The position numbers were made by a program, and so were the translations under genes. The notes beneath the pieces were generated by a model. That model worked only from the letters and a program-made list of their open reading frames with translations. It did not search any database and was not told the DNA's origin. Below, one piece after another: positions 1-64,000 of a stretch of DNA of 64,000 nt. The stretch is from Riemerella anatipestifer (GTDB taxonomy: Bacteria; Bacteroidota; Bacteroidia; Flavobacteriales; Weeksellaceae), in contig NZ_CP142016.1 of the NCBI RefSeq assembly GCF_035666175.1, positions 310,001 through 374,000 of the forward strand. The letters are read 5' to 3'. Each line of letters opens with the position of its first letter. The stretch's first letter is position 1.

Positions 1-968
1 ACATTTTTTAAGTTATTGATAAACTCGTTGGTTTTCCCTGACTTATAATAAGCTGTACCTTGTAACTCCGATAATTTATTGCTTTTAGGGAATTTTTTAA
101 TACCCTTTTCCAGTAAATTTAAAGCGTCTGTATATCTTTCAGAATCAATAAGCAAGGCTGCATTAGTTTCATATAACTCTTGCTCGATACTAGGCGTTTG
201 TTCTGTTCTAAAATCAGTATAATCCGAAGCAGAACCTAATCTCTTTAAAGTTTCAAAACCATTTTTATCTAGATTTTCATCTTGCCCTGTCTTTTTATTT
301 TTAGCCTTATATATGGTTGTAACTCCTGTGTAACCGCTTTTAATTAAATCAGAGTACACCTCTATGGCTTTAGATTTATCATTTGCAAGTGCATAGTTTA
401 GACCTGCATAGTACTGATATAATTTATCATCTGTACCAGCAGCTTTTAGAAGGTTATAAACCTCTAGATATTTAGCAGCAGCCTTTATGTGATCTTTTGC
501 TTGATAAGCTTGATAAGCTTCATCTCCAGCTGTTTTTAACATAGGGTTAATTAACTGTGGTAATTTATCTGATAGTTTAGACACATAAGACTCCTCTTTA
601 AGCCCTGCTATACCGCTAGTCTCAGCAGCTTCCTTCCCTACAAAATAAACTTTGTTTTTATCAGCATCTTTACCTGTATAGATTTTAGACTTACTTAAAT
701 CTCCTATTTTACCTAGCCAAGTAGCTCCTTCTGTAGTTTTACCAGACTTTATAAGAGCTACTCCTTTAGAGTAATAATATTGTTCTAATAAACTAGGCTC
801 TACTAAATATGATTTGCTACCAATAAGAACTTCTGCTTTTGAAAGTTCTGCATTAGTAGCCGCGATATCACCTGACTCTATTGCTTTGAACGCGTTTTGA
901 ATTTCCTTTTTTTGTGAAAATGCTAGTGTTGTTGAAAACACAGCAATACTTAAAATAACTTTTTTCAT
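1..968 (-). CDS. Secreted tetratricopeptide-repeat protein, partial (3' end outside window)
   Basis: This frame opens with ATG at 968 on the minus strand and stays open to the left edge, about 322 codons, so the C-terminus is missing. The N-terminus (MKKVILSIAVFSTTLAFSQ) is a standard Sec signal peptide, so the protein is periplasmic or outer-membrane associated. The body is alpha-helical, with TPR-like stretches such as EQYYYSKGVALIKSGKTTEG, YQYYAGLNYALANDKSKAIE and ALNLLEKGIKKFPKSNKLSE. It starts 36 bases after the gyrA stop on the same strand and is probably co-transcribed with gyrA. TPR proteins of this kind usually scaffold protein-protein contacts; no enzymatic motif is visible. The exact function is unknown. 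Confidence 0.8.
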   Translation of the reverse strand, partial: MKKVILSIAVFSTTLAFSQKKEIQNAFKAIESGDIAATNAELSKAEVLIGSKSYLVEPSLLEQYYYSKGVALIKSGKTTEGATWLGKIGDLSKSKIYTGKDADKNKVYFVGKEAAETSGIAGLKEESYVSKLSDKLPQLINPMLKTAGDEAYQAYQAKDHIKAAAKYLEVYNLLKAAGTDDKLYQYYAGLNYALANDKSKAIEVYSDLIKSGYTGVTTIYKAKNKKTGQDENLDKNGFETLKRLGSASDYTDFRTEQTPSIEQELYETNAALLIDSERYTDALNLLEKGIKKFPKSNKLSELQGTAYYKSGKTNEFINNLKN

Positions 969-1004
969 ACTATTTTAATATATTTATTATTTTTTCTTTG
1001 AATA

Positions 1005-3530
1005 CTATTCCTCTGAATTTCCTTCAGACGGATTTACAGTTTCATTATTAGATTCTTCCATTTCTTCGTCCTCTACATCTTTCTCGGCTTCTACCTTAGC
1101 TACTGCAGCTATTTCATCGTTATTTTTAAGGTTAATTAGCCTTACACCTTGGGTATTTCTACCCATAACACGCATATTATCCACCGACATTCTTATTGCA
1201 ACTCCTGATTTATTGATAATCATTAAATCATTACCATCTACTACTGATTGTATCGCAATAAGCTGACCTGTTTTTTCAGTAATGTTGAGAGTAATAACCC
1301 CTTTACCTCCACGGTTAGTAACACGATAGTCTTCTACTGCAGTTCTCTTACCATAGCCTTTTTCAGAAACTACCAAAACAGTTTCATTCTCTATATCGTT
1401 TACAACTATCATACCAATTACCTCGTCGTTGTCTTCTAGAGAAATACCTCTTACCCCAATGGAAGTTCTACCTACCGCTCTTGCCTTCTCTTCTGGGAAA
1501 CGGATACATTTACCATTTTTAGTGGCTATCATTATTTCAGAGTTGCCATTGGTAAGTCTTGCTCCTAGAAGCTGGTCATCTTCTCTAATTTCTATGGCGT
1601 GTATACCATTGGTTCTAGGCCTAGAGTAAGCCTCCAACGAAGTTTTCTTAATGGTTCCGTTTTTGGTAATCATTACCACATACATCTGCTTAACATACTC
1701 AGAATCCTTTAAATCATTGGTTCTAATGTAAGCCTTGATTTTATCATCAGGTTCTATATTGATTAAGTTCTGTATTGCTCTACCTTTAGCTGTTTTGGAG
1801 CCTTCAGGAATTTCGAACACTCGCAGCCAGTAGCACTTACCTTTTTCCGTAAAGAATAGCATATACTGGTGATTGGTAGCAGAAACAATGTATTCTAAGA
1901 AGTCTTCGTCTCTTGTAGATGCCGCACGGTTGCCCACTCCACCTCTACTTTGAGTTTTGTATTCTGAAAGGAGAGTTCTCTTGATGTATCCAGCGTGAGA
2001 AATAGTAAGTACCACTTCTTCATTAGGAATAAAGTCTTCTATGGACATTTCACCTCCAGAATAGTCTATTTCCGTTCTTCTTTCATCGCCATATTTTTCT
2101 TTAACTTCTAACAATTCATCTTTAATGATTTGGTAGCGTCTAACTTCGTTGGAAAGAATATCCTCTAAATCGTTAATTAAATCCATAATAGCTTTGTACT
2201 CATCACGGATTTTGTCTAATTCCATACCTGTAAGCCTAGCTAATCTTAAATCTAAGATAGCTTGAGCCTGTATGTCCGAAAGTTCAAACTCTGCAATCAA
2301 CCCTTCTTTAGCAGCTTGTGGCGTTGCTGAATGTCTAATGATAGAAATTGCCTTATCTAAAGTATCTTGAGTTGCAATAACCTTCATAAAACCTTCTAAG
2401 ATATGAGCTCTTTCTCTAGCTTTTTTAAGCTCATACTGAGTTCTACGAATTACAATCTCGTGGCGATGCTCCACAAAGTGAACGATAATATCTTTTAGAT
2501 TAAGCTGTTGTGGTCTGCCCTTTACTAAAGCAATATTATTGACACTAAACGATGTTTGTAACGCTGTGTACTTATATAATAGATTAAGGACTACATTAGG
2601 TATTGCGTCGTTTTTAAGTTCATAAACCACACGCATTCCTCTCCTATCAGACTCATCTCTAATCTCGTGAATACCTTGTATTTTATCCTCTTTTACCAAC
2701 TCTGATGTTCTAGCTATCATTTCAGCTTTGTTTACCAAATAAGGAATTTCGGTAACGATAATGGCATTACGGTTTCCAATCTCTTCAAAAGCGACTTTAG
2801 CTCTTAATATTATTCGCCCTCTTCCTGTATGGAACGCATCTCTAACTCCATCATAGCCATAGATAATTCCTCCCGTAGGAAAATCAGGAGCGATGATATA
2901 TTTCATTAACTCATCTATTTCTATCTCCTTATTATCTATATAGGCACAGATAGCATCTACCGATTCGGACAGGTTATGAGGTGCCATATTGGTTGCCATA
3001 CCTACCGCAATACCAGAAGTACCATTTACTAAAAGGTTAGGTATTTTAGTAGGCAGTACTGTAGGCTCTTGCAAGCTATCATCAAAGTTATTTTGGAAAT
3101 CAACTGTTTCTTTATCTAAATCTGATAGAATTTCATCAGATATTTTTTTCAGTCTAGCTTCGGTATAACGCATAGCTGCTGGTGGGTCGCCGTCCATAGA
3201 ACCAAAATTACCCTGACCATCTACTTGCGGATACCTTAAACTCCACGGTTGTGCCATACGTACCATAGCATCATAAACAGAGATATCACCATGTGGGTGA
3301 TATTTACCTAAAACATCTCCTACAATTCTGGCAGATTTTAAATATTTTTTATTTGAAAAAACTCCCAATCCATACATACCATACAAAACCCTACGATGTA
3401 CAGGCTTTAATCCGTCCCTTACATCTGGCAAGGCACGAGATACAATAACGGACATTGAGTAGTCAATATAAGAGGACTTCATTTCGTCCACAATATTGAT
3501 AGGTATTAACCTTTCTCCTTCTTTATGCAT
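1005..3530 (-). CDS. gyrA: DNA gyrase subunit A
   Basis: Catalytic subunit of type II topoisomerase (A2B2 with GyrB) that introduces negative supercoils. At 841 aa it has the normal GyrA length. The winged-helix/tower region holds the active site Arg121-Tyr122 ([10 protein letters not shown]); numbering here coincides with E. coli. The C-terminal beta-pinwheel carries the GyrA box (QSRGGVG), which argues for GyrA rather than ParC. The C-terminal tail is rich in acidic residues ([17 protein letters not shown]). In the quinolone-resistance-determining region the motif reads [10 protein letters not shown]: residue 83, normally Ser, is Ile (codon ATC at 3284-3282), while Asp87 is retained. It is divergent from the small gene at 3656 and lies close to gyrB. 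Confidence 0.97.
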
Positions 3531-3655
3531 AAGTCTTTTTTATTATACTAAATAAATTATTACTTCAATTTTACATTAAAATCAAAGGGCTAATTTACAA
3601 AAAATTACCGATTTTTGCAGGATATTTTACTAATTTATTTATAACACACTTAGAA

Positions 3656-3970
3656 ATGAGTATATTAAGTTTAACATTCCATTGTGAACAAGGAAGCATA
3701 TCCGAATGGAAAACATACTTCAACGAAAGTATCATAAACCATTATAGAGAAAAACAAAATTTAAAACACTATATCGCTTCCGAAGTAGAAACTGAAAGAC
3801 TACAAGAAGGGACTAATTTTAATCTGTTACTTATTTTTGAAACTGTCGAAGACAGAACGAACTTTATTACAAATGAATTACCTAATATTACGATGGAAGT
3901 AGAAAAAATATTCGGAGATAGAGTTTTAGTTTTTGCTACATTATTGAATCCTACTACATCTAATATTTAA
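3656..3970 (+). CDS. Small DUF4286-like protein
   Basis: A 104-aa soluble protein with no signal peptide or membrane segment. The pattern of a beta-strand start, a helix with Trp (SISEWKTYFNESI) and a later hydrophobic strand (FNLLLIFETVEDR) suggests a small ferredoxin-like alpha/beta fold. It resembles the DUF4286 family of Bacteroidota, but I recognise it only loosely. It sits in the divergent space between gyrA and gyrB and ends 105 bases before gyrB, so it may share a transcript with gyrB. Function is unknown. Confidence 0.6.
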   Translation: MSILSLTFHCEQGSISEWKTYFNESIINHYREKQNLKHYIASEVETERLQEGTNFNLLLIFETVEDRTNFITNELPNITMEVEKIFGDRVLVFATLLNPTTSNI

Positions 3971-4005
3971 AACAGGATTTCATTAAATAAACTTAAAACA
4001 GGATT
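3967..4005. repeat. Two 13-bp direct repeats upstream of gyrB
   Basis: TTAAAACAGGATT occurs at 3967-3979 and again at 3993-4005, offset 26 bases. The first copy overlaps the stop codon of the preceding small gene. The pair lies 40-75 bases upstream of the proposed gyrB -7 box, so it could be a regulator-binding site or a chance slippage duplication. Confidence 0.4.
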
Positions 4006-4042
4006 ATCACGGATTTTATTTTTATCTCTTTTCTAAAATTTG

Positions 4043-4050
4043 TATATTTG
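4043..4050 (+). promoter_or_regulatory. gyrB promoter -7 box
   Basis: TATATTTG matches the Bacteroidota -7 consensus TAnnTTTG and lies 25 bases upstream of the gyrB ATG. No clear TTG -33 element is visible 19 bases upstream. Confidence 0.5.
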
Positions 4051-4069
4051 TAATCTTTAAAAATTATAA

Positions 4070-6010
<1,941 letters not shown>

Positions 6011-6037
6011 TTAAAACTGTTTTCCCAAAGTAATAAT

Positions 6038-6068
6038 AAAAAAGCCAAGTTTAGTTCTTGGCTTTTTT
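6038..6068. terminator. Bidirectional rho-independent terminator between gyrB and ssb
   Basis: Stem AAAGCCAAG / CTTGGCTTT with a 7-base loop, flanked by A and T runs on both sides. It can end gyrB on the plus strand and ssb on the minus strand. Confidence 0.85.
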
Positions 6069-6078
6069 CATTCCCATA

Positions 6079-6405
6079 TTATTTAGCTCTCCCCAAAAGC
6101 AGGATATCATTAGCTATAATTTCGGTAACGTAGCGTTTATTTCCTTCTTTATCATCATAACTTCGGTAGGTTAATTTACCCTCAACAGCTATCTCTTTAC
6201 CTTTAGTAACGTACTTTTCTATAATTTCTGCTAGTCCTCCCCAAGCCACTACTTTATGCCATTCCGTCTGCTCTACCCTTTCTCCTTGTGCATTTTTGTA
6301 AATTTCGTTAGTAGCTATAGAAAAATGAGCTACTTTAGTATTATTAACCTCTTTAATCTCTGGAGTGTTACCTACATTACCAATAAGTTGAACCTTGTTT
6401 TTCAT
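6079..6405 (-). CDS. ssb: Single-stranded DNA-binding protein, short form
   Basis: OB-fold protein that coats single-stranded DNA. At 108 aa it consists only of the OB domain: start MKNKVQLIGNVGNTPEIK, the central EQTEWHKVVAWGGLAE motif with conserved Trp, and the final strand EIIANDILLLG. The disordered linker and acidic C-terminal tail (DDDIPF-type) that recruit partner proteins in E. coli SSB are absent; the protein ends in GRAK. Short SSBs of this kind are common in Bacteroidota. It is convergent with gyrB. Confidence 0.92.
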   Translation of the reverse strand: MKNKVQLIGNVGNTPEIKEVNNTKVAHFSIATNEIYKNAQGERVEQTEWHKVVAWGGLAEIIEKYVTKGKEIAVEGKLTYRSYDDKEGNKRYVTEIIANDILLLGRAK

Positions 6406-6607
6406 AATAGATTTATTTTTAAATTATATTTTAGTTTCTACAGTTAAAAATCTTTTACATTCACAAGGCAAAGATGAGCTATCGCCAGAATAATACTCGG
6501 TATAAAATTATTTACTTTCGACTAAAACCATTTGTAACCGATTGTTGTCGTATAATCAGCAATGATATTTAGAGTTAAGCCCTATTCCTAATATGCTTTT
6601 TTTTCAC

Positions 6608-6615
6608 TATCTTTG
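6608..6615 (+). promoter_or_regulatory. -7 box for the DUF1599 operon
   Basis: TATCTTTG (TAnnTTTG consensus) lies 19 bases before the ATG at 6635. The 229-base gap from the ssb start (6405) to 6635 otherwise shows no gene. Confidence 0.5.
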
Positions 6616-6634
6616 AAGAGTAATAACACAGTAT

Positions 6635-7180
6635 ATGCAGAATACTTCTAAACAATACGACGAAATTATAAACCTCTGTAAAGATTTATTTGGAAAGAAA
6701 CTTCAAGATTACGGTGCAGCGTGGCGAGTGCTACGCCCAAGTTCTATCACGGATCAAATTTTCATTAAAATCAATAGGATAAGAACGCTCCAAATGACCG
6801 AAAAAAGAATGGTGGAAGAATCGGAGGAAGCAGAGTTTATTGCAATAGTTAATTACGCTGTTATAGGTCTTATTCAATTAGAAAAAGGGTTATCAGAAAA
6901 TTTAGATACTGATACTGAAGAAATTTTAAACTTGTATCAACATTACACCAACGAAGCAAAAGCCCTAATGCAGAGAAAAAACCACGACTATGGTGAAGCG
7001 TGGAGAGGTATGAGAATTTCCTCTATTACAGATTTAATTTATCAAAAGGTACTTCGTACTAAACAAATAGAAGACAATAATGGACACACCTTAGTTTCGG
7101 AAGGGCTAGATGCTAACTATTTTGATATGCTTAATTACGCTGTATTCTGTCTCATAAAAATGAACGAACAAAATGCTTAA
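6635..7180 (+). CDS. DUF1599 (nucleotide-modification-associated domain 1) protein with internal duplication
   Basis: A 181-aa cytosolic protein made of two related halves. The first contains KKLQDYGAAWRVLRPSSITD, the second KNHDYGEAWRGMRISSITD; each is followed by a basic helix ending in a conserved Arg-Thr (INRIRTLQ, VLRTKQIE) and then by a helix with NYAV. This is the DUF1599/Nmad1 signature. The family is known mainly from context with nucleotide or DNA modification genes and its activity is not established. It overlaps the next gene by 8 bases, so the two are translationally coupled. Confidence 0.8.
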   Translation: MQNTSKQYDEIINLCKDLFGKKLQDYGAAWRVLRPSSITDQIFIKINRIRTLQMTEKRMVEESEEAEFIAIVNYAVIGLIQLEKGLSENLDTDTEEILNLYQHYTNEAKALMQRKNHDYGEAWRGMRISSITDLIYQKVLRTKQIEDNNGHTLVSEGLDANYFDMLNYAVFCLIKMNEQNA

Positions 7181-8246
7181 ACGCTTACTAAGAATTGTTG
7201 TTGCTCTTATTTTTATTGCTTCAGGTTTTGTTAAAGCAGTAGATGTTAAGGGGTTTTCATTCAAATTAGAAGAATATTTTTCTCCTCAAGTCTTTAATAT
7301 TGAGATACTAGAGAGTTGGGCTCTTCCAATCGCTTTTTTTGTAGTGATTTTGGAACTTATTTTAGGGATTTTATTGCTATTAAAAATTTCAGTGAAAAAA
7401 GTGCTTCTAGCACTGATTGGGCTGTGTGTATTCTTTGCTTTTCTCACTTTCTATTCAGCTTATTTTAATGTGGTTACAGATTGTGGTTGCTTCGGAGATG
7501 CTATTAAATTTACACCTTGGCAAAGTTTCTGGAAAGACATTGTGCTTCTCGCCCTACTCCTTCTACTCTACTTTGCATATAGAGATAAGATTTCTATTTC
7601 TTTCATAAGAACAAGAGGTTCTGTACTGTTTTTAGGAACAATAGTTTCTCTATGGATAATGCTGCACGGTATTAAACATGAGCCTATTATTGATTTTAGA
7701 GATTATAAAATAGGAACAGATTTAAAGTCTGAAAAGAAAAAGATTGAAGAAAATCCGTCCGAGTACAAAACATTTTACACCCTTGAACATAAAAAAACTA
7801 AAGAGATTATAAAAGTTAATCAAGACGATTACATCAACCAAAACTATTGGCAAAATCCTGATTGGGTAATCCAAGAAGACAAAACCACTTCCGAGGTAGT
7901 GAAAGAAGGCTATGCGTCTGAAATTGTAAAATTTAAAATAGAAGGCCTGTACGGTAATGATATTACAGATAGCCTTATACAAGCTCCAAAAACGGTTTTG
8001 GTATTTAGCTATAAACCCACCGAGGTAGATGCTAATCTTTTAGAAGCGGTAGAAAATAAAGTTTCCAAGCACCGCAAAACAGTAGTTTATGGAGTTTCTA
8101 CGGCACAAAATACATTTAAAACACTACCAAATGCAATGATGGACGGCACTGTCATCAAGACCATAGCGAGGAGCAATCCTTTTGTACTCGTTTTAGAAAA
8201 TGGAAAAATTACAGATAAAAAAAGTGCAAAAGATTATATCAACTAA
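7173..8246 (+). CDS. DoxX/MauE-like membrane protein with C-terminal thioredoxin-like region (BT_3928 type)
   Basis: A 357-aa inner-membrane protein. About four transmembrane helices occupy residues 1-150, starting at LLRIVVALIFIASGFVKAVD, the DoxX/MauE hallmark, with a Cys104-Gly-Cys106 motif (TDCGCFGD) at the membrane face. The part after residue 155 is soluble and has a late thioredoxin-like stretch (PKTVLVFSYKP) without a CXXC. The fusion fits the conserved Bacteroidota BT_3928-type protein, possibly in redox or electron transfer, but this is not proven. It overlaps the DUF1599 gene. In relatives this string continues into terB-like and tpiA genes; here an IS982 element follows 34 bases after the stop. 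Confidence 0.75.
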   Translation: MLKRLLRIVVALIFIASGFVKAVDVKGFSFKLEEYFSPQVFNIEILESWALPIAFFVVILELILGILLLLKISVKKVLLALIGLCVFFAFLTFYSAYFNVVTDCGCFGDAIKFTPWQSFWKDIVLLALLLLLYFAYRDKISISFIRTRGSVLFLGTIVSLWIMLHGIKHEPIIDFRDYKIGTDLKSEKKKIEENPSEYKTFYTLEHKKTKEIIKVNQDDYINQNYWQNPDWVIQEDKTTSEVVKEGYASEIVKFKIEGLYGNDITDSLIQAPKTVLVFSYKPTEVDANLLEAVENKVSKHRKTVVYGVSTAQNTFKTLPNAMMDGTVIKTIARSNPFVLVLENGKITDKKSAKDYIN

Positions 8247-8280
8247 ACATTAAATTAACTATACAATAAAAATAAAATGC

Positions 8281-9262
8281 AACCCGTTGTGCATTATGAA
8301 ATGAAAAAAACAAGAGTTGTTTATTAGACTGAAAATCAGTATATTGTTTTTGCTATAAAACGGTATAAATGAACAACATAGAGCAAATATATGAAAGAAT
8401 TTTGGAAGTTTTAGGACTTTTTTCAGAAAATCAACTGATTAGTTATCAGAGAAGAACACCTAAAATGAGCGATTTAGAAGTCATAAGTCTTAATATTACT
8501 GCTGAATACTTGAGTATTGATAGCGAATTACAGTTATTTAGAAAATTGCCAAACTCTCTGATAAACAAAATTGAAAGAAGTGTTTACAATAAGCGAAAAC
8601 GAAGACTATCCCTACAAACAGAGCAAATTAGACAGCGTATTTCGATGGAGTTCAATGAGTTTGAAGATATTTTTATCGTTGATAGCATGCCAATGAAAGT
8701 TTGTGAAAACGCTCGTTCTACTCGTTCAAAAATTTGTAAAGAGCAATCCTATTCTTCACCAACATATGGTTATTGTGCTTCACAGAAATTATATTTCTAT
8801 GGCTATAAACTACACGCAGTATGTTCTTTAAATGGTGTGATTAAGAATTTTGATATAAGCCCTGCATCCGTTCACGACATCCACTATTTAAAAGATATTG
8901 GTGAGCAAATGCGAAACTGTACTTTAATTGGAGATAGAGGCTATTTATCAGCAAAAGTTCAAATAGATTTATTTAACTATGCTAATATTAAATTAGATAC
9001 ACCAATGAGAAGTAATCAGAAAGATTATATTCCTCAATTTTCATTGTACAAGAAAAAGCGAAAACGAATTGAGACATTTTTCTCTCAACTTTGCGACCAA
9101 TTTATGATTAAAAGAAACTATGCTAAAACTTTTGAAGGCTTTAAAACAAGGATAATCAGTAAAATAACCGCCGCAACGGTTATTCAATATATCAATAAAT
9201 TTATCTTCCAAAGAAAATTAAATCATCTAAAAATCAGTATTATTTAAAATGCACAACGAGTT
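8281..9262 (+). mobile_element. IS982-family insertion sequence, copy 1 (982 bp)
   Basis: The ends form imperfect terminal inverted repeats: left AACCCGTTGTGCATT, right (reverse complement) AACTCGTTGTGCATT. A 7-bp target duplication AAAATGC flanks the element at 8274-8280 and 9263-9269. The only gene is a full-length transposase. The second copy at 30588-31569 has the same length and matches wherever compared. The target lies exactly at the start codon of the TerB-like gene, and the duplication recreates that ATG. Confidence 0.95.
8369..9247 (+). CDS. IS982-family transposase (copy 1)
   Basis: A 292-aa DDE transposase that is intact. The likely catalytic triad is Asp105 (FIVDSMPMKVC), Asp189 (LIGDRGYLS) and Glu235 (KRIETFFSQL), the pattern of the IS982 family. 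An N-terminal helical region with SDLEVISLNITAEYLSID precedes the catalytic core. The protein is identical to the copy encoded at 30603-31481, which indicates recent transposition. The stop codon is followed by one A and then an ATG belonging to the right inverted repeat. Confidence 0.95.
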   Translation: MNNIEQIYERILEVLGLFSENQLISYQRRTPKMSDLEVISLNITAEYLSIDSELQLFRKLPNSLINKIERSVYNKRKRRLSLQTEQIRQRISMEFNEFEDIFIVDSMPMKVCENARSTRSKICKEQSYSSPTYGYCASQKLYFYGYKLHAVCSLNGVIKNFDISPASVHDIHYLKDIGEQMRNCTLIGDRGYLSAKVQIDLFNYANIKLDTPMRSNQKDYIPQFSLYKKKRKRIETFFSQLCDQFMIKRNYAKTFEGFKTRIISKITAATVIQYINKFIFQRKLNHLKISII

Positions 9263-9265
9263 AAA

Positions 9266-9616
9266 ATGCAAAAATCAAACAAATCTATAGCAGGTTATCA
9301 TTTGTTAATGATTCTCTCTGCGGTGGACTACGAAGTACAACCAGAGGAAGGTATCGTTATCCAGAAATATCTTGCTGATGAATTTCCGTTCAGAATCAAT
9401 TTAGATAACGAGTTGGAAGTTATTGCAACGCTACAACCAGAAGCGTGGAAAGACCATTTTGAGTTCCATGCTCGTTGTTTCTTAGATGATTCTACCGAAG
9501 CCGAAAGAAAGAAATTTGCAAAGTTTGCAAAAACGCTCATTAAAGCAGATAATGAAGTTACAGAAAGAGAACACCAGTTCTACAAACTGATGAAAACTAT
9601 TTGGAAATTAGACTAA
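9266..9616 (+). CDS. TerB-like tellurite-resistance-family protein
   Basis: A 116-aa cytosolic, all-helical protein with TerB-like features: an early helix with an acidic turn (LSAVDYEVQPEEGIVIQKYL) and a late repeat of the pattern (KADNEVTEREHQFYKLMKTI). TerB-fold proteins are often metal- or membrane-stress linked, but no specific role is shown. It lies 18 bases upstream of tpiA in the same direction. The start ATG is inside the 7-bp target duplication of the IS982 element; everything upstream of it now comes from the IS, so it has lost its native leader and promoter context. Confidence 0.7.
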   Translation: MQKSNKSIAGYHLLMILSAVDYEVQPEEGIVIQKYLADEFPFRINLDNELEVIATLQPEAWKDHFEFHARCFLDDSTEAERKKFAKFAKTLIKADNEVTEREHQFYKLMKTIWKLD

Positions 9617-9634
9617 TCTTAAAGCATTGATATT

Positions 9635-10390
9635 ATGAGAAAAAACATTGTAGCAGGAAACTGGAAAATGAATAAAGATTTTTCGGAAGCTCAAGCACTT
9701 ATGCAACAGCTATCCGAGTATACTAGCACACATACGCCTAACTGCAAGGTAATGATAGCGCCACCAGCTCTTTATCTTACCACAGCTAAAGATATTTTTA
9801 AAAATAAAGAGGTAGAAGTATATGCTCAGGATATTTCCGAACACGAATCTGGAGCTTATACAGGAGAAATCTCTGCTTCTATGATAGCTTCTGTAAACTT
9901 AGATGGTAGTATTATTGCTCATTCTGAACGCAGACAATACCACGGAGAAACCGATAGCCACGCTAATAGAAAAGTGAAAACTTTATTAGATAAAGGGCTT
10001 ACACCTATCTATTGTAATGGCGAAAATTTGGAAGAAAGAAAGTCTGGTAAGTATTTAGAAGTGATTAAAAACCAAACACAAACGGCTTTGTTTACTCTAA
10101 CTGCTGAAGAAATAAAGAAAGTGGTTATAGCTTACGAGCCTATATGGGCAATAGGTACTGGAGAAACTGCCACTGCAGAACAAGCACAAGAGGTGCACGC
10201 TTTTATTAGAAATATGATAGCAGAAAAATATGGCAAGGAGGTGGCAGATGAAGTATCTATCCTTTATGGAGGTTCTGTAAAACCTAGTAACGCTAAAGAA
10301 ATTTTCTCTCAGCCTGATGTAGACGGTGGTCTTATAGGTGGTGCAGCTTTAAATATAGAAGATTTCTCAAAAATAATAGAGGCTTTCTAA
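9635..10390 (+). CDS. tpiA: Triosephosphate isomerase
   Basis: Interconverts dihydroxyacetone phosphate and glyceraldehyde 3-phosphate in glycolysis and gluconeogenesis. It has 251 aa with the full TIM barrel: N-terminal AGNWKMNKD with catalytic Asn and Lys, catalytic His in IIAHSERRQY, catalytic Glu in AYEPIWAIGTGETA with loop 6, and the phosphate-binding GGSVKP and GGLIGGAAL segments. It follows the TerB-like gene by 18 bases and is closed by a terminator. Its upstream operon partners are now separated by the IS982 insertion, so its expression may depend on readthrough from the IS or an internal promoter. Confidence 0.98.
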   Translation: MRKNIVAGNWKMNKDFSEAQALMQQLSEYTSTHTPNCKVMIAPPALYLTTAKDIFKNKEVEVYAQDISEHESGAYTGEISASMIASVNLDGSIIAHSERRQYHGETDSHANRKVKTLLDKGLTPIYCNGENLEERKSGKYLEVIKNQTQTALFTLTAEEIKKVVIAYEPIWAIGTGETATAEQAQEVHAFIRNMIAEKYGKEVADEVSILYGGSVKPSNAKEIFSQPDVDGGLIGGAALNIEDFSKIIEAF

Positions 10391-10424
10391 AAGAAGCTAA
10401 TATTTTTGACTTTAAAAATAGAAT

Positions 10425-10456
10425 ACTGAGAGTTTTTATGGCTCTCAGTTTTTTTA
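10425..10456 (+). terminator. Rho-independent terminator after tpiA
   Basis: Stem ACTGAGAG / CTCTCAGT around a short T-rich loop, followed by a run of T. Confidence 0.85.
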
Positions 10457-10589
10457 TAAATTTTCTTATCAAAAGAAAAGAAAGATGATGAAATTAGTTT
10501 CCAATTCTGAAATTTTGTTTAATTTAGTAGAATAAGAAGAGTTTAATTATTGTCTCACTAAAATTTAATAAAATTTATGAAAGTTTTTA

Positions 10590-11318
10590 GGCATTGTTAA
10601 TCTGATATATTTTTTATAATTTAGCCTAATGAAATGTACCAAATGTCAATCATCCAATAAGATTAAAGCAGGCTTTGCCAGAGAGCGACAGCGATATAAA
10701 TGTAAAGATTGTGGCTATTTTTTCAGTGTTGAGAAAAAATCAGATGTAAAAACACTAGAACAAAAGCGTCTTGCTTTAGAAATGTATCTAGAAGGGTTAG
10801 GCTTTCGAGCCATTGGGAGGCTATTAAATATTAGCTATGGAACAGTTTATCAATGGGTTAAGAAATGGGGAGAATCTGTAGAGCTTCCAAAAAATGAAGT
10901 TCCTATTGAAATAGTGGAATTAGATGAGATTCACAGCTATGTACAGCATAAAAAAACTACTGTTGGAGCTGGATTGCTGTTAATAGACTTAGAAAAAGGT
11001 TCATCAGTTTTATTTGTGACAAACGGGACGCAAAAACCTTCTTAAAACTTTGGGAGCAATTGAAAAACAGAAATATAAATGTTTTTTGTAGTGATTATTG
11101 GAAAAGTTATTCAGAGCTGATACCCAGTGAAAGACACGTAACCTCCAAAGCAGAAACCTTTACAGTGGAGGGATATAACAGTAGAATAAGGCATTATTTG
11201 GCGAGATTTAAAAGAAAAACAAAGTGTTACTCTAAGTCAAAAACAATGTTGGAAAATTCTTTAAAACTTTTGTTCTTGAAACTAAATAATGAATTGAATA
11301 TAATAATTTAACAATACC
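10590..11318 (+). mobile_element. IS1-family insertion sequence (729 bp)
   Basis: The left end GGCATTGTTAA and right end (reverse complement) GGTATTGTTAA form inverted repeats that continue imperfectly. The element is flanked by an 8-bp target duplication AGTTTTTA at 10582-10589 and 11319-11326, typical for IS1. It encodes one transposase broken by a frameshift. It sits within codons 2-5 of the host gene. Confidence 0.9.
10629..11311 (+). pseudogene. IS1-family transposase, frameshifted
   Basis: The first part (10629-11045) has an InsA-like zinc ribbon (CTKCQSSNK...YKCKDCG) and a helix-turn-helix (GLGFRAIGRLLNISYGTVYQ), then the first catalytic Asp in VELDEIHSYV. Reading then leaves frame: from about 11020 the minus-one frame gives GDAKTFLKLWEQLKNRNIN and continues to 11311 with the second Asp (FCSDYWKSY) and the YNSRIRHYLARFKRKT motif typical of IS1 InsB. 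The break lies in the middle of the catalytic domain, unlike the InsA/InsB junction of classical IS1, so decay is more likely than programmed frameshifting. A run of five A at the break keeps the second option open. Confidence 0.8.
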
Positions 11319-11841
11319 AGTTTTTAAAAGCTCTAATTCTACCGAAGTAAATATCATAACAGGATTAACCTTAATCATTTTAAGTTTACTCATAGTTACC
11401 TTATTTTACAATAATATAGGTGAATACGTTAATGTTTATTTTAAGTTCGGAGTTTTGTTGATAATTTCACTAGTAGCTATTTACTTTTATGCAAATTCAT
11501 TAAAGAAAGTTAAAATTACAGACAAGTACCTTATTTTACAAAAAAATATAGGTTATCAGATGATACCTTTTGGTGATATAAAGTCTGTTAATAAAACTGA
11601 ATTCTCAAATCTTACAGCTACATTCAGTTCAAAAGGTTTTTTTGGCTTTAATGGAGTCTTAATGGATGATACAGTAACTTTTGTTAATGATAGAAAAAAT
11701 ATGGTGAATATTTCTACATCTAAGAAAAAATATTTACTGAGTGTAAATACTCCCAATGAGTTTATAAGAGATATCATAAATAGGAATAATAATGATTATT
11801 GCTCTATTCTATAATTTTGTATAACTTAATAGACTTACATT

Positions 11842-12078
11842 ATGAAGTATATCTCATATCTTTTTATTATATCAGTTGCTTTATTATCCTGCCATACAGC
11901 TAAACGGTCTGAAGTTGTAGATTACTATCCTAGGCCCAGTATACCTAATTTAGGAAACAACTCAAAAAATACAGTATTTCTGTATAAAAAAAGAGAAATT
12001 TCATCTCAACAATTCTTTCGGTTGGCTAATAATAAAAAGAATTTGTCTGTCATTATTATCAAAGACCCAATAGAATAA
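11842..12078 (+). CDS. Small putative lipoprotein
   Basis: A 78-aa protein with a signal peptide and lipobox (MKYISYLFIISVALLSC, Cys17 lipidated), so it is probably anchored in the inner or outer membrane. The mature part of about 60 aa is basic and polar (AKRSEVVDYYPRPSIPN) with no recognised domain. It follows the disrupted gene at 10577-11814 by 27 bases and may have been its operon partner. It ends well before a terminator at 12172. Confidence 0.6.
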   Translation: MKYISYLFIISVALLSCHTAKRSEVVDYYPRPSIPNLGNNSKNTVFLYKKREISSQQFFRLANNKKNLSVIIIKDPIE

Positions 12079-12171
12079 GAAGTATGAACTATAACCCTAC
12101 GGTTATACATAATATAGTATTGGCAAAACCTGGTAGAAAATAAGTGATTTTTAATCTCACATAAAATAAAT

Positions 12172-12206
12172 AAAAAATAGGCTACCCCTAAAGTAGCCTA
12201 TTTTTC
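12172..12206. terminator. Bidirectional terminator
   Basis: Stem AAAATAGGCTAC / GTAGCCTATTTT with a 7-base loop and A/T runs on both sides. It serves the plus-strand lipoprotein gene and the convergent DUF2723 gene. The interval 12079-12171 shows no gene. Confidence 0.85.
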
Positions 12207-12230
12207 TATATTCTATAAGTTCTTATACAA

Positions 12231-15200
12231 TTACTGTGTAGCTTTTATAACAGCATCAGTAATTTGGTTTGTTTTTTCTGAAGTGTAGGTACTATCATAA
12301 GGCTTCATTACCTCAAAAAGATACTGATAGAAAGGTGTTATTTTCTGTACATTTTCAGATTCTTGGTATGCCTTTTCTTTCCCCATAGCTTTTAGCTGAT
12401 TTATAAACGAATTAAATCTACTATCAATAGGTTTTATAGAACTTACTAAGTAATTATACGCCTTCTGCTCCTGTCCTATCTTCTTATAAGCATCAGACAC
12501 AGAAGCTACTACCATAGAGTATAACAATGGTTGAATGCTCATTTCTCTCTTAACATATCTTTGATTTTCTGGTGTTAAAGTTAAGTAGTAATCATACTCT
12601 TTGAAAATAGCTTTTTTAAGCTCTTCTGCTAATTCTAAACCTTTCTTCTCTTGCCCAGACACAATATAACCATAAACAATGGAATTAAGCGAACGAGGGT
12701 CATTATATTTAGATACAGGAATTTCCTTATTTACTAAATCTAAGACCTCTTGAGCTTTTTTGTTTTCTCCCTTCGCCATTAGAGCCTCTGCAGCTCTACT
12801 TGCAGAACTCCTATAACTGATGATATTAGAAGTACAAGTTTCATCAAAGTGAACATTGACATCTTTAAAATTACCCCATCTAAAGTTTTTAACAATTCTA
12901 TAAAGGTCATCAGCATCTACTCTACCTAGCTCTCCATCTTCCTTTTCAGGAGTTTTTATAGGTACAAGACGATAACTGAAGCCGTCATATTGTAAATAAT
13001 CTTTCAAAAAGAAAATATTACTAGCATCATAAATACCTCCAACAGAGAAATTGATGGATCTTTTCCAATCAAAATTAGCTAAGATGTCTAGCATCATTAA
13101 ATCATTTTTGAATAGTGTAGATTTTTTATAGTCTATCACAATATAATCCTCTGCTAAAGCTACATCTTGAGGTTTAATAATACCTGCCTTAACCGCATTT
13201 TGCTTATTAACAGGAAATATGAATTTAGACACTGGTAAAACATTGTACTGTTCGTACTTTTCTTCACCATAAATCATTTTTAGTACCATATCTTTCTCAG
13301 GAGACTTATTCTTTAAGAATGCTACAGCCTCTTTTAAAGTCATACTATCTTGTGTCATATACTTTTCAAAGCCTTTTAACACATTATCAGGAGCACCGCT
13401 TTCTTTCAAATTGGCAAATATATTTTTCCAATCTTCAGTACTTAGAGTATAGATTTGCTCATTTATACCTTCTCTATATTCCTCATGTCTAAGTGCCGAT
13501 GCTACAGGCATTGCATTGTAAGTACGTCTTTTCACTTGGTCTATATTCCAAGGCGTGGCTAAAAGAGTAAAGTTCACCACTTTTACATCATCTCTAAACT
13601 GTTCTGTCTCTTGTATTGCCCAAAGTGGATAAGTATCATTATCACCATATACGAAGAGAATACCATCTTTAGGAAGTGATTTTAGTGTAGAATAAGCATA
13701 ATCATAAGCGGCATATCTTCCACTTCTGTCATGTGGATTGTAATTTTGGAAGCCCATCATTAACGGAACTCCTAAAAGTAAAACTCCAACACCTAAAATT
13801 GCACTAGATTTTTTAACTTTCTGATTCAATAATTGTAAGATAAACGCTGCTCCTAAGCCTATCCAAATTGTAAAGGCATAGAAAGCTCCTACCATAGCAT
13901 AATCTCTTTCTCTCGGTTCAAAAGGTTTTACACTTGTGTAGAAAATAATCCCAACACTTGTAAGAATGAACAGAGATAATAAGGCATAGAACCTTCCAAA
14001 ATCTTTAGTATACTGGAAGAACGCTCCCAATAAACCTAAAATAAGTGGCAGGAAAAAGAAATAAACTGTACTTTCATTTTTATACTTTTCAGGCATATCC
14101 GATTGACTACCGTACAGATAATTATCTATCACAGGAATCCCTGATATCCAATTTCCGTTAGTGTTTTCCATATGACCTTCCAAATCATTTTGACGACCAA
14201 CAAAGTTCCACATCAAGTATCTCACAAAATAATGTCCATTTTGGAAAGTAATGAAGTAGTCTAAACTCTGTCCAAATGTAGGCTTTTTAAGATTGATTAA
14301 GTGGTACTGTTTTGCTTGTAGATAATCATCAACAGTAATAGTACCATTATCATATTTTTTTCTTAGTTCATCAAAATATTTTTGAGCTTCAGGGTTATTC
14401 GCTATATCTTCATCAGCATAGTTAAACTCAAAATCTGGAGCACCATACATAGAAATGTAATTAGACATCACATTCTTATCTTGCACAAACATTCTAGGCA
14501 TAAAGCCTATATGTGCCTTGTTATAAACATAATTAGTCTTATCTCCTACTTTAATATAGCGTCCTGTGGTTTCGTCTTTTTCGTAAGTTTCGCCTGTTTT
14601 TATCGTTTTTAAACTTCCATCTTCATTCTTTTCCATTCCGTTCCAGTCTAAGTGGGCAGTATAATTTTGTCCATACAAAGTAGGCCAATCTCCATATTGC
14701 TCACGATTGTAATAATCAAGCATACCAATGGCGTTATCAGGATTATTAAGGTTCATTGGTGGATTAGCATTGGCACGAATAGGTATCATCAACCAACAAG
14801 AAAAACCAATAATCATATAAACCATAGATAGCACCGCCATTTGTACCAATCTATTCCCTTTGGAACTAGCATAGTTAATAGCAAAATATCCTAAGGCAAT
14901 TAGCACCAAAAATGCGAAGATAGTCCCTGAGTGGAAAGGCAATCCTAAACCATTAACGAAGAATATCTCCGACTTACCAAACATCGTCATCACAAAAGGG
15001 AAAATCCCTTTAAATACAAGAGCGAGAACAAATAATGTAACCACATTAGCTATCGCAAAAGATTTCCAAGAGAAATCATAATTTCTAGAGTAATAAACCA
15101 AACAGATAAATGGCACTACCAACATTACCATCATATGAACTCCCACAGAAAGCCCTATTAGGAAGAAGATAAGGATAATCCATCTCTCATTATCAGAGGA

Positions 15201-15719
15201 TTGGTATTCGTTCTCCCATTTGGTTATAAGCCAAGCGATTAACGCTATAAATAATGATGCCATAGAGTAAACCTCGCCTTCCACAGCAGAAAACCAAAAA
15301 GTATCCGAAAAAGTGAAACACAAAGCTCCTATCAACCCTGAAAATAGAATAACCCATTTCTCGTTTTCGGTAACTTCCTCAAAATCTTTACGCAACAGTC
15401 GTCTAACCAAATGAGTGATTGTCCAAAATAAAAATAAAATGGTAAAGGCACTAAACAAGGCAGACATTGCATTGATAACCAAAGAGTAATAAGCTCCATT
15501 ACCAAAGGCAAACATCGCAAACACCGCACCCACTAGCTGGAACAATGCCGCTCCTGGAGCGTGCGTAACTTCTAATTTCACGGCAGAGGAAATATACTCG
15601 CCACAATCCCAAAAGCTAAAATTAGGTTCTATGGTAGATAGATAGGTTATTAAGGCTATCCCAAAAACTATCCACCCTAAAATGGTGTTCCATTTTTTAA
15701 AACTCCAGTGCTTCATCAT
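12231..15719 (-). CDS. DUF2723 / TMEM260-like (protein O-mannosyltransferase-type) membrane protein
   Basis: An 1162-aa multi-pass membrane protein. The first ~300 residues contain many hydrophobic helices with the conserved early loop EPNFSFWDCGEYISSAVKLE, whose acidic residues and HAPGAALFQLVG tail resemble the GT-C glycosyltransferase fold; a second membrane block lies around residues 545-660. The C-terminal third is soluble and helical, with TPR-like stretches (RAAEALMAKGENKKAQEVLD). The family is now named after TMEM260, a protein O-mannosyltransferase; in Bacteroidota it may glycosylate exported proteins, but the substrate is unknown. It stands alone between two terminators. Confidence 0.85.
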   Translation of the reverse strand: MMKHWSFKKWNTILGWIVFGIALITYLSTIEPNFSFWDCGEYISSAVKLEVTHAPGAALFQLVGAVFAMFAFGNGAYYSLVINAMSALFSAFTILFLFWTITHLVRRLLRKDFEEVTENEKWVILFSGLIGALCFTFSDTFWFSAVEGEVYSMASLFIALIAWLITKWENEYQSSDNERWIILIFFLIGLSVGVHMMVMLVVPFICLVYYSRNYDFSWKSFAIANVVTLFVLALVFKGIFPFVMTMFGKSEIFFVNGLGLPFHSGTIFAFLVLIALGYFAINYASSKGNRLVQMAVLSMVYMIIGFSCWLMIPIRANANPPMNLNNPDNAIGMLDYYNREQYGDWPTLYGQNYTAHLDWNGMEKNEDGSLKTIKTGETYEKDETTGRYIKVGDKTNYVYNKAHIGFMPRMFVQDKNVMSNYISMYGAPDFEFNYADEDIANNPEAQKYFDELRKKYDNGTITVDDYLQAKQYHLINLKKPTFGQSLDYFITFQNGHYFVRYLMWNFVGRQNDLEGHMENTNGNWISGIPVIDNYLYGSQSDMPEKYKNESTVYFFFLPLILGLLGAFFQYTKDFGRFYALLSLFILTSVGIIFYTSVKPFEPRERDYAMVGAFYAFTIWIGLGAAFILQLLNQKVKKSSAILGVGVLLLGVPLMMGFQNYNPHDRSGRYAAYDYAYSTLKSLPKDGILFVYGDNDTYPLWAIQETEQFRDDVKVVNFTLLATPWNIDQVKRRTYNAMPVASALRHEEYREGINEQIYTLSTEDWKNIFANLKESGAPDNVLKGFEKYMTQDSMTLKEAVAFLKNKSPEKDMVLKMIYGEEKYEQYNVLPVSKFIFPVNKQNAVKAGIIKPQDVALAEDYIVIDYKKSTLFKNDLMMLDILANFDWKRSINFSVGGIYDASNIFFLKDYLQYDGFSYRLVPIKTPEKEDGELGRVDADDLYRIVKNFRWGNFKDVNVHFDETCTSNIISYRSSASRAAEALMAKGENKKAQEVLDLVNKEIPVSKYNDPRSLNSIVYGYIVSGQEKKGLELAEELKKAIFKEYDYYLTLTPENQRYVKREMSIQPLLYSMVVASVSDAYKKIGQEQKAYNYLVSSIKPIDSRFNSFINQLKAMGKEKAYQESENVQKITPFYQYLFEVMKPYDSTYTSEKTNQITDAVIKATQ

Positions 15720-15770
15720 ATTTTTTAAACTTTGGTGCGAAAATAATGTTTTTCATCTATTTATAAAAGA

Positions 15771-15807
15771 AAAAGACAAGGAGAGTTTGCTTTTATCCTT
15801 GTCTTTA
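15771..15807 (-). terminator. Terminator after the kdsD-tatC operon
   Basis: Stem AAAGACAAGGA / TCCTTGTCTTT; on the minus strand it is followed by a T-rich tail. Confidence 0.75.
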
Positions 15808-15827
15808 TATCATCTAGTATTGCTTTC

Positions 15828-16385
15828 TTAATCTTGTAAAGCCTGTATACATTCTTCTCTTATCTTCCAAATCTCATCTAAACTATAGTCTAAACCTTCA
15901 GCTTTAATCCACTCCTTCAGAAAATTTTTATGAATGTTAATCTTATAGTCATTTATTTGATTGTACTCAATTTCTATCTCAAAAACCAACCTATTTTTCA
16001 CTTCAGAATAGTCAGAATTTTCAAGTGTAAAATCTAAACAATTATCATTTATTTTCAAATAATTATGAGCTTCTGGAATGTAATTAAGTTTATTTTTTTC
16101 TAAAACTTCTTTAATTCTAAGAGCATAGTTGGCATCCATTTTAAAAATTCCTAGCATAAGTTTTATTTCCTCCCTACCATTTTCTATAGCAAGTTTTCTT
16201 AATACAGCGTGTTTTGTACTACATGTTCCTCCATTATCGTAGAAAATACAACTTATATCTGTTTTGTTCTTGTTCCTTTTATAATCTAAACTAGAAACAA
16301 ACAAACAAGCTCCATAGAAATCTTCAACTCCTATTTTTAAAAACTCATCAGATATAAGATATCCCTTATTTATCTTGAAATTCAT
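15828..16385 (-). CDS. Transglutaminase-like (papain-fold) protein, uncharacterised
   Basis: A 185-aa cytosolic protein without a signal peptide. I see a possible cysteine triad in transglutaminase order: Cys55 in NGGTCSTKHAVLRKLAIENG (compare the family's GxC...LLRALGI), His107 in YIPEAHNYLKI and Asp118 in DNCLDFT. The spacing fits a compact transglutaminase core. No known substrate can be named; members of the superfamily include peptidases and amidases. It starts 3 bases after the tatC stop on the same strand, so it is the last gene of a kdsD-tatC operon, although the three have no obvious shared function. Confidence 0.6.
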   Translation of the reverse strand: MNFKINKGYLISDEFLKIGVEDFYGACLFVSSLDYKRNKNKTDISCIFYDNGGTCSTKHAVLRKLAIENGREEIKLMLGIFKMDANYALRIKEVLEKNKLNYIPEAHNYLKINDNCLDFTLENSDYSEVKNRLVFEIEIEYNQINDYKINIHKNFLKEWIKAEGLDYSLDEIWKIREECIQALQD

Positions 16386-16388
16386 TAC

Positions 16389-17216
16389 TTACTTTGGTAA
16401 CGGTAAATTAAGTGCTTCTTCCTTTTTAATTCTTCGGTAAACCAATGCTGACATCAAGATGCATATTTCATAAAGAACTACTAGTGGAAATGCCGCTGCC
16501 AACATACTGATAATATCTGCGGGTGTAATAAAAGCCGCCACCACCATAATTACCACAATAGCGTGTCTCCTATAAGTCCTTAAAAACATAGGAGTAAGTA
16601 TGCCTATGGAAGTGAGTATATAAACAATCATCGGGAATAAAAATATCACAGCCATACCCAAAACAACTTGGAGTAAAATAGTAACATAGCTTGATAAATC
16701 TATATCTACCCTTACAAAATCCGAAATACTAAAAAAATAACCAAAATTGATAACAAAAGGCATTACCAAAAAGTATCCTGATAATGCTCCCATCACAAAT
16801 AGCACCCAAGTCCCGTTGATGATGAAAATAGAGTTTTTTCTTTCGGATTCTTTAAGTGCTGGACTGATAAATTTCCAAAGCTCCCAAATAACATAGGGAA
16901 ATGCGATGATAAGCCCTCCAACTACAGAAACCGCCATCATCATATTAAACTGCTCAAACAGTCGCCTTACTTGTATCGGAAACGAATGTGGCATCACAAT
17001 AACATCTTCGCCCACAAACATTCTAGAGAAATAATTAACCACTCTAAAGGTGAGAAAATCTGGACGAGTAGGACCGAAGATAATATGATCCATAATCCAA
17101 TTGATATTAAAGCCAATTAAAAATCCACCTACCACAATAGCTATTATAGAACGCACCAAATGCCCTCTAAGCTCTCCTATATGCCCTAAAAAGGACATTT
17201 CTTTTTCTTCACTCAC
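16389..17216 (-). CDS. tatC: Sec-independent (twin-arginine) translocase subunit TatC
   Basis: Six-helix inner-membrane receptor that binds twin-arginine signal peptides of folded export substrates. At 275 aa it is typical. Landmarks are the cytosolic N-terminus with SFLGHIGELRGHLVRSI (family: HL.ELR.R), the periplasmic loop with FPYVIWELWKFISPALKESER, and late helices (TPMFLRTYRRHAIVVIMVVA and FITPADIISML). The first periplasmic loop is longer than in E. coli, as usual for Bacteroidota. It lies between kdsD (20 bases upstream) and the transglutaminase-like gene. No tatA is present in the window. Confidence 0.95.
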   Translation of the reverse strand: MSEEKEMSFLGHIGELRGHLVRSIIAIVVGGFLIGFNINWIMDHIIFGPTRPDFLTFRVVNYFSRMFVGEDVIVMPHSFPIQVRRLFEQFNMMMAVSVVGGLIIAFPYVIWELWKFISPALKESERKNSIFIINGTWVLFVMGALSGYFLVMPFVINFGYFFSISDFVRVDIDLSSYVTILLQVVLGMAVIFLFPMIVYILTSIGILTPMFLRTYRRHAIVVIMVVAAFITPADIISMLAAAFPLVVLYEICILMSALVYRRIKKEEALNLPLPK

Positions 17217-17236
17217 TAGTTTTATTTTTTACAAAG

Positions 17237-18196
17237 TTACAAGATTCCTTCGTCTAACAAAGTATGCAAATCTATAATCCCAAAATAGTTACCTTTATCC
17301 GTTACAATCAGTTGCCCTATGTTATACTGTTTAAGTATTTTCATAGCTTCTTTTGCTAACGCTTCTTTATCTATTGTTTTGGGAGTTAAACTCATTATAT
17401 CTTTAGCCTTAATTCCTTTAATGTCATCATTTCCCATCAGCATTCTCCTTAAATCTCCATCAGTAATAATACCTTTTATAGTTTCTCCTTCCGTAACTAC
17501 TGTAACTCCGTGGGTAGACGCACTGATGGAAATTATCACTTCTTTAATGGACGACCCCTCTGAAACTTGAGGCTTTTGTGAAGATAAAAACTGTCCTACC
17601 TTAGCCGTAAGATTCTTACCTAAACTTCCACCAGGGTGAAACTTCGCAAAATCGGTATCTTTAAAATGATTGATTTCCATAAGACATACGGCTAAAGCAT
17701 CTCCTAGAGCCATTTGCACCGTGGTAGAGCTTGTTGGAGCTAATTTATTAGGACACGCCTCTTTCTCTACAAAAGTGTTAAGCACAATATCTGAATGTTC
17801 TGCTAGTTTGGATTTTAAATTTCCTGTCATACCTATAAGCCCCGCCGAATATTGCTTAAGGTAAGGAGCTAGATTAACTATCTCTGGCGAATTACCAGAA
17901 TTAGAGATACATAAAACAACATCATTTTTTTGAACCACTCCTAAATCTCCATGGATAGCCTCTGCTGCGTGTAGAAATTGTGCAGGTGTCCCTGTAGAAT
18001 TAAGCGTTGCCACAATCTTATTCCCTACATGAGCAGATTTGCCTATCCCTACTACAATAAGTTTTCCGCTTGATTTATTGATAAGTTCCACTGCATCTAA
18101 AAAACTATTATCTAGGCTATCTCTTAGCCTTTCCAATTCCGCTATTTCTGTATCAATAGCCTTTTTTGCAATGTCTATAAGAGTGGAAGATTTCAT
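17237..18196 (-). CDS. kdsD: D-arabinose-5-phosphate isomerase (KpsF/GutQ family)
   Basis: Converts ribulose 5-phosphate to arabinose 5-phosphate, the first step to Kdo for lipopolysaccharide. It has 319 aa: an N-terminal SIS domain (residues ~30-170; GKLIVVGIGKSAHVGNKIVA, then CISNSGNSPEIVNLAPYLK) and two C-terminal CBS domains (~205-319; VTVVTEGETIKGIITDGDLR and IGQLIVTDKGNYFGIIDLHT). Length and architecture are standard. It is divergent from recQ across a 143-base gap. Confidence 0.93.
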   Translation of the reverse strand: MKSSTLIDIAKKAIDTEIAELERLRDSLDNSFLDAVELINKSSGKLIVVGIGKSAHVGNKIVATLNSTGTPAQFLHAAEAIHGDLGVVQKNDVVLCISNSGNSPEIVNLAPYLKQYSAGLIGMTGNLKSKLAEHSDIVLNTFVEKEACPNKLAPTSSTTVQMALGDALAVCLMEINHFKDTDFAKFHPGGSLGKNLTAKVGQFLSSQKPQVSEGSSIKEVIISISASTHGVTVVTEGETIKGIITDGDLRRMLMGNDDIKGIKAKDIMSLTPKTIDKEALAKEAMKILKQYNIGQLIVTDKGNYFGIIDLHTLLDEGIL

Positions 18197-18299
18197 TATT
18201 TATTATTTTTTGTTTATTTTCGTCCCTCAGAACTAGCTCAGTAGAGAATAAATTTTTATGTTAATCAATTTTTTTAATTCAAAAGCCAAAAGTTTTTCT

Positions 18300-18307
18300 T
18301 ATCTTTG
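18300..18307 (+). promoter_or_regulatory. recQ promoter -7 box
   Basis: TATCTTTG matches TAnnTTTG and lies 32 bases before the recQ ATG. No convincing -33 box is seen. Confidence 0.5.
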
Positions 18308-18339
18308 GTAAGTTGCAAATTTAGTAAACTAAACTAAAA

Positions 18340-20544
18340 ATGACTAAAAAAACATACAATTTAGCAGAAGAACTCAAAAAGTATTTTGGATTTTCTACCT
18401 TTAAAGGACAGCAAGAGGCTATTATCAGTACACTTCTTAGCGGTAAAGATGTATTTGTACTTATGCCTACTGGTGGAGGTAAATCTCTTTGCTATCAGCT
18501 CCCTGCACTTATTTCAGAAGGCACAGCTATTGTGGTATCTCCACTCATTGCCTTAATGAAAAACCAAGTAGATGCAGTTAATGGGCTTTCTTCAGAAGAA
18601 GGAGTAGCTCATGTACTTAATTCTTCTCTTAATAAAACACAGATAAAACAAGTTTTCAGCGACATCAATAGCGGAAGAACCAAACTCTTGTATGTAGCTC
18701 CTGAGTCATTGATAAAAGAAGATTATTTAGATTTTTTAAAACAAGCTAATATTTCTTTCGTAGCCATAGATGAGGCACATTGTATCTCCGAATGGGGACA
18801 CGATTTCCGACCAGAATACAGAAACTTAAAAGGTATTATAGATAAAATAGCTAATGTTCCTGTTATTGCCCTTACAGCAACGGCTACTCCTAAAGTACAA
18901 GATGATATTCAGAAAACATTGGGAATGTCTGATGCGGTAGTTTTTAAAGAAAGCTTTAACCGACCAAATCTGTTTTACGAAGTACGCCCAAAAGTAGATG
19001 TAGAAAAGGAAATTGTAAAATTCATCAATAAAAATAAAGGAAAGTCAGGGATAGTTTACTGTCTTAGTCGTAAAAAAGTAGAAGAATTTGCACAAACTTT
19101 ACAAGTTAATGGCATCAATGCTCTACCTTATCACGCTGGATTAGACCAAAAAACAAGGGTTGCCAATCAGGATAAATTTTTAATGGAAGAATGTGATGTC
19201 ATCGTAGCTACCATCGCTTTTGGTATGGGGATAGATAAACCTGATGTTCGTTTTGTGATACATTATGATTTCCCTAAATCTTTAGAAAGTTATTACCAAG
19301 AAACAGGTAGAGCTGGTAGAGACGGCGGCGAAGGACATTGTTTAGCATTCTACGACCCTAAAGATATTGAAAAACTAGAGAAATTTTTGGCTCAAAAATC
19401 TGTTTCAGAGAAAGAAGTTGGCTTACAGTTACTGAATGAAGTAGTAGGATATGCCGAAACCTCTATGAGTAGAAGACAGTATATACTTTATTACTTTGGT
19501 GAGGAGTTTGACCCAATTAACGGTGCTGGTGCCAAAATGGACGACAACTCTGTAAATCCACCTAAGCTAAAAGACGTTACAAACGATTTCAAAACGGTAC
19601 TAAACCTTATTAAAAGTTTAGAAGAAAAGTTTAAAACGAAAGATTTAATCGCCGTTCTTGTAGGCAAAGAAACACCAACTACCAAATCCTATAAGCTAGA
19701 AAAATCCGAGTTCTTTGGGATAGGTAAAGAAACTTCGGATAATTATTGGAAATCTATCATTAGACAGGCTACGGTAAGAGGCTATATTATTAAAGATATA
19801 GAGACCTATGGAGTACTTAGGGTGAGCAAGAAAGGACAGAATATTATTTCTGGAAAAGACAAAGAGCTTTTCTTAATTGCCGAAGATAGAGAGTACGATT
19901 TAGCTCAAACTAAAGCAGATTCAGACCAAGTACAACTCCAAGGTGGTGGTGGACTTGATAAAGTTCTATTTAATCAACTCAAGGATTTAAGAAAGAAAAT
20001 CGCTCAAAAACAAGGCATTCCTCCTTACACCGTGTTTATGGACCCAAGTTTAGAGGATATGACGGTGCAATACCCTATCACTATAGAAGAAATTGCAAAG
20101 GTTTATGGTGTAGGTGAGGGTAAAGCTAAAAAGTTTGGGAAAGAATTTGCCGAGTTCATCAAAAAATATGTTGAAGATAACAACATAGAACGCCCTGATG
20201 ATATGGTGCTAAAAAAAGTAGCAAACAAATCTAGCCACAAAGTGTTCATCATTCAGAATACAGATAAAAAGATAGATTTAGAAGATATTGTTAATGCTAA
20301 AAACCTTTCGATGGACGAACTCATTTCCGAAATGGAAAGTATCGTTTACCAAGGCACAAAACTCAATATAGATTATTATATAGAGGAGAATTTTGACGAG
20401 GAAATAGTAGATGACTTTATGGAGTTTATGAAAGAGTCTGAAAGTGATAGTATGAAAGTCCTTTTAGCAGAGTTTGGCGAAGAGTTGAGCGATGACGAAG
20501 TTCGCCTGCTTAGAATTAAGTTTATTAGCGATGTAGCCAACTAA
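18340..20544 (+). CDS. recQ: ATP-dependent DNA helicase RecQ (zinc ligands absent)
   Basis: 3'-to-5' helicase for recombinational repair. It has 734 aa: helicase domain 1 with Walker A MPTGGGKSLCYQLP and Walker B/aromatic loop DEAHCISEWGHDFRPEY; helicase domain 2 with YHAGLD, IATIAFGMGIDKPDVRFVIH and the QETGRAGRDG motif; the RQC winged helix; and an HRDC-like domain with KVYGVGEGKAKKFGKEFAEF. In the zinc-binding module the four Cys of E. coli RecQ are missing: Ser377 precedes the RRQYILYYFGEE motif, and the segment after it (PINGAGAKMDDN) has no Cys. The other motifs look intact. The downstream glycosyltransferase begins 4 bases later. Confidence 0.93.
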   Translation: MTKKTYNLAEELKKYFGFSTFKGQQEAIISTLLSGKDVFVLMPTGGGKSLCYQLPALISEGTAIVVSPLIALMKNQVDAVNGLSSEEGVAHVLNSSLNKTQIKQVFSDINSGRTKLLYVAPESLIKEDYLDFLKQANISFVAIDEAHCISEWGHDFRPEYRNLKGIIDKIANVPVIALTATATPKVQDDIQKTLGMSDAVVFKESFNRPNLFYEVRPKVDVEKEIVKFINKNKGKSGIVYCLSRKKVEEFAQTLQVNGINALPYHAGLDQKTRVANQDKFLMEECDVIVATIAFGMGIDKPDVRFVIHYDFPKSLESYYQETGRAGRDGGEGHCLAFYDPKDIEKLEKFLAQKSVSEKEVGLQLLNEVVGYAETSMSRRQYILYYFGEEFDPINGAGAKMDDNSVNPPKLKDVTNDFKTVLNLIKSLEEKFKTKDLIAVLVGKETPTTKSYKLEKSEFFGIGKETSDNYWKSIIRQATVRGYIIKDIETYGVLRVSKKGQNIISGKDKELFLIAEDREYDLAQTKADSDQVQLQGGGGLDKVLFNQLKDLRKKIAQKQGIPPYTVFMDPSLEDMTVQYPITIEEIAKVYGVGEGKAKKFGKEFAEFIKKYVEDNNIERPDDMVLKKVANKSSHKVFIIQNTDKKIDLEDIVNAKNLSMDELISEMESIVYQGTKLNIDYYIEENFDEEIVDDFMEFMKESESDSMKVLLAEFGEELSDDEVRLLRIKFISDVAN

Positions 20545-20548
20545 TTTT

Positions 20549-21625
20549 ATGAAGAAAAAGGAGATTATTTTTATTCTTCCCGATATGGAAATGGGTGGTG
20601 CAGAACGAATTGTAATCACCATTGCTAATCATCTACCGAGAGAAAAATTTACTCCTAAAATAATGCTTCTTAGAAAAGAAGGCGGTTATTTAGATTTTCT
20701 AAAAAAGGATATAGAGATTATAGATTTAAAAACACCTAGGATACGCCACTCTCTAAAACCTATTTTGAAGGAAATATGGAGAAGAAAACCAGACATTGTT
20801 TTCTCTGGATTTGGCGAGGTAAATGCTTATTTATCAATATTTACACGGCTTTTCCCTAAGGTGAAATTTATCGCTAGGGAAACCAATGTAGTCTCTAAAC
20901 ATGTTACAAGAAAGGAAATTAAGTTTTTCTACAAATTTTATAATAACTTCCATACCATTATTGCTCAAAGTGATGATATGGCGGAAGATTTAATTAAAAA
21001 TTTCAATATAAAACCTAACAAAATCACTAAGATTAACAATCCTGTTGATTTTGAATTTATAGACCAACAGCTTTCTATTTCAGAAAAACCTAACCTTTTC
21101 TCAAACGAAATGAAAAATGTGGTTGCTATAGGTTATCTATCCGAAAGAAAAGGATTTGATAATCTACTCAAAGTATTTTCTTTTCTTAAAAATGAACCGA
21201 TAAAACTCCATATTTTAGGCGATGGTAAGGACAAAGAGCTTCTACACCAAATGAAAGAAGAGTTGGGGCTGTCTAATGTGATATTCCACGGGAAGCAAAA
21301 GAACCCTTATCAGTTTCTAAAGTATGCCGACTTATTTATTCTGTCTTCAAGATACGAAGGTTTCCCTAATGTATTACTAGAGTCTGGGGCGTGTGGTACT
21401 TATGCCCTTGCCAATAACTGTCCTGGAGGAATCAACGAAATTATAAAATACGGCGTAAACGGAGAAGTTGCAAACATAGAAAATCACAAAGAGTTTTCAG
21501 AAAAAATAAAGTCTATATTATTATCTCAAGGAAATTATCCCAAAGAAAATATAAGAGACCACATTTATTCTTTATTTTCTAAAGATGTGATTTTAGAGCA
21601 ATATGTCAATCTATTAAGCCTATAA
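20549..21625 (+). CDS. Glycosyltransferase family 4 protein
   Basis: A 358-aa GT-B-fold transferase, probably for cell-surface polysaccharide or LPS. The N-terminal domain begins IIFILPDMEMGGAERIVITI, the classic GT4 donor-fold start. The C-terminal domain has LSERKGFDNLLKVF, IHILGDGKDKELL-type strands and the E-x7-E signature in SSRYEGFPNVLLESGACG. The sugar specificity cannot be read from sequence. It begins 4 bases after recQ, so they are co-transcribed, and ends 11 bases from the convergent gldG. Confidence 0.85.
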   Translation: MKKKEIIFILPDMEMGGAERIVITIANHLPREKFTPKIMLLRKEGGYLDFLKKDIEIIDLKTPRIRHSLKPILKEIWRRKPDIVFSGFGEVNAYLSIFTRLFPKVKFIARETNVVSKHVTRKEIKFFYKFYNNFHTIIAQSDDMAEDLIKNFNIKPNKITKINNPVDFEFIDQQLSISEKPNLFSNEMKNVVAIGYLSERKGFDNLLKVFSFLKNEPIKLHILGDGKDKELLHQMKEELGLSNVIFHGKQKNPYQFLKYADLFILSSRYEGFPNVLLESGACGTYALANNCPGGINEIIKYGVNGEVANIENHKEFSEKIKSILLSQGNYPKENIRDHIYSLFSKDVILEQYVNLLSL

Positions 21626-21636
21626 TAATTACAGAT

Positions 21637-23304
21637 TTATTTTACATACTTCTGTTTCCTCCACCAATAAAACAAAGCACTCAACGCAGCTATCAGAACT
21701 AAAGGAGATAATAAATTAAACCACTGCCATTCTGTTCTCTCTTGTTCTATTCTTCTAGCATCTAAAAGTCGGGCTTCTATGTTTCGGTTTCTAAGGCTCA
21801 TAAGGTTAGAATCGTCCAAAAGCCAATCTAAAGCATTTCTCAAAAACTGTTCGTTGCCGTATTTTTGGTTGGTCAGCAAATCTACACCTAGAGGCAAAGG
21901 CTCCCCTTTAAGAATTTGATTCCTACCTACATCCCCATCTGCGATTATGAGCATTTTATTTTCAGTACTTTGACTTTTAAAATTAGGAAAACTACTTCGC
22001 TCACTTCTATTAGCATAAGCCGACCTAAATTTACCTTCTAAACTTACTGCAAAAATCTTTGGAGTGCTTGGGCGTTCCATTGCTCCCAGAGAGTCTGCAT
22101 TCACAATTTCGGAAAAGTCTACATAGTTAGGCACTGCCTTGCTAGAAGTTCTTTCGCTAGACTCAAACAAAACCTGTTTTTTTACCCCTTCCCTAGAGAG
22201 TGTATCTATTGCTGTAGGAAATTCAAGTTTTACAGGATTGATATTTTTAGTAATAACATGAGGTGTTTCTGATATACCTAACGGAAAATAAGGCCAAAGG
22301 AAATTTTTATATTGAGGGTTTCCTGCAATTTCTCCTGCTCTTAGCCTTATAAAGGCTGTTTTCTTAAAGTCTTTTACAAGAGCAGGTGTAATCCTTATCC
22401 CATAATTAAAGAAAAAATCGGTAAGATTGAGGTCTACAGGATATGCCATAATCTTCTTTGCTTGGAAAAGCGTATCCATTTCAGCGTTTACTGCATCTAA
22501 CATCCATAGCATCTTTCCACCATTCATAATGTATTGGTCTAACACTACTTTTTCTTCATTGGAGAAAGGTTTTCTAGGCTTAGCAACCACAAGAGCATCC
22601 ATCTTTTTAAGCTTAGGCATATCGGCCACAGAAAGCCCTGTCTCCTTTTCAGGAATAATAGCTCCTATATTATAGTTTTCTAATACCATATCCACAAATC
22701 CTTGGAACGCATCAGGCTTTAGTTCGCTATGATTAACGATGATACCAATGTTTTTTCTATGTTCGGTGGTCAGAGTTTTTATGTTAGAAATAAGATTATA
22801 TTCTAAATTTTCTATGGATTTATTAAGCTGGGTACTCGCATCTAATCCCACTTGGTCTATAATCAACGGAATGGAAGTCCCATAGTCTGCATAACGCATT
22901 ACTGCATAGGGAAATAGTACAATTTCTGATACCTTACCATCTTTCATATCTGGAAGAATAGACGGTTGCATTCCCATAGCCACTAGCGTATCTTTTGACA
23001 TTTTAGTCTTAATAGGATCTATGAATTTATAGTCAATTTTAGGATTGATTTTCCTAAACTCTTCTAGCATAAATTTGGTTTCGCTTTGGAGTTGTTTAAA
23101 CGATGCAGGGAAATCTCCGTCCAAATAAACATCTATCACCAAAGGTTTCTTAACCGATTCTAAAGTCTTTATGGTAGCTTCATTAAGTGTGTAGCGTTTT
23201 TCTTCCGTTAGGTCAAACCTCGTTTGAAATATACCAAAAACGCCCAATAGAACTACTATTCCTGCTACTGTAATGGTGATATTATTTTGAAGCCATTTTT
23301 TCAT
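21637..23304 (-). CDS. gldG: Gliding-motility ABC transporter component GldG
   Basis: A 555-aa protein partnering GldF in an ABC transporter linked to gliding motility in Flavobacteria. An N-terminal membrane anchor (ITITVAGIVVLLGVFGIFQT) is followed by a large periplasmic GldG-like/ABC-2-associated domain (RYTLNEATIKTLESVKKPLV, IGIIVNHSELKPDAFQGFVD, GGKMLWMLDAVNAEMD) and a second anchor close to the C-terminus (LSPLVLIAALSALFYWWRKQ). It starts 2 bases after the gldF stop. gldA, the ATPase, is not in this window. Confidence 0.92.
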   Translation of the reverse strand: MKKWLQNNITITVAGIVVLLGVFGIFQTRFDLTEEKRYTLNEATIKTLESVKKPLVIDVYLDGDFPASFKQLQSETKFMLEEFRKINPKIDYKFIDPIKTKMSKDTLVAMGMQPSILPDMKDGKVSEIVLFPYAVMRYADYGTSIPLIIDQVGLDASTQLNKSIENLEYNLISNIKTLTTEHRKNIGIIVNHSELKPDAFQGFVDMVLENYNIGAIIPEKETGLSVADMPKLKKMDALVVAKPRKPFSNEEKVVLDQYIMNGGKMLWMLDAVNAEMDTLFQAKKIMAYPVDLNLTDFFFNYGIRITPALVKDFKKTAFIRLRAGEIAGNPQYKNFLWPYFPLGISETPHVITKNINPVKLEFPTAIDTLSREGVKKQVLFESSERTSSKAVPNYVDFSEIVNADSLGAMERPSTPKIFAVSLEGKFRSAYANRSERSSFPNFKSQSTENKMLIIADGDVGRNQILKGEPLPLGVDLLTNQKYGNEQFLRNALDWLLDDSNLMSLRNRNIEARLLDARRIEQERTEWQWFNLLSPLVLIAALSALFYWWRKQKYVK

Positions 23305-23306
23305 AC

Positions 23307-24041
23307 TTAAATCTTCTTCTTTTTATCAATAAAAAATGTGGAAAGAGACAAACTAATCATTATTATCAATAGAAAATAAAATACATCTTTGGTATCTATC
23401 AATCCTCTCGTAAATGCTATAAAATGATGGTAAAAGCCTAAACTTTGAAGCCAATAATCTGCTGCTCCCAATAGTTTATAACTTGCCAATTGCTCAATCC
23501 CAAAATACAATATAAAATTAACAAAAACACCTAACAGGTATGCCATAATTTGATTAGACGATAAGGTAGATGCCAAAACGCCCACACTAGAAAACGCCGC
23601 GATTAAAACCGATAATCCTATGTAACCTCCTAATGTCATTCCTAAATCTAAATTACCTTCCACCATACCAAGAGTATAGACTGTATACATATAGAACAAC
23701 GATGGCAACAAGCATAAAATCCCCACTAAAAAAACGGCTAAAAACTTCCCTCCTACAATTTCAAAAGTTTTTAAAGGTTGAGAAAACAGCCAATAGAGCG
23801 TACCGTTTTGTTGCTCCTCTGCAAAGGATTTCATACTCAATGCTGGAATAATGAACATTAACAACCAAGGCGATAAAACAAAGTAACTTTGTAAAGAGGC
23901 AGTTCCTATTTCTAAAATATTAAAACTGTTATCAAAGAAAAACAGAAACAAAGCTCCAATAAGACTATACACAGCGATAATCAGCCACGCCGACCAGCCT
24001 CCAAAATAGGCTTTAAAATCTTTTTTAAATAATGCTATCAT
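23307..24041 (-). CDS. gldF: Gliding-motility ABC transporter permease GldF
   Basis: A 244-aa ABC-2-type permease with six predicted helices. The signature region SFAEEQQNGTLYWLFSQPLK lies after helix 2 and is the contact site for the ATPase subunit in ABC-2 permeases. The gene order gldF-gldG is as in other Flavobacteria. It begins 13 bases after the hemJ stop. Confidence 0.92.
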   Translation of the reverse strand: MIALFKKDFKAYFGGWSAWLIIAVYSLIGALFLFFFDNSFNILEIGTASLQSYFVLSPWLLMFIIPALSMKSFAEEQQNGTLYWLFSQPLKTFEIVGGKFLAVFLVGILCLLPSLFYMYTVYTLGMVEGNLDLGMTLGGYIGLSVLIAAFSSVGVLASTLSSNQIMAYLLGVFVNFILYFGIEQLASYKLLGAADYWLQSLGFYHHFIAFTRGLIDTKDVFYFLLIIMISLSLSTFFIDKKKKI

Positions 24042-24054
24042 TTTATAGAAACGA

Positions 24055-24600
24055 TTATTTTTTATTTTTATTGACTAGCTTTACTGTGAGCATAATTACC
24101 ACTACAAGAACTATGAAACCCACTATCAACTGCCACCAATAATCTATCACAAAAACCTTTAAAATTACTGTGAATACTACTAAAAATAGTAGAAAAGTAG
24201 CAATTTCATTTGCCTGTCTTAATTTAATATTAGGAGTAGAAAGTTCCGAAAAATTAAGGTTTTTCACCACTAAAATTTTCTTCCAACACCAATAATGATA
24301 TACCGCTAAACCAATTAAAAAAGTCAGTTTCAGATGAAACCAAGGCATTTTCATCAGATAAGGATTCATTATGATAAGAATGACTCCAAAAAGTAACATT
24401 AAAACTCCTGCAGGAACGGTAATAATATTCCACAATCGCCTCATCATAAACAAATATTGCTCTCTAAGAATGGTTTGTTTTGGAGCATCAAAATCATCGG
24501 TATCCTTATAGTACACAAATAATCTCACCAAATAAAAAATCCCAGCAAAATAGCTTACCATAAATATGATGTGTAATGCCTTTATGATTAAATATGCCAT
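24055..24600 (-). CDS. hemJ: HemJ-type protoporphyrinogen IX oxidase (CopD family)
   Basis: A 181-aa membrane protein with four or five helices. The N-terminal helix carries the conserved His in KALHIIFMVSYFAGIFYLVR, and the third helix MPWFHLKLTFLIGLAVYH, both hallmarks of HemJ/UPF0093, which oxidises protoporphyrinogen IX in haem synthesis. The C-terminus has an extra helix and a Lys-rich tail. It lies in a row with the SAM hydrolase (10-base gap) and gldF (13-base gap). Confidence 0.85.
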   Translation of the reverse strand: MAYLIIKALHIIFMVSYFAGIFYLVRLFVYYKDTDDFDAPKQTILREQYLFMMRRLWNIITVPAGVLMLLFGVILIIMNPYLMKMPWFHLKLTFLIGLAVYHYWCWKKILVVKNLNFSELSTPNIKLRQANEIATFLLFLVVFTVILKVFVIDYWWQLIVGFIVLVVVIMLTVKLVNKNKK

Positions 24601-24610
24601 AACTTATGAT

Positions 24611-25438
24611 TTAATTTTTGTTAAATTCTACATACACTTTTTCGCCCACACTTACGCCTAATAGAGTTTTTGCTCCGTTATTTTTAGTTCCTTTATAAAT
24701 ACTTACTTCCAGTAAATCTGCATCATTAAATAAGACTAAAGGCTTACCATGATATTGTCTCTCATTTTCCCAATCTTTTACAACATCTGTATACTGATTG
24801 TAAATTTTTGACAGAGCATAGCTCCTAAATTTTACAACAAACTCATCATAAGCTGCCGCTTTCTTCTCAAAAAATACTTTACTGATGTTAGACACAGCAT
24901 TACCAAAATTATCCACATACATAATTTGCCCTACAATGAGGTTATCTGTTTCTATCGCTTTCGGGAAAGATATTTTTTTAGGTTCATTATAAACCCGCCC
25001 TATTACTTCTGGCAAACCACCATTATGAAGATGAACCGCTGCAGGAACTAAAACATCGGTAGCTGTAAAATTAACTTCGTCATCAAACCTGTTATTCAAA
25101 GTAATTTCATAAACTTCCTCTGGATTGATGTTGAAAAAAATTAAACTAAGAATGCCATTATCAGCAGCTACAAAATAATGCCCATCTACTTTGTAAACTA
25201 CTGCTTTTCTATCTTTATGATAAAAACTGTCTACCGCTATAAGATGCACCGTACCTTTAGGAAAATAAGTATAAGCATTCCTAACGATATACGCCGCCTG
25301 AAGAAGATTATAAGGTTCTACATCGTGGCTAAGATCTATAAGTCTAGCATCAGATTTTAGAGCCAAAATACTCCCTTTAATAGCACCAACTCTATGGTCT
25401 ACAAGTCCGTAATCAGATGTAAGTGTTATCACTGGCAT
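24611..25438 (-). CDS. S-adenosyl-L-methionine hydrolase (DUF62/SAM hydroxide adenosyltransferase)
   Basis: A 275-aa enzyme of the fluorinase/chlorinase superfamily. The N-terminal domain has TLTSDYGLVDHRVGAIKGSI and the conserved IDLSHDVEPYNLLQAAYIV; ADNGILSLI follows. The C-terminal beta-barrel domain contains VDNFGNAVSNIS. Most bacterial members are hydroxide adenosyltransferases splitting SAM to adenosine and methionine, and that is the likely activity here rather than halogenation. It is the first gene of the cluster ending with gldG. Confidence 0.85.
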   Translation of the reverse strand: MPVITLTSDYGLVDHRVGAIKGSILALKSDARLIDLSHDVEPYNLLQAAYIVRNAYTYFPKGTVHLIAVDSFYHKDRKAVVYKVDGHYFVAADNGILSLIFFNINPEEVYEITLNNRFDDEVNFTATDVLVPAAVHLHNGGLPEVIGRVYNEPKKISFPKAIETDNLIVGQIMYVDNFGNAVSNISKVFFEKKAAAYDEFVVKFRSYALSKIYNQYTDVVKDWENERQYHGKPLVLFNDADLLEVSIYKGTKNNGAKTLLGVSVGEKVYVEFNKN

Positions 25439-25511
25439 AGTGCAAAGATAAGGATTTTAGGGCAGTAGTCTATCTTATTTTTAATTCTGAAATATGATTT
25501 TTATATAAAAA

Positions 25512-25544
25512 TTTAGGCTAACCTGTGATAAAGATTAGCCTAAA
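25512..25544 (-). terminator. Terminator after porV
   Basis: Stem TTTAGGCTAA / TTAGCCTAAA with a 13-base loop. On the minus strand it is followed by a T-rich tail. Confidence 0.75.
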
Positions 25545-25569
25545 GAAATTGTATCTATTTTAACCTATA

Positions 25570-26706
25570 TTAGCGGTCTGCATTAGAAGTATCGTCTCCT
25601 ATGTTCCAAGTAAGTCCGAAACGCAACGTATTATCTAAAGCGGTATTAACTTTAGAAGTATTGATAAGGTAAGAAACATCTAATCCGAAAGATTGATAAT
25701 TAAAACCAATACCTACCGTAGCAAACTGTCTGCCTCCCTGAAGTTCACTCTCTCTAAAATAACCTGTTCTTACCGCAAAGGCATTATCATAAGAATATTC
25801 TAACGCTCCACTTAGCATTAAACTTTGTGGATTGCTAAAAGACTTCCCTATCCCTTCCATCACACCTACATTAGGAATTTGAGGCGTGGTGCTACCTGCT
25901 GGAATTTCAGAGCCTGGCACCAATAGTTTAGAAGCCTCTACACTAAGTCCTACTTTATTAACATCGTCTAAAAATACATCATAACCTCCACCAATTCTAA
26001 AAGTGGTTGGCAAGTAAGAACGAGAAGTATCATCTCCTGTATAATCTAACTTAGGACCTAAATTTTGGATTGCAAAACCTGCTCTAGCTTGCCCTTCATA
26101 ATCACCAAAACTCTGATGCTTAGGGGATTGATAAAAACCTGAAACATCTACTGCAAAACTATTAGCTGGTTTAGTAGTATTATCTGAATTAAAACTACCA
26201 AAGTCTGAACGAATATAACGCCCCGTAACTGCCATAGAGTAAGTATCAGACAGTTTTAAACCATAAGACAAATCAATTGCAAATTCGTTTGGAGTTACAG
26301 TTCCCTCTTTTTTTACTTGACTTCCTACTAACTTAGTTAAATCTACCTGCCCCATATTAAAGTAGTAGATACTAGCTCCTAATGTAGAACGCTCTTCTTC
26401 TCCTAAAAAGGTATGATACCCAGCATAAAGAAGGAAAACATCATTAGTTAACTTACTCATATAAGGTGTGTAACTTACACCTACGGACGAAGAAGTTTTA
26501 CTAAAAGGATATTTTGCTGCATTCCAAAACTGCGAAAATGCATCTGAAGAAGTCGCCACCCCTTGATCTCCCATACCTCCTGCTCTTGCATCTGGAGAAA
26601 TTCTAAGAAAAGGAGCTCCCGTAAGTACTTGCCCTTTTTGCTGTGCTAAGGCTAAGGTACTAGCCGTTACTCCCAGTCCTAAAAGTAGTTTTTTGGTAAT
26701 TTTCAT
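25570..26706 (-). CDS. porV: Type IX secretion outer-membrane protein PorV (LptO)
   Basis: A 378-aa FadL-like 14-strand beta-barrel that shuttles T9SS cargo from the translocon to the PorU sortase. The signal peptide is LLLGLGVTASTLALAQ, followed by the conserved PorV start APFLRISPDARAGGMGDQGV and FSQFWNAAKYPFSKTSSSVG. The remaining sequence alternates polar and hydrophobic residues in barrel pattern and ends in an aromatic strand (LRFGLTWNIGDD). It begins 4 bases after the porU stop, so porU and porV form an operon. Confidence 0.95.
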   Translation of the reverse strand: MKITKKLLLGLGVTASTLALAQQKGQVLTGAPFLRISPDARAGGMGDQGVATSSDAFSQFWNAAKYPFSKTSSSVGVSYTPYMSKLTNDVFLLYAGYHTFLGEEERSTLGASIYYFNMGQVDLTKLVGSQVKKEGTVTPNEFAIDLSYGLKLSDTYSMAVTGRYIRSDFGSFNSDNTTKPANSFAVDVSGFYQSPKHQSFGDYEGQARAGFAIQNLGPKLDYTGDDTSRSYLPTTFRIGGGYDVFLDDVNKVGLSVEASKLLVPGSEIPAGSTTPQIPNVGVMEGIGKSFSNPQSLMLSGALEYSYDNAFAVRTGYFRESELQGGRQFATVGIGFNYQSFGLDVSYLINTSKVNTALDNTLRFGLTWNIGDDTSNADR

Positions 26707-26710
26707 ATTT

Positions 26711-29700
26711 TTATTTTAATATTATCATTTTTTCTATTTGAGTAGAAGAACCTTTACAAGTCTCCTGATTGGTACTTTTTACAAAAACTTTGTAAATATA
26801 AGTACCTTTTCCCACATTTGCACCATAATCATCTGTTCCATCCCATTCTATTTGTTGTCTTCCTGTCCTAAATCCTTCTCTAAAAGGCTCCGAACTTACA
26901 GTCTGGCGTAGGGTTTTAACAAGTTTCCCTGTAATGGTATAAATCTGAACTCCTACTTCTAAAACATCAGGACAATTATGTTCAAACTGAATATAGGTTT
27001 TATTAGTAAATGGATTTGGCCAATTTAACAATCTTTTTACTACTAAATTCTCCTCCGCCTGAGGTCTCACTACAAAGTTTAACGATGCTGTTGAGAAATT
27101 ATTGTTAATATCCCAAACTTTAAATACCAATTGATGTTCTCCCGATTTTAAATTCCTAAAAGGATAATTTACAATTCCCTTCTGATAATCTTTAAGACTA
27201 GGACTCACACAACCATTTCCCTCCCCCGAAGTATAGAAGTCATTAAGAACAATGGTATTGATAACTTCTCCATCTAAAATTACTGTAATATCGTGTCCTA
27301 TACCAGCTCCTGTGGCGTTAATCCCTGTATCATCTGTAACACAAGCCAAAAATACAGGATTTTCATTTGTGATACCTCCATTAACGAAATTGGTATTATT
27401 CATAAAAAGTTTAATCTTAGGAGGTTCATTATCCTTAATACCATCAGGATTGATACCACCAATTTTAACCGTTTTGGATTGGTAAACATCCATCTCTTTA
27501 TTGTCCGCATATAAGAGTAGCCTTCCGTCTCCCAAACTAAAATCAATATCCTTAGGCATATAGAACTCTATCTCAAAAACTCCGTTTTTAACCGTGCCTG
27601 AGGTTTTAACAATAGGATTTCCTTCTTCTTTATAATTAAGTATCGGTGTTAGGCCACCATCATTATTTCGTGTTTTTTTACTTTGTATTTTATCAAAAAT
27701 GTTAGCTACTATTTTACCATTAAAAGCCTCATCTAAATCCCCAGAAATAGTATTGACACGACCTTTAATTTTCACAAAATCCAACCCCCTTAAACTCTCT
27801 TGAGTTGGTTTTTCTATTTGGTCTATCACAATTCTAGGTGCAGGTCGGCTAAGCCTCATTGCTGGGTCTCCCAACATATTAACTTTTAGATGATCTGGGT
27901 GAACCCCAAAATTATTCTTCGCCATTAGAAAAGCATCTCCTAAAGTGTAGAAACGTTCTGCATTTTCTTTTTTGAAAATAGACTCTAAGAATGAATTGGT
28001 AAATCTTCTCCCGTAAGACACTCCTAGCTCCCTACTAGAAGTAATCATCATGGCTGGACCTCCCGATTTTAATTTAAATAAAATCTCTCCTAAAGACGGT
28101 GTATTTGGGTCGTCCCAAAGTGTAAACTCACAAGTAATAGTAGAAACAAGTGGAAAACGACTATAAGTACTGCTAAAGTTGTTAAATTGATTAACTTCAT
28201 TAAGTGTAAGCACTCTCTCTTGAGCCCACCCATTAAGTCCACCATGCCCAAAATAGAACAAAAATAAACTGTTCCCCATAGCTGTGTTAATCCCCTGTGT
28301 AATTTGAGGAAATCTCTGCCCTCCTGCAGTAGTTTCCGGAGAAAATGAATCTAAATAAAGTTTTCTAATATGATACTCCTTTTTATCTGAAGTGTTAGTT
28401 TCAAACAAATTAACTAAAGCCGAATTAATTTCATCGTGGAAAGGAGCCCCTCCATCTCTATCGTCATCTACAACAAAATCCATATTCATTCGCCATTCTC
28501 CGAAAGGCGTAGATTGGTTAGGCAAAGCGTTGTAGTATGCTAAAGTTTTATCTATCCCTATTTTAGCTTCTGTTATATTTTTAGCGAGAATTCTCCCAAT
28601 AGGCAGGTCAGGTAAAACATTACTCAAAGAAGTGCTTCTTTGTGGTGAAGTCATTACAAAATAATCATCAGTAACATAAGAATTACTAAAATCTAAACTG
28701 CTTTCACTTTCATAAGTGGGTACAATATTAGAATTACTCCCTGTACAATTTTTATAGTCGTAAGAGCCGTCTCCCAATAATAGTACATATTTTAATCTTC
28801 CATTATTTTTAAGATGAGAAATGAAGTTTCTTATTGCGGTAAGATCTTGTCCACCTGAACTGTACTCGTTATATATTTTGCCAGGCTCTACAATCGCTGT
28901 TTTAAATCCATTTTTTTGAGTGTGATAATCTGCCAATCTTTTGGCTTCTGTTGCGAAATCAGAACTTGTAATAATAAGGTAATCTACATCTGTAAGAGCC
29001 TGTAAATTTTGATTTTCTATCCTACCTATGAAACTAGGTGTATAAGCTACATCTAGCTTAAAGGCAACGAACTCATTGTTAAAAGTATCACTATTAGCAA
29101 GATAAGCTAAAGTAAAAAGGTTATTCGCAGAGTTAAGGTTCTTTTTATTCTTAACATTAGTTACATCAGACACATCCCAAACTCTATCAATAGCCTCAGC
29201 ACTACTAATTTGAAATCCATAGTTTTGTCCTGAAGTCTCCGCTATCCCAAAATTTCTAAAATTCATTTGAGAACCATTGAATCTTAAAGGTTGCTTATAC
29301 TCTATCTCTGCATAATCTAGATAAAATACGGCATTAGGATTAGCACTTATATTTGGAGTATAATTAAACGTTACTTTATTAGTGTCTGAAGATATAGAAG
29401 AGAGGAATAAAATAGAATTATATCCACCTTGTCCAGAAACACTTTGTTCAAAGGTACTACTTCCTATGTTTAAGGTAATTTTAGTACTTTGAGCATCTTT
29501 AGCAATTAATCTTGTTCTAAATTTCACTCTAGAATCCGAAGGAACGTCCGTTAGATTAAAAGTAACTTCCTTTGCACTACTAAAAGCATCATCTACCCAC
29601 AATCTACCTATCCCTCTAAGATTATTCTTATCCTCATTGATAAACTGATAGGCATCGTATTCTGTAATAAGGTCGGTCGTGGGTGTAGTATCTTGAGTTG

Positions 29701-30601
29701 TACTAATCCTCTTACCAGCACCTATGTCAAAATTGATAAAATAATAAGCATTGCCTTCGTAGATATTTTTATAATGGATAGCCCTATCTAGTCTCGCATC
29801 CGTTTTACGATTGCTCCTGTTATAAAAAGCATAACCATCTGCACCTTGAGCATAAAAAAGAGCATAATCTTCTTCGTCCCATCGCCCATCTTCCTCGCCT
29901 ACTACTTCTATCGCATTCTCTTGCAATGTTTTATAATACTTATCTTGATTATATTCAGGTAACATAAGCCCTCCATTACCATATATTCTGAAATTTTTAG
30001 GATTGATGGAAGACAGATTGATACCATTATCCCTCAAAAACTGACTAGTAATTTTATATACGCCTGATTTATCTACCTTTATTTTATAAAAAGTTCCTGA
30101 AGCTAATGGACTAGTCACCGAAGTGGATAAAATCTTGTTTGAATTGTTATTAAGCCTTAAAACTTTAGCCTCTTTTTTTAAAGTGTATGAAACTAATTTT
30201 TTAAGCTCATCACCTTCTTTTTTTATAACTTTAATTCTCAAGTTCAGAAGAAAACCTTCTCCAAAGGAGTTTTTTTGCATGTTTACTTCCGCTTCCTCCT
30301 CTGATGTTATTAAAGAAGCATCTAAATCAAACTTCTGGTTATCTTGAAGTTTTTCCCACACCAAATTTATAACACTATAACTTTCATCTTGAGCTACCTT
30401 TGTGGTATTTTGAAGGTATATTTGATTATTATCAAATACTAATTCTTTATTAGTAAAACTAGGTAATTTAACCGATTTATCCGTGCCATAACTTAGTTCT
30501 GTACTACCTTGCCATTGTATCTGGGTGGTTTGAGCTCCAAAAAAATTACACACCAAAACTATTGCTAGTAGTATATTCTTATTAAGTAACTCGTTGTGCA
30601 T
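26711..30601 (-). CDS. porU: Type IX secretion sortase PorU with IS-derived start codon
   Basis: A 1296-aa gingipain-like (C25) cysteine peptidase on the cell surface that cuts the C-terminal signal of T9SS cargo and attaches it to lipopolysaccharide. The catalytic dyad is visible: His786 in FYFGHGGLNGW and Cys824 in STITCEF. The C-terminus holds an Ig-like domain and a FlgD-like beta-sandwich (LNWPNPFTNKTYIQFEH, YTITGKLVKTL). The current reading begins inside the right inverted repeat of IS982 copy 2: ATG CAC AAC GAG TTA, then native codons. The original N-terminus (MKLLLNKN) remains split at 31570-31587. The new start keeps frame and the hydrophobic signal core (NILLAIVLVCNFFGAQ), so a full protein may still be made and exported. 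Confidence 0.93.
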   Translation of the reverse strand: MHNELLNKNILLAIVLVCNFFGAQTTQIQWQGSTELSYGTDKSVKLPSFTNKELVFDNNQIYLQNTTKVAQDESYSVINLVWEKLQDNQKFDLDASLITSEEEAEVNMQKNSFGEGFLLNLRIKVIKKEGDELKKLVSYTLKKEAKVLRLNNNSNKILSTSVTSPLASGTFYKIKVDKSGVYKITSQFLRDNGINLSSINPKNFRIYGNGGLMLPEYNQDKYYKTLQENAIEVVGEEDGRWDEEDYALFYAQGADGYAFYNRSNRKTDARLDRAIHYKNIYEGNAYYFINFDIGAGKRISTTQDTTPTTDLITEYDAYQFINEDKNNLRGIGRLWVDDAFSSAKEVTFNLTDVPSDSRVKFRTRLIAKDAQSTKITLNIGSSTFEQSVSGQGGYNSILFLSSISSDTNKVTFNYTPNISANPNAVFYLDYAEIEYKQPLRFNGSQMNFRNFGIAETSGQNYGFQISSAEAIDRVWDVSDVTNVKNKKNLNSANNLFTLAYLANSDTFNNEFVAFKLDVAYTPSFIGRIENQNLQALTDVDYLIITSSDFATEAKRLADYHTQKNGFKTAIVEPGKIYNEYSSGGQDLTAIRNFISHLKNNGRLKYVLLLGDGSYDYKNCTGSNSNIVPTYESESSLDFSNSYVTDDYFVMTSPQRSTSLSNVLPDLPIGRILAKNITEAKIGIDKTLAYYNALPNQSTPFGEWRMNMDFVVDDDRDGGAPFHDEINSALVNLFETNTSDKKEYHIRKLYLDSFSPETTAGGQRFPQITQGINTAMGNSLFLFYFGHGGLNGWAQERVLTLNEVNQFNNFSSTYSRFPLVSTITCEFTLWDDPNTPSLGEILFKLKSGGPAMMITSSRELGVSYGRRFTNSFLESIFKKENAERFYTLGDAFLMAKNNFGVHPDHLKVNMLGDPAMRLSRPAPRIVIDQIEKPTQESLRGLDFVKIKGRVNTISGDLDEAFNGKIVANIFDKIQSKKTRNNDGGLTPILNYKEEGNPIVKTSGTVKNGVFEIEFYMPKDIDFSLGDGRLLLYADNKEMDVYQSKTVKIGGINPDGIKDNEPPKIKLFMNNTNFVNGGITNENPVFLACVTDDTGINATGAGIGHDITVILDGEVINTIVLNDFYTSGEGNGCVSPSLKDYQKGIVNYPFRNLKSGEHQLVFKVWDINNNFSTASLNFVVRPQAEENLVVKRLLNWPNPFTNKTYIQFEHNCPDVLEVGVQIYTITGKLVKTLRQTVSSEPFREGFRTGRQQIEWDGTDDYGANVGKGTYIYKVFVKSTNQETCKGSSTQIEKMIILK

Positions 30602-31569
30602 TTTAAATAATACTGATTTTTAGATGATTTAATTTTCTTTGGAAGATAAATTTATTGATATATTGAATAACCGTTGCGGCGGTTATTTTACTGATTATCC
30701 TTGTTTTAAAGCCTTCAAAAGTTTTAGCATAGTTTCTTTTAATCATAAATTGGTCGCAAAGTTGAGAGAAAAATGTCTCAATTCGTTTTCGCTTTTTCTT
30801 GTACAATGAAAATTGAGGAATATAATCTTTCTGATTACTTCTCATTGGTGTATCTAATTTAATATTAGCATAGTTAAATAAATCTATTTGAACTTTTGCT
30901 GATAAATAGCCTCTATCTCCAATTAAAGTACAGTTTCGCATTTGCTCACCAATATCTTTTAAATAGTGGATGTCGTGAACGGATGCAGGGCTTATATCAA
31001 AATTCTTAATCACACCATTTAAAGAACATACTGCGTGTAGTTTATAGCCATAGAAATATAATTTCTGTGAAGCACAATAACCATATGTTGGTGAAGAATA
31101 GGATTGCTCTTTACAAATTTTTGAACGAGTAGAACGAGCGTTTTCACAAACTTTCATTGGCATGCTATCAACGATAAAAATATCTTCAAACTCATTGAAC
31201 TCCATCGAAATACGCTGTCTAATTTGCTCTGTTTGTAGGGATAGTCTTCGTTTTCGCTTATTGTAAACACTTCTTTCAATTTTGTTTATCAGAGAGTTTG
31301 GCAATTTTCTAAATAACTGTAATTCGCTATCAATACTCAAGTATTCAGCAGTAATATTAAGACTTATGACTTCTAAATCGCTCATTTTAGGTGTTCTTCT
31401 CTGATAACTAATCAGTTGATTTTCTGAAAAAAGTCCTAAAACTTCCAAAATTCTTTCATATATTTGCTCTATGTTGTTCATTTATACCGTTTTATAGCAA
31501 AAACAATATACTGATTTTCAGTCTAATAAACAACTCTTGTTTTTTTCATTTCATAATGCACAACGGGTT
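30588..31569 (-). mobile_element. IS982-family insertion sequence, copy 2 (982 bp)
   Basis: The same element as at 8281-9262, here inverted: its right end (ACTCGTTGTGCAT) lies toward porU. A 7-bp target duplication ATTAAGT is at 30581-30587 and 31570-31576. It lies inside the first codons of porU and between porU and its native upstream region. The transposase reads toward porU. Confidence 0.95.
30603..31481 (-). CDS. IS982-family transposase (copy 2)
   Basis: A 292-aa DDE transposase, identical in amino-acid sequence to copy 1 (Asp105, Asp189, Glu235). Its stop codon (30605-30603) is followed by one base and then the ATG now used by porU (30601-30599). Transposase translation could therefore be coupled to porU, and any transposase transcript would continue into porU-porV. 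Confidence 0.95.
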   Translation of the reverse strand: MNNIEQIYERILEVLGLFSENQLISYQRRTPKMSDLEVISLNITAEYLSIDSELQLFRKLPNSLINKIERSVYNKRKRRLSLQTEQIRQRISMEFNEFEDIFIVDSMPMKVCENARSTRSKICKEQSYSSPTYGYCASQKLYFYGYKLHAVCSLNGVIKNFDISPASVHDIHYLKDIGEQMRNCTLIGDRGYLSAKVQIDLFNYANIKLDTPMRSNQKDYIPQFSLYKKKRKRIETFFSQLCDQFMIKRNYAKTFEGFKTRIISKITAATVIQYINKFIFQRKLNHLKISII

Positions 31570-31587
31570 ATTAAGTAATAATTTCAT
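31570..31587 (-). other. Orphaned native 5' end of porU
   Basis: The minus strand reads ATG AAA TTA TTA CTT AAT from 31587 and is then interrupted by the IS. Fused to the porU codons beyond the element it would give MKLLLNKNILLAIVLV, a typical signal peptide. As it stands, the frame runs into the IS and stops after about 13 codons. Confidence 0.85.
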
Positions 31588-31816
31588 AATGAATATTTCT
31601 AATATGTTTAGAATAAATCTGTTTTCTTTGCAAAGTAAAAGTAAAAAATTAAAACAATAAAATTTAATTCTTTTCGTTTAGCAAAAAAGGTTAAAATCTA
31701 TTTTGTAAAGTAGAATAATTTAGCTTTCTTTGTAAGTTGAAAGTGTTTTGAGATTAGCATTTTATTAGCTAACTCTTACTCATTGTTATTTAAATAAAAG
31801 AAAAATATTATATCGA
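31588..31816. promoter_or_regulatory. Divergent intergenic region porU / gldJ
   Basis: 229 bases, very AT-rich, separating the original porU start from gldJ. It should hold promoters for both genes. I see no exact TAnnTTTG box toward gldJ and no gene. Transcripts initiated here toward porU must now cross the whole IS982. Confidence 0.45.
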
Positions 31817-33430
31817 ATGAAAAAACTAAAGTTATTTTCATTATGTGTTTTAGGTTCATCTTTAACCTTAATTAGTTGTGGTAGTGGCAACACCAAAAAA
31901 GGAGGAGGTTCAGGTAAAACTACAAGCCTTACAGGCTGGAAAGAAAACGACCAAAAAGGTTGGTTCTTCTCTGGAAAAGAAGAAAAACAGAAAGGACAAC
32001 CAGGAATGGTATTCGTACAAGGCGGTACTTTTACTATGGGATTAGTGAAAGATGATGTGATGCACGACTGGAACAACACTCCTAGAAGAATGCAAGTAAG
32101 CTCTTTCTTTATTGGCGAAACCGAAGTTACCAATTACGATTACCGTAACTATGTAACTTGGTTAAAGTTTGTTTTCCCTTCTTCTGACCCTAGTTTCAAA
32201 GATATTTATAAAGGAGCTCTGCCTGACACTTTAGTTTGGAATAACGAACTATCTAGAAATGATTATTCAGAAACTTATTTTCGTTCTCCAGCCTATAACA
32301 ATTATCCTGTAGTTGGGGTATCTTGGTTACAAGCTAACAGGTATTGTGAATGGCTAACGGACAGAGTTGGAGAAAGAATACTAATGGATCAAGGAGTTAT
32401 TTCTAAAGATTTATATACCAACGAAAGTAATAACCAAGGGCAATCCTCTTTTACATTAGACAAGTATAAAGCGAACGACCCTGAAATGCAGAGTTATATC
32501 AATGAGCAAAGACTTAAACAAAAGTCTGGCATCAAAACAACTAACTCTAGGATTTTAGCTGCCAACAGAGGTAATGGTTCTGCGGTAGTTACCAAATATC
32601 GTCTCCCTACTGAGGTAGAATGGGAATTTGCTGCTCTAGGTTTACAAAAGAACAGAGAGTATAATCTTTATACAGGGAAAACTCCAGAAATTGATAAACT
32701 AAGAGGCAACAAAGGTAGAAACAGAGGTATGTTCCTTGAGAACTTTAAATATGGTCGAGGAGACTATTCGGGAACTTCGGGTTGGAATAACGACGGCTCA
32801 CCTACCACTGCTGATGTAAGACAGTATCCTTCTAACGACTTAGGTATTTATGGTATGTATGGCAATGTAGCTGAATGGACAGCCGATGTTTACAGACCAA
32901 TTATAGACGATGAAGCTAGTGATTTTAACTATTACAGAGGTAATGTTTATAAGCAAGTAGTTAAAAATAGTGATGGCACCTTCTCTAAAGTTGATGGTAA
33001 CAATATAAAATATGATACTTTAGCAGATGGCAGAAGAGTCTATAGAGGCTTACCAGGACAATATGAAAGAGAAGTTGTTGACGATAAAAGAAACTTCCGT
33101 GATGGAGATTTCATGTCTTCTCTAGGTGCTGGAAACGGAAGAGAACTTGACAGTGCTGCATCTAAAGAGTTTAATATGTATAATTCTTCTAAGAGAAGAT
33201 TCTTTGTAGATGCTAAAGGGAAAGTTATCCTAGAGAAAGATAAAAAGTTTAGAACATCTAACGTTTCTAATAGCTCTAGAGTGGTTAAAGGTGGTTCATG
33301 GAAAGATACCGCATATTGGCTAGACCCAGGGCAAAGAAGATATAGAGATGAAGCAAGAGCTTACGGCTGGGTAGGCTTCCGTGTAGCACAAGATGCTAAA
33401 GACAATATGAACAAAAGAAGTAAAAGATAA
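31817..33430 (+). CDS. gldJ: Gliding motility / T9SS lipoprotein GldJ
   Basis: A 537-aa outer-membrane lipoprotein needed for gliding and type IX secretion, where it stabilises GldK. The signal and lipobox are SLCVLGSSLTLISC. The mature protein is a formylglycine-generating-enzyme-like (SUMF1) fold: start GMVFVQGGTFTMG, EVTNYDYRNYVTW, NNYPVVGVSWLQANRYCEWL, YRLPTEVEWEFAALG, and the end VVKGGSWKD plus WVGFRVAQD. The Cys pair of true sulfatase-modifying enzymes is not evident, consistent with a structural role. It is divergent from porU and is followed by a terminator. Confidence 0.95.
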   Translation: MKKLKLFSLCVLGSSLTLISCGSGNTKKGGGSGKTTSLTGWKENDQKGWFFSGKEEKQKGQPGMVFVQGGTFTMGLVKDDVMHDWNNTPRRMQVSSFFIGETEVTNYDYRNYVTWLKFVFPSSDPSFKDIYKGALPDTLVWNNELSRNDYSETYFRSPAYNNYPVVGVSWLQANRYCEWLTDRVGERILMDQGVISKDLYTNESNNQGQSSFTLDKYKANDPEMQSYINEQRLKQKSGIKTTNSRILAANRGNGSAVVTKYRLPTEVEWEFAALGLQKNREYNLYTGKTPEIDKLRGNKGRNRGMFLENFKYGRGDYSGTSGWNNDGSPTTADVRQYPSNDLGIYGMYGNVAEWTADVYRPIIDDEASDFNYYRGNVYKQVVKNSDGTFSKVDGNNIKYDTLADGRRVYRGLPGQYEREVVDDKRNFRDGDFMSSLGAGNGRELDSAASKEFNMYNSSKRRFFVDAKGKVILEKDKKFRTSNVSNSSRVVKGGSWKDTAYWLDPGQRRYRDEARAYGWVGFRVAQDAKDNMNKRSKR

Positions 33431-33447
33431 ATAACTTCCTAAACTCT

Positions 33448-33480
33448 AAAAAAACCTTTCTTTATTAGAAAGGTTTTTTT
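33448..33480 (+). terminator. Terminator after gldJ
   Basis: Stem AAAAAACCTTTCT / AGAAAGGTTTTTT with a 5-base loop and a T run. Confidence 0.85.
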
Positions 33481-33487
33481 ATTTTTG
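33480..33487 (+). promoter_or_regulatory. murF promoter -7 box overlapping the gldJ terminator tail
   Basis: TATTTTTG fits TAnnTTTG and starts at the last T of the terminator run. The murF ATG is only 4 bases further on, so a transcript from here would have a very short leader. Confidence 0.4.
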
Positions 33488-33491
33488 GGCT

Positions 33492-34766
33492 ATGAATATA
33501 GAACAGTTTTATCCAATATATTTAAAAAGCAATAAAGTTTCCATTGATAGTAGAACTATTGCTGAAGGTGATTTATTTTTTGCTTTTTCTGGTGAGAATT
33601 TCAATGCGGCAACATTAGCAGAAGACGCTATTAACAAAAGAGCTTTAGCCGTGATAGTAGAACAAAAGGAGTACGAAAATATCAGTAAAAATATTTTTTA
33701 TGTTCCTTCTACTTTAAAATTTTTACAAGAATTATCTACCTTTCATAGAAATAAACTTAACATTCCTATTATTGCTCTTACAGGAAGTAATGGAAAAACC
33801 ACTTCTAAAGAGCTCATAGCTGCAGTATTATCTAAGAAATACAAGGTACAATTTACTAAAGGTAATCTTAATAACCATATAGGCGTTCCTCTTACTCTAC
33901 TTTCTATAAAGCCGGAGCATGAAATTACTGTAGTAGAAATGGGGGCTAATCATCAAAAAGAAATCGAACTTTTATGTCAAATAGCTCAGCCCGACTATGG
34001 CTATATTACCAATTTTGGAAAGGCTCACCTTGAGGGCTTTGGAGGTGTAGAAGGTGTTATCAAAGGAAAATCAGAGTTGTATGATTATCTTAAAAAAGAA
34101 AATAAACAAATCTTAGTTAATGCCAACGATACCATACAAGTGGAAAAAACAAAAGACTACTCTAAAACCATTTGTTTTGGAACACCTCAATCTGATTATG
34201 ATTTCCAGTTATTCTATGATAATCAAAGGGTAGGACTTATTTTTGAAAGCGAAGAAATAATTTCACAACTTACTGGAGCTTATAACTTTACTAATATATC
34301 AGCAGCTGTAACTCTAGGACTATATTTTGGTATTGACAAAAATCTTATTAAAGAGGCCATACAAGAGTACACTCCTACCAATATGCGTTCTCAAATTATG
34401 CAAAAAGGAGATAAAATTTTAGTATTAGACACTTACAATGCTAATCCTAGTAGTATGGCAGTTTCTTTAGAGAATTTTGCTTTGTTTAATGGTAGTAAAA
34501 CCGTAATCATTGGGGATATGTTAGAGCTAGGCGATGCTTCCGAGGAAGAACACAAAACTATTCTTCAAAAAGCACAATCTCTCAATTTTGATAAAATTAT
34601 TACCGTTGGGAAACATTTCTCTAGTGTAAATACACAAGGTACAGCATTTCTTAACACTCAACAACTCTCCGAATATCTTAAAAATCAACCTTTAACCACT
34701 AAAAATATTCTCTTAAAAGGCTCAAGAGGTATTGCCTTAGAAAAAATATTAGACGATATTGTTTAA
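33492..34766 (+). CDS. murF: UDP-N-acetylmuramoyl-tripeptide-D-alanyl-D-alanine ligase
   Basis: Adds D-Ala-D-Ala to UDP-MurNAc-tripeptide, the last cytoplasmic step in building the peptidoglycan pentapeptide. It has 424 aa in three Mur-ligase domains: an N-terminal UDP-binding domain (VSIDSRTIAEGDLFFAFSGE), a central ATPase with the P-loop IALTGSNGKTTSKELIAAVL and VVEMGANHQKEIELL, and the C-terminal domain with LDTYNANPSSMAVSLENF and GDMLELGDASEEEH. The last 18 bases overlap the convergent NUDIX gene. Confidence 0.96.
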   Translation: MNIEQFYPIYLKSNKVSIDSRTIAEGDLFFAFSGENFNAATLAEDAINKRALAVIVEQKEYENISKNIFYVPSTLKFLQELSTFHRNKLNIPIIALTGSNGKTTSKELIAAVLSKKYKVQFTKGNLNNHIGVPLTLLSIKPEHEITVVEMGANHQKEIELLCQIAQPDYGYITNFGKAHLEGFGGVEGVIKGKSELYDYLKKENKQILVNANDTIQVEKTKDYSKTICFGTPQSDYDFQLFYDNQRVGLIFESEEIISQLTGAYNFTNISAAVTLGLYFGIDKNLIKEAIQEYTPTNMRSQIMQKGDKILVLDTYNANPSSMAVSLENFALFNGSKTVIIGDMLELGDASEEEHKTILQKAQSLNFDKIITVGKHFSSVNTQGTAFLNTQQLSEYLKNQPLTTKNILLKGSRGIALEKILDDIV

Positions 34767-35360
34767 TCTAAAATAAAGGTTAATTAGTAGCTGTATATTC
34801 TTAAATGTTTGAGGATAAATGTATTCTTGGATTTCCTTATGAGACTTCCATTCTACTTTGCTGATGCCTTCTTCTATCTGTGGAGAAGGCACTTCGGAGC
34901 CATTGTATTTCATAGTAAACCAATAGGTTCTCTTGAGTATTCTTTTCTTTTTTTCGGTATAGATGTGATAAGTTTCTTGTAAGAAATCTAACAGTTCTAA
35001 GTCTGTAATCCCTGTTTCTTCTTCTACCTCTCTTACAGCCGCTTCTTTTACACCTTCGCCTTTCTCTAGTTTACCTTTAGGCAAATCCCACTTCCCTAGT
35101 CTATGTATAAATAAAATTTTGCCCTCTTTATTCGCTACCAAACCTCCTGCCGCTTCTACAATATGAAATAAAGATTTAAAACACTTCCACAGCTTATCTA
35201 TATTAGAGGCGTAAACACAAACCTCTCTTGCTGAAGTTTTTTCTAGTAGCTCTATCCCCTCTTCTATATTTTTCTCATCAGTAAATATTATGTTATGCTC
35301 CGTACTTTCGGGTTGATTACTGATGATTAATCTTTTTTCATTGATAAAAACTTTATACAT
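34749..35360 (-). CDS. NUDIX hydrolase
   Basis: A 203-aa protein whose C-terminal half is a NUDIX domain: GKLEKGEGVKEAAVREVEEE followed by TGI matches the Nudix box (Gx5Ex7REUxEExGU). A short N-terminal region (residues 1-65) precedes it and is typical of the Bacteroidota form. The substrate, some nucleoside diphosphate derivative, cannot be deduced. Its 3' end overlaps murF by 18 bases, an unusual convergent overlap. Confidence 0.88.
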   Translation of the reverse strand: MYKVFINEKRLIISNQPESTEHNIIFTDEKNIEEGIELLEKTSAREVCVYASNIDKLWKCFKSLFHIVEAAGGLVANKEGKILFIHRLGKWDLPKGKLEKGEGVKEAAVREVEEETGITDLELLDFLQETYHIYTEKKKRILKRTYWFTMKYNGSEVPSPQIEEGISKVEWKSHKEIQEYIYPQTFKNIQLLINLYFRLNNIV

Positions 35361-35394
35361 TTGCGGAAGTTTAATAATTTAACAAAAATAAGAA

Positions 35395-35784
35395 ATGAAT
35401 TTAGAAGGAAGAAAAATTATCGTAAATAAATCGGCAAAACAGCTATCTGAAATGTTGAAACGCCCAGAAGATTACAAAGAACTAATGCCTGAGGGATTAA
35501 AAAAGTTTGAAACCGTAGCTGATGGTTTTAAGTTCGGGCTTAAAGGTATGCCAGAAATCGCCCTTAAAATAGACAAAGTAAAAGAAGGCGAAAAAGTAGT
35601 ATTAAAGTCTGCTAGTTCTAGCTTAGATTTTGGTCTTACAGGAATGATGAACGCTATCAACGAAAACCAAACAGAAGTTCAGCTTTTATTTGAAGGAAAA
35701 TTTAATCCTTTTATCAAAATGATGGTAGAGAAGCCACTTCAAAACTTCATCAATAACTTAACAGATAAGATAGAACAGTTATAA
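35395..35784 (+). CDS. SRPBCC (START-like) family protein
   Basis: A 129-aa soluble protein with the helix-grip fold pattern: early strand NLEGRKIIVNKSAKQLSEML, central strands (FKFGLKGMPEIALKIDKV, KVVLKSASSS) and a long C-terminal helix (PLQNFINNLTDKIEQL). Family members bind hydrophobic ligands or act as orphan cyclase-like proteins; no ligand can be assigned. It is divergent from the NUDIX gene by 34 bases. Confidence 0.7.
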   Translation: MNLEGRKIIVNKSAKQLSEMLKRPEDYKELMPEGLKKFETVADGFKFGLKGMPEIALKIDKVKEGEKVVLKSASSSLDFGLTGMMNAINENQTEVQLLFEGKFNPFIKMMVEKPLQNFINNLTDKIEQL

Positions 35785-35798
35785 TTCTATAATTTAAT

Positions 35799-35830
35799 CC
35801 GTCTCAAAATACTAATTGGGACGTTTTTTT
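35799..35830 (+). terminator. Terminator after the SRPBCC gene
   Basis: Stem CGTCTCA / TGGGACG (one G-T pair) and a long T run. The T run reaches the 3' end of the convergent lptC. Confidence 0.7.
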
Positions 35831-36424
35831 TTATTTCCCCATTTCAGGGATTGCCTTAGCGCTAAAGTTTCCAGAATTGTTATACAAAACATATTCGGAG
35901 AAGTCGTCTTTGGCATTCATTCCTCCAGAAGCCACAAAGGTATTTCCGTCTTTATCAGTAATAAATACGGTGTCTTTGGTATACATTTTATTGTTCTTTT
36001 TGTCCCAATAGATAGACTGCATTACAAATGTTTGTCCCTCGTTATTGATGACTTTTACATTACCTTTAGCTTCGTAGAAATCCTTTTTTTGTATTATTTT
36101 GGCATAGTTTGCCCATAGTTTACCAGGTACTTTAGGCTTCTTTTTATCATAGAACTCTAGATAAAGCCCTTTCTTAATTTCCACATAAGGCGTGTCTATA
36201 AACTCGTACTCTTCTAAAAGAGGGGCTTTAAACCTAATTTTTACCGCTCCAGAATCTCTTTGCACAATATCTGCGTTATAGATAATCCTAGAGGCAAAGT
36301 TGGTCGGTTTGTTCTGATTGTACTTGGTAAGGTCTTCCTCGCAAGAGGTTGAAACAAAAAATATAGCCCCCATAGATAGGGTAGCTATACTTTTAGTTAA
36401 TATTTTAGCTATTGTTTGTTTCAT
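35831..36424 (-). CDS. lptC: LPS export protein LptC
   Basis: A 197-aa LPS-transport component that bridges the inner-membrane LptBFG complex and the periplasmic LptA chain. It has an N-terminal signal/anchor with a possible lipidated Cys (GAIFFVSTSC), then the LptC beta-jellyroll: NPTNFASRIIYNADIV-like start, EYEFIDTPYVEIKKGLYLEF, and repeated strands (ITDKDGNTFVASGGMNAKDD). It lies 18 bases downstream of an outer-membrane protein gene, in the same direction, so they are probably one transcript. Confidence 0.82.
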   Translation of the reverse strand: MKQTIAKILTKSIATLSMGAIFFVSTSCEEDLTKYNQNKPTNFASRIIYNADIVQRDSGAVKIRFKAPLLEEYEFIDTPYVEIKKGLYLEFYDKKKPKVPGKLWANYAKIIQKKDFYEAKGNVKVINNEGQTFVMQSIYWDKKNNKMYTKDTVFITDKDGNTFVASGGMNAKDDFSEYVLYNNSGNFSAKAIPEMGK

Positions 36425-36442
36425 TGATAGCCAACTCCAATA

Positions 36443-37714
36443 TTAGTCGTACTGGCGTTTGTTAAACCATTTATCGGCAAAATTAAGCCCTATTTTGAAG
36501 TTGATAAATCTTTCAGAGATAAGATTATTACTCAAAGCCCCTCTCTTACCTAAATCAATTCCTAAATCAATTCCATTCATTCTCATTACATTAGAATTTT
36601 GGAACGGAAATGTTCCTCCAAGGCTGATACCATACTCGTTGATATTGGTATTATTGATGTTAAGATTGCCTTTTTCATAATAAGCCCCATAACGATAGAT
36701 AACTCTAGAAAAATAGTTTCTAAAATCGTTATGGTTCGGTAGATACCATCCTCCTACCGCTACACGGTAAGCATCTTTAAATGTAGCAGGAGCTCCCGAA
36801 AACTTTACTGCTCCACCTTTGGTATAATCCATTTGAGCTGAAATAAACCACTTAGCATCATGCCCTAGACCAAGCCCTAATGAGGCTCTTTGTGGGATAA
36901 TATTATTCTCTTTATAAGAGTCTTTAGAAATCACCGTTTCGTCTACCTTTTCCTTACCATAGTAGTAATAAGTACTATTGAGGTAAGAGGCATCTATTGT
37001 CCCCATATTTCCAAAGGTGTAGGTAGCCCCTATCGTCATTTTTTTATCTTTAGGTAATTTCTTTTGATATACAGAACCTAAAGTAAAGTTCCAACTTTTT
37101 ATCTTTCTAGAAGTTTCAAAACCGTTGATGAGTTCCGCTCCAGAAATAGCTACTTCTTCTCTATCCATAATCTTCCCAAAGTAGAAATTACTTCTTAAAC
37201 CTAAAGAGAAAGACGGCGTAATCTGATAACCTATAGCAGACTGAATAGTGTTGAGTGTACCTTCTCCTGCAAAAGAATTAGCCTGTGTTACACTTCCGTT
37301 CACTGTGGTTTGAGAAAGAATATCATAACGCTTAGAACTATAAGGCTGATAACCTAAACCAAACTTAACCTTCTCCGAAAGTGGAAATGCTATAGAGATG
37401 TTAGATAAATAAGAAGAATGCTTAGTAACATCTAGATTGTTATAGTTAGACTTAAGGTACTGGTTATCATTATTCACCTGTACTTTAAAAGCCGTTAAAC
37501 CAAAATTAGTATTTGCGGCTGGGTTGCTAAAGTTAAAACTATTATTAAAGTCCCAAACATAAGCCGTAGAAATCCCTGCCATAGCACTTATTTCCGCAGT
37601 ATTATCATATTTAGTATCTCCTATCCCAAAGGCAGCATAGGGCGAATTACCTATATTCTGTGCAGACAATAATCCTGCAAAAATGATGAACGATGCGTTA
37701 ATGATTTTCTTCAT
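36443..37714 (-). CDS. Outer-membrane beta-barrel protein (uncharacterised)
   Basis: A 423-aa protein with a signal peptide (IINASFIIFAGLLSAQ). The mature part opens with NIGNSPYAAFGIGDTKYDNT, a start common in Bacteroidota FadL/PorV-like barrels, followed by long alternating strands (ALGYQ-, NFYFGKIMDRE-type) and a C-terminal aromatic strand (FINFKIGLNFADKWF). It probably forms an outer-membrane channel or a surface-export accessory. It is paired with lptC, which suggests an envelope-assembly role, but no function is known to me. Confidence 0.7.
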   Translation of the reverse strand: MKKIINASFIIFAGLLSAQNIGNSPYAAFGIGDTKYDNTAEISAMAGISTAYVWDFNNSFNFSNPAANTNFGLTAFKVQVNNDNQYLKSNYNNLDVTKHSSYLSNISIAFPLSEKVKFGLGYQPYSSKRYDILSQTTVNGSVTQANSFAGEGTLNTIQSAIGYQITPSFSLGLRSNFYFGKIMDREEVAISGAELINGFETSRKIKSWNFTLGSVYQKKLPKDKKMTIGATYTFGNMGTIDASYLNSTYYYYGKEKVDETVISKDSYKENNIIPQRASLGLGLGHDAKWFISAQMDYTKGGAVKFSGAPATFKDAYRVAVGGWYLPNHNDFRNYFSRVIYRYGAYYEKGNLNINNTNINEYGISLGGTFPFQNSNVMRMNGIDLGIDLGKRGALSNNLISERFINFKIGLNFADKWFNKRQYD

Positions 37715-37821
37715 TATCTATATAAATATCTTAATCAGAACGCAAATATCCTAATTATAAATGAAATGAGAAAATTTAAAAGGCGTTAAAGTTTGTTAAG
37801 GCGTTACAGAACCTAAAAAAA

Positions 37822-37851
37822 TTGGAAAATAGAGAGATTTTAGTATCTTTG
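37822..37851 (+). promoter_or_regulatory. holB promoter with both -33 and -7 boxes
   Basis: TTG at 37822-37824, a 19-base spacer and TATCTTTG at 37844-37851 match the Bacteroidota consensus (TTTG-N19-TAnnTTTG). The ATG follows 4 bases later, so the mRNA would be nearly leaderless. Confidence 0.6.
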
Positions 37852-37855
37852 GAAC

Positions 37856-38977
37856 ATGAATTGGGAAGCGGTTATTGGTCAAAATAAAATTAAGCAAACT
37901 CTACTAGAAAGCATTGATAATAATAGAGTAAGCCATGCTCAATTATTTTTGGGAGAAAATGGCTACGGGACTTTAGCTCTAGCTCTAGCCTACGCCCAAG
38001 AAATCTTAAAAAGAGAAAATGAAAAAGCCGCTACCAAAGTGGAGCATCTTAATCATTTAGATGTTCATTTTAGTTTTCCTGTGTTTAGAGATGATAAAGG
38101 GAAATCTGTAAGTAGTTTTTTCTTTGACACTTGGCGAGAGATGATGCTTAAAAACCCTTACTCCGAGCATCACGACTGGGTAAACCAACTAAATGCTGAA
38201 AACAAACAACTCTATATTTCTGTAGATGAAATTCTAGATAAAAGCGAAAAGTTTAGCCTTAAAAGTTTTGAAGGTGGCACCAAAATACTCATCATTTGGA
38301 ACGCTGATAAAATGCGTGAAGACGCGGCAAACAAATTCCTTAAATTTCTAGAAGAACCGACTGAAAAAACCATTATTATCCTTACAGCCAACTCTTCGGA
38401 GGTGATGCTCCAAACGATACTTTCTCGTTGCCAAATCATTCAGGTTCCTAGGATTGAAGAACAAGATTTAGAGGAAAGCATTAGACTCCTTACCTCTGAC
38501 GAAGATAAAATTAAAGAAGTCTTACACCAAGCTCAAGGCAACTATAATACAGCCTTAAAACTCATTACCGCAGAAAATTCTGACGAGGAGTATGAAAACT
38601 ATTTTATACAATGGGTAAGATTAGCCTTCCAAGCGAAGAAAAATCCTAAAGTATTAAAAGACCTCATTATTTGGGCTAAAAACATTTCCGAATGGAACAG
38701 AGAGAAACAAAAAAACTTCTTAGAATACTGTGCCGAAATGTTTCGCTTGGCAATGTTACAGAATTATGGTGTTCAAAATTTAGTTTATAAAAGACTAATG
38801 AAAAACAATTTTAATTGGGAAGCTTTTTCTAACTTTATCCACGGTGCAAATATAGAAGATATCCTTTCTGAGATTTCTGATGCGGACTATCACCTTAGCA
38901 GAAATGCCAACGCTAAAATTCTATGGACGGATATGGGAATTAAACTAACAAGGTACATTCATAAAAGTAGTTCTTAA
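37856..38977 (+). CDS. holB: DNA polymerase III subunit delta'
   Basis: A clamp-loader subunit of 373 aa. The AAA+ fold starts NWEAVIGQNKIKQTLLESI and SHAQLFLGENGYGTLALALA. The P-loop is degenerate (no GKT), as usual for delta', which does not hydrolyse ATP. ILIIWNADKMREDAANKFLK, FLEEPTEKTIIILTANSSEV and LSRCQIIQVPRI correspond to the SRC and sensor regions. The C-terminal helical collar is normal. The four-Cys zinc module found in E. coli delta' is not evident. It is followed by a terminator shared with purN. Confidence 0.9.
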   Translation: MNWEAVIGQNKIKQTLLESIDNNRVSHAQLFLGENGYGTLALALAYAQEILKRENEKAATKVEHLNHLDVHFSFPVFRDDKGKSVSSFFFDTWREMMLKNPYSEHHDWVNQLNAENKQLYISVDEILDKSEKFSLKSFEGGTKILIIWNADKMREDAANKFLKFLEEPTEKTIIILTANSSEVMLQTILSRCQIIQVPRIEEQDLEESIRLLTSDEDKIKEVLHQAQGNYNTALKLITAENSDEEYENYFIQWVRLAFQAKKNPKVLKDLIIWAKNISEWNREKQKNFLEYCAEMFRLAMLQNYGVQNLVYKRLMKNNFNWEAFSNFIHGANIEDILSEISDADYHLSRNANAKILWTDMGIKLTRYIHKSSS

Positions 38978-38984
38978 AAACTAA

Positions 38985-39010
38985 AAAAAGGCGTTTTGTA
39001 ACGCCTTTTT
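38985..39010. terminator. Bidirectional terminator between holB and purN
   Basis: Stem AAAAAGGCGTT / AACGCCTTTTT with a 4-base loop. Confidence 0.85.
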
Positions 39011-39012
39011 CA

Positions 39013-39573
39013 TTATTTCAATAACATCTCTACTGCTTTTGGTAGGATTTTATATTCTATCTCATGTACTTTAGCAACGATACTTTCTGCCGTGTCATTA
39101 GGAGTTATTTCAACTTTATCTTGTAAGATAATGTCTCCTTCGTCTATTCCAGAGGTTACAAAATGTACCGTAGCACCCGTTTCCTTCTCTCCTGCTTCTA
39201 ATACAGCTTTATGAACATTCATTCCCCACATACCTTTACCTCCGAATTTTGGTAATAATGAGGGGTGTAAATTAACCATTTTACCTTGATAATCTTCGGT
39301 TAATGGCGATTTTATGATAGACAGAAAACCCGCTAGAACAATTAAATCAACATCATCAGAAAGTCGCTCTTTTAATTCAGAAGAAAAGTTTTGCCCTCTT
39401 TTAATCAGTAAAGTTTCTATTCCGTATTTACGAGCTCGTTCTAAACCATAGCAATCTCTATCTGCAACCACCATACTTATTTGAGCATTGCTAATCTCTT
39501 CATTTTCTATTGCTTCTATAAGTCTTTGGAGGTTACTCCCCGAACCAGAAACTAGAACTACAATATTTTTCAT
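39013..39573 (-). CDS. purN: Phosphoribosylglycinamide formyltransferase
   Basis: The third step of de novo purine synthesis: transfers a formyl group from 10-formyl-THF to GAR. It has 186 aa, with IVVLVSGSGSNLQRLIEAI at the N-terminus (phosphate loop), the catalytic Asn/His region MVNLHPSLLPKFGGKGMWG and the Asp-containing loop HFVTSGIDEGDIILQ. It begins 12 bases after purM, so the two consecutive-pathway genes are co-transcribed. Confidence 0.95.
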   Translation of the reverse strand: MKNIVVLVSGSGSNLQRLIEAIENEEISNAQISMVVADRDCYGLERARKYGIETLLIKRGQNFSSELKERLSDDVDLIVLAGFLSIIKSPLTEDYQGKMVNLHPSLLPKFGGKGMWGMNVHKAVLEAGEKETGATVHFVTSGIDEGDIILQDKVEITPNDTAESIVAKVHEIEYKILPKAVEMLLK

Positions 39574-39585
39574 ATTAAAAAATAA

Positions 39586-40575
39586 TTAGTGTAGTACAAT
39601 TTTCTCTGAGTGTTCCTCTATAACTCCTATCTCATAAGCATCTTCAACAAGGGATAATACCTTATCTTTATCCGCTGAATCTACCACAACTATCATACCC
39701 ACTCCCATATTGAATGTGCCGAACATTTCCATTCTTTCCACACCACCTCTTTTCTCTAATTCTAGCATAATTTCAGGGATTTTTATTCTTGAGGTATCTA
39801 TTTTAGCACATAATCCATCAGGGATAATTCTAGGAACATTCTCTATAAGTCCGCCACCTGTAATGTGTGCAATTCCTTTTAAATCTACCTCTTTCATTAG
39901 TTTATGAATAGGCTGATAGTATAACCTTGTAGGTTCTAAAAGAGTCTTATAAATAGGCTCTCCATTGAACTCTTCATAAAAATCAGGGAAGACTTTTCTC
40001 ACTAAAGAAAAACCGTTAGAATGGAAACCAGAACTTGGAAAAGCAATAATGGTCTGACCTTTTTCAATTTTAGAACCATCTATAATTTGGTCTTTCTCTA
40101 CAACTCCTACACAAAAACCTGCTACATCATAATCGCCTACTTGGTACATACCGGGCATTTCCGCAGTTTCACCACCAATCAAAGCACAATTGTTATCCTT
40201 ACAAGCCTTTACCATTCCTAAAACTATTTCTGCGGCTACATCTGCATCTAACTTTCCGCAAGCCAAATAGTCTAAAAAGAACAAAGGCTGAGCGCCATGA
40301 CACAAAATATCATTGGCACACATCGCAAAACAATCTATCCCTATAGATGAATACTGTTTGGTATCTAAAGCGATTTTTAGTTTTGTTCCTACCCCATCTG
40401 TACCACTTACTAAAACAGGATTTTTATAGTTAGAAATTTCATAAAATGCACCAAAACTCCCTAAATTATTAAGTACATTTTTGTTGTGAGTTTCAGCTAC
40501 GGCAGATTTTATTTTATCTACGGTTTTGTACCCTTCTTCCTTATCTACACCAGCAGATTTGTAAGTATTACTCAT
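39586..40575 (-). CDS. purM: Phosphoribosylformylglycinamidine cyclo-ligase
   Basis: Forms AIR from FGAM with ATP in purine synthesis. The protein is 329 aa from the ATG at 40575. A longer in-frame start at 40605 would overlap a TATATTTG -7 box (minus strand, 40610-40603), so the internal Met (MSNTYKSAGVDKEEGY) is preferred. Conserved elements: SGTDGVGTKLKIALD, CFAMCANDILCHGAQPLFFL, ALIGGETAEMPGMYQ and HITGGGLIENVPRI. It is in operon with purN. Confidence 0.94.
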   Translation of the reverse strand: MSNTYKSAGVDKEEGYKTVDKIKSAVAETHNKNVLNNLGSFGAFYEISNYKNPVLVSGTDGVGTKLKIALDTKQYSSIGIDCFAMCANDILCHGAQPLFFLDYLACGKLDADVAAEIVLGMVKACKDNNCALIGGETAEMPGMYQVGDYDVAGFCVGVVEKDQIIDGSKIEKGQTIIAFPSSGFHSNGFSLVRKVFPDFYEEFNGEPIYKTLLEPTRLYYQPIHKLMKEVDLKGIAHITGGGLIENVPRIIPDGLCAKIDTSRIKIPEIMLELEKRGGVERMEMFGTFNMGVGMIVVVDSADKDKVLSLVEDAYEIGVIEEHSEKIVLH

Positions 40576-40602
40576 TTTTAACTTTTTATTTTTATTAGTC
40601 CA

Positions 40603-40610
40603 CAAATATA
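40603..40610 (-). promoter_or_regulatory. purMN promoter -7 box
   Basis: TATATTTG on the minus strand, 27 bases before the preferred purM ATG (40575). It decides against the longer start at 40605. Confidence 0.5.
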
Positions 40611-40648
40611 ATGAAAAACGAGAAATTATTTAGTAATGCACCAAATAA

Positions 40649-40682
40649 AAAGGCTTGAAATGTATATCTATTTCAAGCCTTA
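40649..40682 (-). terminator. Terminator after fabH
   Basis: Stem AAGGCTTGAAAT / ATTTCAAGCCTT with an 8-base loop. On the minus strand it ends in a T-rich run. Confidence 0.8.
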
Positions 40683-40708
40683 ATTTTAATGTATTAAAGA
40701 GTATCTGA

Positions 40709-41731
40709 TTAGTACTCAAATAAGACACTTCCCCACGTAAACCCACTACCAAAAGCCGCAAGGCAAACCAAATCACCTCTTTTTATTCTTCCTTCTTCTA
40801 CAGCTTCGCAAAGAGCAATCGGAATAGAAGCAGCCGTTGTATTACCATATTTCTGTATATTGATAAACACCTTATCTTCAGGCAATTTAAGTAATTGCTG
40901 AACATACTGTGCAATTCTAATATTGGCTTGGTGTGGTATCAATATATCTAAATCTTCTACTTTTTTCCCTGCTTTATCCAATGCTTCCAAAATACTTTCG
41001 GGGAAACGAGTAACCGCGTGTTTAAATACAAAGTTACCATTCATATAAGGATATAACTCTTGCTTAGTGATGGCATCTGCATCGTTTATTAAACGGTCGC
41101 TCCAGCCATATTTAGTACCTGGGAATTTCACTGCTAATTCCTCTGCATATTTTCCTTCAGAATGCATATTAACCGCTAAAACATTTCCTGACTCTTCAGA
41201 GTTAGCAGCTGATAACACCATTGCCCCTGCCCCATCTCCAAAAATAACTGAAACTCCTCTACCTTCATCAGAAAAATCTAATCCAAAAGAGTGTATTTCT
41301 GCACCTACCACTAATATGTTTTTATAAACATTCGCTTTTATAAAAGCATCTGCTACACTCATAGCATAAACAAAACCAGAGCATTGGTTTCTAACATCTA
41401 AAGCTCCTATTGTATTGCAGCCTAACATTTCTTGCAAAAGCACTCCACAACCAGGGAAATAATAATCAGGCGATAGTGTAGCAAAGATAATATAATCTAT
41501 ATCCTTAGCCTCCAATCCTGCATTTTTAATTGCTTTTTCTGCAGCCTTAAAACCTAGATAAGCCGTAGTTTCTTCTGCATCACATCTATTTTTACGATGT
41601 CTTCTTTCTTTAATCCCCGTTCTCTCCGTTATCCACTCATCACTCGTGGTCATTAGTTTTGACAAATCATCATTAGTTACTACATTATCAGGAACATAAT
41701 AACCCAATCCTCTTATAACACTTCTTTGCAT
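40709..41731 (-). CDS. fabH: 3-oxoacyl-ACP synthase III
   Basis: Starts fatty acid synthesis by condensing acyl-CoA with malonyl-ACP. It has 340 aa with the N-terminal RGLGYYVPDNVVTNDDL and TSDEWITERTGIKERR. The active-site triad is visible: Cys in DVRNQCSGFVYAMS, His in LIPHQANIRI and Asn in KYGNTTAASIPIAL. In Bacteroidota FabH often prefers branched primers. It is monocistronic, with its own promoter and terminator. Confidence 0.94.
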   Translation of the reverse strand: MQRSVIRGLGYYVPDNVVTNDDLSKLMTTSDEWITERTGIKERRHRKNRCDAEETTAYLGFKAAEKAIKNAGLEAKDIDYIIFATLSPDYYFPGCGVLLQEMLGCNTIGALDVRNQCSGFVYAMSVADAFIKANVYKNILVVGAEIHSFGLDFSDEGRGVSVIFGDGAGAMVLSAANSEESGNVLAVNMHSEGKYAEELAVKFPGTKYGWSDRLINDADAITKQELYPYMNGNFVFKHAVTRFPESILEALDKAGKKVEDLDILIPHQANIRIAQYVQQLLKLPEDKVFINIQKYGNTTAASIPIALCEAVEEGRIKRGDLVCLAAFGSGFTWGSVLFEY

Positions 41732-41748
41732 AGTTCAATTTAAAGCGA

Positions 41749-41779
41749 CAAAAATAATACTTTTGAAAGTAACTCTCAA
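41749..41779 (-). promoter_or_regulatory. fabH promoter
   Basis: On the minus strand a TTG (41779-41777), a 20-base spacer and TATTTTTG (41756-41749), 17 bases before the ATG. Confidence 0.5.
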
Positions 41780-41862
41780 AATGTTTAATTATTTAGTCTA
41801 AATACTAAAATAGGTTATACTAAAGCGTTTAATGAAAATTTTTAGGTTTAGGTCTAAAATAT

Positions 41863-41870
41863 TAAATTTG
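41863..41870 (+). promoter_or_regulatory. pyrEF promoter -7 box
   Basis: TAAATTTG fits TAnnTTTG and lies 15 bases before the ATG at 41886. It is downstream of an alternative ATG at 41832, so it supports the shorter protein. Confidence 0.5.
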
Positions 41871-41885
41871 CAAAAACCTAATCTA

Positions 41886-43244
41886 ATGAATCTAAAAAAA
41901 GACTTTTTCCTAGAGTGCTATCAACTAGGAATTATTAACTTTGGAAAGTTTACACTAAAAAGTGGTATAGAAAGTCCATTTTATGTGGATTTAAGACCAT
42001 TAGCTTCCGACCCTAAAATTCTTAAAAAACTAGCTTCTTACCTCTTGAATCTTACAGATACACAAGATACAGAGTTGATCTGTGGCGTACCTTATGCTGC
42101 TCTACCTATGGCAACAGCAATGTCTTTAGAGAGTGAAATACCGCTCATAATTAAAAGAAAGGAAGCTAAAGCCTATGGTACTAAAAAACTGATAGAAGGA
42201 ATTTATAAAGAAGGGCAAAAATGCCTTTTAGTAGAAGATGTGATTACCAGCGGTAAATCTTTACTTGAAACTATCCCTGAAGTTGAAAAAGAAGGGATTA
42301 AAGTAACCGATATTGTAGTAGTGCTAGACAGAGAACAAGGTGGAAAAGAACTGTTAGAAAAGCAAGGCTACCGTGTGCATACACTATTTGGAATAAGAGA
42401 AGTATGCGAAATGCTTTACAAAGAAGACTTATTGTCGGCAGAGGAAATAACGCAAATAAATCAGTTTTTAGACGGAAATCCTATTCAGTTTCAGGAGAAA
42501 AAAAGAATTTCTTATGAGTCTAAAATAGCTCACGCTAAACAGCCTGTTGCCAAAAGATTATTAGAAATAGCCTTAGAAAAACAATCTAACCTTATAGCTT
42601 CTGCTGATGTTATTACAACTAAGGAACTACTAGACTTTGCTGACAAGGTAGGACCTAATATCGTCGCTTTAAAAACGCACATTGACATCATCACCGATTT
42701 TGATTTTGACAATACCATACTTCCGCTCAAAGATTTAGCACAAAAGCATAATTTCTTATTGATGGAAGACCGAAAATTTGCGGATATTGGTAATACTCAA
42801 GAGCTACAGTATTCTTATGGAGTGTATCGCATTTCGTCTTGGGCGAATTTAATTACTTCACAAGTGATTGGTGGAGCTTCTTCATTAGATTATTTCTTAA
42901 ATTCGGGTGTGATTGCCATTTTAGGAATGTCCTCCGAAGGTACACTTACAGATGCTAACTACCGTGAGAAAGCTATTAAAATTGCACAAACGCACCCTAA
43001 TGTTATAGGTGGCGTTTCTCAAGATGCTTTACCTGAAGAGATGCTTCTTTTCACACCAGGTATTAATCTTGAAGACAAAGGCGATTCTAAAGGACAGCAA
43101 TACAACACGCCTGAACACGCCTTTAAAAAACTCCATACCGATTTTATAATCGTAGGTAGAGGTATTTACAAATCTGATGATGCAGAACAAGCTTCTCTAA
43201 AGTATAAAATAGAGGGTTGGAAGGCTTATCAAGAATCGTTATAA
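41886..43244 (+). CDS. pyrEF: Bifunctional orotate phosphoribosyltransferase / OMP decarboxylase (UMP synthase)
   Basis: The two last steps of UMP synthesis in one chain, 452 aa from ATG 41886 (a longer start at 41832 is less likely because a promoter box lies between). Residues 1-~200 are OPRT: FTLKSGIESPFYVDLRPLAS, LIIKRKEAKAYGTKKLIEG and the PRPP loop CLLVEDVITSGKSLLETI. Residues ~215-452 are OMP decarboxylase: NIVALKTHIDIITDFD, and the catalytic DxKxxD as Asp295-Arg-Lys297-Phe-Ala-Asp300 in LLMEDRKFADIGNT, then VIGGVSQDALPEEM and FIIVGRGIYKSDDAEQA. The decarboxylase half resembles the eukaryotic UMPS type (DRKFADIGNT plus QQYNTPE) more than the short E. coli PyrF. Confidence 0.94.
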   Translation: MNLKKDFFLECYQLGIINFGKFTLKSGIESPFYVDLRPLASDPKILKKLASYLLNLTDTQDTELICGVPYAALPMATAMSLESEIPLIIKRKEAKAYGTKKLIEGIYKEGQKCLLVEDVITSGKSLLETIPEVEKEGIKVTDIVVVLDREQGGKELLEKQGYRVHTLFGIREVCEMLYKEDLLSAEEITQINQFLDGNPIQFQEKKRISYESKIAHAKQPVAKRLLEIALEKQSNLIASADVITTKELLDFADKVGPNIVALKTHIDIITDFDFDNTILPLKDLAQKHNFLLMEDRKFADIGNTQELQYSYGVYRISSWANLITSQVIGGASSLDYFLNSGVIAILGMSSEGTLTDANYREKAIKIAQTHPNVIGGVSQDALPEEMLLFTPGINLEDKGDSKGQQYNTPEHAFKKLHTDFIIVGRGIYKSDDAEQASLKYKIEGWKAYQESL

Positions 43245-43251
43245 TAATCGC

Positions 43252-43290
43252 AAAGAGCTATTATAGAAATATCTATGACAGCTCTTTTTT
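43252..43290 (+). terminator. Terminator after pyrEF
   Basis: Outer stem AAAGAGCT / AGCTCTTT with an inner hairpin ATAGA / TCTAT, followed by a T run. Confidence 0.75.
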
Positions 43291-43313
43291 TCTTTTTATA
43301 TCATCTAAAAATG

Positions 43314-43321
43314 TATCTTTG
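43314..43321 (+). promoter_or_regulatory. -7 box for the M1-like gene
   Basis: TATCTTTG, 15 bases upstream of the GTG start at 43337. Confidence 0.5.
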
Positions 43322-43336
43322 GCTACATTTTAAGTT

Positions 43337-46135
43337 GTGAAAAAAGCATTATCATCTATTCTAATATTTTTATTTTTTATTCTAAGTTGTGCTGTAAAAG
43401 CTCAGCAAGATAGTGTTTGGGTTAAAGTTTCCTTTCCCGAAACGAAAGAAAATAGAGTTACTATCAATCAAAAAATCGTTCACTATCAAAACGAAAATTC
43501 AAATAGTATTCAGCTTCTAAACTGGACAGCAGCTTATCAACCTAAAAACACCACCCTAGCTAAAAGAATGCTAGAAGCTCGAAAAACTGACCTCTATTTC
43601 TCCAAACCAAAAGATAGAGGCTATCTAAAAGGTTTAAGTATCAACGGCGAAAAATATACCAATCTTGACCAAGAAATTATTACTATTCCATTAGAAAATA
43701 TCAAAAGTAGAGATAATAAAATAGAACTGAATCTAATCTACGAACTACAACTTCCACACTCCAAATACACAGGCATAGGCTGGGATTCAGAAAAAGAAAA
43801 AGCTTTACTAAAGTATTTCTTTCTGGTTCCTAATACCAGCTATACACCAAGACATTTCCAAAATTTGGACGAAAAACAATATATAGGTGTTTTTTGGAAC
43901 GTACAATTAGATAACCCTCTACTTAAAGCAAGTAGCAATCTGCAAGAAGTTCAGCCAAACCACTTTACAGGAACTCTAAATACAGACCCTGAATTTGTAA
44001 TTTCATTAAAAAATAGTGAGGAAAATTTCACAATAATCTACAAAAATACTTTAGTAGAGTTTGCCTATCCTGTAAAACAAGAGGAAAAACAATCGCTCTA
44101 TTTTTATGTGCCGCTTCAGCTCAATTTCATAGAAGAAAGTTTAGGTAAATTACCTAACAAAATACTCATAAGTGAAAGAACTAAAAACGAAAATAACTTT
44201 ACAGGAATTGATGATTTTAAGTTAGGAAAGTTTAAGTTTAAAATGTTCAGCGATGCTCAAAAAACTGATCTTAATTACTTCTCCATCATTTCAAAGAAGT
44301 GTGTAGAACATCTTTTACAAACGGATAATCTTAATGCCCATTGGATTGAAAACGGACTAAAAACATACTTAGAAATAAGATATCTAAAGACCGTTTATAA
44401 CGATGAAAAACTCTTAGGACAATTACCTGATAAACTCACTCTTTTCAAAATAAGCCCTCTAAAATGGAGTAATGCTTCTAAACTTAAGCTTACAGAGCGG
44501 TATGGGATTACTTATCAATACATTACTAGCCAAAATCTAGACCAGCCAATAGACACTCCACTCCAACTAATGAGTAACTTTAATACGATGGCAGTAAGCC
44601 AAATGGAAGCTGGAAGTTTGTTCAACTTTATTGCCGAAAAAATGGGCGTAAATCAGTTTAATAATTTTTTAAAAAGATATTTATCAGAACATAACGGAAC
44701 GGTTATCAATAAAGAAGATTTCTTAAATCAACTCATTGTTGAATCCAAATATTCTACAAATTTTGCAGCTAATTTCATCAGGAAAAAAAACAGATTAGAT
44801 TTCAAAATTAAAAAGGTTGAAAAACAAAAAAATGGACTGCTTGTTCATATTCACAAAAATACTGAGGAAAAAGTACCATTTCAATTAAAAGTTACAAATT
44901 TTGACAATCAAGATAGTCTATATTGGTATGATTCTTCGAACAAAAAGAAAGAAATTTACTACATTCCACAAACCGATGTAGAAAAAATCGTAATAAACGA
45001 CGACTATCTTCTTCCCGAATATAATGTTAGGAATAATTATCTCTATACCAAAGGAATATTCTATAATATGAAAAAGCCAAGACTAAAATTTTATACCGAT
45101 ATTCCAGACCCAGAATATGAGGAAATTTATATTTCACCTTGTTTAAATTATAATTTTTACGATAAAGTACTTATAGGAGCTCGTATAAGTAACAGTAATC
45201 TTTTAGACAAGCCTTTCCTTTATTCTGTAATGCCTTACTATAGTACAGGAACTAATAAACTTACTGGCTCAGCAGGAGTATCCTATAATATTTTACCACC
45301 TAACAGTTTTTTTCAAAATTGGAGAATAGGAGCAAATGCTACGTATTTTCACTATAATAAAGACTTGGCTTTTAGAAGACTAACAATTTTTTCTAATATC
45401 ACTTTGCCTAAAGATGCTAGAAGTCAAATAGAGCAAAGATTTGGGGCTTCATTTCAGCATCTTACAAGAGATTTAAGTCCATTGATGCAAAAAATGAACG
45501 ATTATGATAAGTATAGCTTATTCAATATAAATTATACCTACTCTGATAGAAAAGCTATACATGAAAAGCTATTTTCAACCAATTTCCAAGCAGGTGGAGA
45601 TTTTAGCAAAATTTCAGCAGAAGCCTTTTACAGATGGGAATATCAACAAAATAAAAAACTTAGTTTAAGATTTTTTGGAGGCTATTTTTTACAGAATCAA
45701 ACAAGAAACTCTTACTTTGATTTTGGAATTTCTTACTTATCTAACTATGCATTTACCTATAGCATCATTAGACAAACTAATAGCAACTACCTTGCTCCTA
45801 GACAATTTATAATGGCAGAAGGAGCGTTTAAGTCTGCTATAAATGATACCGCAAACCAATGGATAAACAGTGTTAATATAGACTTACATTCGTTCCGTTT
45901 CTTTAGCGTATACGCAGATGTAGGATTGTATAAAAATAAAAACCAATCTCCACACTTTATATGGGATACGGGTGCAAGTCTAAAAGTTATTCCTGATTTA
46001 TTTGAAATTTACTTCCCTATCCAATCATCTTTAGGGTTTGAGCCTTCTTTTAAAGACTACTCTAAAAGGATTAGATTTATGTTTAATTTCAACCTAAATG
46101 CAGTAGTAAACCAACTTAGGAGAGGTTGGTTTTAA
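43337..46135 (+). CDS. M1-peptidase-like protein lacking zinc motif, with C-terminal beta-barrel-like domain
   Basis: A 932-aa exported protein starting with GTG; the signal peptide is LSSILIFLFFILSCAVKAQ. The first ~600 residues follow the gluzincin aminopeptidase layout: an N-terminal beta-domain, then a helical domain containing His335-Trp-Ile-Glu338-Asn-Gly (NAHWIENGLKTYLEI), which lines up with the W(L/x)NEGFATY motif of M1 enzymes. The HExxH motif that should lie ~20 residues earlier is absent (the region reads IISKKCVEHLLQTD), so it is probably catalytically dead. The last ~330 residues (from about KPRLKFYTDIPDPEYEEIYI) are beta-rich with aromatic strands (LSLRFFGGYFLQNQ) and end in RRGWF, suggesting an outer-membrane barrel. 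Function unknown. Confidence 0.7.
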   Translation: MKKALSSILIFLFFILSCAVKAQQDSVWVKVSFPETKENRVTINQKIVHYQNENSNSIQLLNWTAAYQPKNTTLAKRMLEARKTDLYFSKPKDRGYLKGLSINGEKYTNLDQEIITIPLENIKSRDNKIELNLIYELQLPHSKYTGIGWDSEKEKALLKYFFLVPNTSYTPRHFQNLDEKQYIGVFWNVQLDNPLLKASSNLQEVQPNHFTGTLNTDPEFVISLKNSEENFTIIYKNTLVEFAYPVKQEEKQSLYFYVPLQLNFIEESLGKLPNKILISERTKNENNFTGIDDFKLGKFKFKMFSDAQKTDLNYFSIISKKCVEHLLQTDNLNAHWIENGLKTYLEIRYLKTVYNDEKLLGQLPDKLTLFKISPLKWSNASKLKLTERYGITYQYITSQNLDQPIDTPLQLMSNFNTMAVSQMEAGSLFNFIAEKMGVNQFNNFLKRYLSEHNGTVINKEDFLNQLIVESKYSTNFAANFIRKKNRLDFKIKKVEKQKNGLLVHIHKNTEEKVPFQLKVTNFDNQDSLYWYDSSNKKKEIYYIPQTDVEKIVINDDYLLPEYNVRNNYLYTKGIFYNMKKPRLKFYTDIPDPEYEEIYISPCLNYNFYDKVLIGARISNSNLLDKPFLYSVMPYYSTGTNKLTGSAGVSYNILPPNSFFQNWRIGANATYFHYNKDLAFRRLTIFSNITLPKDARSQIEQRFGASFQHLTRDLSPLMQKMNDYDKYSLFNINYTYSDRKAIHEKLFSTNFQAGGDFSKISAEAFYRWEYQQNKKLSLRFFGGYFLQNQTRNSYFDFGISYLSNYAFTYSIIRQTNSNYLAPRQFIMAEGAFKSAINDTANQWINSVNIDLHSFRFFSVYADVGLYKNKNQSPHFIWDTGASLKVIPDLFEIYFPIQSSLGFEPSFKDYSKRIRFMFNFNLNAVVNQLRRGWF

Positions 46136-46159
46136 ATACGGAAAAATTTATATTAAATT

Positions 46160-46588
46160 TTATTTCTTTGTAAGTTGATAATCTTCTTTAATATCTTTAG
46201 AACCAACTTCTGGAACTAGAAATAAACCCTTGTCCGAAACATAGAATACCTGTTGTTCCTCAGCATCTTCTCCATCGGTGAGTGTAATGAATTTTTTGGT
46301 AACATCCCATGTAAAAGTTCCGTTGTTTTCTAACTTTTCCTTATCCATATAATCTGAAGTCATGTGATAAGACCAGTCTTTTTGGTTTAAAGTCAGAGTA
46401 ACCTTAATCCCATCACAATCAGCACAAGGAAATACTCCTTCATAAGTTTCAGTAGTTTCATTTTTATCAGTAACACTTTCTTGAACTACCTCTGATGAAG
46501 TATGATTTACAGAGTTTTTTTCATTTTCTTTTTTATTACAAGATACCAATGCTCCTAAAACCAAAATAGCAATACCAAAATTTTTCAT
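46160..46588 (-). CDS. NlpE-like lipoprotein
   Basis: A 142-aa lipoprotein taken from ATG 46588 (a longer ORF starts at 46615, but the shorter form puts a proper signal peptide first: MKNFGIAILVLGALVSC, Cys17). The mature N-terminus is a Ser/Glu/Thr-rich linker, followed by the NlpE N-terminal domain with YEGVFPCADCDGIKVTLTL, whose CxxC is the NlpE hallmark. In E. coli NlpE senses envelope or copper stress; here only the homologous domain can be claimed. The convergent end lies 24 bases from the M1-like gene. Confidence 0.8.
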   Translation of the reverse strand: MKNFGIAILVLGALVSCNKKENEKNSVNHTSSEVVQESVTDKNETTETYEGVFPCADCDGIKVTLTLNQKDWSYHMTSDYMDKEKLENNGTFTWDVTKKFITLTDGEDAEEQQVFYVSDKGLFLVPEVGSKDIKEDYQLTKK

Positions 46589-46653
46589 TTTACTTCTAAT
46601 TTTATTTATATCCAAAAATAGACTAAAATATTCAAAAAATCTACATTTATAAC

Positions 46654-46661
46654 TATATTTG
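46654..46661 (+). promoter_or_regulatory. -7 box for the HAD gene
   Basis: TATATTTG, 29 bases before the ATG at 46691. Confidence 0.5.
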
Positions 46662-46690
46662 TAGCTTATTAAGATTTTAATACCTAAGTT

Positions 46691-47122
46691 ATGCTTAACA
46701 ATAAAAAATTAGCCATAGATTTTGATGGCACTATTGTAGAAGACGCTTACCCAGGAATAGGTAAGCCTAAAGTTTTTGCATTTGAAACTCTAAAAAAACT
46801 CCAAATGGAAGGCTATAGACTAATACTATGGACTTACCGTAGCGGAAAAGCTCTAGACGAAGCCGTAGAATTCTGCAGAAAACATGGACTAGAATTTTAT
46901 GCTATCAACTCAAGTTTTGAAGGAGAAGTTTTTGATAGTGCTACACAAAGTAGAAAGCTTGATGCAGATTTATTTATTGATGATAGAAACCTTGGTGGTT
47001 TCCCAGGTTGGGGCGAAGTTTATAATATCATTAAAGATAAAATAGAATTCAGAGTAGAAGGGAAAGAAGTTTTAGCCTATTCTAAACTAAAAAAAGAAAA
47101 GAAAAAAGGGCTTTTTTGGTAA
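46691..47122 (+). CDS. HAD-superfamily hydrolase (BT0820-like)
   Basis: A 143-aa short HAD-fold protein. Motif I is AIDFDGTIVED (nucleophile Asp and acid Asp), motif II is LILWTYRSGK, and the later acidic cluster (DADLFIDDRNLGG) serves as motif IV. There is no cap domain, as in the small BT0820-type phosphatases of Bacteroidota. The substrate is not known. The next gene, map, follows after 23 bases in the same direction. Confidence 0.8.
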   Translation: MLNNKKLAIDFDGTIVEDAYPGIGKPKVFAFETLKKLQMEGYRLILWTYRSGKALDEAVEFCRKHGLEFYAINSSFEGEVFDSATQSRKLDADLFIDDRNLGGFPGWGEVYNIIKDKIEFRVEGKEVLAYSKLKKEKKKGLFW

Positions 47123-47145
47123 AAAGTTCGTAAAAATAATCATTT

Positions 47146-47955
47146 ATGATACAGCTTAAGACGATTGAGGAGCTAAGATTGATGAAGGAGAGTGCCCAAC
47201 TGGTTTCTAAAACTTTGGGTATGTTGGCAAAGGAAATAAAACCAGGCGTTACCACCAATTATTTAGATACTCTAGCAGCGGAATACATCAAAGACCACGG
47301 CGGCGAACCTGCTTTCCTAGGAATGTATGGCTTTCCTAAAAATCTTTGTATTTCGCCAAATTCAGAGGTGGTACACGGTATTCCTAATGATACTCCTCTT
47401 AAAGAGGGCGATATACTTTCTGTAGATTGTGGCGTCTATATGAATGGATTTTACGGCGACCACGCTTACTCTTTTGAAGTAGGAGAAGTAACTCCAGAAA
47501 CAAAAAAATTATTAAAAGTAACCAAAGAATCTTTATACAAAGGGATAGAACAATGCGTAAGAGGAAAACGCGTTGGTGATATATCTCACGCTATACAAAG
47601 CCATTGCGAGGCTCATGGTTATGGTGTGGTGAGAGAACTTGTAGGGCATGGCTTAGGCAAAAAAATGCACGAAGACCCACAAGTACCTAACTACGGCAGA
47701 AAAGGAAGTGGAAAGGTATTAAAAGACGGTATTGCTCTAGCTATAGAACCCATGATTAACATGGGAACTCACGAAGTAGTTTTCCATAGCGATGGCTGGA
47801 CGGTAACTACTAAAGATAACCTTCCTTCAGCACACTTTGAACATAATGTATGTATCATTGGAGGGAAACCTGTTTTACTCTCTACCTTTAAATATATTTA
47901 TGAAGCTCTCGGTATCAGTAGTTCAGAAGAAGAACCTTTTAATATGGATTTTTAA
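47146..47955 (+). CDS. map: Methionine aminopeptidase, type I
   Basis: Removes the initiator Met from nascent proteins. It has 269 aa in the pita-bread fold with five metal ligands: two Asp in LSVDCGVYMNGFYGDHAYSF, His in RELVGHGLGKKMHEDPQVPN, Glu in AIEPMINMG and Glu in the final strand SAHFEHNVCI. There is no N-terminal extension, so it is type I. It is followed by a strong terminator. Confidence 0.95.
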   Translation: MIQLKTIEELRLMKESAQLVSKTLGMLAKEIKPGVTTNYLDTLAAEYIKDHGGEPAFLGMYGFPKNLCISPNSEVVHGIPNDTPLKEGDILSVDCGVYMNGFYGDHAYSFEVGEVTPETKKLLKVTKESLYKGIEQCVRGKRVGDISHAIQSHCEAHGYGVVRELVGHGLGKKMHEDPQVPNYGRKGSGKVLKDGIALAIEPMINMGTHEVVFHSDGWTVTTKDNLPSAHFEHNVCIIGGKPVLLSTFKYIYEALGISSSEEEPFNMDF

Positions 47956-47963
47956 ATAAAAAT

Positions 47964-47998
47964 AAAAAGCGGTTTGACAAAAAATCAAACCGCTTTTT
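47964..47998. terminator. Bidirectional terminator between map and pheA
   Basis: Stem AAAAAGCGGTTTGA / TCAAACCGCTTTTT with a 7-base loop. The opposite strand serves pheA. Confidence 0.9.
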
Positions 47999-48019
47999 AT
48001 TTTTGTCATCAATTTTTTC

Positions 48020-48862
48020 CTAGCCTTCTAAAAGATACTCGTTATAATCGCCTAGAAATTTAACTTTAACTCCTATAGACTCTAATTCTTCCAATGCATT
48101 TTGATAAAGGATATTTCCCCAATCTCCCACAACATTGATAAAGAAGAAATAATTACCAAGTCCTGTTTTTAGAGTTCGACTTTCTATTTTAGATAAATTC
48201 ATCTTACGCCACGCAAATACCGATAAAATCTGATGTAATCCTCCAGCATAGTCCGTTGGTAAAGTAACCAATAAACTGGATTTTTGAGCTAAAGACTGAT
48301 ACGGTAGCTCTAACTTATTCTCTCCTCTCTTTGAAACCACCACAAAGCGAGTATGATTTTGTTCAAAATCCTGTATGTTAGAGTGTAAAATTTTAAGGTT
48401 ATAAAGCTTTGCTGCATAAGTATTCGCAACCGCTGCCCAAGGTTCATTTGGATTTTCTGAAACTAGTTTTGCCGCCGCTGCTGTAGAAGTATAATCTGTG
48501 GTCAAAATTTCTTTGAATTGATTTCTTCTAAAATGAAAAGTTTGGGCTAATGCCTGTGGGTGAGAAATAATATTCTCTACCGAAGTATTATTAGGGTGTA
48601 CCATTAAATGATGAGAAATAGGCATCACTACCTCCGTATTGATAGCAATATCTTTAAAATCGTATAAATAATCCAGAGTTACTGAAACGGTACCCTCTAT
48701 GGAATTTTCTAAAGGAACTACAATTTTATCTACTTTACCCTCGTCTAAGGCTATAAAACAGTCTAATATACTGGTTTGAGGCAATAACTCCTCATTCAAA
48801 AAAACCTGAGAGGCAGCTAACTGAGTGAAAGAAGCCTGTGGTCCTAAAAACGCTATTTTCAT
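48020..48862 (-). CDS. pheA: Prephenate dehydratase
   Basis: Converts prephenate to phenylpyruvate in phenylalanine synthesis. It has 280 aa: the catalytic PDT domain with IAFLGPQASFTQLAASQVF, VPLENSIEGTVSVTLDYLYD, the TSTAAAAKLVSENP motif and NHTRFVVVSKRG, then a C-terminal ACT domain (LLVTLPTDYAGGLHQILSVF, NLSKIESRTLKTGLGNYFFF) for feedback regulation by phenylalanine. No chorismate mutase domain is fused. It lies 17 bases downstream of the universal-stress gene. Confidence 0.93.
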   Translation of the reverse strand: MKIAFLGPQASFTQLAASQVFLNEELLPQTSILDCFIALDEGKVDKIVVPLENSIEGTVSVTLDYLYDFKDIAINTEVVMPISHHLMVHPNNTSVENIISHPQALAQTFHFRRNQFKEILTTDYTSTAAAAKLVSENPNEPWAAVANTYAAKLYNLKILHSNIQDFEQNHTRFVVVSKRGENKLELPYQSLAQKSSLLVTLPTDYAGGLHQILSVFAWRKMNLSKIESRTLKTGLGNYFFFINVVGDWGNILYQNALEELESIGVKVKFLGDYNEYLLEG

Positions 48863-48879
48863 ATTATGATTACTCTATT

Positions 48880-49698
48880 CTAAGGTAACACTACCAGTGG
48901 AATATCACCTACATATACCAACTCGTTAACTAAAAACTTCCTAAATATATGGTCTGTTACAAATCTATTCCCTTTCTGTAATACAAGAATTTCCGTTTCA
49001 TTATTATTGATGACTTTCTTTATTCCTTCAGAGGGAACATTAGACTCATATATAGCATAGTCTGCTTGGTAATTTTCAGCATAAAGTTCTACTAATTTCT
49101 CCAAATTTCTTTTGTGTTCTTCCACATTTTCTTCTGGCTTCGCTATATAGAAAAAAACAATTTGTGTTTCTTTTTCATTTACAAACTTCAAAAAATGGTT
49201 CAGTTCTAGAATATTCAGCGGATACTTCTGCTTTACTGCTACAAATATTCTATTTACGGAGAATGAATCAATTTCCCCTGGAAGCACAACAACACTATTT
49301 TTAATTTTATCAATTATATGTACAGCTTTACTTCCTAAAAATATTTTCTTTAAAATACCTGCATTTTTTGTTCCTAGAAGAATCATATTATGATATGGTT
49401 CACTCAGTAACTTTTCTAATATTTCTTGCAAGTCTAATTCCGAAGCTAAATAAGAAACCTCTAAAGTAGATGATATAATAGGTTTGACAAAACCTCTAAG
49501 TTTATCAAAGGCTTCCGCATTAGAATTTCTAATAATTTTGTTTCTATCTTGTATATCTGCCAATGCTGGTACCAACACATTGTTCTGATGAACTAATACC
49601 AGTTCTACATCAACCTTGCTTCCCCAATCACTGGCATATTTCAATAAGTTTTCAGAATATTCGGAAAAATCTACTAATACAATAATTCGTTTTTTCAT
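48880..49698 (-). CDS. Universal stress protein, tandem-domain
   Basis: A 272-aa cytosolic protein with two UspA-like folds. The N-terminal domain has KRIIVLVDFSEYSENLLKYA and LGTKNAGILKKIFLGSKAVH (the G-2x-G-9x-G(S/T)-like nucleotide loop is degenerate). The C-terminal domain is weaker (NRIFVAVKQKYPLNILELNH and TEILVLQKGNRFVTDHIF). It lies 3 bases after the antiporter stop on the same strand, so they share a transcript; this pairing suggests a role in ion or pH stress. Confidence 0.85.
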   Translation of the reverse strand: MKKRIIVLVDFSEYSENLLKYASDWGSKVDVELVLVHQNNVLVPALADIQDRNKIIRNSNAEAFDKLRGFVKPIISSTLEVSYLASELDLQEILEKLLSEPYHNMILLGTKNAGILKKIFLGSKAVHIIDKIKNSVVVLPGEIDSFSVNRIFVAVKQKYPLNILELNHFLKFVNEKETQIVFFYIAKPEENVEEHKRNLEKLVELYAENYQADYAIYESNVPSEGIKKVINNNETEILVLQKGNRFVTDHIFRKFLVNELVYVGDIPLVVLP

Positions 49699-49701
49699 AT
49701 G

Positions 49702-51183
49702 CTATCCTGTATTTATTGGGTTACGCAAACATTGTTTTACTTCTTCCAAATCACTATTCTTATTTGCTAAAACAATAAGAGTATCATTTTCTTTTATAGC
49801 GGTAGAACCTCCTGGGCGAAGATACTTCCCTTCCCTCTTTATCATCACTATAAACGCTGACTTAGGAAAATGTAAATCTACTATTCGTTTTTCTTTAGCA
49901 TAATAATCTGGCTCTATATTATATTCTTGCAAAAGAGATTTAGGAATGTTTGCCATTTCGCTTTCGTCTTCTTCTACTATATTTTTCTTTTCTTCCTCTG
50001 GTAATGCTACATTAAGCCATTTAGCAAAAATGGAAAGCGTAGTCCCTTGAATAAGAACAGAGGTAACTGATATAAAGAATACAATATTAAAGATAATGTG
50101 AGCTTTATCTATCCCTGCTAATAAAGGGTAAGTTGCAAATACGATAGGTACTGCACCTCTAAGTCCTACCCATGATATATAAAGTCTTCTTCTCATTTTC
50201 ATTTTGAAAAAGGCGAGACTAATAAGCACACTTGCTGGACGAGCTACTAGTATTAAAAACAATGATATTACTAAACCTATACCTATGTAAGGAACTATTT
50301 GAGTTGGATAAACCAAAAGCCCCAAAGTAAGGAACAGAACAATTTGCATAAGCCAAGCCAAACCGTCATACATTCCTAGAATGGTATTCTTGTAGATAAT
50401 ATCTTGATTACCTAAATACACCGCACATATATAAATAGCCAAGAACCCATTACCATCTATTGCATCTGTCGCAGAGAATACAATAAACATAATGGCTATT
50501 ACTAAAACTAGATAAAGTCCCTCAAAACCTAGTTTAATATTATTTATAATAAACTTACTTAATTTCCCAAACAAAATCCCCGCAATACCACCTATTATCA
50601 TTTGTCTAAAAAACAACGGTATAATAGAAGTTATACTTTGGTCTTGATTGATAACTAAGGTTAAGAAAGCTATTGTGAGCACATACGCCATCGGGTCATT
50701 ACTACCACTTTCCAGCTCTAGAGTTGGTCTAAGATTAGTTCTTAATGCCAAATTCTTTGACCTAAGAATAGAAAATACTGCAGCTGCATCTGTGGAAGAC
50801 ACTATCGACCCTAAAAGCATACTCTCATAGATGGTAAAATCTGTAACATACCATACGAATAGCCCCAAACATAATGCTGTAAGTAAAACGCCTACCGTAG
50901 ATAACACCAAACCTTCTTTTATGACGGGTTTTATGGATTTCCAATTAGTGTCTAAACCTCCCGAAAATAGTATAAAATTAAGAGAAACTATCCCTATAAA
51001 TTGAGCCGTTTTAGAATTATCAAAATGAATTCCTCCAAAACCATCAGACCCAGCCAACATACCTATAGCCAAAAATAACAGCAATGTAGGTACTCCAAAT
51101 TTATATGATGTTTTTCCAACAATGATACTTATGAAAAGTAGTATAGAACCAATAAGTAATATATTTTCCGTCGTTAAAGCCAT
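49702..51183 (-). CDS. nhaP2: CPA1-type potassium/proton antiporter with RCK-C domain
   Basis: A 493-aa inner-membrane cation/proton antiporter (NhaP2/CvrA family). About 12 helices occupy residues 1-390, with the transport-core motifs LLGSIVSSTDAAAVFSILRS and LESGSNDPMAYVLTIAFLTL holding conserved acidic residues, and YISWVGLRGAVPIVFATYPL. The C-terminal ~90 residues form a TrkA-C/RCK-C regulatory domain (LHFPKSAFIVMIKREGKYLR, GSTAIKENDTLIVLANKNSD). It likely exports K+ (or Na+) in exchange for H+; the exact ion is not decided by sequence. Confidence 0.88.
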   Translation of the reverse strand: MALTTENILLIGSILLFISIIVGKTSYKFGVPTLLLFLAIGMLAGSDGFGGIHFDNSKTAQFIGIVSLNFILFSGGLDTNWKSIKPVIKEGLVLSTVGVLLTALCLGLFVWYVTDFTIYESMLLGSIVSSTDAAAVFSILRSKNLALRTNLRPTLELESGSNDPMAYVLTIAFLTLVINQDQSITSIIPLFFRQMIIGGIAGILFGKLSKFIINNIKLGFEGLYLVLVIAIMFIVFSATDAIDGNGFLAIYICAVYLGNQDIIYKNTILGMYDGLAWLMQIVLFLTLGLLVYPTQIVPYIGIGLVISLFLILVARPASVLISLAFFKMKMRRRLYISWVGLRGAVPIVFATYPLLAGIDKAHIIFNIVFFISVTSVLIQGTTLSIFAKWLNVALPEEEKKNIVEEDESEMANIPKSLLQEYNIEPDYYAKEKRIVDLHFPKSAFIVMIKREGKYLRPGGSTAIKENDTLIVLANKNSDLEEVKQCLRNPINTG

Positions 51184-51276
51184 TTATTCTGCAAAATTTT
51201 CCTATTCAAGCAAAGATACAGAAATACAGCTTAAAAAACAACTATTCTAGTAATCAACACTTAAACAATACATTAC

Positions 51277-51313
51277 AAAAAGAAGCTACCTCAAGTTGAG
51301 ATAGCTTCTTTTT
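51277..51313. terminator. Terminator between the antiporter promoter side and secDF
   Basis: Stem AAAAAGAAGCTA / TAGCTTCTTTTT. Because secDF (minus strand) ends just to the right, it is the secDF terminator. Confidence 0.8.
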
Positions 51314-51334
51314 ATTATGAATAATTTATATCAA

Positions 51335-54211
51335 TTAAATTTTGATATCTTCCTGTTTTTTACCTTTTAGTAAATCATACGATATACCCGAAGCAATAAA
51401 GATAGAAGAATAAGTACCAAAACCAATACCTAATAATAAGGCAAACATAAACCCTCTTAAACTATCACCTCCAAATATGAATATCGCTAAAATTACTAAC
51501 ATTACAGTAAGTGAAGTGTTAATAGTTCTACCCAAAGTACTACTAATGGAATCATTAAACAACCCTTCCAAAGTAGTAGACTTTCTCTCTCTTAGATATT
51601 CACGGATACGGTCAAATACAATTACAGTATCATTGATAGAGTACCCTAGCACTGTAAGTATCGCTGCGATAAAGTCCTGATTAATCTCCATATTGAAAGG
51701 AGAAATTTTATAGAATAAAGAGTAAGCTCCTAAAATGATAATAGCGTCATGGAACAATGCTAACACAGCACCTAGAGAGAACTGCCATCTTCTAAAACGG
51801 AACAAAATATAGATAAATATTCCTAATAAAGAAGCTAGTACTGCAAAAGTACCACCTATCTTAATATCATCCGCTACAGATGGTCCTACTTTAGTAGATG
51901 AAACTATACCTAAATTATCTCCTTCCGCACTCTTAAATTTATCTAATGTATAACCAGCTGGATAATTAGACTTCAATCCTTCAAATAATTTAGCTTCAAT
52001 CTCTTGGTCTGCCGCTAATGATTCATCATCAATCTTATAGTCAGTTGTGATTTTTAATTGATTAGAAGTACCAAATGTCTTTACATCTACTGAGTTATTC
52101 TTTCCGTCCTTAGTTTGGAACAATTCTGATAGACTAGCTTCCGCTTGAGCAGCATCTACAGTTTTATCAAACTTAACTACATAGTTTCTTCCTCCTTCAA
52201 AATCTACCCCTAGCTTAAAGCCGTTTACCACTATAGAAACCACACATATAGCAGTAAGAACTCCTGAAAAAGCATAAGCAAACTTTCTCTTCTCTATGAA
52301 GGCTACCCATACATTTCTAAATACATTTTTCGTAGCTGATGTCCATACAGAAAGACCTTTACCTTTATTAAGTCTACTAAATATCATTACTCTAGAAAGT
52401 AGCACTGAAGTAAAGAATGTCATAATAAGACCTATAATAAGTGTTACCGCGAAACCTTGGATAGGTCCTGTACCAAATATATAAAGCACCACCGCAGTAA
52501 GCAATGTAGTAATATGTCCGTCTACAATCGCAGAAAGTGCATGTTTGAAACCATCATGATAAGCCTCTCTAATATTTTTACCTGCAAAAAGCTCTTCTTT
52601 AGTTCTTTCATAGATAATTACATTGGTATCTACTGCCATCGCCATCGTTAGAACTATACCCGCAATACCTGGTAAAGTAAGCGTAGCATCCATAGAGTCC
52701 ATAATACCAAAGATATAGAACAAGTTGATAATCATAGCAATTACAGCATAAACACCTGCACCTCCGTAGTAGAATATAATATAAACTACAATAAAGATAA
52801 ATGCTATAATAAATGACCACATACCCGCATCGATAGAAGCCTGCCCTAAAGATGGACCTACAACATCTGCCTGTACAATTTTAGCACTTGCTGGTAATTT
52901 ACCTGTGTTTAAAACATTTACTAAATCTTGAGCTTCATCTTGAGTAAAGTTCCCCGAAATTTGTGTACGCCCATTAGGGATTGCATTCACTACATTAGGT
53001 GCTGTATATACTCTATTGTCTAGAGTAACCGCTACTGGTTTACCTACATTTTTTTCAGTTAGAATCTTCCAGTCCTTAGTACCCTCACTATCCATCTGCA
53101 TATCTACCACTACTCTACCTATTTGGTCGTAGCTGATATTTGCCTTATCTACCGCACCATCTACAGGAGCTTTACCTGAAATATTAGAACGAATAGCATA
53201 CAATACCAAGTGGTCAGGGTCTGTAGATTCAGGCTTATAAGCCCATAAAAACTTAGTATATTTAATGTTACTTGGTCTTGCGTTTAAAGCCACTGAGCTA
53301 TTAAGAATTTTGTTAACAGTAGCTGTGTCGCTTAACTTAATGTTACCAACTCCATTGCTTCTAAGCGTATTTAGATTAAGTAACGCTGGGAAATTAGTTG
53401 TTTTAGCAACACCCATAGAATCTCCCTTAGCTAATACTAATTTTGAAAGTTGCTCAAAGTAAGGTGCTACTTCTGGCACTTGCTGAACTTCCCAAAACTG
53501 AAGTTTAGCAGAAGTCTGAAGCATTTTCTTTACTCTATCAATATCTTTAATACCTGGCATCTCCACCAATATTCTACCTGTACCAGGTACTCTCTGAACA
53601 TTAGGTTGAGTAACTCCCATTTTGTCTATACGAGTTCTAATAACTTCATAAGCAGAACCTACCGCAGCATCTATCTTCTTTCTGATGATAGATTTAACCT
53701 CATCATCATTAGTGTTAAATTTGATTTCACTACTTAATTTTTGAGTTCCAAATATTTCTGGACTCGCTAACTTTAAGTTTGCTCCTTTACTTTTGTTCAC
53801 GTTATCAAACTGAACAAAGAAGTCCTCTATATAAGATTTAGTAGAATTTCTCTGAGCTACATCTGTTTTATCTAGTGCTTCTATGAGGATTGGGTTAGAT
53901 GAATAGTTAGTTAAATCCATCACCAAATCTCTCTGATTGATTTCCAAAAGCACATTGATACCACCTTTTAAGTCTAGACCTAACTTCATTTCACGCTCTT
54001 TAGCGGCAGTGTAATAAAGTTTAGTAAACCATAAATTAAGAGTATCTTTAGACAGACGATCTATCTCTTTTTGATACTTTGCCTGATTGTCTCCTGCTAT
54101 TGCTCTAGCTTCTTTCTCTACCTTGCTCGCATAAAAAGTAGGGAGCATTTCGTTAAGACAAATAAGCCCTAGAACAATCGCAACAACTGTAATAAGTCCT
54201 TTTCCTTGCAT
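51335..54211 (-). CDS. secDF: Protein translocase subunit SecDF (fused)
   Basis: A 958-aa fusion of SecD (residues 1-~620) and SecF (~640-958) that uses proton flow to finish Sec-dependent export. SecD parts: LGLDLKGGINVLLEI, the P1 periplasmic domain (RIDKMGVTQPNVQRVPGTGR, LVEMPGIKDIDRVKKML), and the helix motif AVDTNVIIYERTKEEL. SecF parts: GVDFEGGRNYVVKF, LGYSINDTVIVFDRIREYLR and the C-terminal helices. Fusion into a single chain is normal in Bacteroidota. It has its own promoter and terminator. Confidence 0.96.
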   Translation of the reverse strand: MQGKGLITVVAIVLGLICLNEMLPTFYASKVEKEARAIAGDNQAKYQKEIDRLSKDTLNLWFTKLYYTAAKEREMKLGLDLKGGINVLLEINQRDLVMDLTNYSSNPILIEALDKTDVAQRNSTKSYIEDFFVQFDNVNKSKGANLKLASPEIFGTQKLSSEIKFNTNDDEVKSIIRKKIDAAVGSAYEVIRTRIDKMGVTQPNVQRVPGTGRILVEMPGIKDIDRVKKMLQTSAKLQFWEVQQVPEVAPYFEQLSKLVLAKGDSMGVAKTTNFPALLNLNTLRSNGVGNIKLSDTATVNKILNSSVALNARPSNIKYTKFLWAYKPESTDPDHLVLYAIRSNISGKAPVDGAVDKANISYDQIGRVVVDMQMDSEGTKDWKILTEKNVGKPVAVTLDNRVYTAPNVVNAIPNGRTQISGNFTQDEAQDLVNVLNTGKLPASAKIVQADVVGPSLGQASIDAGMWSFIIAFIFIVVYIIFYYGGAGVYAVIAMIINLFYIFGIMDSMDATLTLPGIAGIVLTMAMAVDTNVIIYERTKEELFAGKNIREAYHDGFKHALSAIVDGHITTLLTAVVLYIFGTGPIQGFAVTLIIGLIMTFFTSVLLSRVMIFSRLNKGKGLSVWTSATKNVFRNVWVAFIEKRKFAYAFSGVLTAICVVSIVVNGFKLGVDFEGGRNYVVKFDKTVDAAQAEASLSELFQTKDGKNNSVDVKTFGTSNQLKITTDYKIDDESLAADQEIEAKLFEGLKSNYPAGYTLDKFKSAEGDNLGIVSSTKVGPSVADDIKIGGTFAVLASLLGIFIYILFRFRRWQFSLGAVLALFHDAIIILGAYSLFYKISPFNMEINQDFIAAILTVLGYSINDTVIVFDRIREYLRERKSTTLEGLFNDSISSTLGRTINTSLTVMLVILAIFIFGGDSLRGFMFALLLGIGFGTYSSIFIASGISYDLLKGKKQEDIKI

Positions 54212-54246
54212 TTTCAGTAATTTACAACATTAAAAATTATAGTCGG

Positions 54247-54254
54247 CAAATATA
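54247..54254 (-). promoter_or_regulatory. secDF promoter -7 box
   Basis: TATATTTG on the minus strand, 35 bases before the secDF ATG. Confidence 0.45.
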
Positions 54255-54329
54255 ATGTTTTTCAGTATAATTATAAACTTTATTTGCCATTGTTTTCATT
54301 TTAAACAAATGAGAAATATCAATACTCTT

Positions 54330-55685
54330 CTAAACAGTCATAGAAAAAATTCTAGTTCCTGGAGCTTTTCTTAACATTCTCAAATCAAAAGTCATTGCTA
54401 CATTTCGTGTGAATGCTTTACCAGCTTCTGTAATTCTGATTTTATTTTCTGATATTTCCACAAGACCGTCCGCTTCCATTTCTTTAAGTTTTTCTATGGT
54501 AGTTTCTAACTCTGGAAAAGCCGTTGCTTCCGTCCAAGAAGTCTCTAGCTGACACATAATATTGAGTATATGACGACGGATTTTCAAATCTTCATCGGTT
54601 AGGATATGCCCTCTAAACACAGGAATTTCTCCTTTCTCTACTCGCTGCTGATAGGCTTCCACTGTTTTTTCGTTTTGAGCAAAAGCGTACCAAGAGTCAG
54701 AAATAGCACTCATACCCAATCCTACCATAAGTTGAGTTTTCCCCGAAGTATAACCCATAAAATTCCTATGGATTTTCTTATTAAGCATAGATTGGTAAAG
54801 GTCATCGTGCTCTAGTGAAAAATGGTCCATTCCTATCTCCTTATAGCCCAACTCTTCCAAAAGCTGCTTCCCATTCTCGTAGAGTTTTCTTTTTTCTTCG
54901 CCTGACGGAAGGTCATTCTCATCAAAACCTCTCTGCCCTACTCCTTTAATCCAAGGCACATGAGCGTAAGAATAAAATGCTAATCTATCGGGTTTCAAAG
55001 TCATTGTTTTTCTTATGGTATATTCCATTTTTTCCCAAGTATGGAACGGAAGTCCAAAAACCAAATCGTGAGAAACACTTTCGTAACCTATTTCTCTAGC
55101 CCACTGGGTCACTTTTTCTACATTCTCAAAAGGCTGAACTCTATTGATGGCTTTTTGTACTTTCTCATCATAATCTTGCACTCCAAAACTCACCCTTCTA
55201 AATCCTAAATCGTAAAGCACTTGCAAATGCTCTCTAGTGGTATTGTTAGGGTGTCCTTCAAAAGAGAACTCGGGTTTCTCTGCTATTGTTCCACCTGAAA
55301 GAATTTCCTCTATCAATATTTTCAAGTTTTTAGGCGAGAAAAAAGTAGGCGTTCCTCCACCTAAATGTAATTCCTTAATTTTAGGTTTTTCGTCAAAAAG
55401 AGCCAAGTACAATTGCCACTCTTTAATCACCGATTGTAAATAAGGTGTTTCTACAGAATGTTGCTTTGTAATCCGTTTATGACAGGCACAAAAGGTACAT
55501 AATTGCTCACAAAATGGCAGATGTATGTAGATGGAAATTCCTTCGTCTTTAGACTCCTTAAATGATTTTATCACCGTATGTTCCCAAGATTGATGTGTAA
55601 AACTCTCCTCTTCCCAATAAGGTACTGTAGGATATGAAGTATATCTAGGACCTGGTATATTATATTTATCTATTAGTGAATTCAT
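54330..55685 (-). CDS. hemN: Oxygen-independent coproporphyrinogen III oxidase
   Basis: A radical-SAM enzyme that decarboxylates coproporphyrinogen III during haem synthesis without oxygen. It has 451 aa, with GPRYTSYPTVPYW, the [4Fe-4S] site LPFCEQLCTFCACHKRITK (CxxxCxxC plus the extra Cys typical of true HemN), LHLGGGTPTFFSPKNL, RVSFGVQDYDEKVQKAINRV, DLVFGLPFHTWEKM and the C-terminal HemN domain. The Tyr in the IYIHLPFC stretch and the CxCH pattern favour HemN over HemW-like proteins. Confidence 0.93.
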   Translation of the reverse strand: MNSLIDKYNIPGPRYTSYPTVPYWEEESFTHQSWEHTVIKSFKESKDEGISIYIHLPFCEQLCTFCACHKRITKQHSVETPYLQSVIKEWQLYLALFDEKPKIKELHLGGGTPTFFSPKNLKILIEEILSGGTIAEKPEFSFEGHPNNTTREHLQVLYDLGFRRVSFGVQDYDEKVQKAINRVQPFENVEKVTQWAREIGYESVSHDLVFGLPFHTWEKMEYTIRKTMTLKPDRLAFYSYAHVPWIKGVGQRGFDENDLPSGEEKRKLYENGKQLLEELGYKEIGMDHFSLEHDDLYQSMLNKKIHRNFMGYTSGKTQLMVGLGMSAISDSWYAFAQNEKTVEAYQQRVEKGEIPVFRGHILTDEDLKIRRHILNIMCQLETSWTEATAFPELETTIEKLKEMEADGLVEISENKIRITEAGKAFTRNVAMTFDLRMLRKAPGTRIFSMTV

Positions 55686-55689
55686 TTTG

Positions 55690-55697
55690 CAAAAATA
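55690..55697 (-). promoter_or_regulatory. hemN promoter -7 box
   Basis: TATTTTTG on the minus strand, only 4 bases before the ATG, so the mRNA leader would be very short or absent. Confidence 0.4.
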
Positions 55698-55821
55698 ACG
55701 TTTTTTAAACTCATTGTAAAAATTATACTTAGGTATTTATTTCTCTTACGGCAACATCTCATCTCTTGTTTTTTTTTGGAAATTTCTAAAGCCTCTATTT
55801 TTTTACCCCACAAGAAAAAGT

Positions 55822-55829
55822 TATCTTTG
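55822..55829 (+). promoter_or_regulatory. -7 box for the symporter operon
   Basis: TATCTTTG, 27 bases before the ATG at 55857. Confidence 0.5.
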
Positions 55830-55856
55830 CGATGTTTATAGAAAAATGATTTTCGT

Positions 55857-57308
55857 ATGTCGCCAATTCTCTTACTAGGAATTATTATTGCCTATTTTGG
55901 CATTCTGCTATGGGTAGCTTATAGAACAGGTAAAGGAAGCAATAATGATAGTTTTTTTATAGGCAATAGGAGTAGTAATTGGATTTTGGTAGCATTCGGT
56001 ATGATAGGGACTTCTCTATCTGGAGTTACCTTTGTAAGTGTCCCTGGACAGGTGGGAAAAGACAGTTTCCACTATCTACAAGTTACCATAGGATACCTCA
56101 TAGGATACATTGTCATTGCGTATGTTTTATTACCTCTTTATTACAGACTAAAACTAACCTCCATCTATGGATACCTTCAGCAGAGAATGGGAGCTTTATC
56201 TTATAAATCAGGAGCTTCTATTTTTATTGTATCTCGTTTGGTAGGTGCTACGGCTAGGCTTTATTTAGTAGTCAATATTTTACAAATGACTATCTTGGAT
56301 AGCCTTGGCGTTCCTTTTATTGTAACTACTCTCATTATTTTGGTAATGATTATCCTCTACACCTACGAAGGCGGCGTAAAAACCATCGTATGGACAGACA
56401 CTTTACAAACTACAGGAATGCTATTAGGACTTATTGTGTGTACCTTCTATATGCTTAATCATTTAGGACTAAATATCGCAGATAGTTTCGCCGCAATGAG
56501 CGAACAAGGTTATACTAAAGTATTTGACACCGATGTTAATGATAAAGGGTTCTTCATTAAACAAATCTTAGCAGGAGCTTTCATTACCATTACAATGACA
56601 GGGATTGACCAAGAAATGATGCAAAAGTCTATCTCGGTAACCAACCTAAAAGACAGTCAGAAAAATATGGTAACTCTAGGATTTATATTGCTAGGTGTTA
56701 TTTCATTATTCCTTTATATGGGTGGATTGTTACACCTTTACGGCATACAAGAGAATATTTCTAGCACAGGAGACCAGCTATTCCCAGATGTAGCTCTTAA
56801 CCATATGCCGCCATTTATTTCTATTATTTTTATCATTGCTCTTATTTCTGCCCTATTTCCTAGTGCTGATGGAGCTATGACGGCACTGACTTCATCTCTT
56901 TGTATTGATATATTTGGACTGAAAGAAAAAAATATCTCCGCTTCCGAAAAAGAAAAATTCAGAAAGAGAGTACACCTTTGGGTGGCAGTATCATTTTTAA
57001 TAATGGTACTCATTTTTAAATGGATTAACGATAATTCTATGATAGGTCTTATCCTTAAATTAGCAGGCTTCACCTATGGACCTCTACTTGGGCTTTTCGC
57101 TTTTGGGATTTTCACTAAGAAAACAGTTAAAGATAAGCTAGTGCCTTACATCTGTATTACCGCTCCTATCTTATCATTTTTAATAGATAAATATCAAAGT
57201 CTTGTTTTTGGCGATTTCCAAATCGGGTTAGAATTACTTATCATCAACGGATTACTTACCTTTGTAGGGCTTTGGTTCATCAGTAGTAAAAAACAATCAT
57301 TTCAATAA
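55857..57308 (+). CDS. Sodium:solute symporter (SSS family)
   Basis: A 483-aa inner-membrane transporter with about 13 helices. Landmarks: IIIAYFGILLWVAYRTGKGS at the N-terminus, FFIGNRSSNWILVAFGMIGT and SLSGVTFVSVPGQVGKDS (sodium and substrate site in TM1/TM2), GYLQQRMG, and LISALFPSADGAMTALTSSL (TM8, sodium-site Ser/Thr). These fit the SLC5-like SSS family. The substrate cannot be told from sequence (sugar, amino acid or organic acid). The transketolase subunit gene begins 18 bases downstream. Confidence 0.88.
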   Translation: MSPILLLGIIIAYFGILLWVAYRTGKGSNNDSFFIGNRSSNWILVAFGMIGTSLSGVTFVSVPGQVGKDSFHYLQVTIGYLIGYIVIAYVLLPLYYRLKLTSIYGYLQQRMGALSYKSGASIFIVSRLVGATARLYLVVNILQMTILDSLGVPFIVTTLIILVMIILYTYEGGVKTIVWTDTLQTTGMLLGLIVCTFYMLNHLGLNIADSFAAMSEQGYTKVFDTDVNDKGFFIKQILAGAFITITMTGIDQEMMQKSISVTNLKDSQKNMVTLGFILLGVISLFLYMGGLLHLYGIQENISSTGDQLFPDVALNHMPPFISIIFIIALISALFPSADGAMTALTSSLCIDIFGLKEKNISASEKEKFRKRVHLWVAVSFLIMVLIFKWINDNSMIGLILKLAGFTYGPLLGLFAFGIFTKKTVKDKLVPYICITAPILSFLIDKYQSLVFGDFQIGLELLIINGLLTFVGLWFISSKKQSFQ

Positions 57309-57326
57309 AATTAAACCTATATTATA

Positions 57327-58178
57327 ATGGCAAAATCAGTAGAAGAATTAAAACATCTCACCACGCAAATCAGAAGAGATATTTTGAGAATGGTACACGC
57401 AGTAAACTCTGGACACCCAGGTGGCTCTTTGGGTTGTGTAGAATACTTTACAGCTCTTTACGGAAAGGTAATGAACTACTCGCTACCATTTAAAATGGAA
57501 GGCAAAAATGAAGATTTATTCTTCCTTTCTAATGGGCACATTTCTCCTGTTTATTACAGCACACTTGCCAGATTCAACTTCTTTCCAGTGGAAGAATTGG
57601 CTACTTTCAGGAAACTAAATACTAGACTGCAAGGGCACCCTACCACGCACGAAGGTTTACCTGGGGTAAGAATTGCTTCTGGTTCTCTAGGGCAAGGACT
57701 TTCTGTAGCTGTAGGTGCGGCTCTAGGTAAAAAGCTAGATAATGATAAAAGTATTGTATTCTCTCTACACGGCGATGGAGAATTACAAGAAGGACAAATT
57801 TGGGAAGCTCTTATGTACGCTAGCCATAATAAAGTAGATAACCTCATTGCAACCATAGACTACAACAACCGACAAATAGACGGTGATGTGTCTGATGTAC
57901 TTTCTTTAGGGAACTTAAAAGCTAAACTAGAAGCCTTTGATTGGCAAGTATTGGAAGTTAAAGAAGGTAACAACCTAGAAGCTGTAATTGCGGTGCTAGA
58001 AGAAGCTAAAGCACAGACAGGAAAAGGGAAACCTATCGCTATCATTATGCATACCGAAATGGGTAACGGTGTAGATTTTATGATGGGAACTCACGCTTGG
58101 CACGGTAAGGCACCTAACGATGAGCAACTAGAAAAAGCCTTAGCTCAACTTTCTACAGATAATTTGGCTGATTATTAA
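57327..58178 (+). CDS. Transketolase, N-terminal subunit
   Basis: The thiamine-diphosphate-binding half of a split transketolase, 283 aa. Motifs: NSGHPGGSLGCVEYFTALYG, LSNGHISPVYYSTLARF, RIASGSLGQGLSVAVGAALG, and the ThDP/Mg site HGDGELQEGQIWEALMYASH with NRQID. It must pair with a C-terminal subunit of about 310 aa. In related genomes the two halves are usually adjacent; here the next gene is a small membrane protein followed by the repeat-rich accessory region, and no C-subunit appears in the remaining 5.8 kb. Confidence 0.93.
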   Translation: MAKSVEELKHLTTQIRRDILRMVHAVNSGHPGGSLGCVEYFTALYGKVMNYSLPFKMEGKNEDLFFLSNGHISPVYYSTLARFNFFPVEELATFRKLNTRLQGHPTTHEGLPGVRIASGSLGQGLSVAVGAALGKKLDNDKSIVFSLHGDGELQEGQIWEALMYASHNKVDNLIATIDYNNRQIDGDVSDVLSLGNLKAKLEAFDWQVLEVKEGNNLEAVIAVLEEAKAQTGKGKPIAIIMHTEMGNGVDFMMGTHAWHGKAPNDEQLEKALAQLSTDNLADY

Positions 58179-58191
58179 ATTTTTAAATAAA

Positions 58192-58452
58192 ATGGAAAAT
58201 TCAAATAAAGCAGAAAAAATCGTTGTAGTAGCCCCTACTAAAAGTGTAGGGATTAGCCTATTGCTCACTTTCTTTTTCGGTCCGTTGGGAATGCTTTATT
58301 CCACCGTAGTAGGAGCACTAGTAATGCTACTCGTATCGGGTGTGGCGGCGTTTCTCACGCTAGGAATTAGTATCTTCTTTACCCAGCCTATCTGTATGAT
58401 TTGGGGTGCAATGGCAGCACATCGCCATAACAAAAAAATCATTATTCAATAG
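58192..58452 (+). CDS. Small membrane protein, uncharacterised
   Basis: An 86-aa protein with two or three hydrophobic segments (SVGISLLLTFFFGPLGMLYS and VVGALVMLLVSGVAAFLTLG) and a polar, basic C-terminus (AAHRHNKKIIIQ). The FFGPLGMLYS turn is common in small membrane proteins of Bacteroidota. No function recognised. It starts 13 bases after the transketolase N-subunit. Confidence 0.65.
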   Translation: MENSNKAEKIVVVAPTKSVGISLLLTFFFGPLGMLYSTVVGALVMLLVSGVAAFLTLGISIFFTQPICMIWGAMAAHRHNKKIIIQ

Positions 58453-58554
58453 ATAGTGAACAGAAGTCTGATTGCAAGACAACTGAAGAAAACTTAATTT
58501 TGGATAAAAAAGAGATTATGAAAAAGAAACTGTTCTCCTTAATTTGGCATTTAT

Positions 58555-58743
58555 ATTGAGACGGACTTACACCTTCCTAACTGGGACAGCACATTTCCCA
58601 ACTCGGACAAAAGAATTCCTAAGTAGGACAGAGGATTTCCCAAGTGGGACGAACGCCGTCCAATGTAGTACCAAAAATATCCTAACCTGGACGATAAATT
58701 TCCTACACGGGACAAATCTTTTCCTAGATAAACTCAATAAATT
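58555..58743. repeat. Tandem array of 21-bp units (about 8 units, decaying at both ends)
   Basis: Seven units start at 58576, 58597, 58618, 58639, 58660, 58681 and 58702, each exactly 21 bases. A weak unit precedes (58555, GGAC in the same phase) and a decayed one follows (58723). The shared core is CCYAASTNGGAC followed by 9 variable bases. Several cores are near-palindromic (TCCCAAGTGGGA). In one frame the array encodes degenerate 7-residue repeats (FLTGTAH, FPTRTKE, FLSRTED, FPSGTNA), but no convincing start codon supports a protein. The whole 58453-58800 gap holds nothing else that I can recognise except a possible 13-codon peptide (MKKKLFSLIWHLY) just before the array. Confidence 0.8.
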
Positions 58744-58800
58744 TTTATCTAAATTTTTAATAAATTCATAATTTTAGTATCACAATTAAAACTTATCACT

Positions 58801-59112
58801 ATGGCAAAGAAATCATATTCAGAAAACATCACCTCGGCTAAGGTAATGGCCGACGGGCTCAGCCGATATAAAAGTAACCTCCCCGCAGGTGTTCAGGAAA
58901 GTCAAATATCAGAATTGGAGACCCTAAGACAAACCATAGAAACCCTCAACAGCGAACAAGAAAAACTAAAAGCTGACCTCAAAACCAAAACCCAAGCCCT
59001 GGATGCCAAATTGAACGAACTGCAAAAACTCTATGCTCAACTCAAAAAACGCATCAAAATCGATATAGAACAAAGCCAATGGAAAGAGTTCGGGATTGAG
59101 GATAAAAAGTAA
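58801..59112 (+). CDS. Coiled-coil protein, conserved in Bacteroidota, function unknown
   Basis: A 103-aa soluble protein. Residues ~35-88 form a strong heptad coiled coil (ISELETLRQTIETLNSEQEK, LKADLKTKTQALDAKLNELQ). The N-terminus (KSYSENITSAKVMADGL) and the C-terminal WKEFGIEDKK look like a conserved cap. I recall similar short proteins in other Bacteroidota, but no function. It lies directly after the 21-bp array (57 bases from the last unit) and 19 bases before a GlcG-like gene. Confidence 0.65.
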   Translation: MAKKSYSENITSAKVMADGLSRYKSNLPAGVQESQISELETLRQTIETLNSEQEKLKADLKTKTQALDAKLNELQKLYAQLKKRIKIDIEQSQWKEFGIEDKK

Positions 59113-59131
59113 TTTTTAAAAAATCATCATT

Positions 59132-59629
59132 ATGAAAAATGTAATCATTCTATTTGCTTTGATATTAGGAAATTTCGGATTAGCACAGCAAAAAGAATCC
59201 TCATTAGAACATACATTAAGTATCAACCAAAACGGTGCATTAAAATTGGCCGAACAAGCCAACCTTGAAGCGGCTAAACTTAATAAACAGATCTCTATTG
59301 CGATACTTAACAACTCGGGGGTTGTTATCCTACTCTTGAAAGGGGATACCGTAGGACCTCACAACACAGAGGCCTCTCGTAGAAAAGCCTATACCGCACT
59401 TTCTACAAAAACCCCTAGTTTTATCTTAATGCAAAAAGCCGCCGCTAACCCTACTGCTCAAAATTTGAATACCCTACCCGAATTACTCCTATTAGGAGGT
59501 GGTGTTCCTATCTGGAAAGATGGGGTTTTGGTGGGGAGCATCGGTATATCTGGAGGCGGTAGTGGCGAAAACGACCACAATATCGCTCAAAAAGTGGCAG
59601 AGAATTTAGGATTTAGCACTTCTAAATGA
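59132..59629 (+). CDS. Secreted GlcG/HbpS-family protein, copy 1
   Basis: A 165-aa protein with signal peptide ([17 protein letters not shown]). The mature part is a GlcG/HbpS (DUF336) domain: [57 protein letters not shown], then the closing [20 protein letters not shown]. HbpS of Streptomyces binds haem and iron outside the cell; other members have no proven role. This copy is almost identical in DNA to those at 61482 and 63036: I saw one base change early and a different last ~10 codons (VAENLGFSTSK). Confidence 0.8.
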   Translation: MKNVIILFALILGNFGLAQQKESSLEHTLSINQNGALKLAEQANLEAAKLNKQISIAILNNSGVVILLLKGDTVGPHNTEASRRKAYTALSTKTPSFILMQKAAANPTAQNLNTLPELLLLGGGVPIWKDGVLVGSIGISGGGSGENDHNIAQKVAENLGFSTSK

Positions 59630-59762
59630 TACCTATAAATGATTATTTACTGAAGAAAACAAAGCGTTTTGGAACAAATTAATCGGTTAATTGCCACACT
59701 TTTTGAGAAAGAACCCTGTCTTTTGGAGGAATTTATTTTCTCTTTAGTTGATAGAAAAAATT

Positions 59763-60395
59763 ATGAAAATTAAAACTCTTATGAAAAATTTATTACAAAT
59801 CTTAGTCAATCTACAACCAAAGTTCATTCATTTTATACGGATTGCCATAGCTGTAGTTATGTTATGGATCGGGGGATTAAAGGTGTTCCAATATGAAGCC
59901 GATGGTATTGTTCCTTTTGTTACGAACAGTCCTTTTATGAGTTTTTTCTATAATAACACGGGAAAAACTTATATCCAAGAAGACGGGACAGAAATAGCCC
60001 AATACAAAAAACACCGAAACCCGGAGGGTAAAATGGTAGCCGAAAATATAGCTTGGCACAAAACCAACGGTACTTATCCGTTTTCTTATGGGTTGGGAAT
60101 GGTAATTGTAAGCATAGGAATTTTAACACTTTTAGGAATTTGGAGTCCTAAAATAGGATTGATAGGAGGGTTGTTAACCTTCGGAATGTCGGTGATTACG
60201 CTTTCTTTTCTAATCACAACCCCAGAGGTGTATGTTCCAAAATTAGATGGTGATTTTCTAACTCCGCAATATGGCTTTCCATATTTGTCGGGTGCAGGGC
60301 GTTTGGTTTTAAAAGATGTAATTATGATGGCAGCGGGACTTATTTGTGCCTCTGACTGTGCGAAAAGGATTTTAAATACCGAAAAATCTGTGTAA
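59763..60395 (+). CDS. DUF417/YkgB-like membrane protein
   Basis: A 210-aa inner-membrane protein from ATG 59763 (a TTG at 59748 is also in frame). It has four helices, beginning with FIRIAIAVVMLWIGGLKVFQ; then YEADGIVPFVTNSPFMSFFY, YGLGMVIVSIGILTLLGIWS, GGLLTFGMSVITLSFLITTP and the end YLSGAGRLVLKDVIMMAAGL. This is the DUF417/RclC pattern, whose E. coli member belongs to the reactive-chlorine response. A link to oxidative stress here is inference. It lies between two GlcG/HbpS-like genes. Confidence 0.82.
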   Translation: MKIKTLMKNLLQILVNLQPKFIHFIRIAIAVVMLWIGGLKVFQYEADGIVPFVTNSPFMSFFYNNTGKTYIQEDGTEIAQYKKHRNPEGKMVAENIAWHKTNGTYPFSYGLGMVIVSIGILTLLGIWSPKIGLIGGLLTFGMSVITLSFLITTPEVYVPKLDGDFLTPQYGFPYLSGAGRLVLKDVIMMAAGLICASDCAKRILNTEKSV

Positions 60396-60427
60396 TTTTG
60401 GGATTTGAAACCAAATTATAATTCAAT

Positions 60428-60919
60428 ATGAAATCGGTTACTTTATTTTTCACATTATTTCTGGTCTTTATGAAGGTAAATGCTCAAACCAAAAATCTAT
60501 ACGAACCTGTATTAACGGGTGATGCAGCAATGAAAATAGCACAAAAAGCCTTTGACGAAGCCAATAAAAGTGGGCATCATATCAGTGTTACGGTGGCAGA
60601 TCAATCAGGGCAAACCCTCGCCGTACTTAGGCATCACAATGCCGGGGTACATACCTTGCGAGCTAGTTATAAAAAAGCCTTTACTGCCAATTCTCAAAAA
60701 AGAGAAACCGCCGAAATTGCACAAGGCATCAAAAATGGGACAATCCCCGAAGATGTTCGTTATTTGGACGAAAATATTTTAATTTTGGACGGAGGAGTGC
60801 CCATTTATATAGACGGAAAAGTAGTTGGCGGTATTGGTGTAGGCGGTGCACACGGAAGCGAAGATGTACGGATTGCAAAAGCAGGAATTTCTGCCATTGA
60901 AATAAATACGAACCAATAA
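60428..60919 (+). CDS. Secreted GlcG/HbpS-family protein, second type, copy 1
   Basis: A 163-aa paralogue of the GlcG-like protein. Signal peptide [17 protein letters not shown], then [60 protein letters not shown] and the closing [20 protein letters not shown]. The His-rich HHNAGVH stretch could bind haem or metal. The 3' part (from about 60664) is identical to that of the gene at 61976, whereas the 5' part differs, a sign of recombination between paralogues. Confidence 0.8.
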
Positions 60920-60997
60920 TCATCTTAATAGATTTTGCAACCCAAATAAAGGAGGATTACAACTGAAAACAATTACTAATTTTTAAATTTTATACCT

Positions 60998-61408
60998 ATG
61001 AAAAGAACATTTTTTTTAATGTTAATGCTTGCCTTTGCAAGTCTAACTTTTGCACAAGAAGCAAAATACCAATTGTCAAGTCATATTTTGGACATTACAA
61101 AAGGACAGCCTGCACCCAATGTAAGCATTCGCCTTTCCAAATTGCAGCATAAAGACCATTGGGTAACAGTTGATGAAAAGACAACTGACCAAAACGGGCG
61201 TATCAAAGACTTTTTAAAAGAAGGAAAAGGCGTAAACCACAAGGGAATTTACAAACTCACTTATTTTACAAAACCTTATTTTGAGAAATTGGGACAAGAC
61301 ACTTTCTACCCGTACATAGAGGTGGTTTTTGAAATAAAAGATAATAATCATTATCATGTACCTATAACTCTTTCACCTTACGGATATTCTACTTATAGAG
61401 GAAACTAA
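60998..61408 (+). CDS. Secreted 5-hydroxyisourate-hydrolase-like (transthyretin-like) protein, copy 1
   Basis: A 136-aa protein with signal peptide MLMLAFASLTFAQ. The mature domain follows the HIUase/transthyretin fold: SSHILDITKGQPAPNVSIRL (catalytic-type His), KTTDQNGRIKDF (Arg) and HYHVPITLSPYGYSTYRGN (His and the C-terminal tetrapeptide). The last residue is Asn where true HIU hydrolases have Ser or Thr (YRGS). With a signal peptide it acts in the periplasm; no urate oxidase or other ureide gene is nearby, so the substrate is open. Confidence 0.85.
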   Translation: MKRTFFLMLMLAFASLTFAQEAKYQLSSHILDITKGQPAPNVSIRLSKLQHKDHWVTVDEKTTDQNGRIKDFLKEGKGVNHKGIYKLTYFTKPYFEKLGQDTFYPYIEVVFEIKDNNHYHVPITLSPYGYSTYRGN

Positions 61409-61481
61409 AAGTGAAAAATAAATTAAAATGAAATATACTTATACCGAAAAAAAATCGTTAAGTAAATTAAAAATAATCATT

Positions 61482-61979
61482 ATGAAAAATGTAATCATTC
61501 TATTTGCTTTGATATTAGGAAATTTCGGATTAGCACAGCAAAAAGAATCCTCATTAGAACATACATTAAGTATCAACCAAAACGGTGCATTAAAATTGGC
61601 CGAACAGGCCAACCTTGAAGCGGCTAAACTTAATAAACAGATCTCTATTGCGATACTTAACAACTCGGGGGTTGTTATCCTACTCTTGAAAGGGGATACC
61701 GTAGGACCTCACAACACAGAGGCCTCTCGTAGAAAAGCCTATACCGCACTTTCTACAAAAACCCCTAGTTTTATCTTAATGCAAAAAGCCGCCGCTAACC
61801 CTACTGCTCAAAATTTGAATACCCTACCCGAATTACTCCTATTAGGAGGTGGTGTTCCTATCTGGAAAGATGGGGTTTTGGTGGGGAGCATCGGTATATC
61901 TGGAGGCGGTAGTGGCGAAAACGACCACAATATCGCTCAAAAAGCGGCAGAGAATTTAGGATTTAATACCCAACAATGA
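61482..61979 (+). CDS. Secreted GlcG/HbpS-family protein, copy 2
   Basis: The same protein type as at 59132, 165 aa from ATG 61482. An upstream in-frame ATG at 61428 would add 18 basic residues in front of the signal peptide, so the internal start is preferred. The C-terminus reads [10 protein letters not shown]. The stop TGA overlaps the ATG of the next gene (ATGA at 61976-61979), so the two GlcG/HbpS-type proteins are translationally coupled. Confidence 0.82.
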
Positions 61980-62473
61980 AAATATCTATTCATATTTTAC
62001 TATTCGTAAGCCTACTGATAAATATCCCTCTACAAGCCCAGAGCAAAACTTTATATGAGCCTGTATTAACAGGTGATGCAGCAATGAAAATGGCACAAAA
62101 AGCCTTTAACGAAGCCAATAAAAGTGGGCATCGTATCAGTGTTACGGTGGTCGATCAGTCGGGGCAAACGCTCGCTGTACTTAGGCATCACAACGCTGGG
62201 GTGCATACCTTACGAGCCAGTTATAAAAAAGCCTTTACTGCCAATTCTCAAAAAAGAGAAACCGCCGAAATTGCACAAGGCATCAAAAATGGGACAATCC
62301 CCGAAGATGTTCGTTATTTGGACGAAAATATTTTAATTTTGGACGGAGGAGTGCCCATTTATATAGACGGAAAAGTAGTTGGCGGTATTGGTGTAGGCGG
62401 TGCACACGGAAGCGAAGATGTACGGATTGCAAAAGCAGGAATTTCTGCCATTGAAATAAATACGAACCAATAA
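61976..62473 (+). CDS. Secreted GlcG/HbpS-family protein, second type, chimeric copy 2
   Basis: A 165-aa protein with signal peptide [20 protein letters not shown], different from that of the 60428 gene. Up to about codon 80 it matches the partial gene at 63530. From about 62218 it is identical to the 60428 gene. I infer a crossover product of the two paralogues at the duplication junction. The conserved residues ([27 protein letters not shown]) are intact, so it should be functional. It overlaps the upstream GlcG-like gene by 4 bases. Confidence 0.82.
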
Positions 62474-62551
62474 TCATCTTAATAGATTTTGCAACCCAAA
62501 TAAAGGAGGATTACAACTGAAAACAATTACTAATTTTTAAATTTTATACCT

Positions 62552-62962
62552 ATGAAAAGAACATTTTTTTTAATGTTAATGCTTGCCTTTGCAAGTCTAA
62601 CTTTTGCACAAGAAGCAAAATACCAATTGTCAAGTCATATTTTGGACATTACAAAAGGACAGCCTGCACCCAATGTAAGCATTCGCCTTTCCAAATTGCA
62701 GCATAAAGACCATTGGGTAACAGTTGATGAAAAGACAACTGACCAAAACGGGCGTATCAAAGACTTTTTAAAAGAAGGAAAAGGCGTAAACCACAAGGGA
62801 ATTTACAAACTCACTTATTTTACAAAACCTTATTTTGAGAAATTGGGACAAGACACTTTCTACCCGTACATAGAGGTGGTTTTTGAAATAAAAGATAATA
62901 ATCATTATCATGTACCTATAACTCTTTCACCTTACGGATATTCTACTTATAGAGGAAACTAA
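62552..62962 (+). CDS. Secreted 5-hydroxyisourate-hydrolase-like protein, copy 2
   Basis: 136 aa, identical in amino-acid sequence to the protein encoded at 60998 and exactly 1554 bases downstream. The same signal peptide, HILD/NGRI/HYHVP motifs and YRGN terminus are present. Confidence 0.85.
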   Translation: MKRTFFLMLMLAFASLTFAQEAKYQLSSHILDITKGQPAPNVSIRLSKLQHKDHWVTVDEKTTDQNGRIKDFLKEGKGVNHKGIYKLTYFTKPYFEKLGQDTFYPYIEVVFEIKDNNHYHVPITLSPYGYSTYRGN

Positions 62963-63035
62963 AAGTGAAAAATAAATTAAAATGAAATATACTTATACCG
63001 AAAAAAAATCGTTAAGTAAATTAAAAATAATCATT

Positions 63036-63533
63036 ATGAAAAATGTAATCATTCTATTTGCTTTGATATTAGGAAATTTCGGATTAGCACAGCAAAAAGA
63101 ATCCTCATTAGAACATACATTAAGTATCAACCAAAACGGTGCATTAAAATTGGCCGAACAGGCCAACCTTGAAGCGGCTAAACTTAATAAACAGATCTCT
63201 ATTGCGATACTTAACAACTCGGGGGTTGTTATCCTACTCTTGAAAGGGGATACCGTAGGACCTCACAACACAGAGGCCTCTCGTAGAAAAGCCTATACCG
63301 CACTTTCTACAAAAACCCCTAGTTTTATCTTAATGCAAAAAGCCGCCGCTAACCCTACTGCTCAAAATTTGAATACCCTACCCGAATTACTCCTATTAGG
63401 AGGTGGTGTTCCTATCTGGAAAGATGGGGTTTTGGTGGGGAGCATCGGTATATCTGGAGGCGGTAGTGGCGAAAACGACCACAATATCGCTCAAAAAGCG
63501 GCAGAGAATTTAGGATTTAATACCCAACAATGA
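63036..63533 (+). CDS. Secreted GlcG/HbpS-family protein, copy 3
   Basis: 165 aa from ATG 63036, identical to copy 2 at 61482, exactly 1554 bases downstream. An upstream in-frame ATG at 62982 is again disfavoured by the signal peptide. It overlaps the next gene by 4 bases (ATGA). Confidence 0.82.
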
Positions 63534-64000
63534 AAATATCTATTCATATTTTACTATTCGTAAGCCTACTGATAAATATCCCTCTACAAGCCCAGAGCAA
63601 AACTTTATATGAGCCTGTATTAACAGGTGATGCAGCAATGAAAATGGCACAAAAAGCCTTTAACGAAGCCAATAAAAGTGGGCATCGTATCAGTGTTACG
63701 GTGGTCGATCAGTCGGGGCAAACGCTCGCTGTACTTAGGCATCACAACGCTGGGGTGCATACCTTACGAGCCAGTTATAAAAAAGCCTTTACTGCCAATT
63801 CTCAAAAAAGAGAAACCGCCGAAATTGCACAAGGCATTAAAAATGGAACAATCCCAGAAGATATTCGTTATTTGGACGAAAATATTTTAATTTTGGACGG
63901 AGGCGTGCCCATTTATATAGACGGAAAAGTAGTTGGGGGTATTGGTGTAGGCGGTGCACACGGCAGCGAAGATGTACGGATTGCCAAAGCGGGAATTTCT
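63530..64000 (+). CDS. Secreted GlcG/HbpS-family protein, second type, copy 3 (partial)
   Basis: ATG at 63530; the frame is open to the right edge, about 157 codons. The N-terminal half is identical to the 61976 gene. After 63838 the DNA differs at scattered, mostly silent sites (PEDI for PEDV, GGVP kept), so this copy keeps what I take to be the ancestral 3' half of this paralogue. It has the same family motifs as the other two. Confidence 0.78.

Follow-up and report, generated by a model that had tools for sequence, protein, structure and literature searches.

Family-wide conservation of a fused, eukaryote-like UMP synthase in Weeksellaceae and its unfused relatives among scattered bacteria

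Most bacteria encode OPRT and OMP decarboxylase (OMPDC) in separate pyrE and pyrF genes, and the OPRT-OMPDC fusion known as UMP synthase (UMPS) is generally presented as typical of animals and plants. Makiuchi et al. 2007 are said to have dealt with independent fusions. Passages of PMC2705460 give the order of the plant enzyme as OPRT-OMPDC and assign a reverse, OMPDC-OPRT, fusion to kinetoplastids, oomycetes, diatoms and some cyanobacteria; an excerpt of PMC7052976 describes the reverse fusion in trypanosomatids. According to part of PMC9978035, human UMPS is an S-shaped active dimer able to assemble into inactive condensates. Our search of the literature, which covered open-licence papers only and is weak as evidence of absence, brought up no article about either OPRT-OMPDC fusions or gene pairs of the eukaryote type in the bacteria considered here.

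The window analysed, a stretch of 64,000 nucleotides from Riemerella anatipestifer (contig NZ_CP142016.1, positions 310,001 to 374,000), contains a single open frame in which both domains are joined (Table 1). It opens with ATG at 41886 and closes with TAA at 43242-43244. An in-frame ATG further upstream, at 41832, would lengthen the protein to 470 aa; we place the start at 41886 because the best relatives align from that position and the frame in genome G281, likewise of 452 aa, starts exactly there. The preliminary description of this DNA had read the gene as one chain with OPRT first and OMP decarboxylase second, and the Pfam matches bear this out, with PF00156 at residues 43-155 (1.7e-11) preceding PF00215 at residues 234-440 (5.6e-44).

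Table 1. Coordinates of the UMP synthase gene, its parts and adjoining features in the window
Feature	Position	Strand	Basis or remark
Fused UMP synthase, OPRT-OMPDC	41886..43244	+	452 aa, stop codon included; open frame and Pfam
OPRT domain, residues 11-195	41916..42470	+	alignment to human UMPS OPRT 2wns, query 11-195
Presumed PRPP-binding motif CLLVEDVITSGKS, residues 113-125	42222..42260	+	sequence
Interdomain linker, short, residues 196-204	42471..42497	+	model pLDDT <50 at residues 199-204
OMP decarboxylase domain, eukaryotic type, residues 205-452	42498..43241	+	Pfam, solved-structure search, structural match
Catalytic Lys263 (yeast K59 equivalent)	42672..42674	+	K in 59/59 aligned OMPDC rows
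DRKFADIGNT with catalytic Asp295, Lys297, Asp300	42768..42797	+	aligned OMPDC rows
GQQYNTPE loop, presumed tyrosine of phosphate site	43092..43115	+	Y in 59/59 aligned OMPDC rows
Inverted repeat AAAGAGCT...AGCTCTTT, then T run	43252..43293	+	by eye, unscored; possible terminator directly past the UMP synthase gene
932-aa protein directly downstream of UMP synthase	43337-46135	+	weak peptidase M1 match, below cut-off

The Lys-Asp-Lys-Asp tetrad (Lys263, Asp295, Lys297, Asp300) and the PRPP motif of the OPRT half are both intact in the window protein. Within CLLVEDVITSGKS, the presumed PRPP-binding motif, residues D118, S122, G123 and S125 are invariant across an alignment of 17 fused proteins, and in DRKFADIGNT the first D and the K are kept in 59/59 aligned OMPDC rows and the second D in 58/59. 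The tyrosine of GQQYNTPE is presumably the phosphate-site residue, as in yeast and human OMPDC. An AlphaFold2 model, for which 17 fused proteins served as input, had a mean pLDDT of 87.3 and a pTM of 0.60; its OPRT part matches the human OPRT domain with a target-normalised TM of 0.90 at 41-42% identity, and its OMPDC part matches the human OMPDC domain with the same TM of 0.90 at 41% identity. The N-terminal OPRT would convert orotate and PRPP to OMP, and the C-terminal decarboxylase would convert OMP to UMP and CO2 by way of the tetrad; both reactions are established chemistry of these families.

Separate pyrE and pyrF genes, which the preliminary description had proposed looking for, were not found in the genome itself (99.98% complete) by profile searches with PF00215 and TIGR00336, since PF00215 matches the fused gene alone, making it the sole OMP decarboxylase, and TIGR00336 scores above its cut-off solely at the same gene, with two further matches far below. 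Earlier steps of the pathway are represented by one aspartate transcarbamoylase gene and one gene of the dihydroorotate dehydrogenase family. Judged by these profile matches, the fused gene appears to be this genome's one complete route through the final two reactions to UMP, and would stand in for separate pyrE and pyrF.

Both halves of the protein are nearer to UMPS and eukaryotic enzymes than to ordinary bacterial PyrE and PyrF, among solved structures as well as in trees. For the OMPDC half the best solved chains are the UMPS of Coffea arabica (8u0z, 197.8 bits) and the yeast enzyme (1dqw, 192.4), with human UMPS next; for the OPRT half, human UMPS (2wns) scores 182 bits and Leishmania UMPS 137, against 80 for the top bacterial PyrE. 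Human and plant enzymes came up among the solved structures as individual domains only. The eukaryotic-type motifs to which the preliminary description had drawn attention, DRKFADIGNT and QQYNTPE, are not only present but belong to a protein whose eukaryote-like type holds for both halves. NCBIfam's general models for pyrE and pyrF are likewise matched with scores over their cut-offs, and none of the 20 NCBIfam models listed for the protein represents the whole OPRT-OMPDC arrangement. The OPRT half reaches 203.5 bits with NF010382/PRK13809, probably a chlamydial model, just under the cut-off of 208.

Within the window's family, Weeksellaceae, an assignment with which tree neighbours such as Weeksella and Empedobacter agree, the fused gene was found in 294/296 sampled genomes, and in 286/286 once completeness of 90% or more and contamination of 5% or less are required; the two genomes lacking a match are 89% and 56% complete. 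Matches printed individually, which were a part of this total, are near full length and 71-99% identical. Across the phylum, the full-length fused protein occurs in 9/395 sampled Bacteroidota genomes, all of the window's family and including the window's own, and 42 further matches among the 395 extend over no more than the OPRT end. A sample of 60 genomes from the order Flavobacteriales contains 13 with the fusion, spread over four families: seven from the window's family, one each from families f57 and f63, and 4/5 of those from f69, a family whose members of 0.6 Mb fall with Blattabacterium in the tree. Of the same 60, 42 have an ordinary OMPDC frame, mostly of about 270-300 aa, while no match was obtained in five. 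At E 1e-3 the eukaryote-type profile is not hit by the ordinary OMPDC at other Flavobacteriales loci, and the window protein is not of the ordinary Flavobacteriales PyrF class (single-domain OMPDC, about 270-300 aa). The suggestion of an old fusion in this lineage is supported by its presence throughout one family and in three others of the order. A fusion widespread in Bacteroidota, which the preliminary description had named among the findings that would count against its reading, is not what we see: the gene is absent from all 386 sampled Bacteroidota genomes outside the window's family, although carriers do occur in those three families and in Saprospira.

In Saprospira the fused copy lies on plasmids (three plasmid records), so that transfer within Bacteroidota is possible. 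On a plasmid of Saprospira grandis Lewin (L042, 1-3107), genes with KilA-N domains come after the fused gene, along with another OMPDC fragment, this one C-terminal; it looks as though a portion of the fused gene had been duplicated around a KilA-N insertion. A plasmid of Saprospira sp. CCB-QB6 (L043, 824-7362) holds guaB, guaA, dihydroorotate oxidase and the fused UMP synthase together; core nucleotide synthesis is carried on a plasmid in this strain. A metagenome-assembled genome labelled Flavobacteriaceae (L047) has a Saprospira-like fused gene as well as an ordinary 277-aa OMPDC elsewhere, and because of the latter its contig may be misbinned.

When eight window genes were compared with 26 loci, the 932-aa gene downstream recurred beside UMP synthase in 7/8 loci of the same family (L013-L020) and in 0/18 others. 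The other window genes compared did not recur in the 26 loci, save for one purN match in a Saprospira locus.

Relatives outside the family were sought by scanning a single genome from each species with aligned fragments from Saprospira, human, Coffea and yeast; the fragment was chosen so that its peptide patterns miss most of the window's family, leaving other carriers among the 80 loci kept of 192 confirmed. Among these 80, in which counts are not prevalences, 23 were fused (20 of them Bacteroidota), in 37 the OMPDC gene was immediately preceded by an OPRT gene of the eukaryote type, nine had a weakly scoring OPRT (eight upstream, one downstream) and 11 had no OPRT within the stretch examined. 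Carriers beyond Bacteroidota in this selection are Chlamydiae, Gammaproteobacteria (Legionellales, Rickettsiella, Piscirickettsia and Cysteiniphilum), Patescibacteria (Magasanikbacteria, for example), Dependentiae, Verrucomicrobia and Myxococcota. The eukaryotic type is therefore not confined to eukaryotes; it is scattered through bacteria, mostly as adjacent OPRT and OMPDC genes in the order of the fusion. At E 1e-30 the OMPDC type was present in 31/116 sampled genomes from the phylum of a chlamydial centre and in 10/239 from the phylum of a Magasanikbacteria centre. One of those 31 (G799; locus L154, 1386-2807, minus strand) encodes a fused OPRT-OMPDC of 474 aa, which a quick tree groups, on a long branch, with gammaproteobacterial and myxococcal rows. 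In a Parcubacteria bin (L058, 3147-5438), a 764-aa frame combines a PyrK-like electron-transfer part (PF00175, PF10418) with OPRT and OMPDC, so that three pyrimidine enzymes are apparently fused in one chain. In a tblastn search of 50,697 phage records, 36 were matched, but not one over 80% of the query, and two scans of viral contigs yielded no confirmed relative.

Trees were built from 80 OMPDC rows, 72 OPRT rows and 64 joined rows of 440 columns. Near copies (L108, L110, L117, L118, L119, L045 and L014) and the contig-end locus L059 were left out beforehand; the OPRT tree also omits L113, L122 and L056, includes five ordinary PyrE rows and has its long branches flagged, and the joined tree further omits more near copies and all rows with an OPRT below 180 bits. 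Eukaryotic sequences of this type number three for OMPDC and two for OPRT only. All Bacteroidota fall on one side of a branch in the OMPDC tree (100/100). In the OPRT tree the Bacteroidota fusions group together (98/84) within a eukaryote-type group (96/89) that leaves ordinary Bacteroidota PyrE outside, and the joined tree splits the eukaryote-type rows, human included, from the five ordinary Bacteroidota PyrE at 100/100. Neither half falls in with ordinary bacterial enzymes, the outcome that the preliminary description had named as counter-evidence: PyrE of the usual bacterial kind stays apart, and so does the usual OMPDC of other Flavobacteriales. In the joined tree the Bacteroidota fusions make up a single clade (99/100) on a branch of 0.61, within which Saprospira joins a Bacteroidia metagenome-assembled genome (97/95) and the Flavobacteriales hold together (100/100). 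Human, Coffea and yeast lie outside this clade, elsewhere among bacterial rows, in positions without resolved support, and the fused rows from Patescibacteria (L049, L058) and Gammaproteobacteria (L075) sit among unfused pairs. An AU test rejected a single clade of all fusions with human and Coffea (p 0.0006), from which it follows that fusion in the OPRT-OMPDC order happened more than once and that a common domain order is weak evidence of a shared fusion. A clade of the three eukaryotes is compatible with the data (p 0.426), and we accordingly make no claim of eukaryotic paraphyly; a clade uniting human and Coffea with the Bacteroidota fusions is likewise compatible (p 0.279), for which reason we do not claim that the Bacteroidota fusion arose independently of the one in animals and plants.

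Taken together, our observations on architecture, gene content, distribution and trees are best read as a bifunctional UMP synthase, ancient and vertically kept, in place of the ordinary pyrE and pyrF, a reading that we regard as very probably correct. We infer that the protein is enzymatically active and assembles as a dimer, and that its two genes were adjacent before they fused. The fusion was probably already present in the ancestor of the window's family, Blattabacterium and two neighbouring families, and the Bacteroidota fusions, those of Saprospira included, constitute a single clade. A local fusion of ordinary bacterial PyrE and PyrF, made eukaryote-like through chance motifs, might be entertained given that most bacteria have separate genes and that the general NCBIfam models pass their cut-offs; yet the 100/100 separation from the five ordinary Bacteroidota PyrE, together with the failure of other Flavobacteriales' ordinary OMPDC against the eukaryote-type profile at E 1e-3, makes it highly improbable. 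We give next to no credence to a eukaryotic gene brought into the contig by contamination or misassembly, in view of its presence in 294/296 family genomes, with 71-99% identity in the rows printed, and of the 932-aa gene that adjoins it in 7/8 same-family loci.

As to ultimate origin, we put forward tentatively that the eukaryotic OPRT and OMPDC may come from a bacterial pair, kept in Chlamydiae, Patescibacteria, Dependentiae and Legionellales-like bacteria, which fused repeatedly: in Bacteroidota, in Patescibacteria (in one instance preceded by PyrK), in Gammaproteobacteria, in one genome from the Chlamydiota sample and in the animal/plant line. Adjacent OPRT and OMPDC genes of the eukaryote-type subfamily, standing in the same order, would be a likely start for such repeated fusion. 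Ancient passage of the fused gene from a eukaryote to the ancestor of these Bacteroidota seems unlikely, for the Bacteroidota clade stands apart on its branch of 0.61, with human, coffee and yeast elsewhere among bacterial rows, even though the domain order is the same, the closest solved relatives are eukaryotic, a clade that unites human and coffee with the Bacteroidota fusions has a p-AU of 0.28, and many carriers live with or in eukaryotes (Chlamydiae, Rickettsiella and Blattabacterium). The word eukaryotic in the preliminary description, if meant as a eukaryotic source, is not supported: the type is scattered in bacteria, mostly as gene pairs, and the Bacteroidota clade is not nested among the few eukaryotic sequences. 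A recent transfer from a eukaryote into R. anatipestifer is ruled out by the family-wide presence of the gene. It is also doubtful that a single bacterial fusion was ancestral to both Bacteroidota and animal/plant UMPS, eukaryotes having received the gene already fused; the identical domain order and the p-AU of 0.28 speak for this, whereas the best tree has no such grouping and an all-fusions clade is rejected (p-AU 0.0006).

The fused UMP synthase is thus genuine, conserved and old, and its kind was known before; what is new is the reliance of a family upon it, the pairs that scattered bacteria keep unfused and the repeated fusion in a single order. With an entire bacterial family depending on an OPRT-OMPDC fusion, and with unfused pairs of the same type in intracellular and other scattered bacteria as a natural intermediate for its origin, wider sampling could put the source of eukaryotic UMPS to the test. 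Since the enzyme type is shared across the family and by scattered bacteria, its interest lies mainly in the source of our own enzyme. It is also conceivable that compounds developed to inhibit human UMPS would affect these bacteria, and vice versa.

Ordinary bacterial PyrE and PyrF carry out the same reactions, but from separate genes and at a distance in sequence from the window protein. The reverse OMPDC-OPRT fusion (PRK05500) unites the same two activities in the opposite order; the window's OPRT half matches that model at 156.8 bits, and with the OPRT part alone matching, the protein misses the whole-model cut-off of 656. Eukaryote-type pyrE-pyrF pairs of Chlamydiae, Legionellales-like Gammaproteobacteria, Patescibacteria and Dependentiae belong to the same subfamily in both halves and keep the same order, but as two unfused genes in the 37 of 80 loci kept (192 confirmed). 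The Saprospira plasmid 'pyrF' (WP_015695551.1) is fused in the same order, with 43% identity to the window protein over 454 columns, although it is plasmid-borne and annotated as OMP decarboxylase only; near residue 335 the window protein is six residues shorter than the Saprospira and other-phylum fusions. With animal and plant UMPS (human, Coffea arabica) the window protein shares the OPRT-OMPDC order, both domains and the catalytic residues, and is about 40% identical to the human domains of solved structure, while being bacterial and forming, with other Bacteroidota, a clade of its own.

Follow-up and report, generated by a model that had tools for sequence, protein, structure and literature searches.

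The array described here occupies the right-hand end of a 64,000-nucleotide window, the whole stretch of DNA that was analysed (bases 310001-374000 of contig 1 of the Riemerella genome G000, which comprises 2,573,752 bp in two contigs). The end of the array lies beyond the window and was read as locus L005, in which the window position equals the L005 position plus 55999. Genes given below with both end coordinates in the window are on the plus strand, as are the repeat units and the block shared between them. The order of the locus is tktN, a TM2-like gene, p103, A1, an RclC-like gene, B1, HIU1, tktC'A2, B2, HIU2, tktC'A3, B3, HIU3 and tktC. On the left flank tktN (57327-58178; Pfam PF00456) encodes the N-terminal half of a split transketolase, and the TM2-like gene (starting at 58192) separates it from p103 (58801-59112), a cargo gene for a protein of 103 residues that has no Pfam match and recurs beside HIU or HbpS-like genes in three other genomes (G005, G002 and G068) and in the suf operon. 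Degenerate 21-bp repeats (TTCCTAACTGGGACA-like) are found at 58574-58735, between the TM2-like gene and p103.

The A and B genes encode HbpS-like proteins that score 105.8-109.9 bits against PF03928, for which the cut-off is 25. They comprise A1 (59132-59629; 108.7 bits), a further A copy that lies upstream; B1, the left B paralogue (60428-60919; 105.8 bits); the tktC'-A2 open frame (61428-61979; 109.9 bits), in which A proper begins at 61482 and which overlaps the start of B2 in an ATGA; B2, the middle gene (61976-62473); tktC'-A3 (62982-63533); and B3, the right paralogue (63530-64000), which leaves the window and ends at 64027 in the genome-extended sequence. An RclC-like DUF417 membrane protein is encoded only in the first unit (59766-60395; PF04224, 222.5 bits), and it narrowly misses the RclC equivalog model NF040476 (272.4 bits against a cut-off of 275). 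HIU1 (60998-61408), HIU2 (62552-62962) and HIU3 (starting at 64106, outside the window and after B3) encode HIUase/transthyretin-like proteins; HIU1 matches PF00576 with 133.6 bits and exceeds the equivalog cut-off of the 5-hydroxyisourate hydrolase model TIGR02962 (132.9 against 87.45 bits). Intact tktC follows HIU3 from 64536, likewise outside the window. To its right G000 carries an IS982-family transposase gene (L005 10099-10977, genome-extended 66098-66976) that is absent from G004. The products of A, B and HIU are predicted to be exported, since they have hydrophobic N-termini ending in A-Q. Searches of the array for structured RNA found none, and the Bacteroidetes-type promoter pattern had no matches in the array.

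Repeat unit and mosaic structure of B2

When the sequence is compared with itself at an offset of 1554 bases, a single perfect run of identity is obtained at 60665-62283 (1619 bp, no mismatches). The exact 1554-base recurrence claimed in the initial annotation is therefore real, although the base given there as its start, 60664, is the last differing site and the run begins one base later. The length of the run equals one unit of 1554 bp plus 65 bp that are common to B1, B2 and B3, in agreement with the earlier report of a block of about 65 bases shared by the left and right paralogues; this block lies at 60665-60729 and again at 62219-62283 and 63773-63837. The sequences diverge to the left of the run, and to its right there are 12 differences between B2 and B3 followed by an identical run of 505 bp (62504-63008). 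Two adjoining unit copies thus fill approximately 60665-63837. The first (60665-62218) consists of a B 3' half, HIU, tktC'-A and a B 5' half, and the second (62219-63772) is the unit that is extra relative to G004 and absent there. The unit was first described as a pair of HIUase and GlcG genes; it in fact comprises three genes together with a captured 5' end of tktC (MKYTYTEKK). There are no differences between A2 and A3, nor among HIU1, HIU2 and HIU3, which suggests that the amplification is recent.

The middle HbpS-like gene had been proposed to be a chimera of a right-hand 5' half and a left-hand 3' half, and this is borne out by the diagnostic sites, defined as the positions from B to the tktC start at which B1 and B3 differ. 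B2 agrees with B3 at all 52 sites up to 60664 and with B1 at all 12 sites beyond it. The chance of so perfect an ordering is 3e-13, or 2e-8 when the 5' sites are restricted to the 17 whose alignment is reliable. The 3' sites also carry information on the history of the copies: B1 and B2 share five variants (positions -268, -115, -96, -66 and -49, counted from the HIU start) which are absent from B3 and from G004, and 7 of the 12 sites are private to B3, with G004 agreeing with B1 and B2 there. The mature B2 protein differs from that of B3 at two residues (V/I and I/V) and from that of B1 at five. We therefore rejected the possibility that the hybrid is a chimeric protein with a new function: two conservative changes separate it from B3, and since it is nearly the same as B3 and B1 no new function is expected of it.

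An older event is recorded in each downstream unit, where the junction of HIU with tktC and 27 bases from the start of tktC (ATGAAATATACTTATACCGAAAAAAAA) are followed by a 27-nt joint and then by A. The captured nine codons (61428-61454, repeated at 62982-63008) are in frame with the A2 and A3 open frames and, as read from the sequence, would add 18 residues ahead of the native start. The whole join occurs only twice in G000, and the junction between tktC' and A2 is present once in G004; among the loci compared, the 27-nt joint is found only at this scar in the two genomes. The capture of nine tktC codons is best read as the scar of an older duplication or rearrangement, and the presence of the junction in both genomes places this step before the island that they share.

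A shorter allele on a shared island

Six Riemerella genomes were compared, one per species, among which G004 is complete in a single contig. This sister species carries at the same site the order tktN, TM2, p103, A1, RclC, B1, HIU1, tktC'A2, B2, HIU2 and tktC, one unit fewer than G000, and its HIU-to-HIU distance is 1554 bp, as in G000. The comparison of strains for a shorter allele that was suggested at the outset has thus found one, in a sister species, and this two-unit allele is the state before amplification that unequal crossover predicts. G004 also contains a second A-B-HIU set elsewhere (L036 4899-6398), with protein identities of 80% for A, 73% for B and 75% for HIU; its A and B genes also overlap in an ATGA, and it has no counterpart match in G000. 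No further array was found in a scan of the genome contigs, including those of R. columbina and R. columbipharyngis, and we found no report of a tandem duplication in R. anatipestifer in the open-access literature searched.

G000 and G004 have almost the same sequence across the region that contains the array. The adjoining 11 kb on the left (46631-57300) are 95% identical and tktN shows 31 mismatches in 852 bases, the last of them at 58007, inside the gene. There are then no mismatches in 58180-59131 or in 64028-65685, and a divergence of about 2% resumes to the right of the IS982-type insertion. The near-identical island therefore covers 58008-64000 of the window and continues to about 66010 (L005, L027), with flanks that differ by about 2-5%. 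Such a pattern would be expected if Riemerella species had recently exchanged this DNA, with one recombination endpoint inside tktN and the other past tktC. Since natural competence is known from both R. anatipestifer and R. columbina (PMC8383284, PMC7965970), transformation is a likely route of the exchange. A1 is an exception within the island, as 62 of its 498 bases differ from A1 of G004 (87.6% identity) whereas it is 99% identical to A2 and A3; from this we infer that A1 of G000 was probably overwritten by A2-like sequence, through conversion or import. The overwritten tract corresponds to 59126-59615, and the last bases of A1 and the gap between A1 and rclC retain other variants.

Proposed origin of the additional unit

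Tandem duplication and amplification of genes by unequal homologous recombination is a general process in bacteria. In the history that we propose for G000, the starting island would have contained a pair of units, A1-rclC-B1-HIU1 and tktC'A-B-HIU2, at a spacing of 1554 bp, and B1 would first have acquired 3' variants of its own. Misaligned units would then have undergone RecA-type recombination, for which the 65 bp shared by 60665-60729 and 63773-63837 are the simplest site, so that a crossover to the right of 60664 and to the left of 60730 would have copied the B1 variants behind a B3-type 5' half. The product would be one added 1554-bp unit bearing a B2 that resembles B3 in its 5' half and B1 in its 3' half, and the variants specific to B3 could have arisen before or after the crossover. 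In the assembled sequence the junction lies at homologous positions of B1 and B3, the perfect run has the length of the unit plus the shared block (1619 = 1554 + 65), and the shorter allele has the same spacing. The repeat, the mosaic and the sister-species allele that is one unit shorter at this locus are observed directly, and recombination between repeat units is well supported. The recombining partner may have been another copy inside the array or homologous DNA taken up from outside, the latter being possible since the genus is naturally competent.

The crossover between diverged paralogues put forward in the initial annotation is upheld by the G004 allele and by the spacing, but the 65-bp block is only its most parsimonious site, and up to 790 bp could have served. 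Similarly, the mosaic layout stands while its origin in the present duplication does not: the right-hand B of G004 already joins a 'right'-type 5' half to a 3' half identical to that of B1 in the same genome. The two G004 units agree without a difference over 790 bp, starting at the counterpart of base 60665 and running as far as the tktC scar, and they diverge to the left of that base. Because the G004 gene is mosaic, this layout and the left boundary of the 65-bp block predate the amplification, and placing the crossover within 65 bp depends on unit 1 having possessed private 3' variants beforehand.

These observations also lend themselves to a different history: a crossover at any point of the ~790 bp duplicated the right-hand unit, and import or conversion afterwards altered the 3' half of B3. 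The exceptional copy would then be B3 and not B2, and the crossover site would not be the 65-bp block. The 790-bp identity of the G004 units from the same left edge speaks for such a sequence of events, as do the seven B3-private sites at which G004 resembles B1 and B2, but an extra step is needed to account for the five variants that B1 and B2 share to the exclusion of B3 and G004, and we consider this history somewhat unlikely. A more improbable one holds that the transferred island ancestrally had three units and that the reverse recombination removed one of them in G004. The mechanism is reversible and the island has recently moved between species; however, the G004 units are identical to each other and match no 3' haplotype of G000 exactly, and a loss would require separate homogenisation of B1 and B2 in G000. 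That G000 gained a unit rather than G004 losing one is thus the direction suggested by parsimony from two genomes. It is highly improbable that the assembler added a unit to a true pair. Although the evidence is from the assembled sequence, B2 and B3 bear distinct variants, the genome is in two contigs, and in the independent single-contig assembly of G004 two units are joined by the same junctions; moreover, the usual error of short-read assembly is the collapse of repeats and not their expansion.

We consider it quite probable, for the reading as a whole, that recombination between units added one unit to the array; the inferred effect would be more of each of the three exported proteins and not a new protein, and a setting of redox or heme stress is a more tentative part of this reading. 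A single crossover does not explain the extra tracts, of conversion or import, in A1 and in the B 3' halves. Amplification of this kind is a known and ordinary process, of which the locus is a well-supported and well-documented case: as in tandem amplification generally, direct repeats recombine and the join falls at homologous positions of paralogues, giving a hybrid gene. The G000 array differs in that its repeats are diverged paralogues within an island that has moved between species, and in that the shorter allele is observed in a sister species.

Related loci and possible function

Compared at one genome per species, the tktN-tktC site varies between species in copy number and content; the variation between cells or strains suggested at the outset would be a possible extension of this. 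G000 has three units and G004 two, whereas the gap in G005 holds one A-HIU pair preceded by p103 and an SMR-like gene (L033), that in G002 holds p103 and HIU as well as a block that includes DNA methylase-like genes (L034; here and in G005 the names were read from translations), that in G003 a TM2-like gene alone (L032), and in G001 tktN and tktC are adjacent with nothing between them (L028). Among 30 tktC loci examined from the Weeksellaceae the gap measures 21-103 bp in 23, and the remaining loci have either a wider gap or a tktN beyond the range covered; HIU adjoins HbpS-like genes in 12 of 30 loci of the family. A second genus likewise has HIU in the tktN-tktC gap, in the order p103-B-A-HIU-tktC in G068 (L092) and as HIU in G092 (L093). 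The G068 copy of p103 (L092 4380-4691) is 94% identical across genera, compared with 74-79% for the neighbouring HIU and tktC, and p103 is likely to have been transferred recently between genera. G000 contains p103, HIU and HbpS-like genes at a further site, between sufB-like and sufC-like genes (L006 2967-5037, G000:C1 ~1592966-1595036; names read from translations), so that the suf operon is a second housekeeping operon with an HIU/HbpS module. A 5-hydroxyisourate hydrolase gene of R. anatipestifer, whose locus tag falls between the tags of sufB and sufD, is included in a list of genes up-regulated by iron (PMC5609570).

Urate catabolism was rejected as the main reason for HIUase amplification, as uricase (PF01014) and OHCU decarboxylase (PF09349) are absent from all six Riemerella genomes; the FAD-type urate hydroxylase lay outside this search. 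In E. coli the DUF417 protein RclC is needed for resistance to HOSCN and its relative RcrB for resistance to HOCl (PMC12096828), and hiuH-msrPQ is induced by HOCl (PMC9302797). The island resembles rclABC and hiuH-msrPQ, operons that answer host oxidants (PMC12096828, PMC9302797), in combining a DUF417 membrane protein with an exported HIUase. In contrast to them it lacks rclA, rclB, msrP and msrQ and has HbpS-like genes, and its RclC-like protein falls just short of the cut-off of the RclC model. The A and B proteins belong to the same Pfam family as HbpS of Streptomyces (3fpv) and are likewise apparently exported; the nearest solved relative of the island proteins is a putative extracellular heme-binding protein (4nkp, E 3.8e-52), but the family also holds EfgA (6c0z) and NahX (9jth), which have other roles, and heme binding by the island proteins is putative. 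On the strength of the missing uricase and OHCU decarboxylase and of the oxidant links of RclC and hiuH in E. coli, we tentatively suggest that the island might protect the envelope against redox or heme-related stress and that the amplification would act through dosage. The presence of one HIU/HbpS pair within the suf operon is consistent with a role in iron or Fe-S metabolism instead, which could apply. It is conceivable, though we think it rather unlikely, that the tktN-tktC gap of Riemerella and the related genus is a recurrent arrival site, entered by transformation through tktN and tktC homology, where HIUase-HbpS modules borrow the tktC start and afterwards gain or lose copies by recombination, as an array tuning dosage for host oxidant or heme stress.

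The amplification is likely to raise the dosage of the HbpS-like and HIUase-like proteins that are predicted to be exported. The two- and three-unit alleles of sister species, on a shared and recently exchanged island, provide a base-resolved before-and-after pair for bacterial gene amplification, and the expansion and contraction of the array thereby become testable in naturally competent Riemerella. HIUase and HbpS-like exported proteins that occur without a urate pathway are possible targets of selection for dosage.
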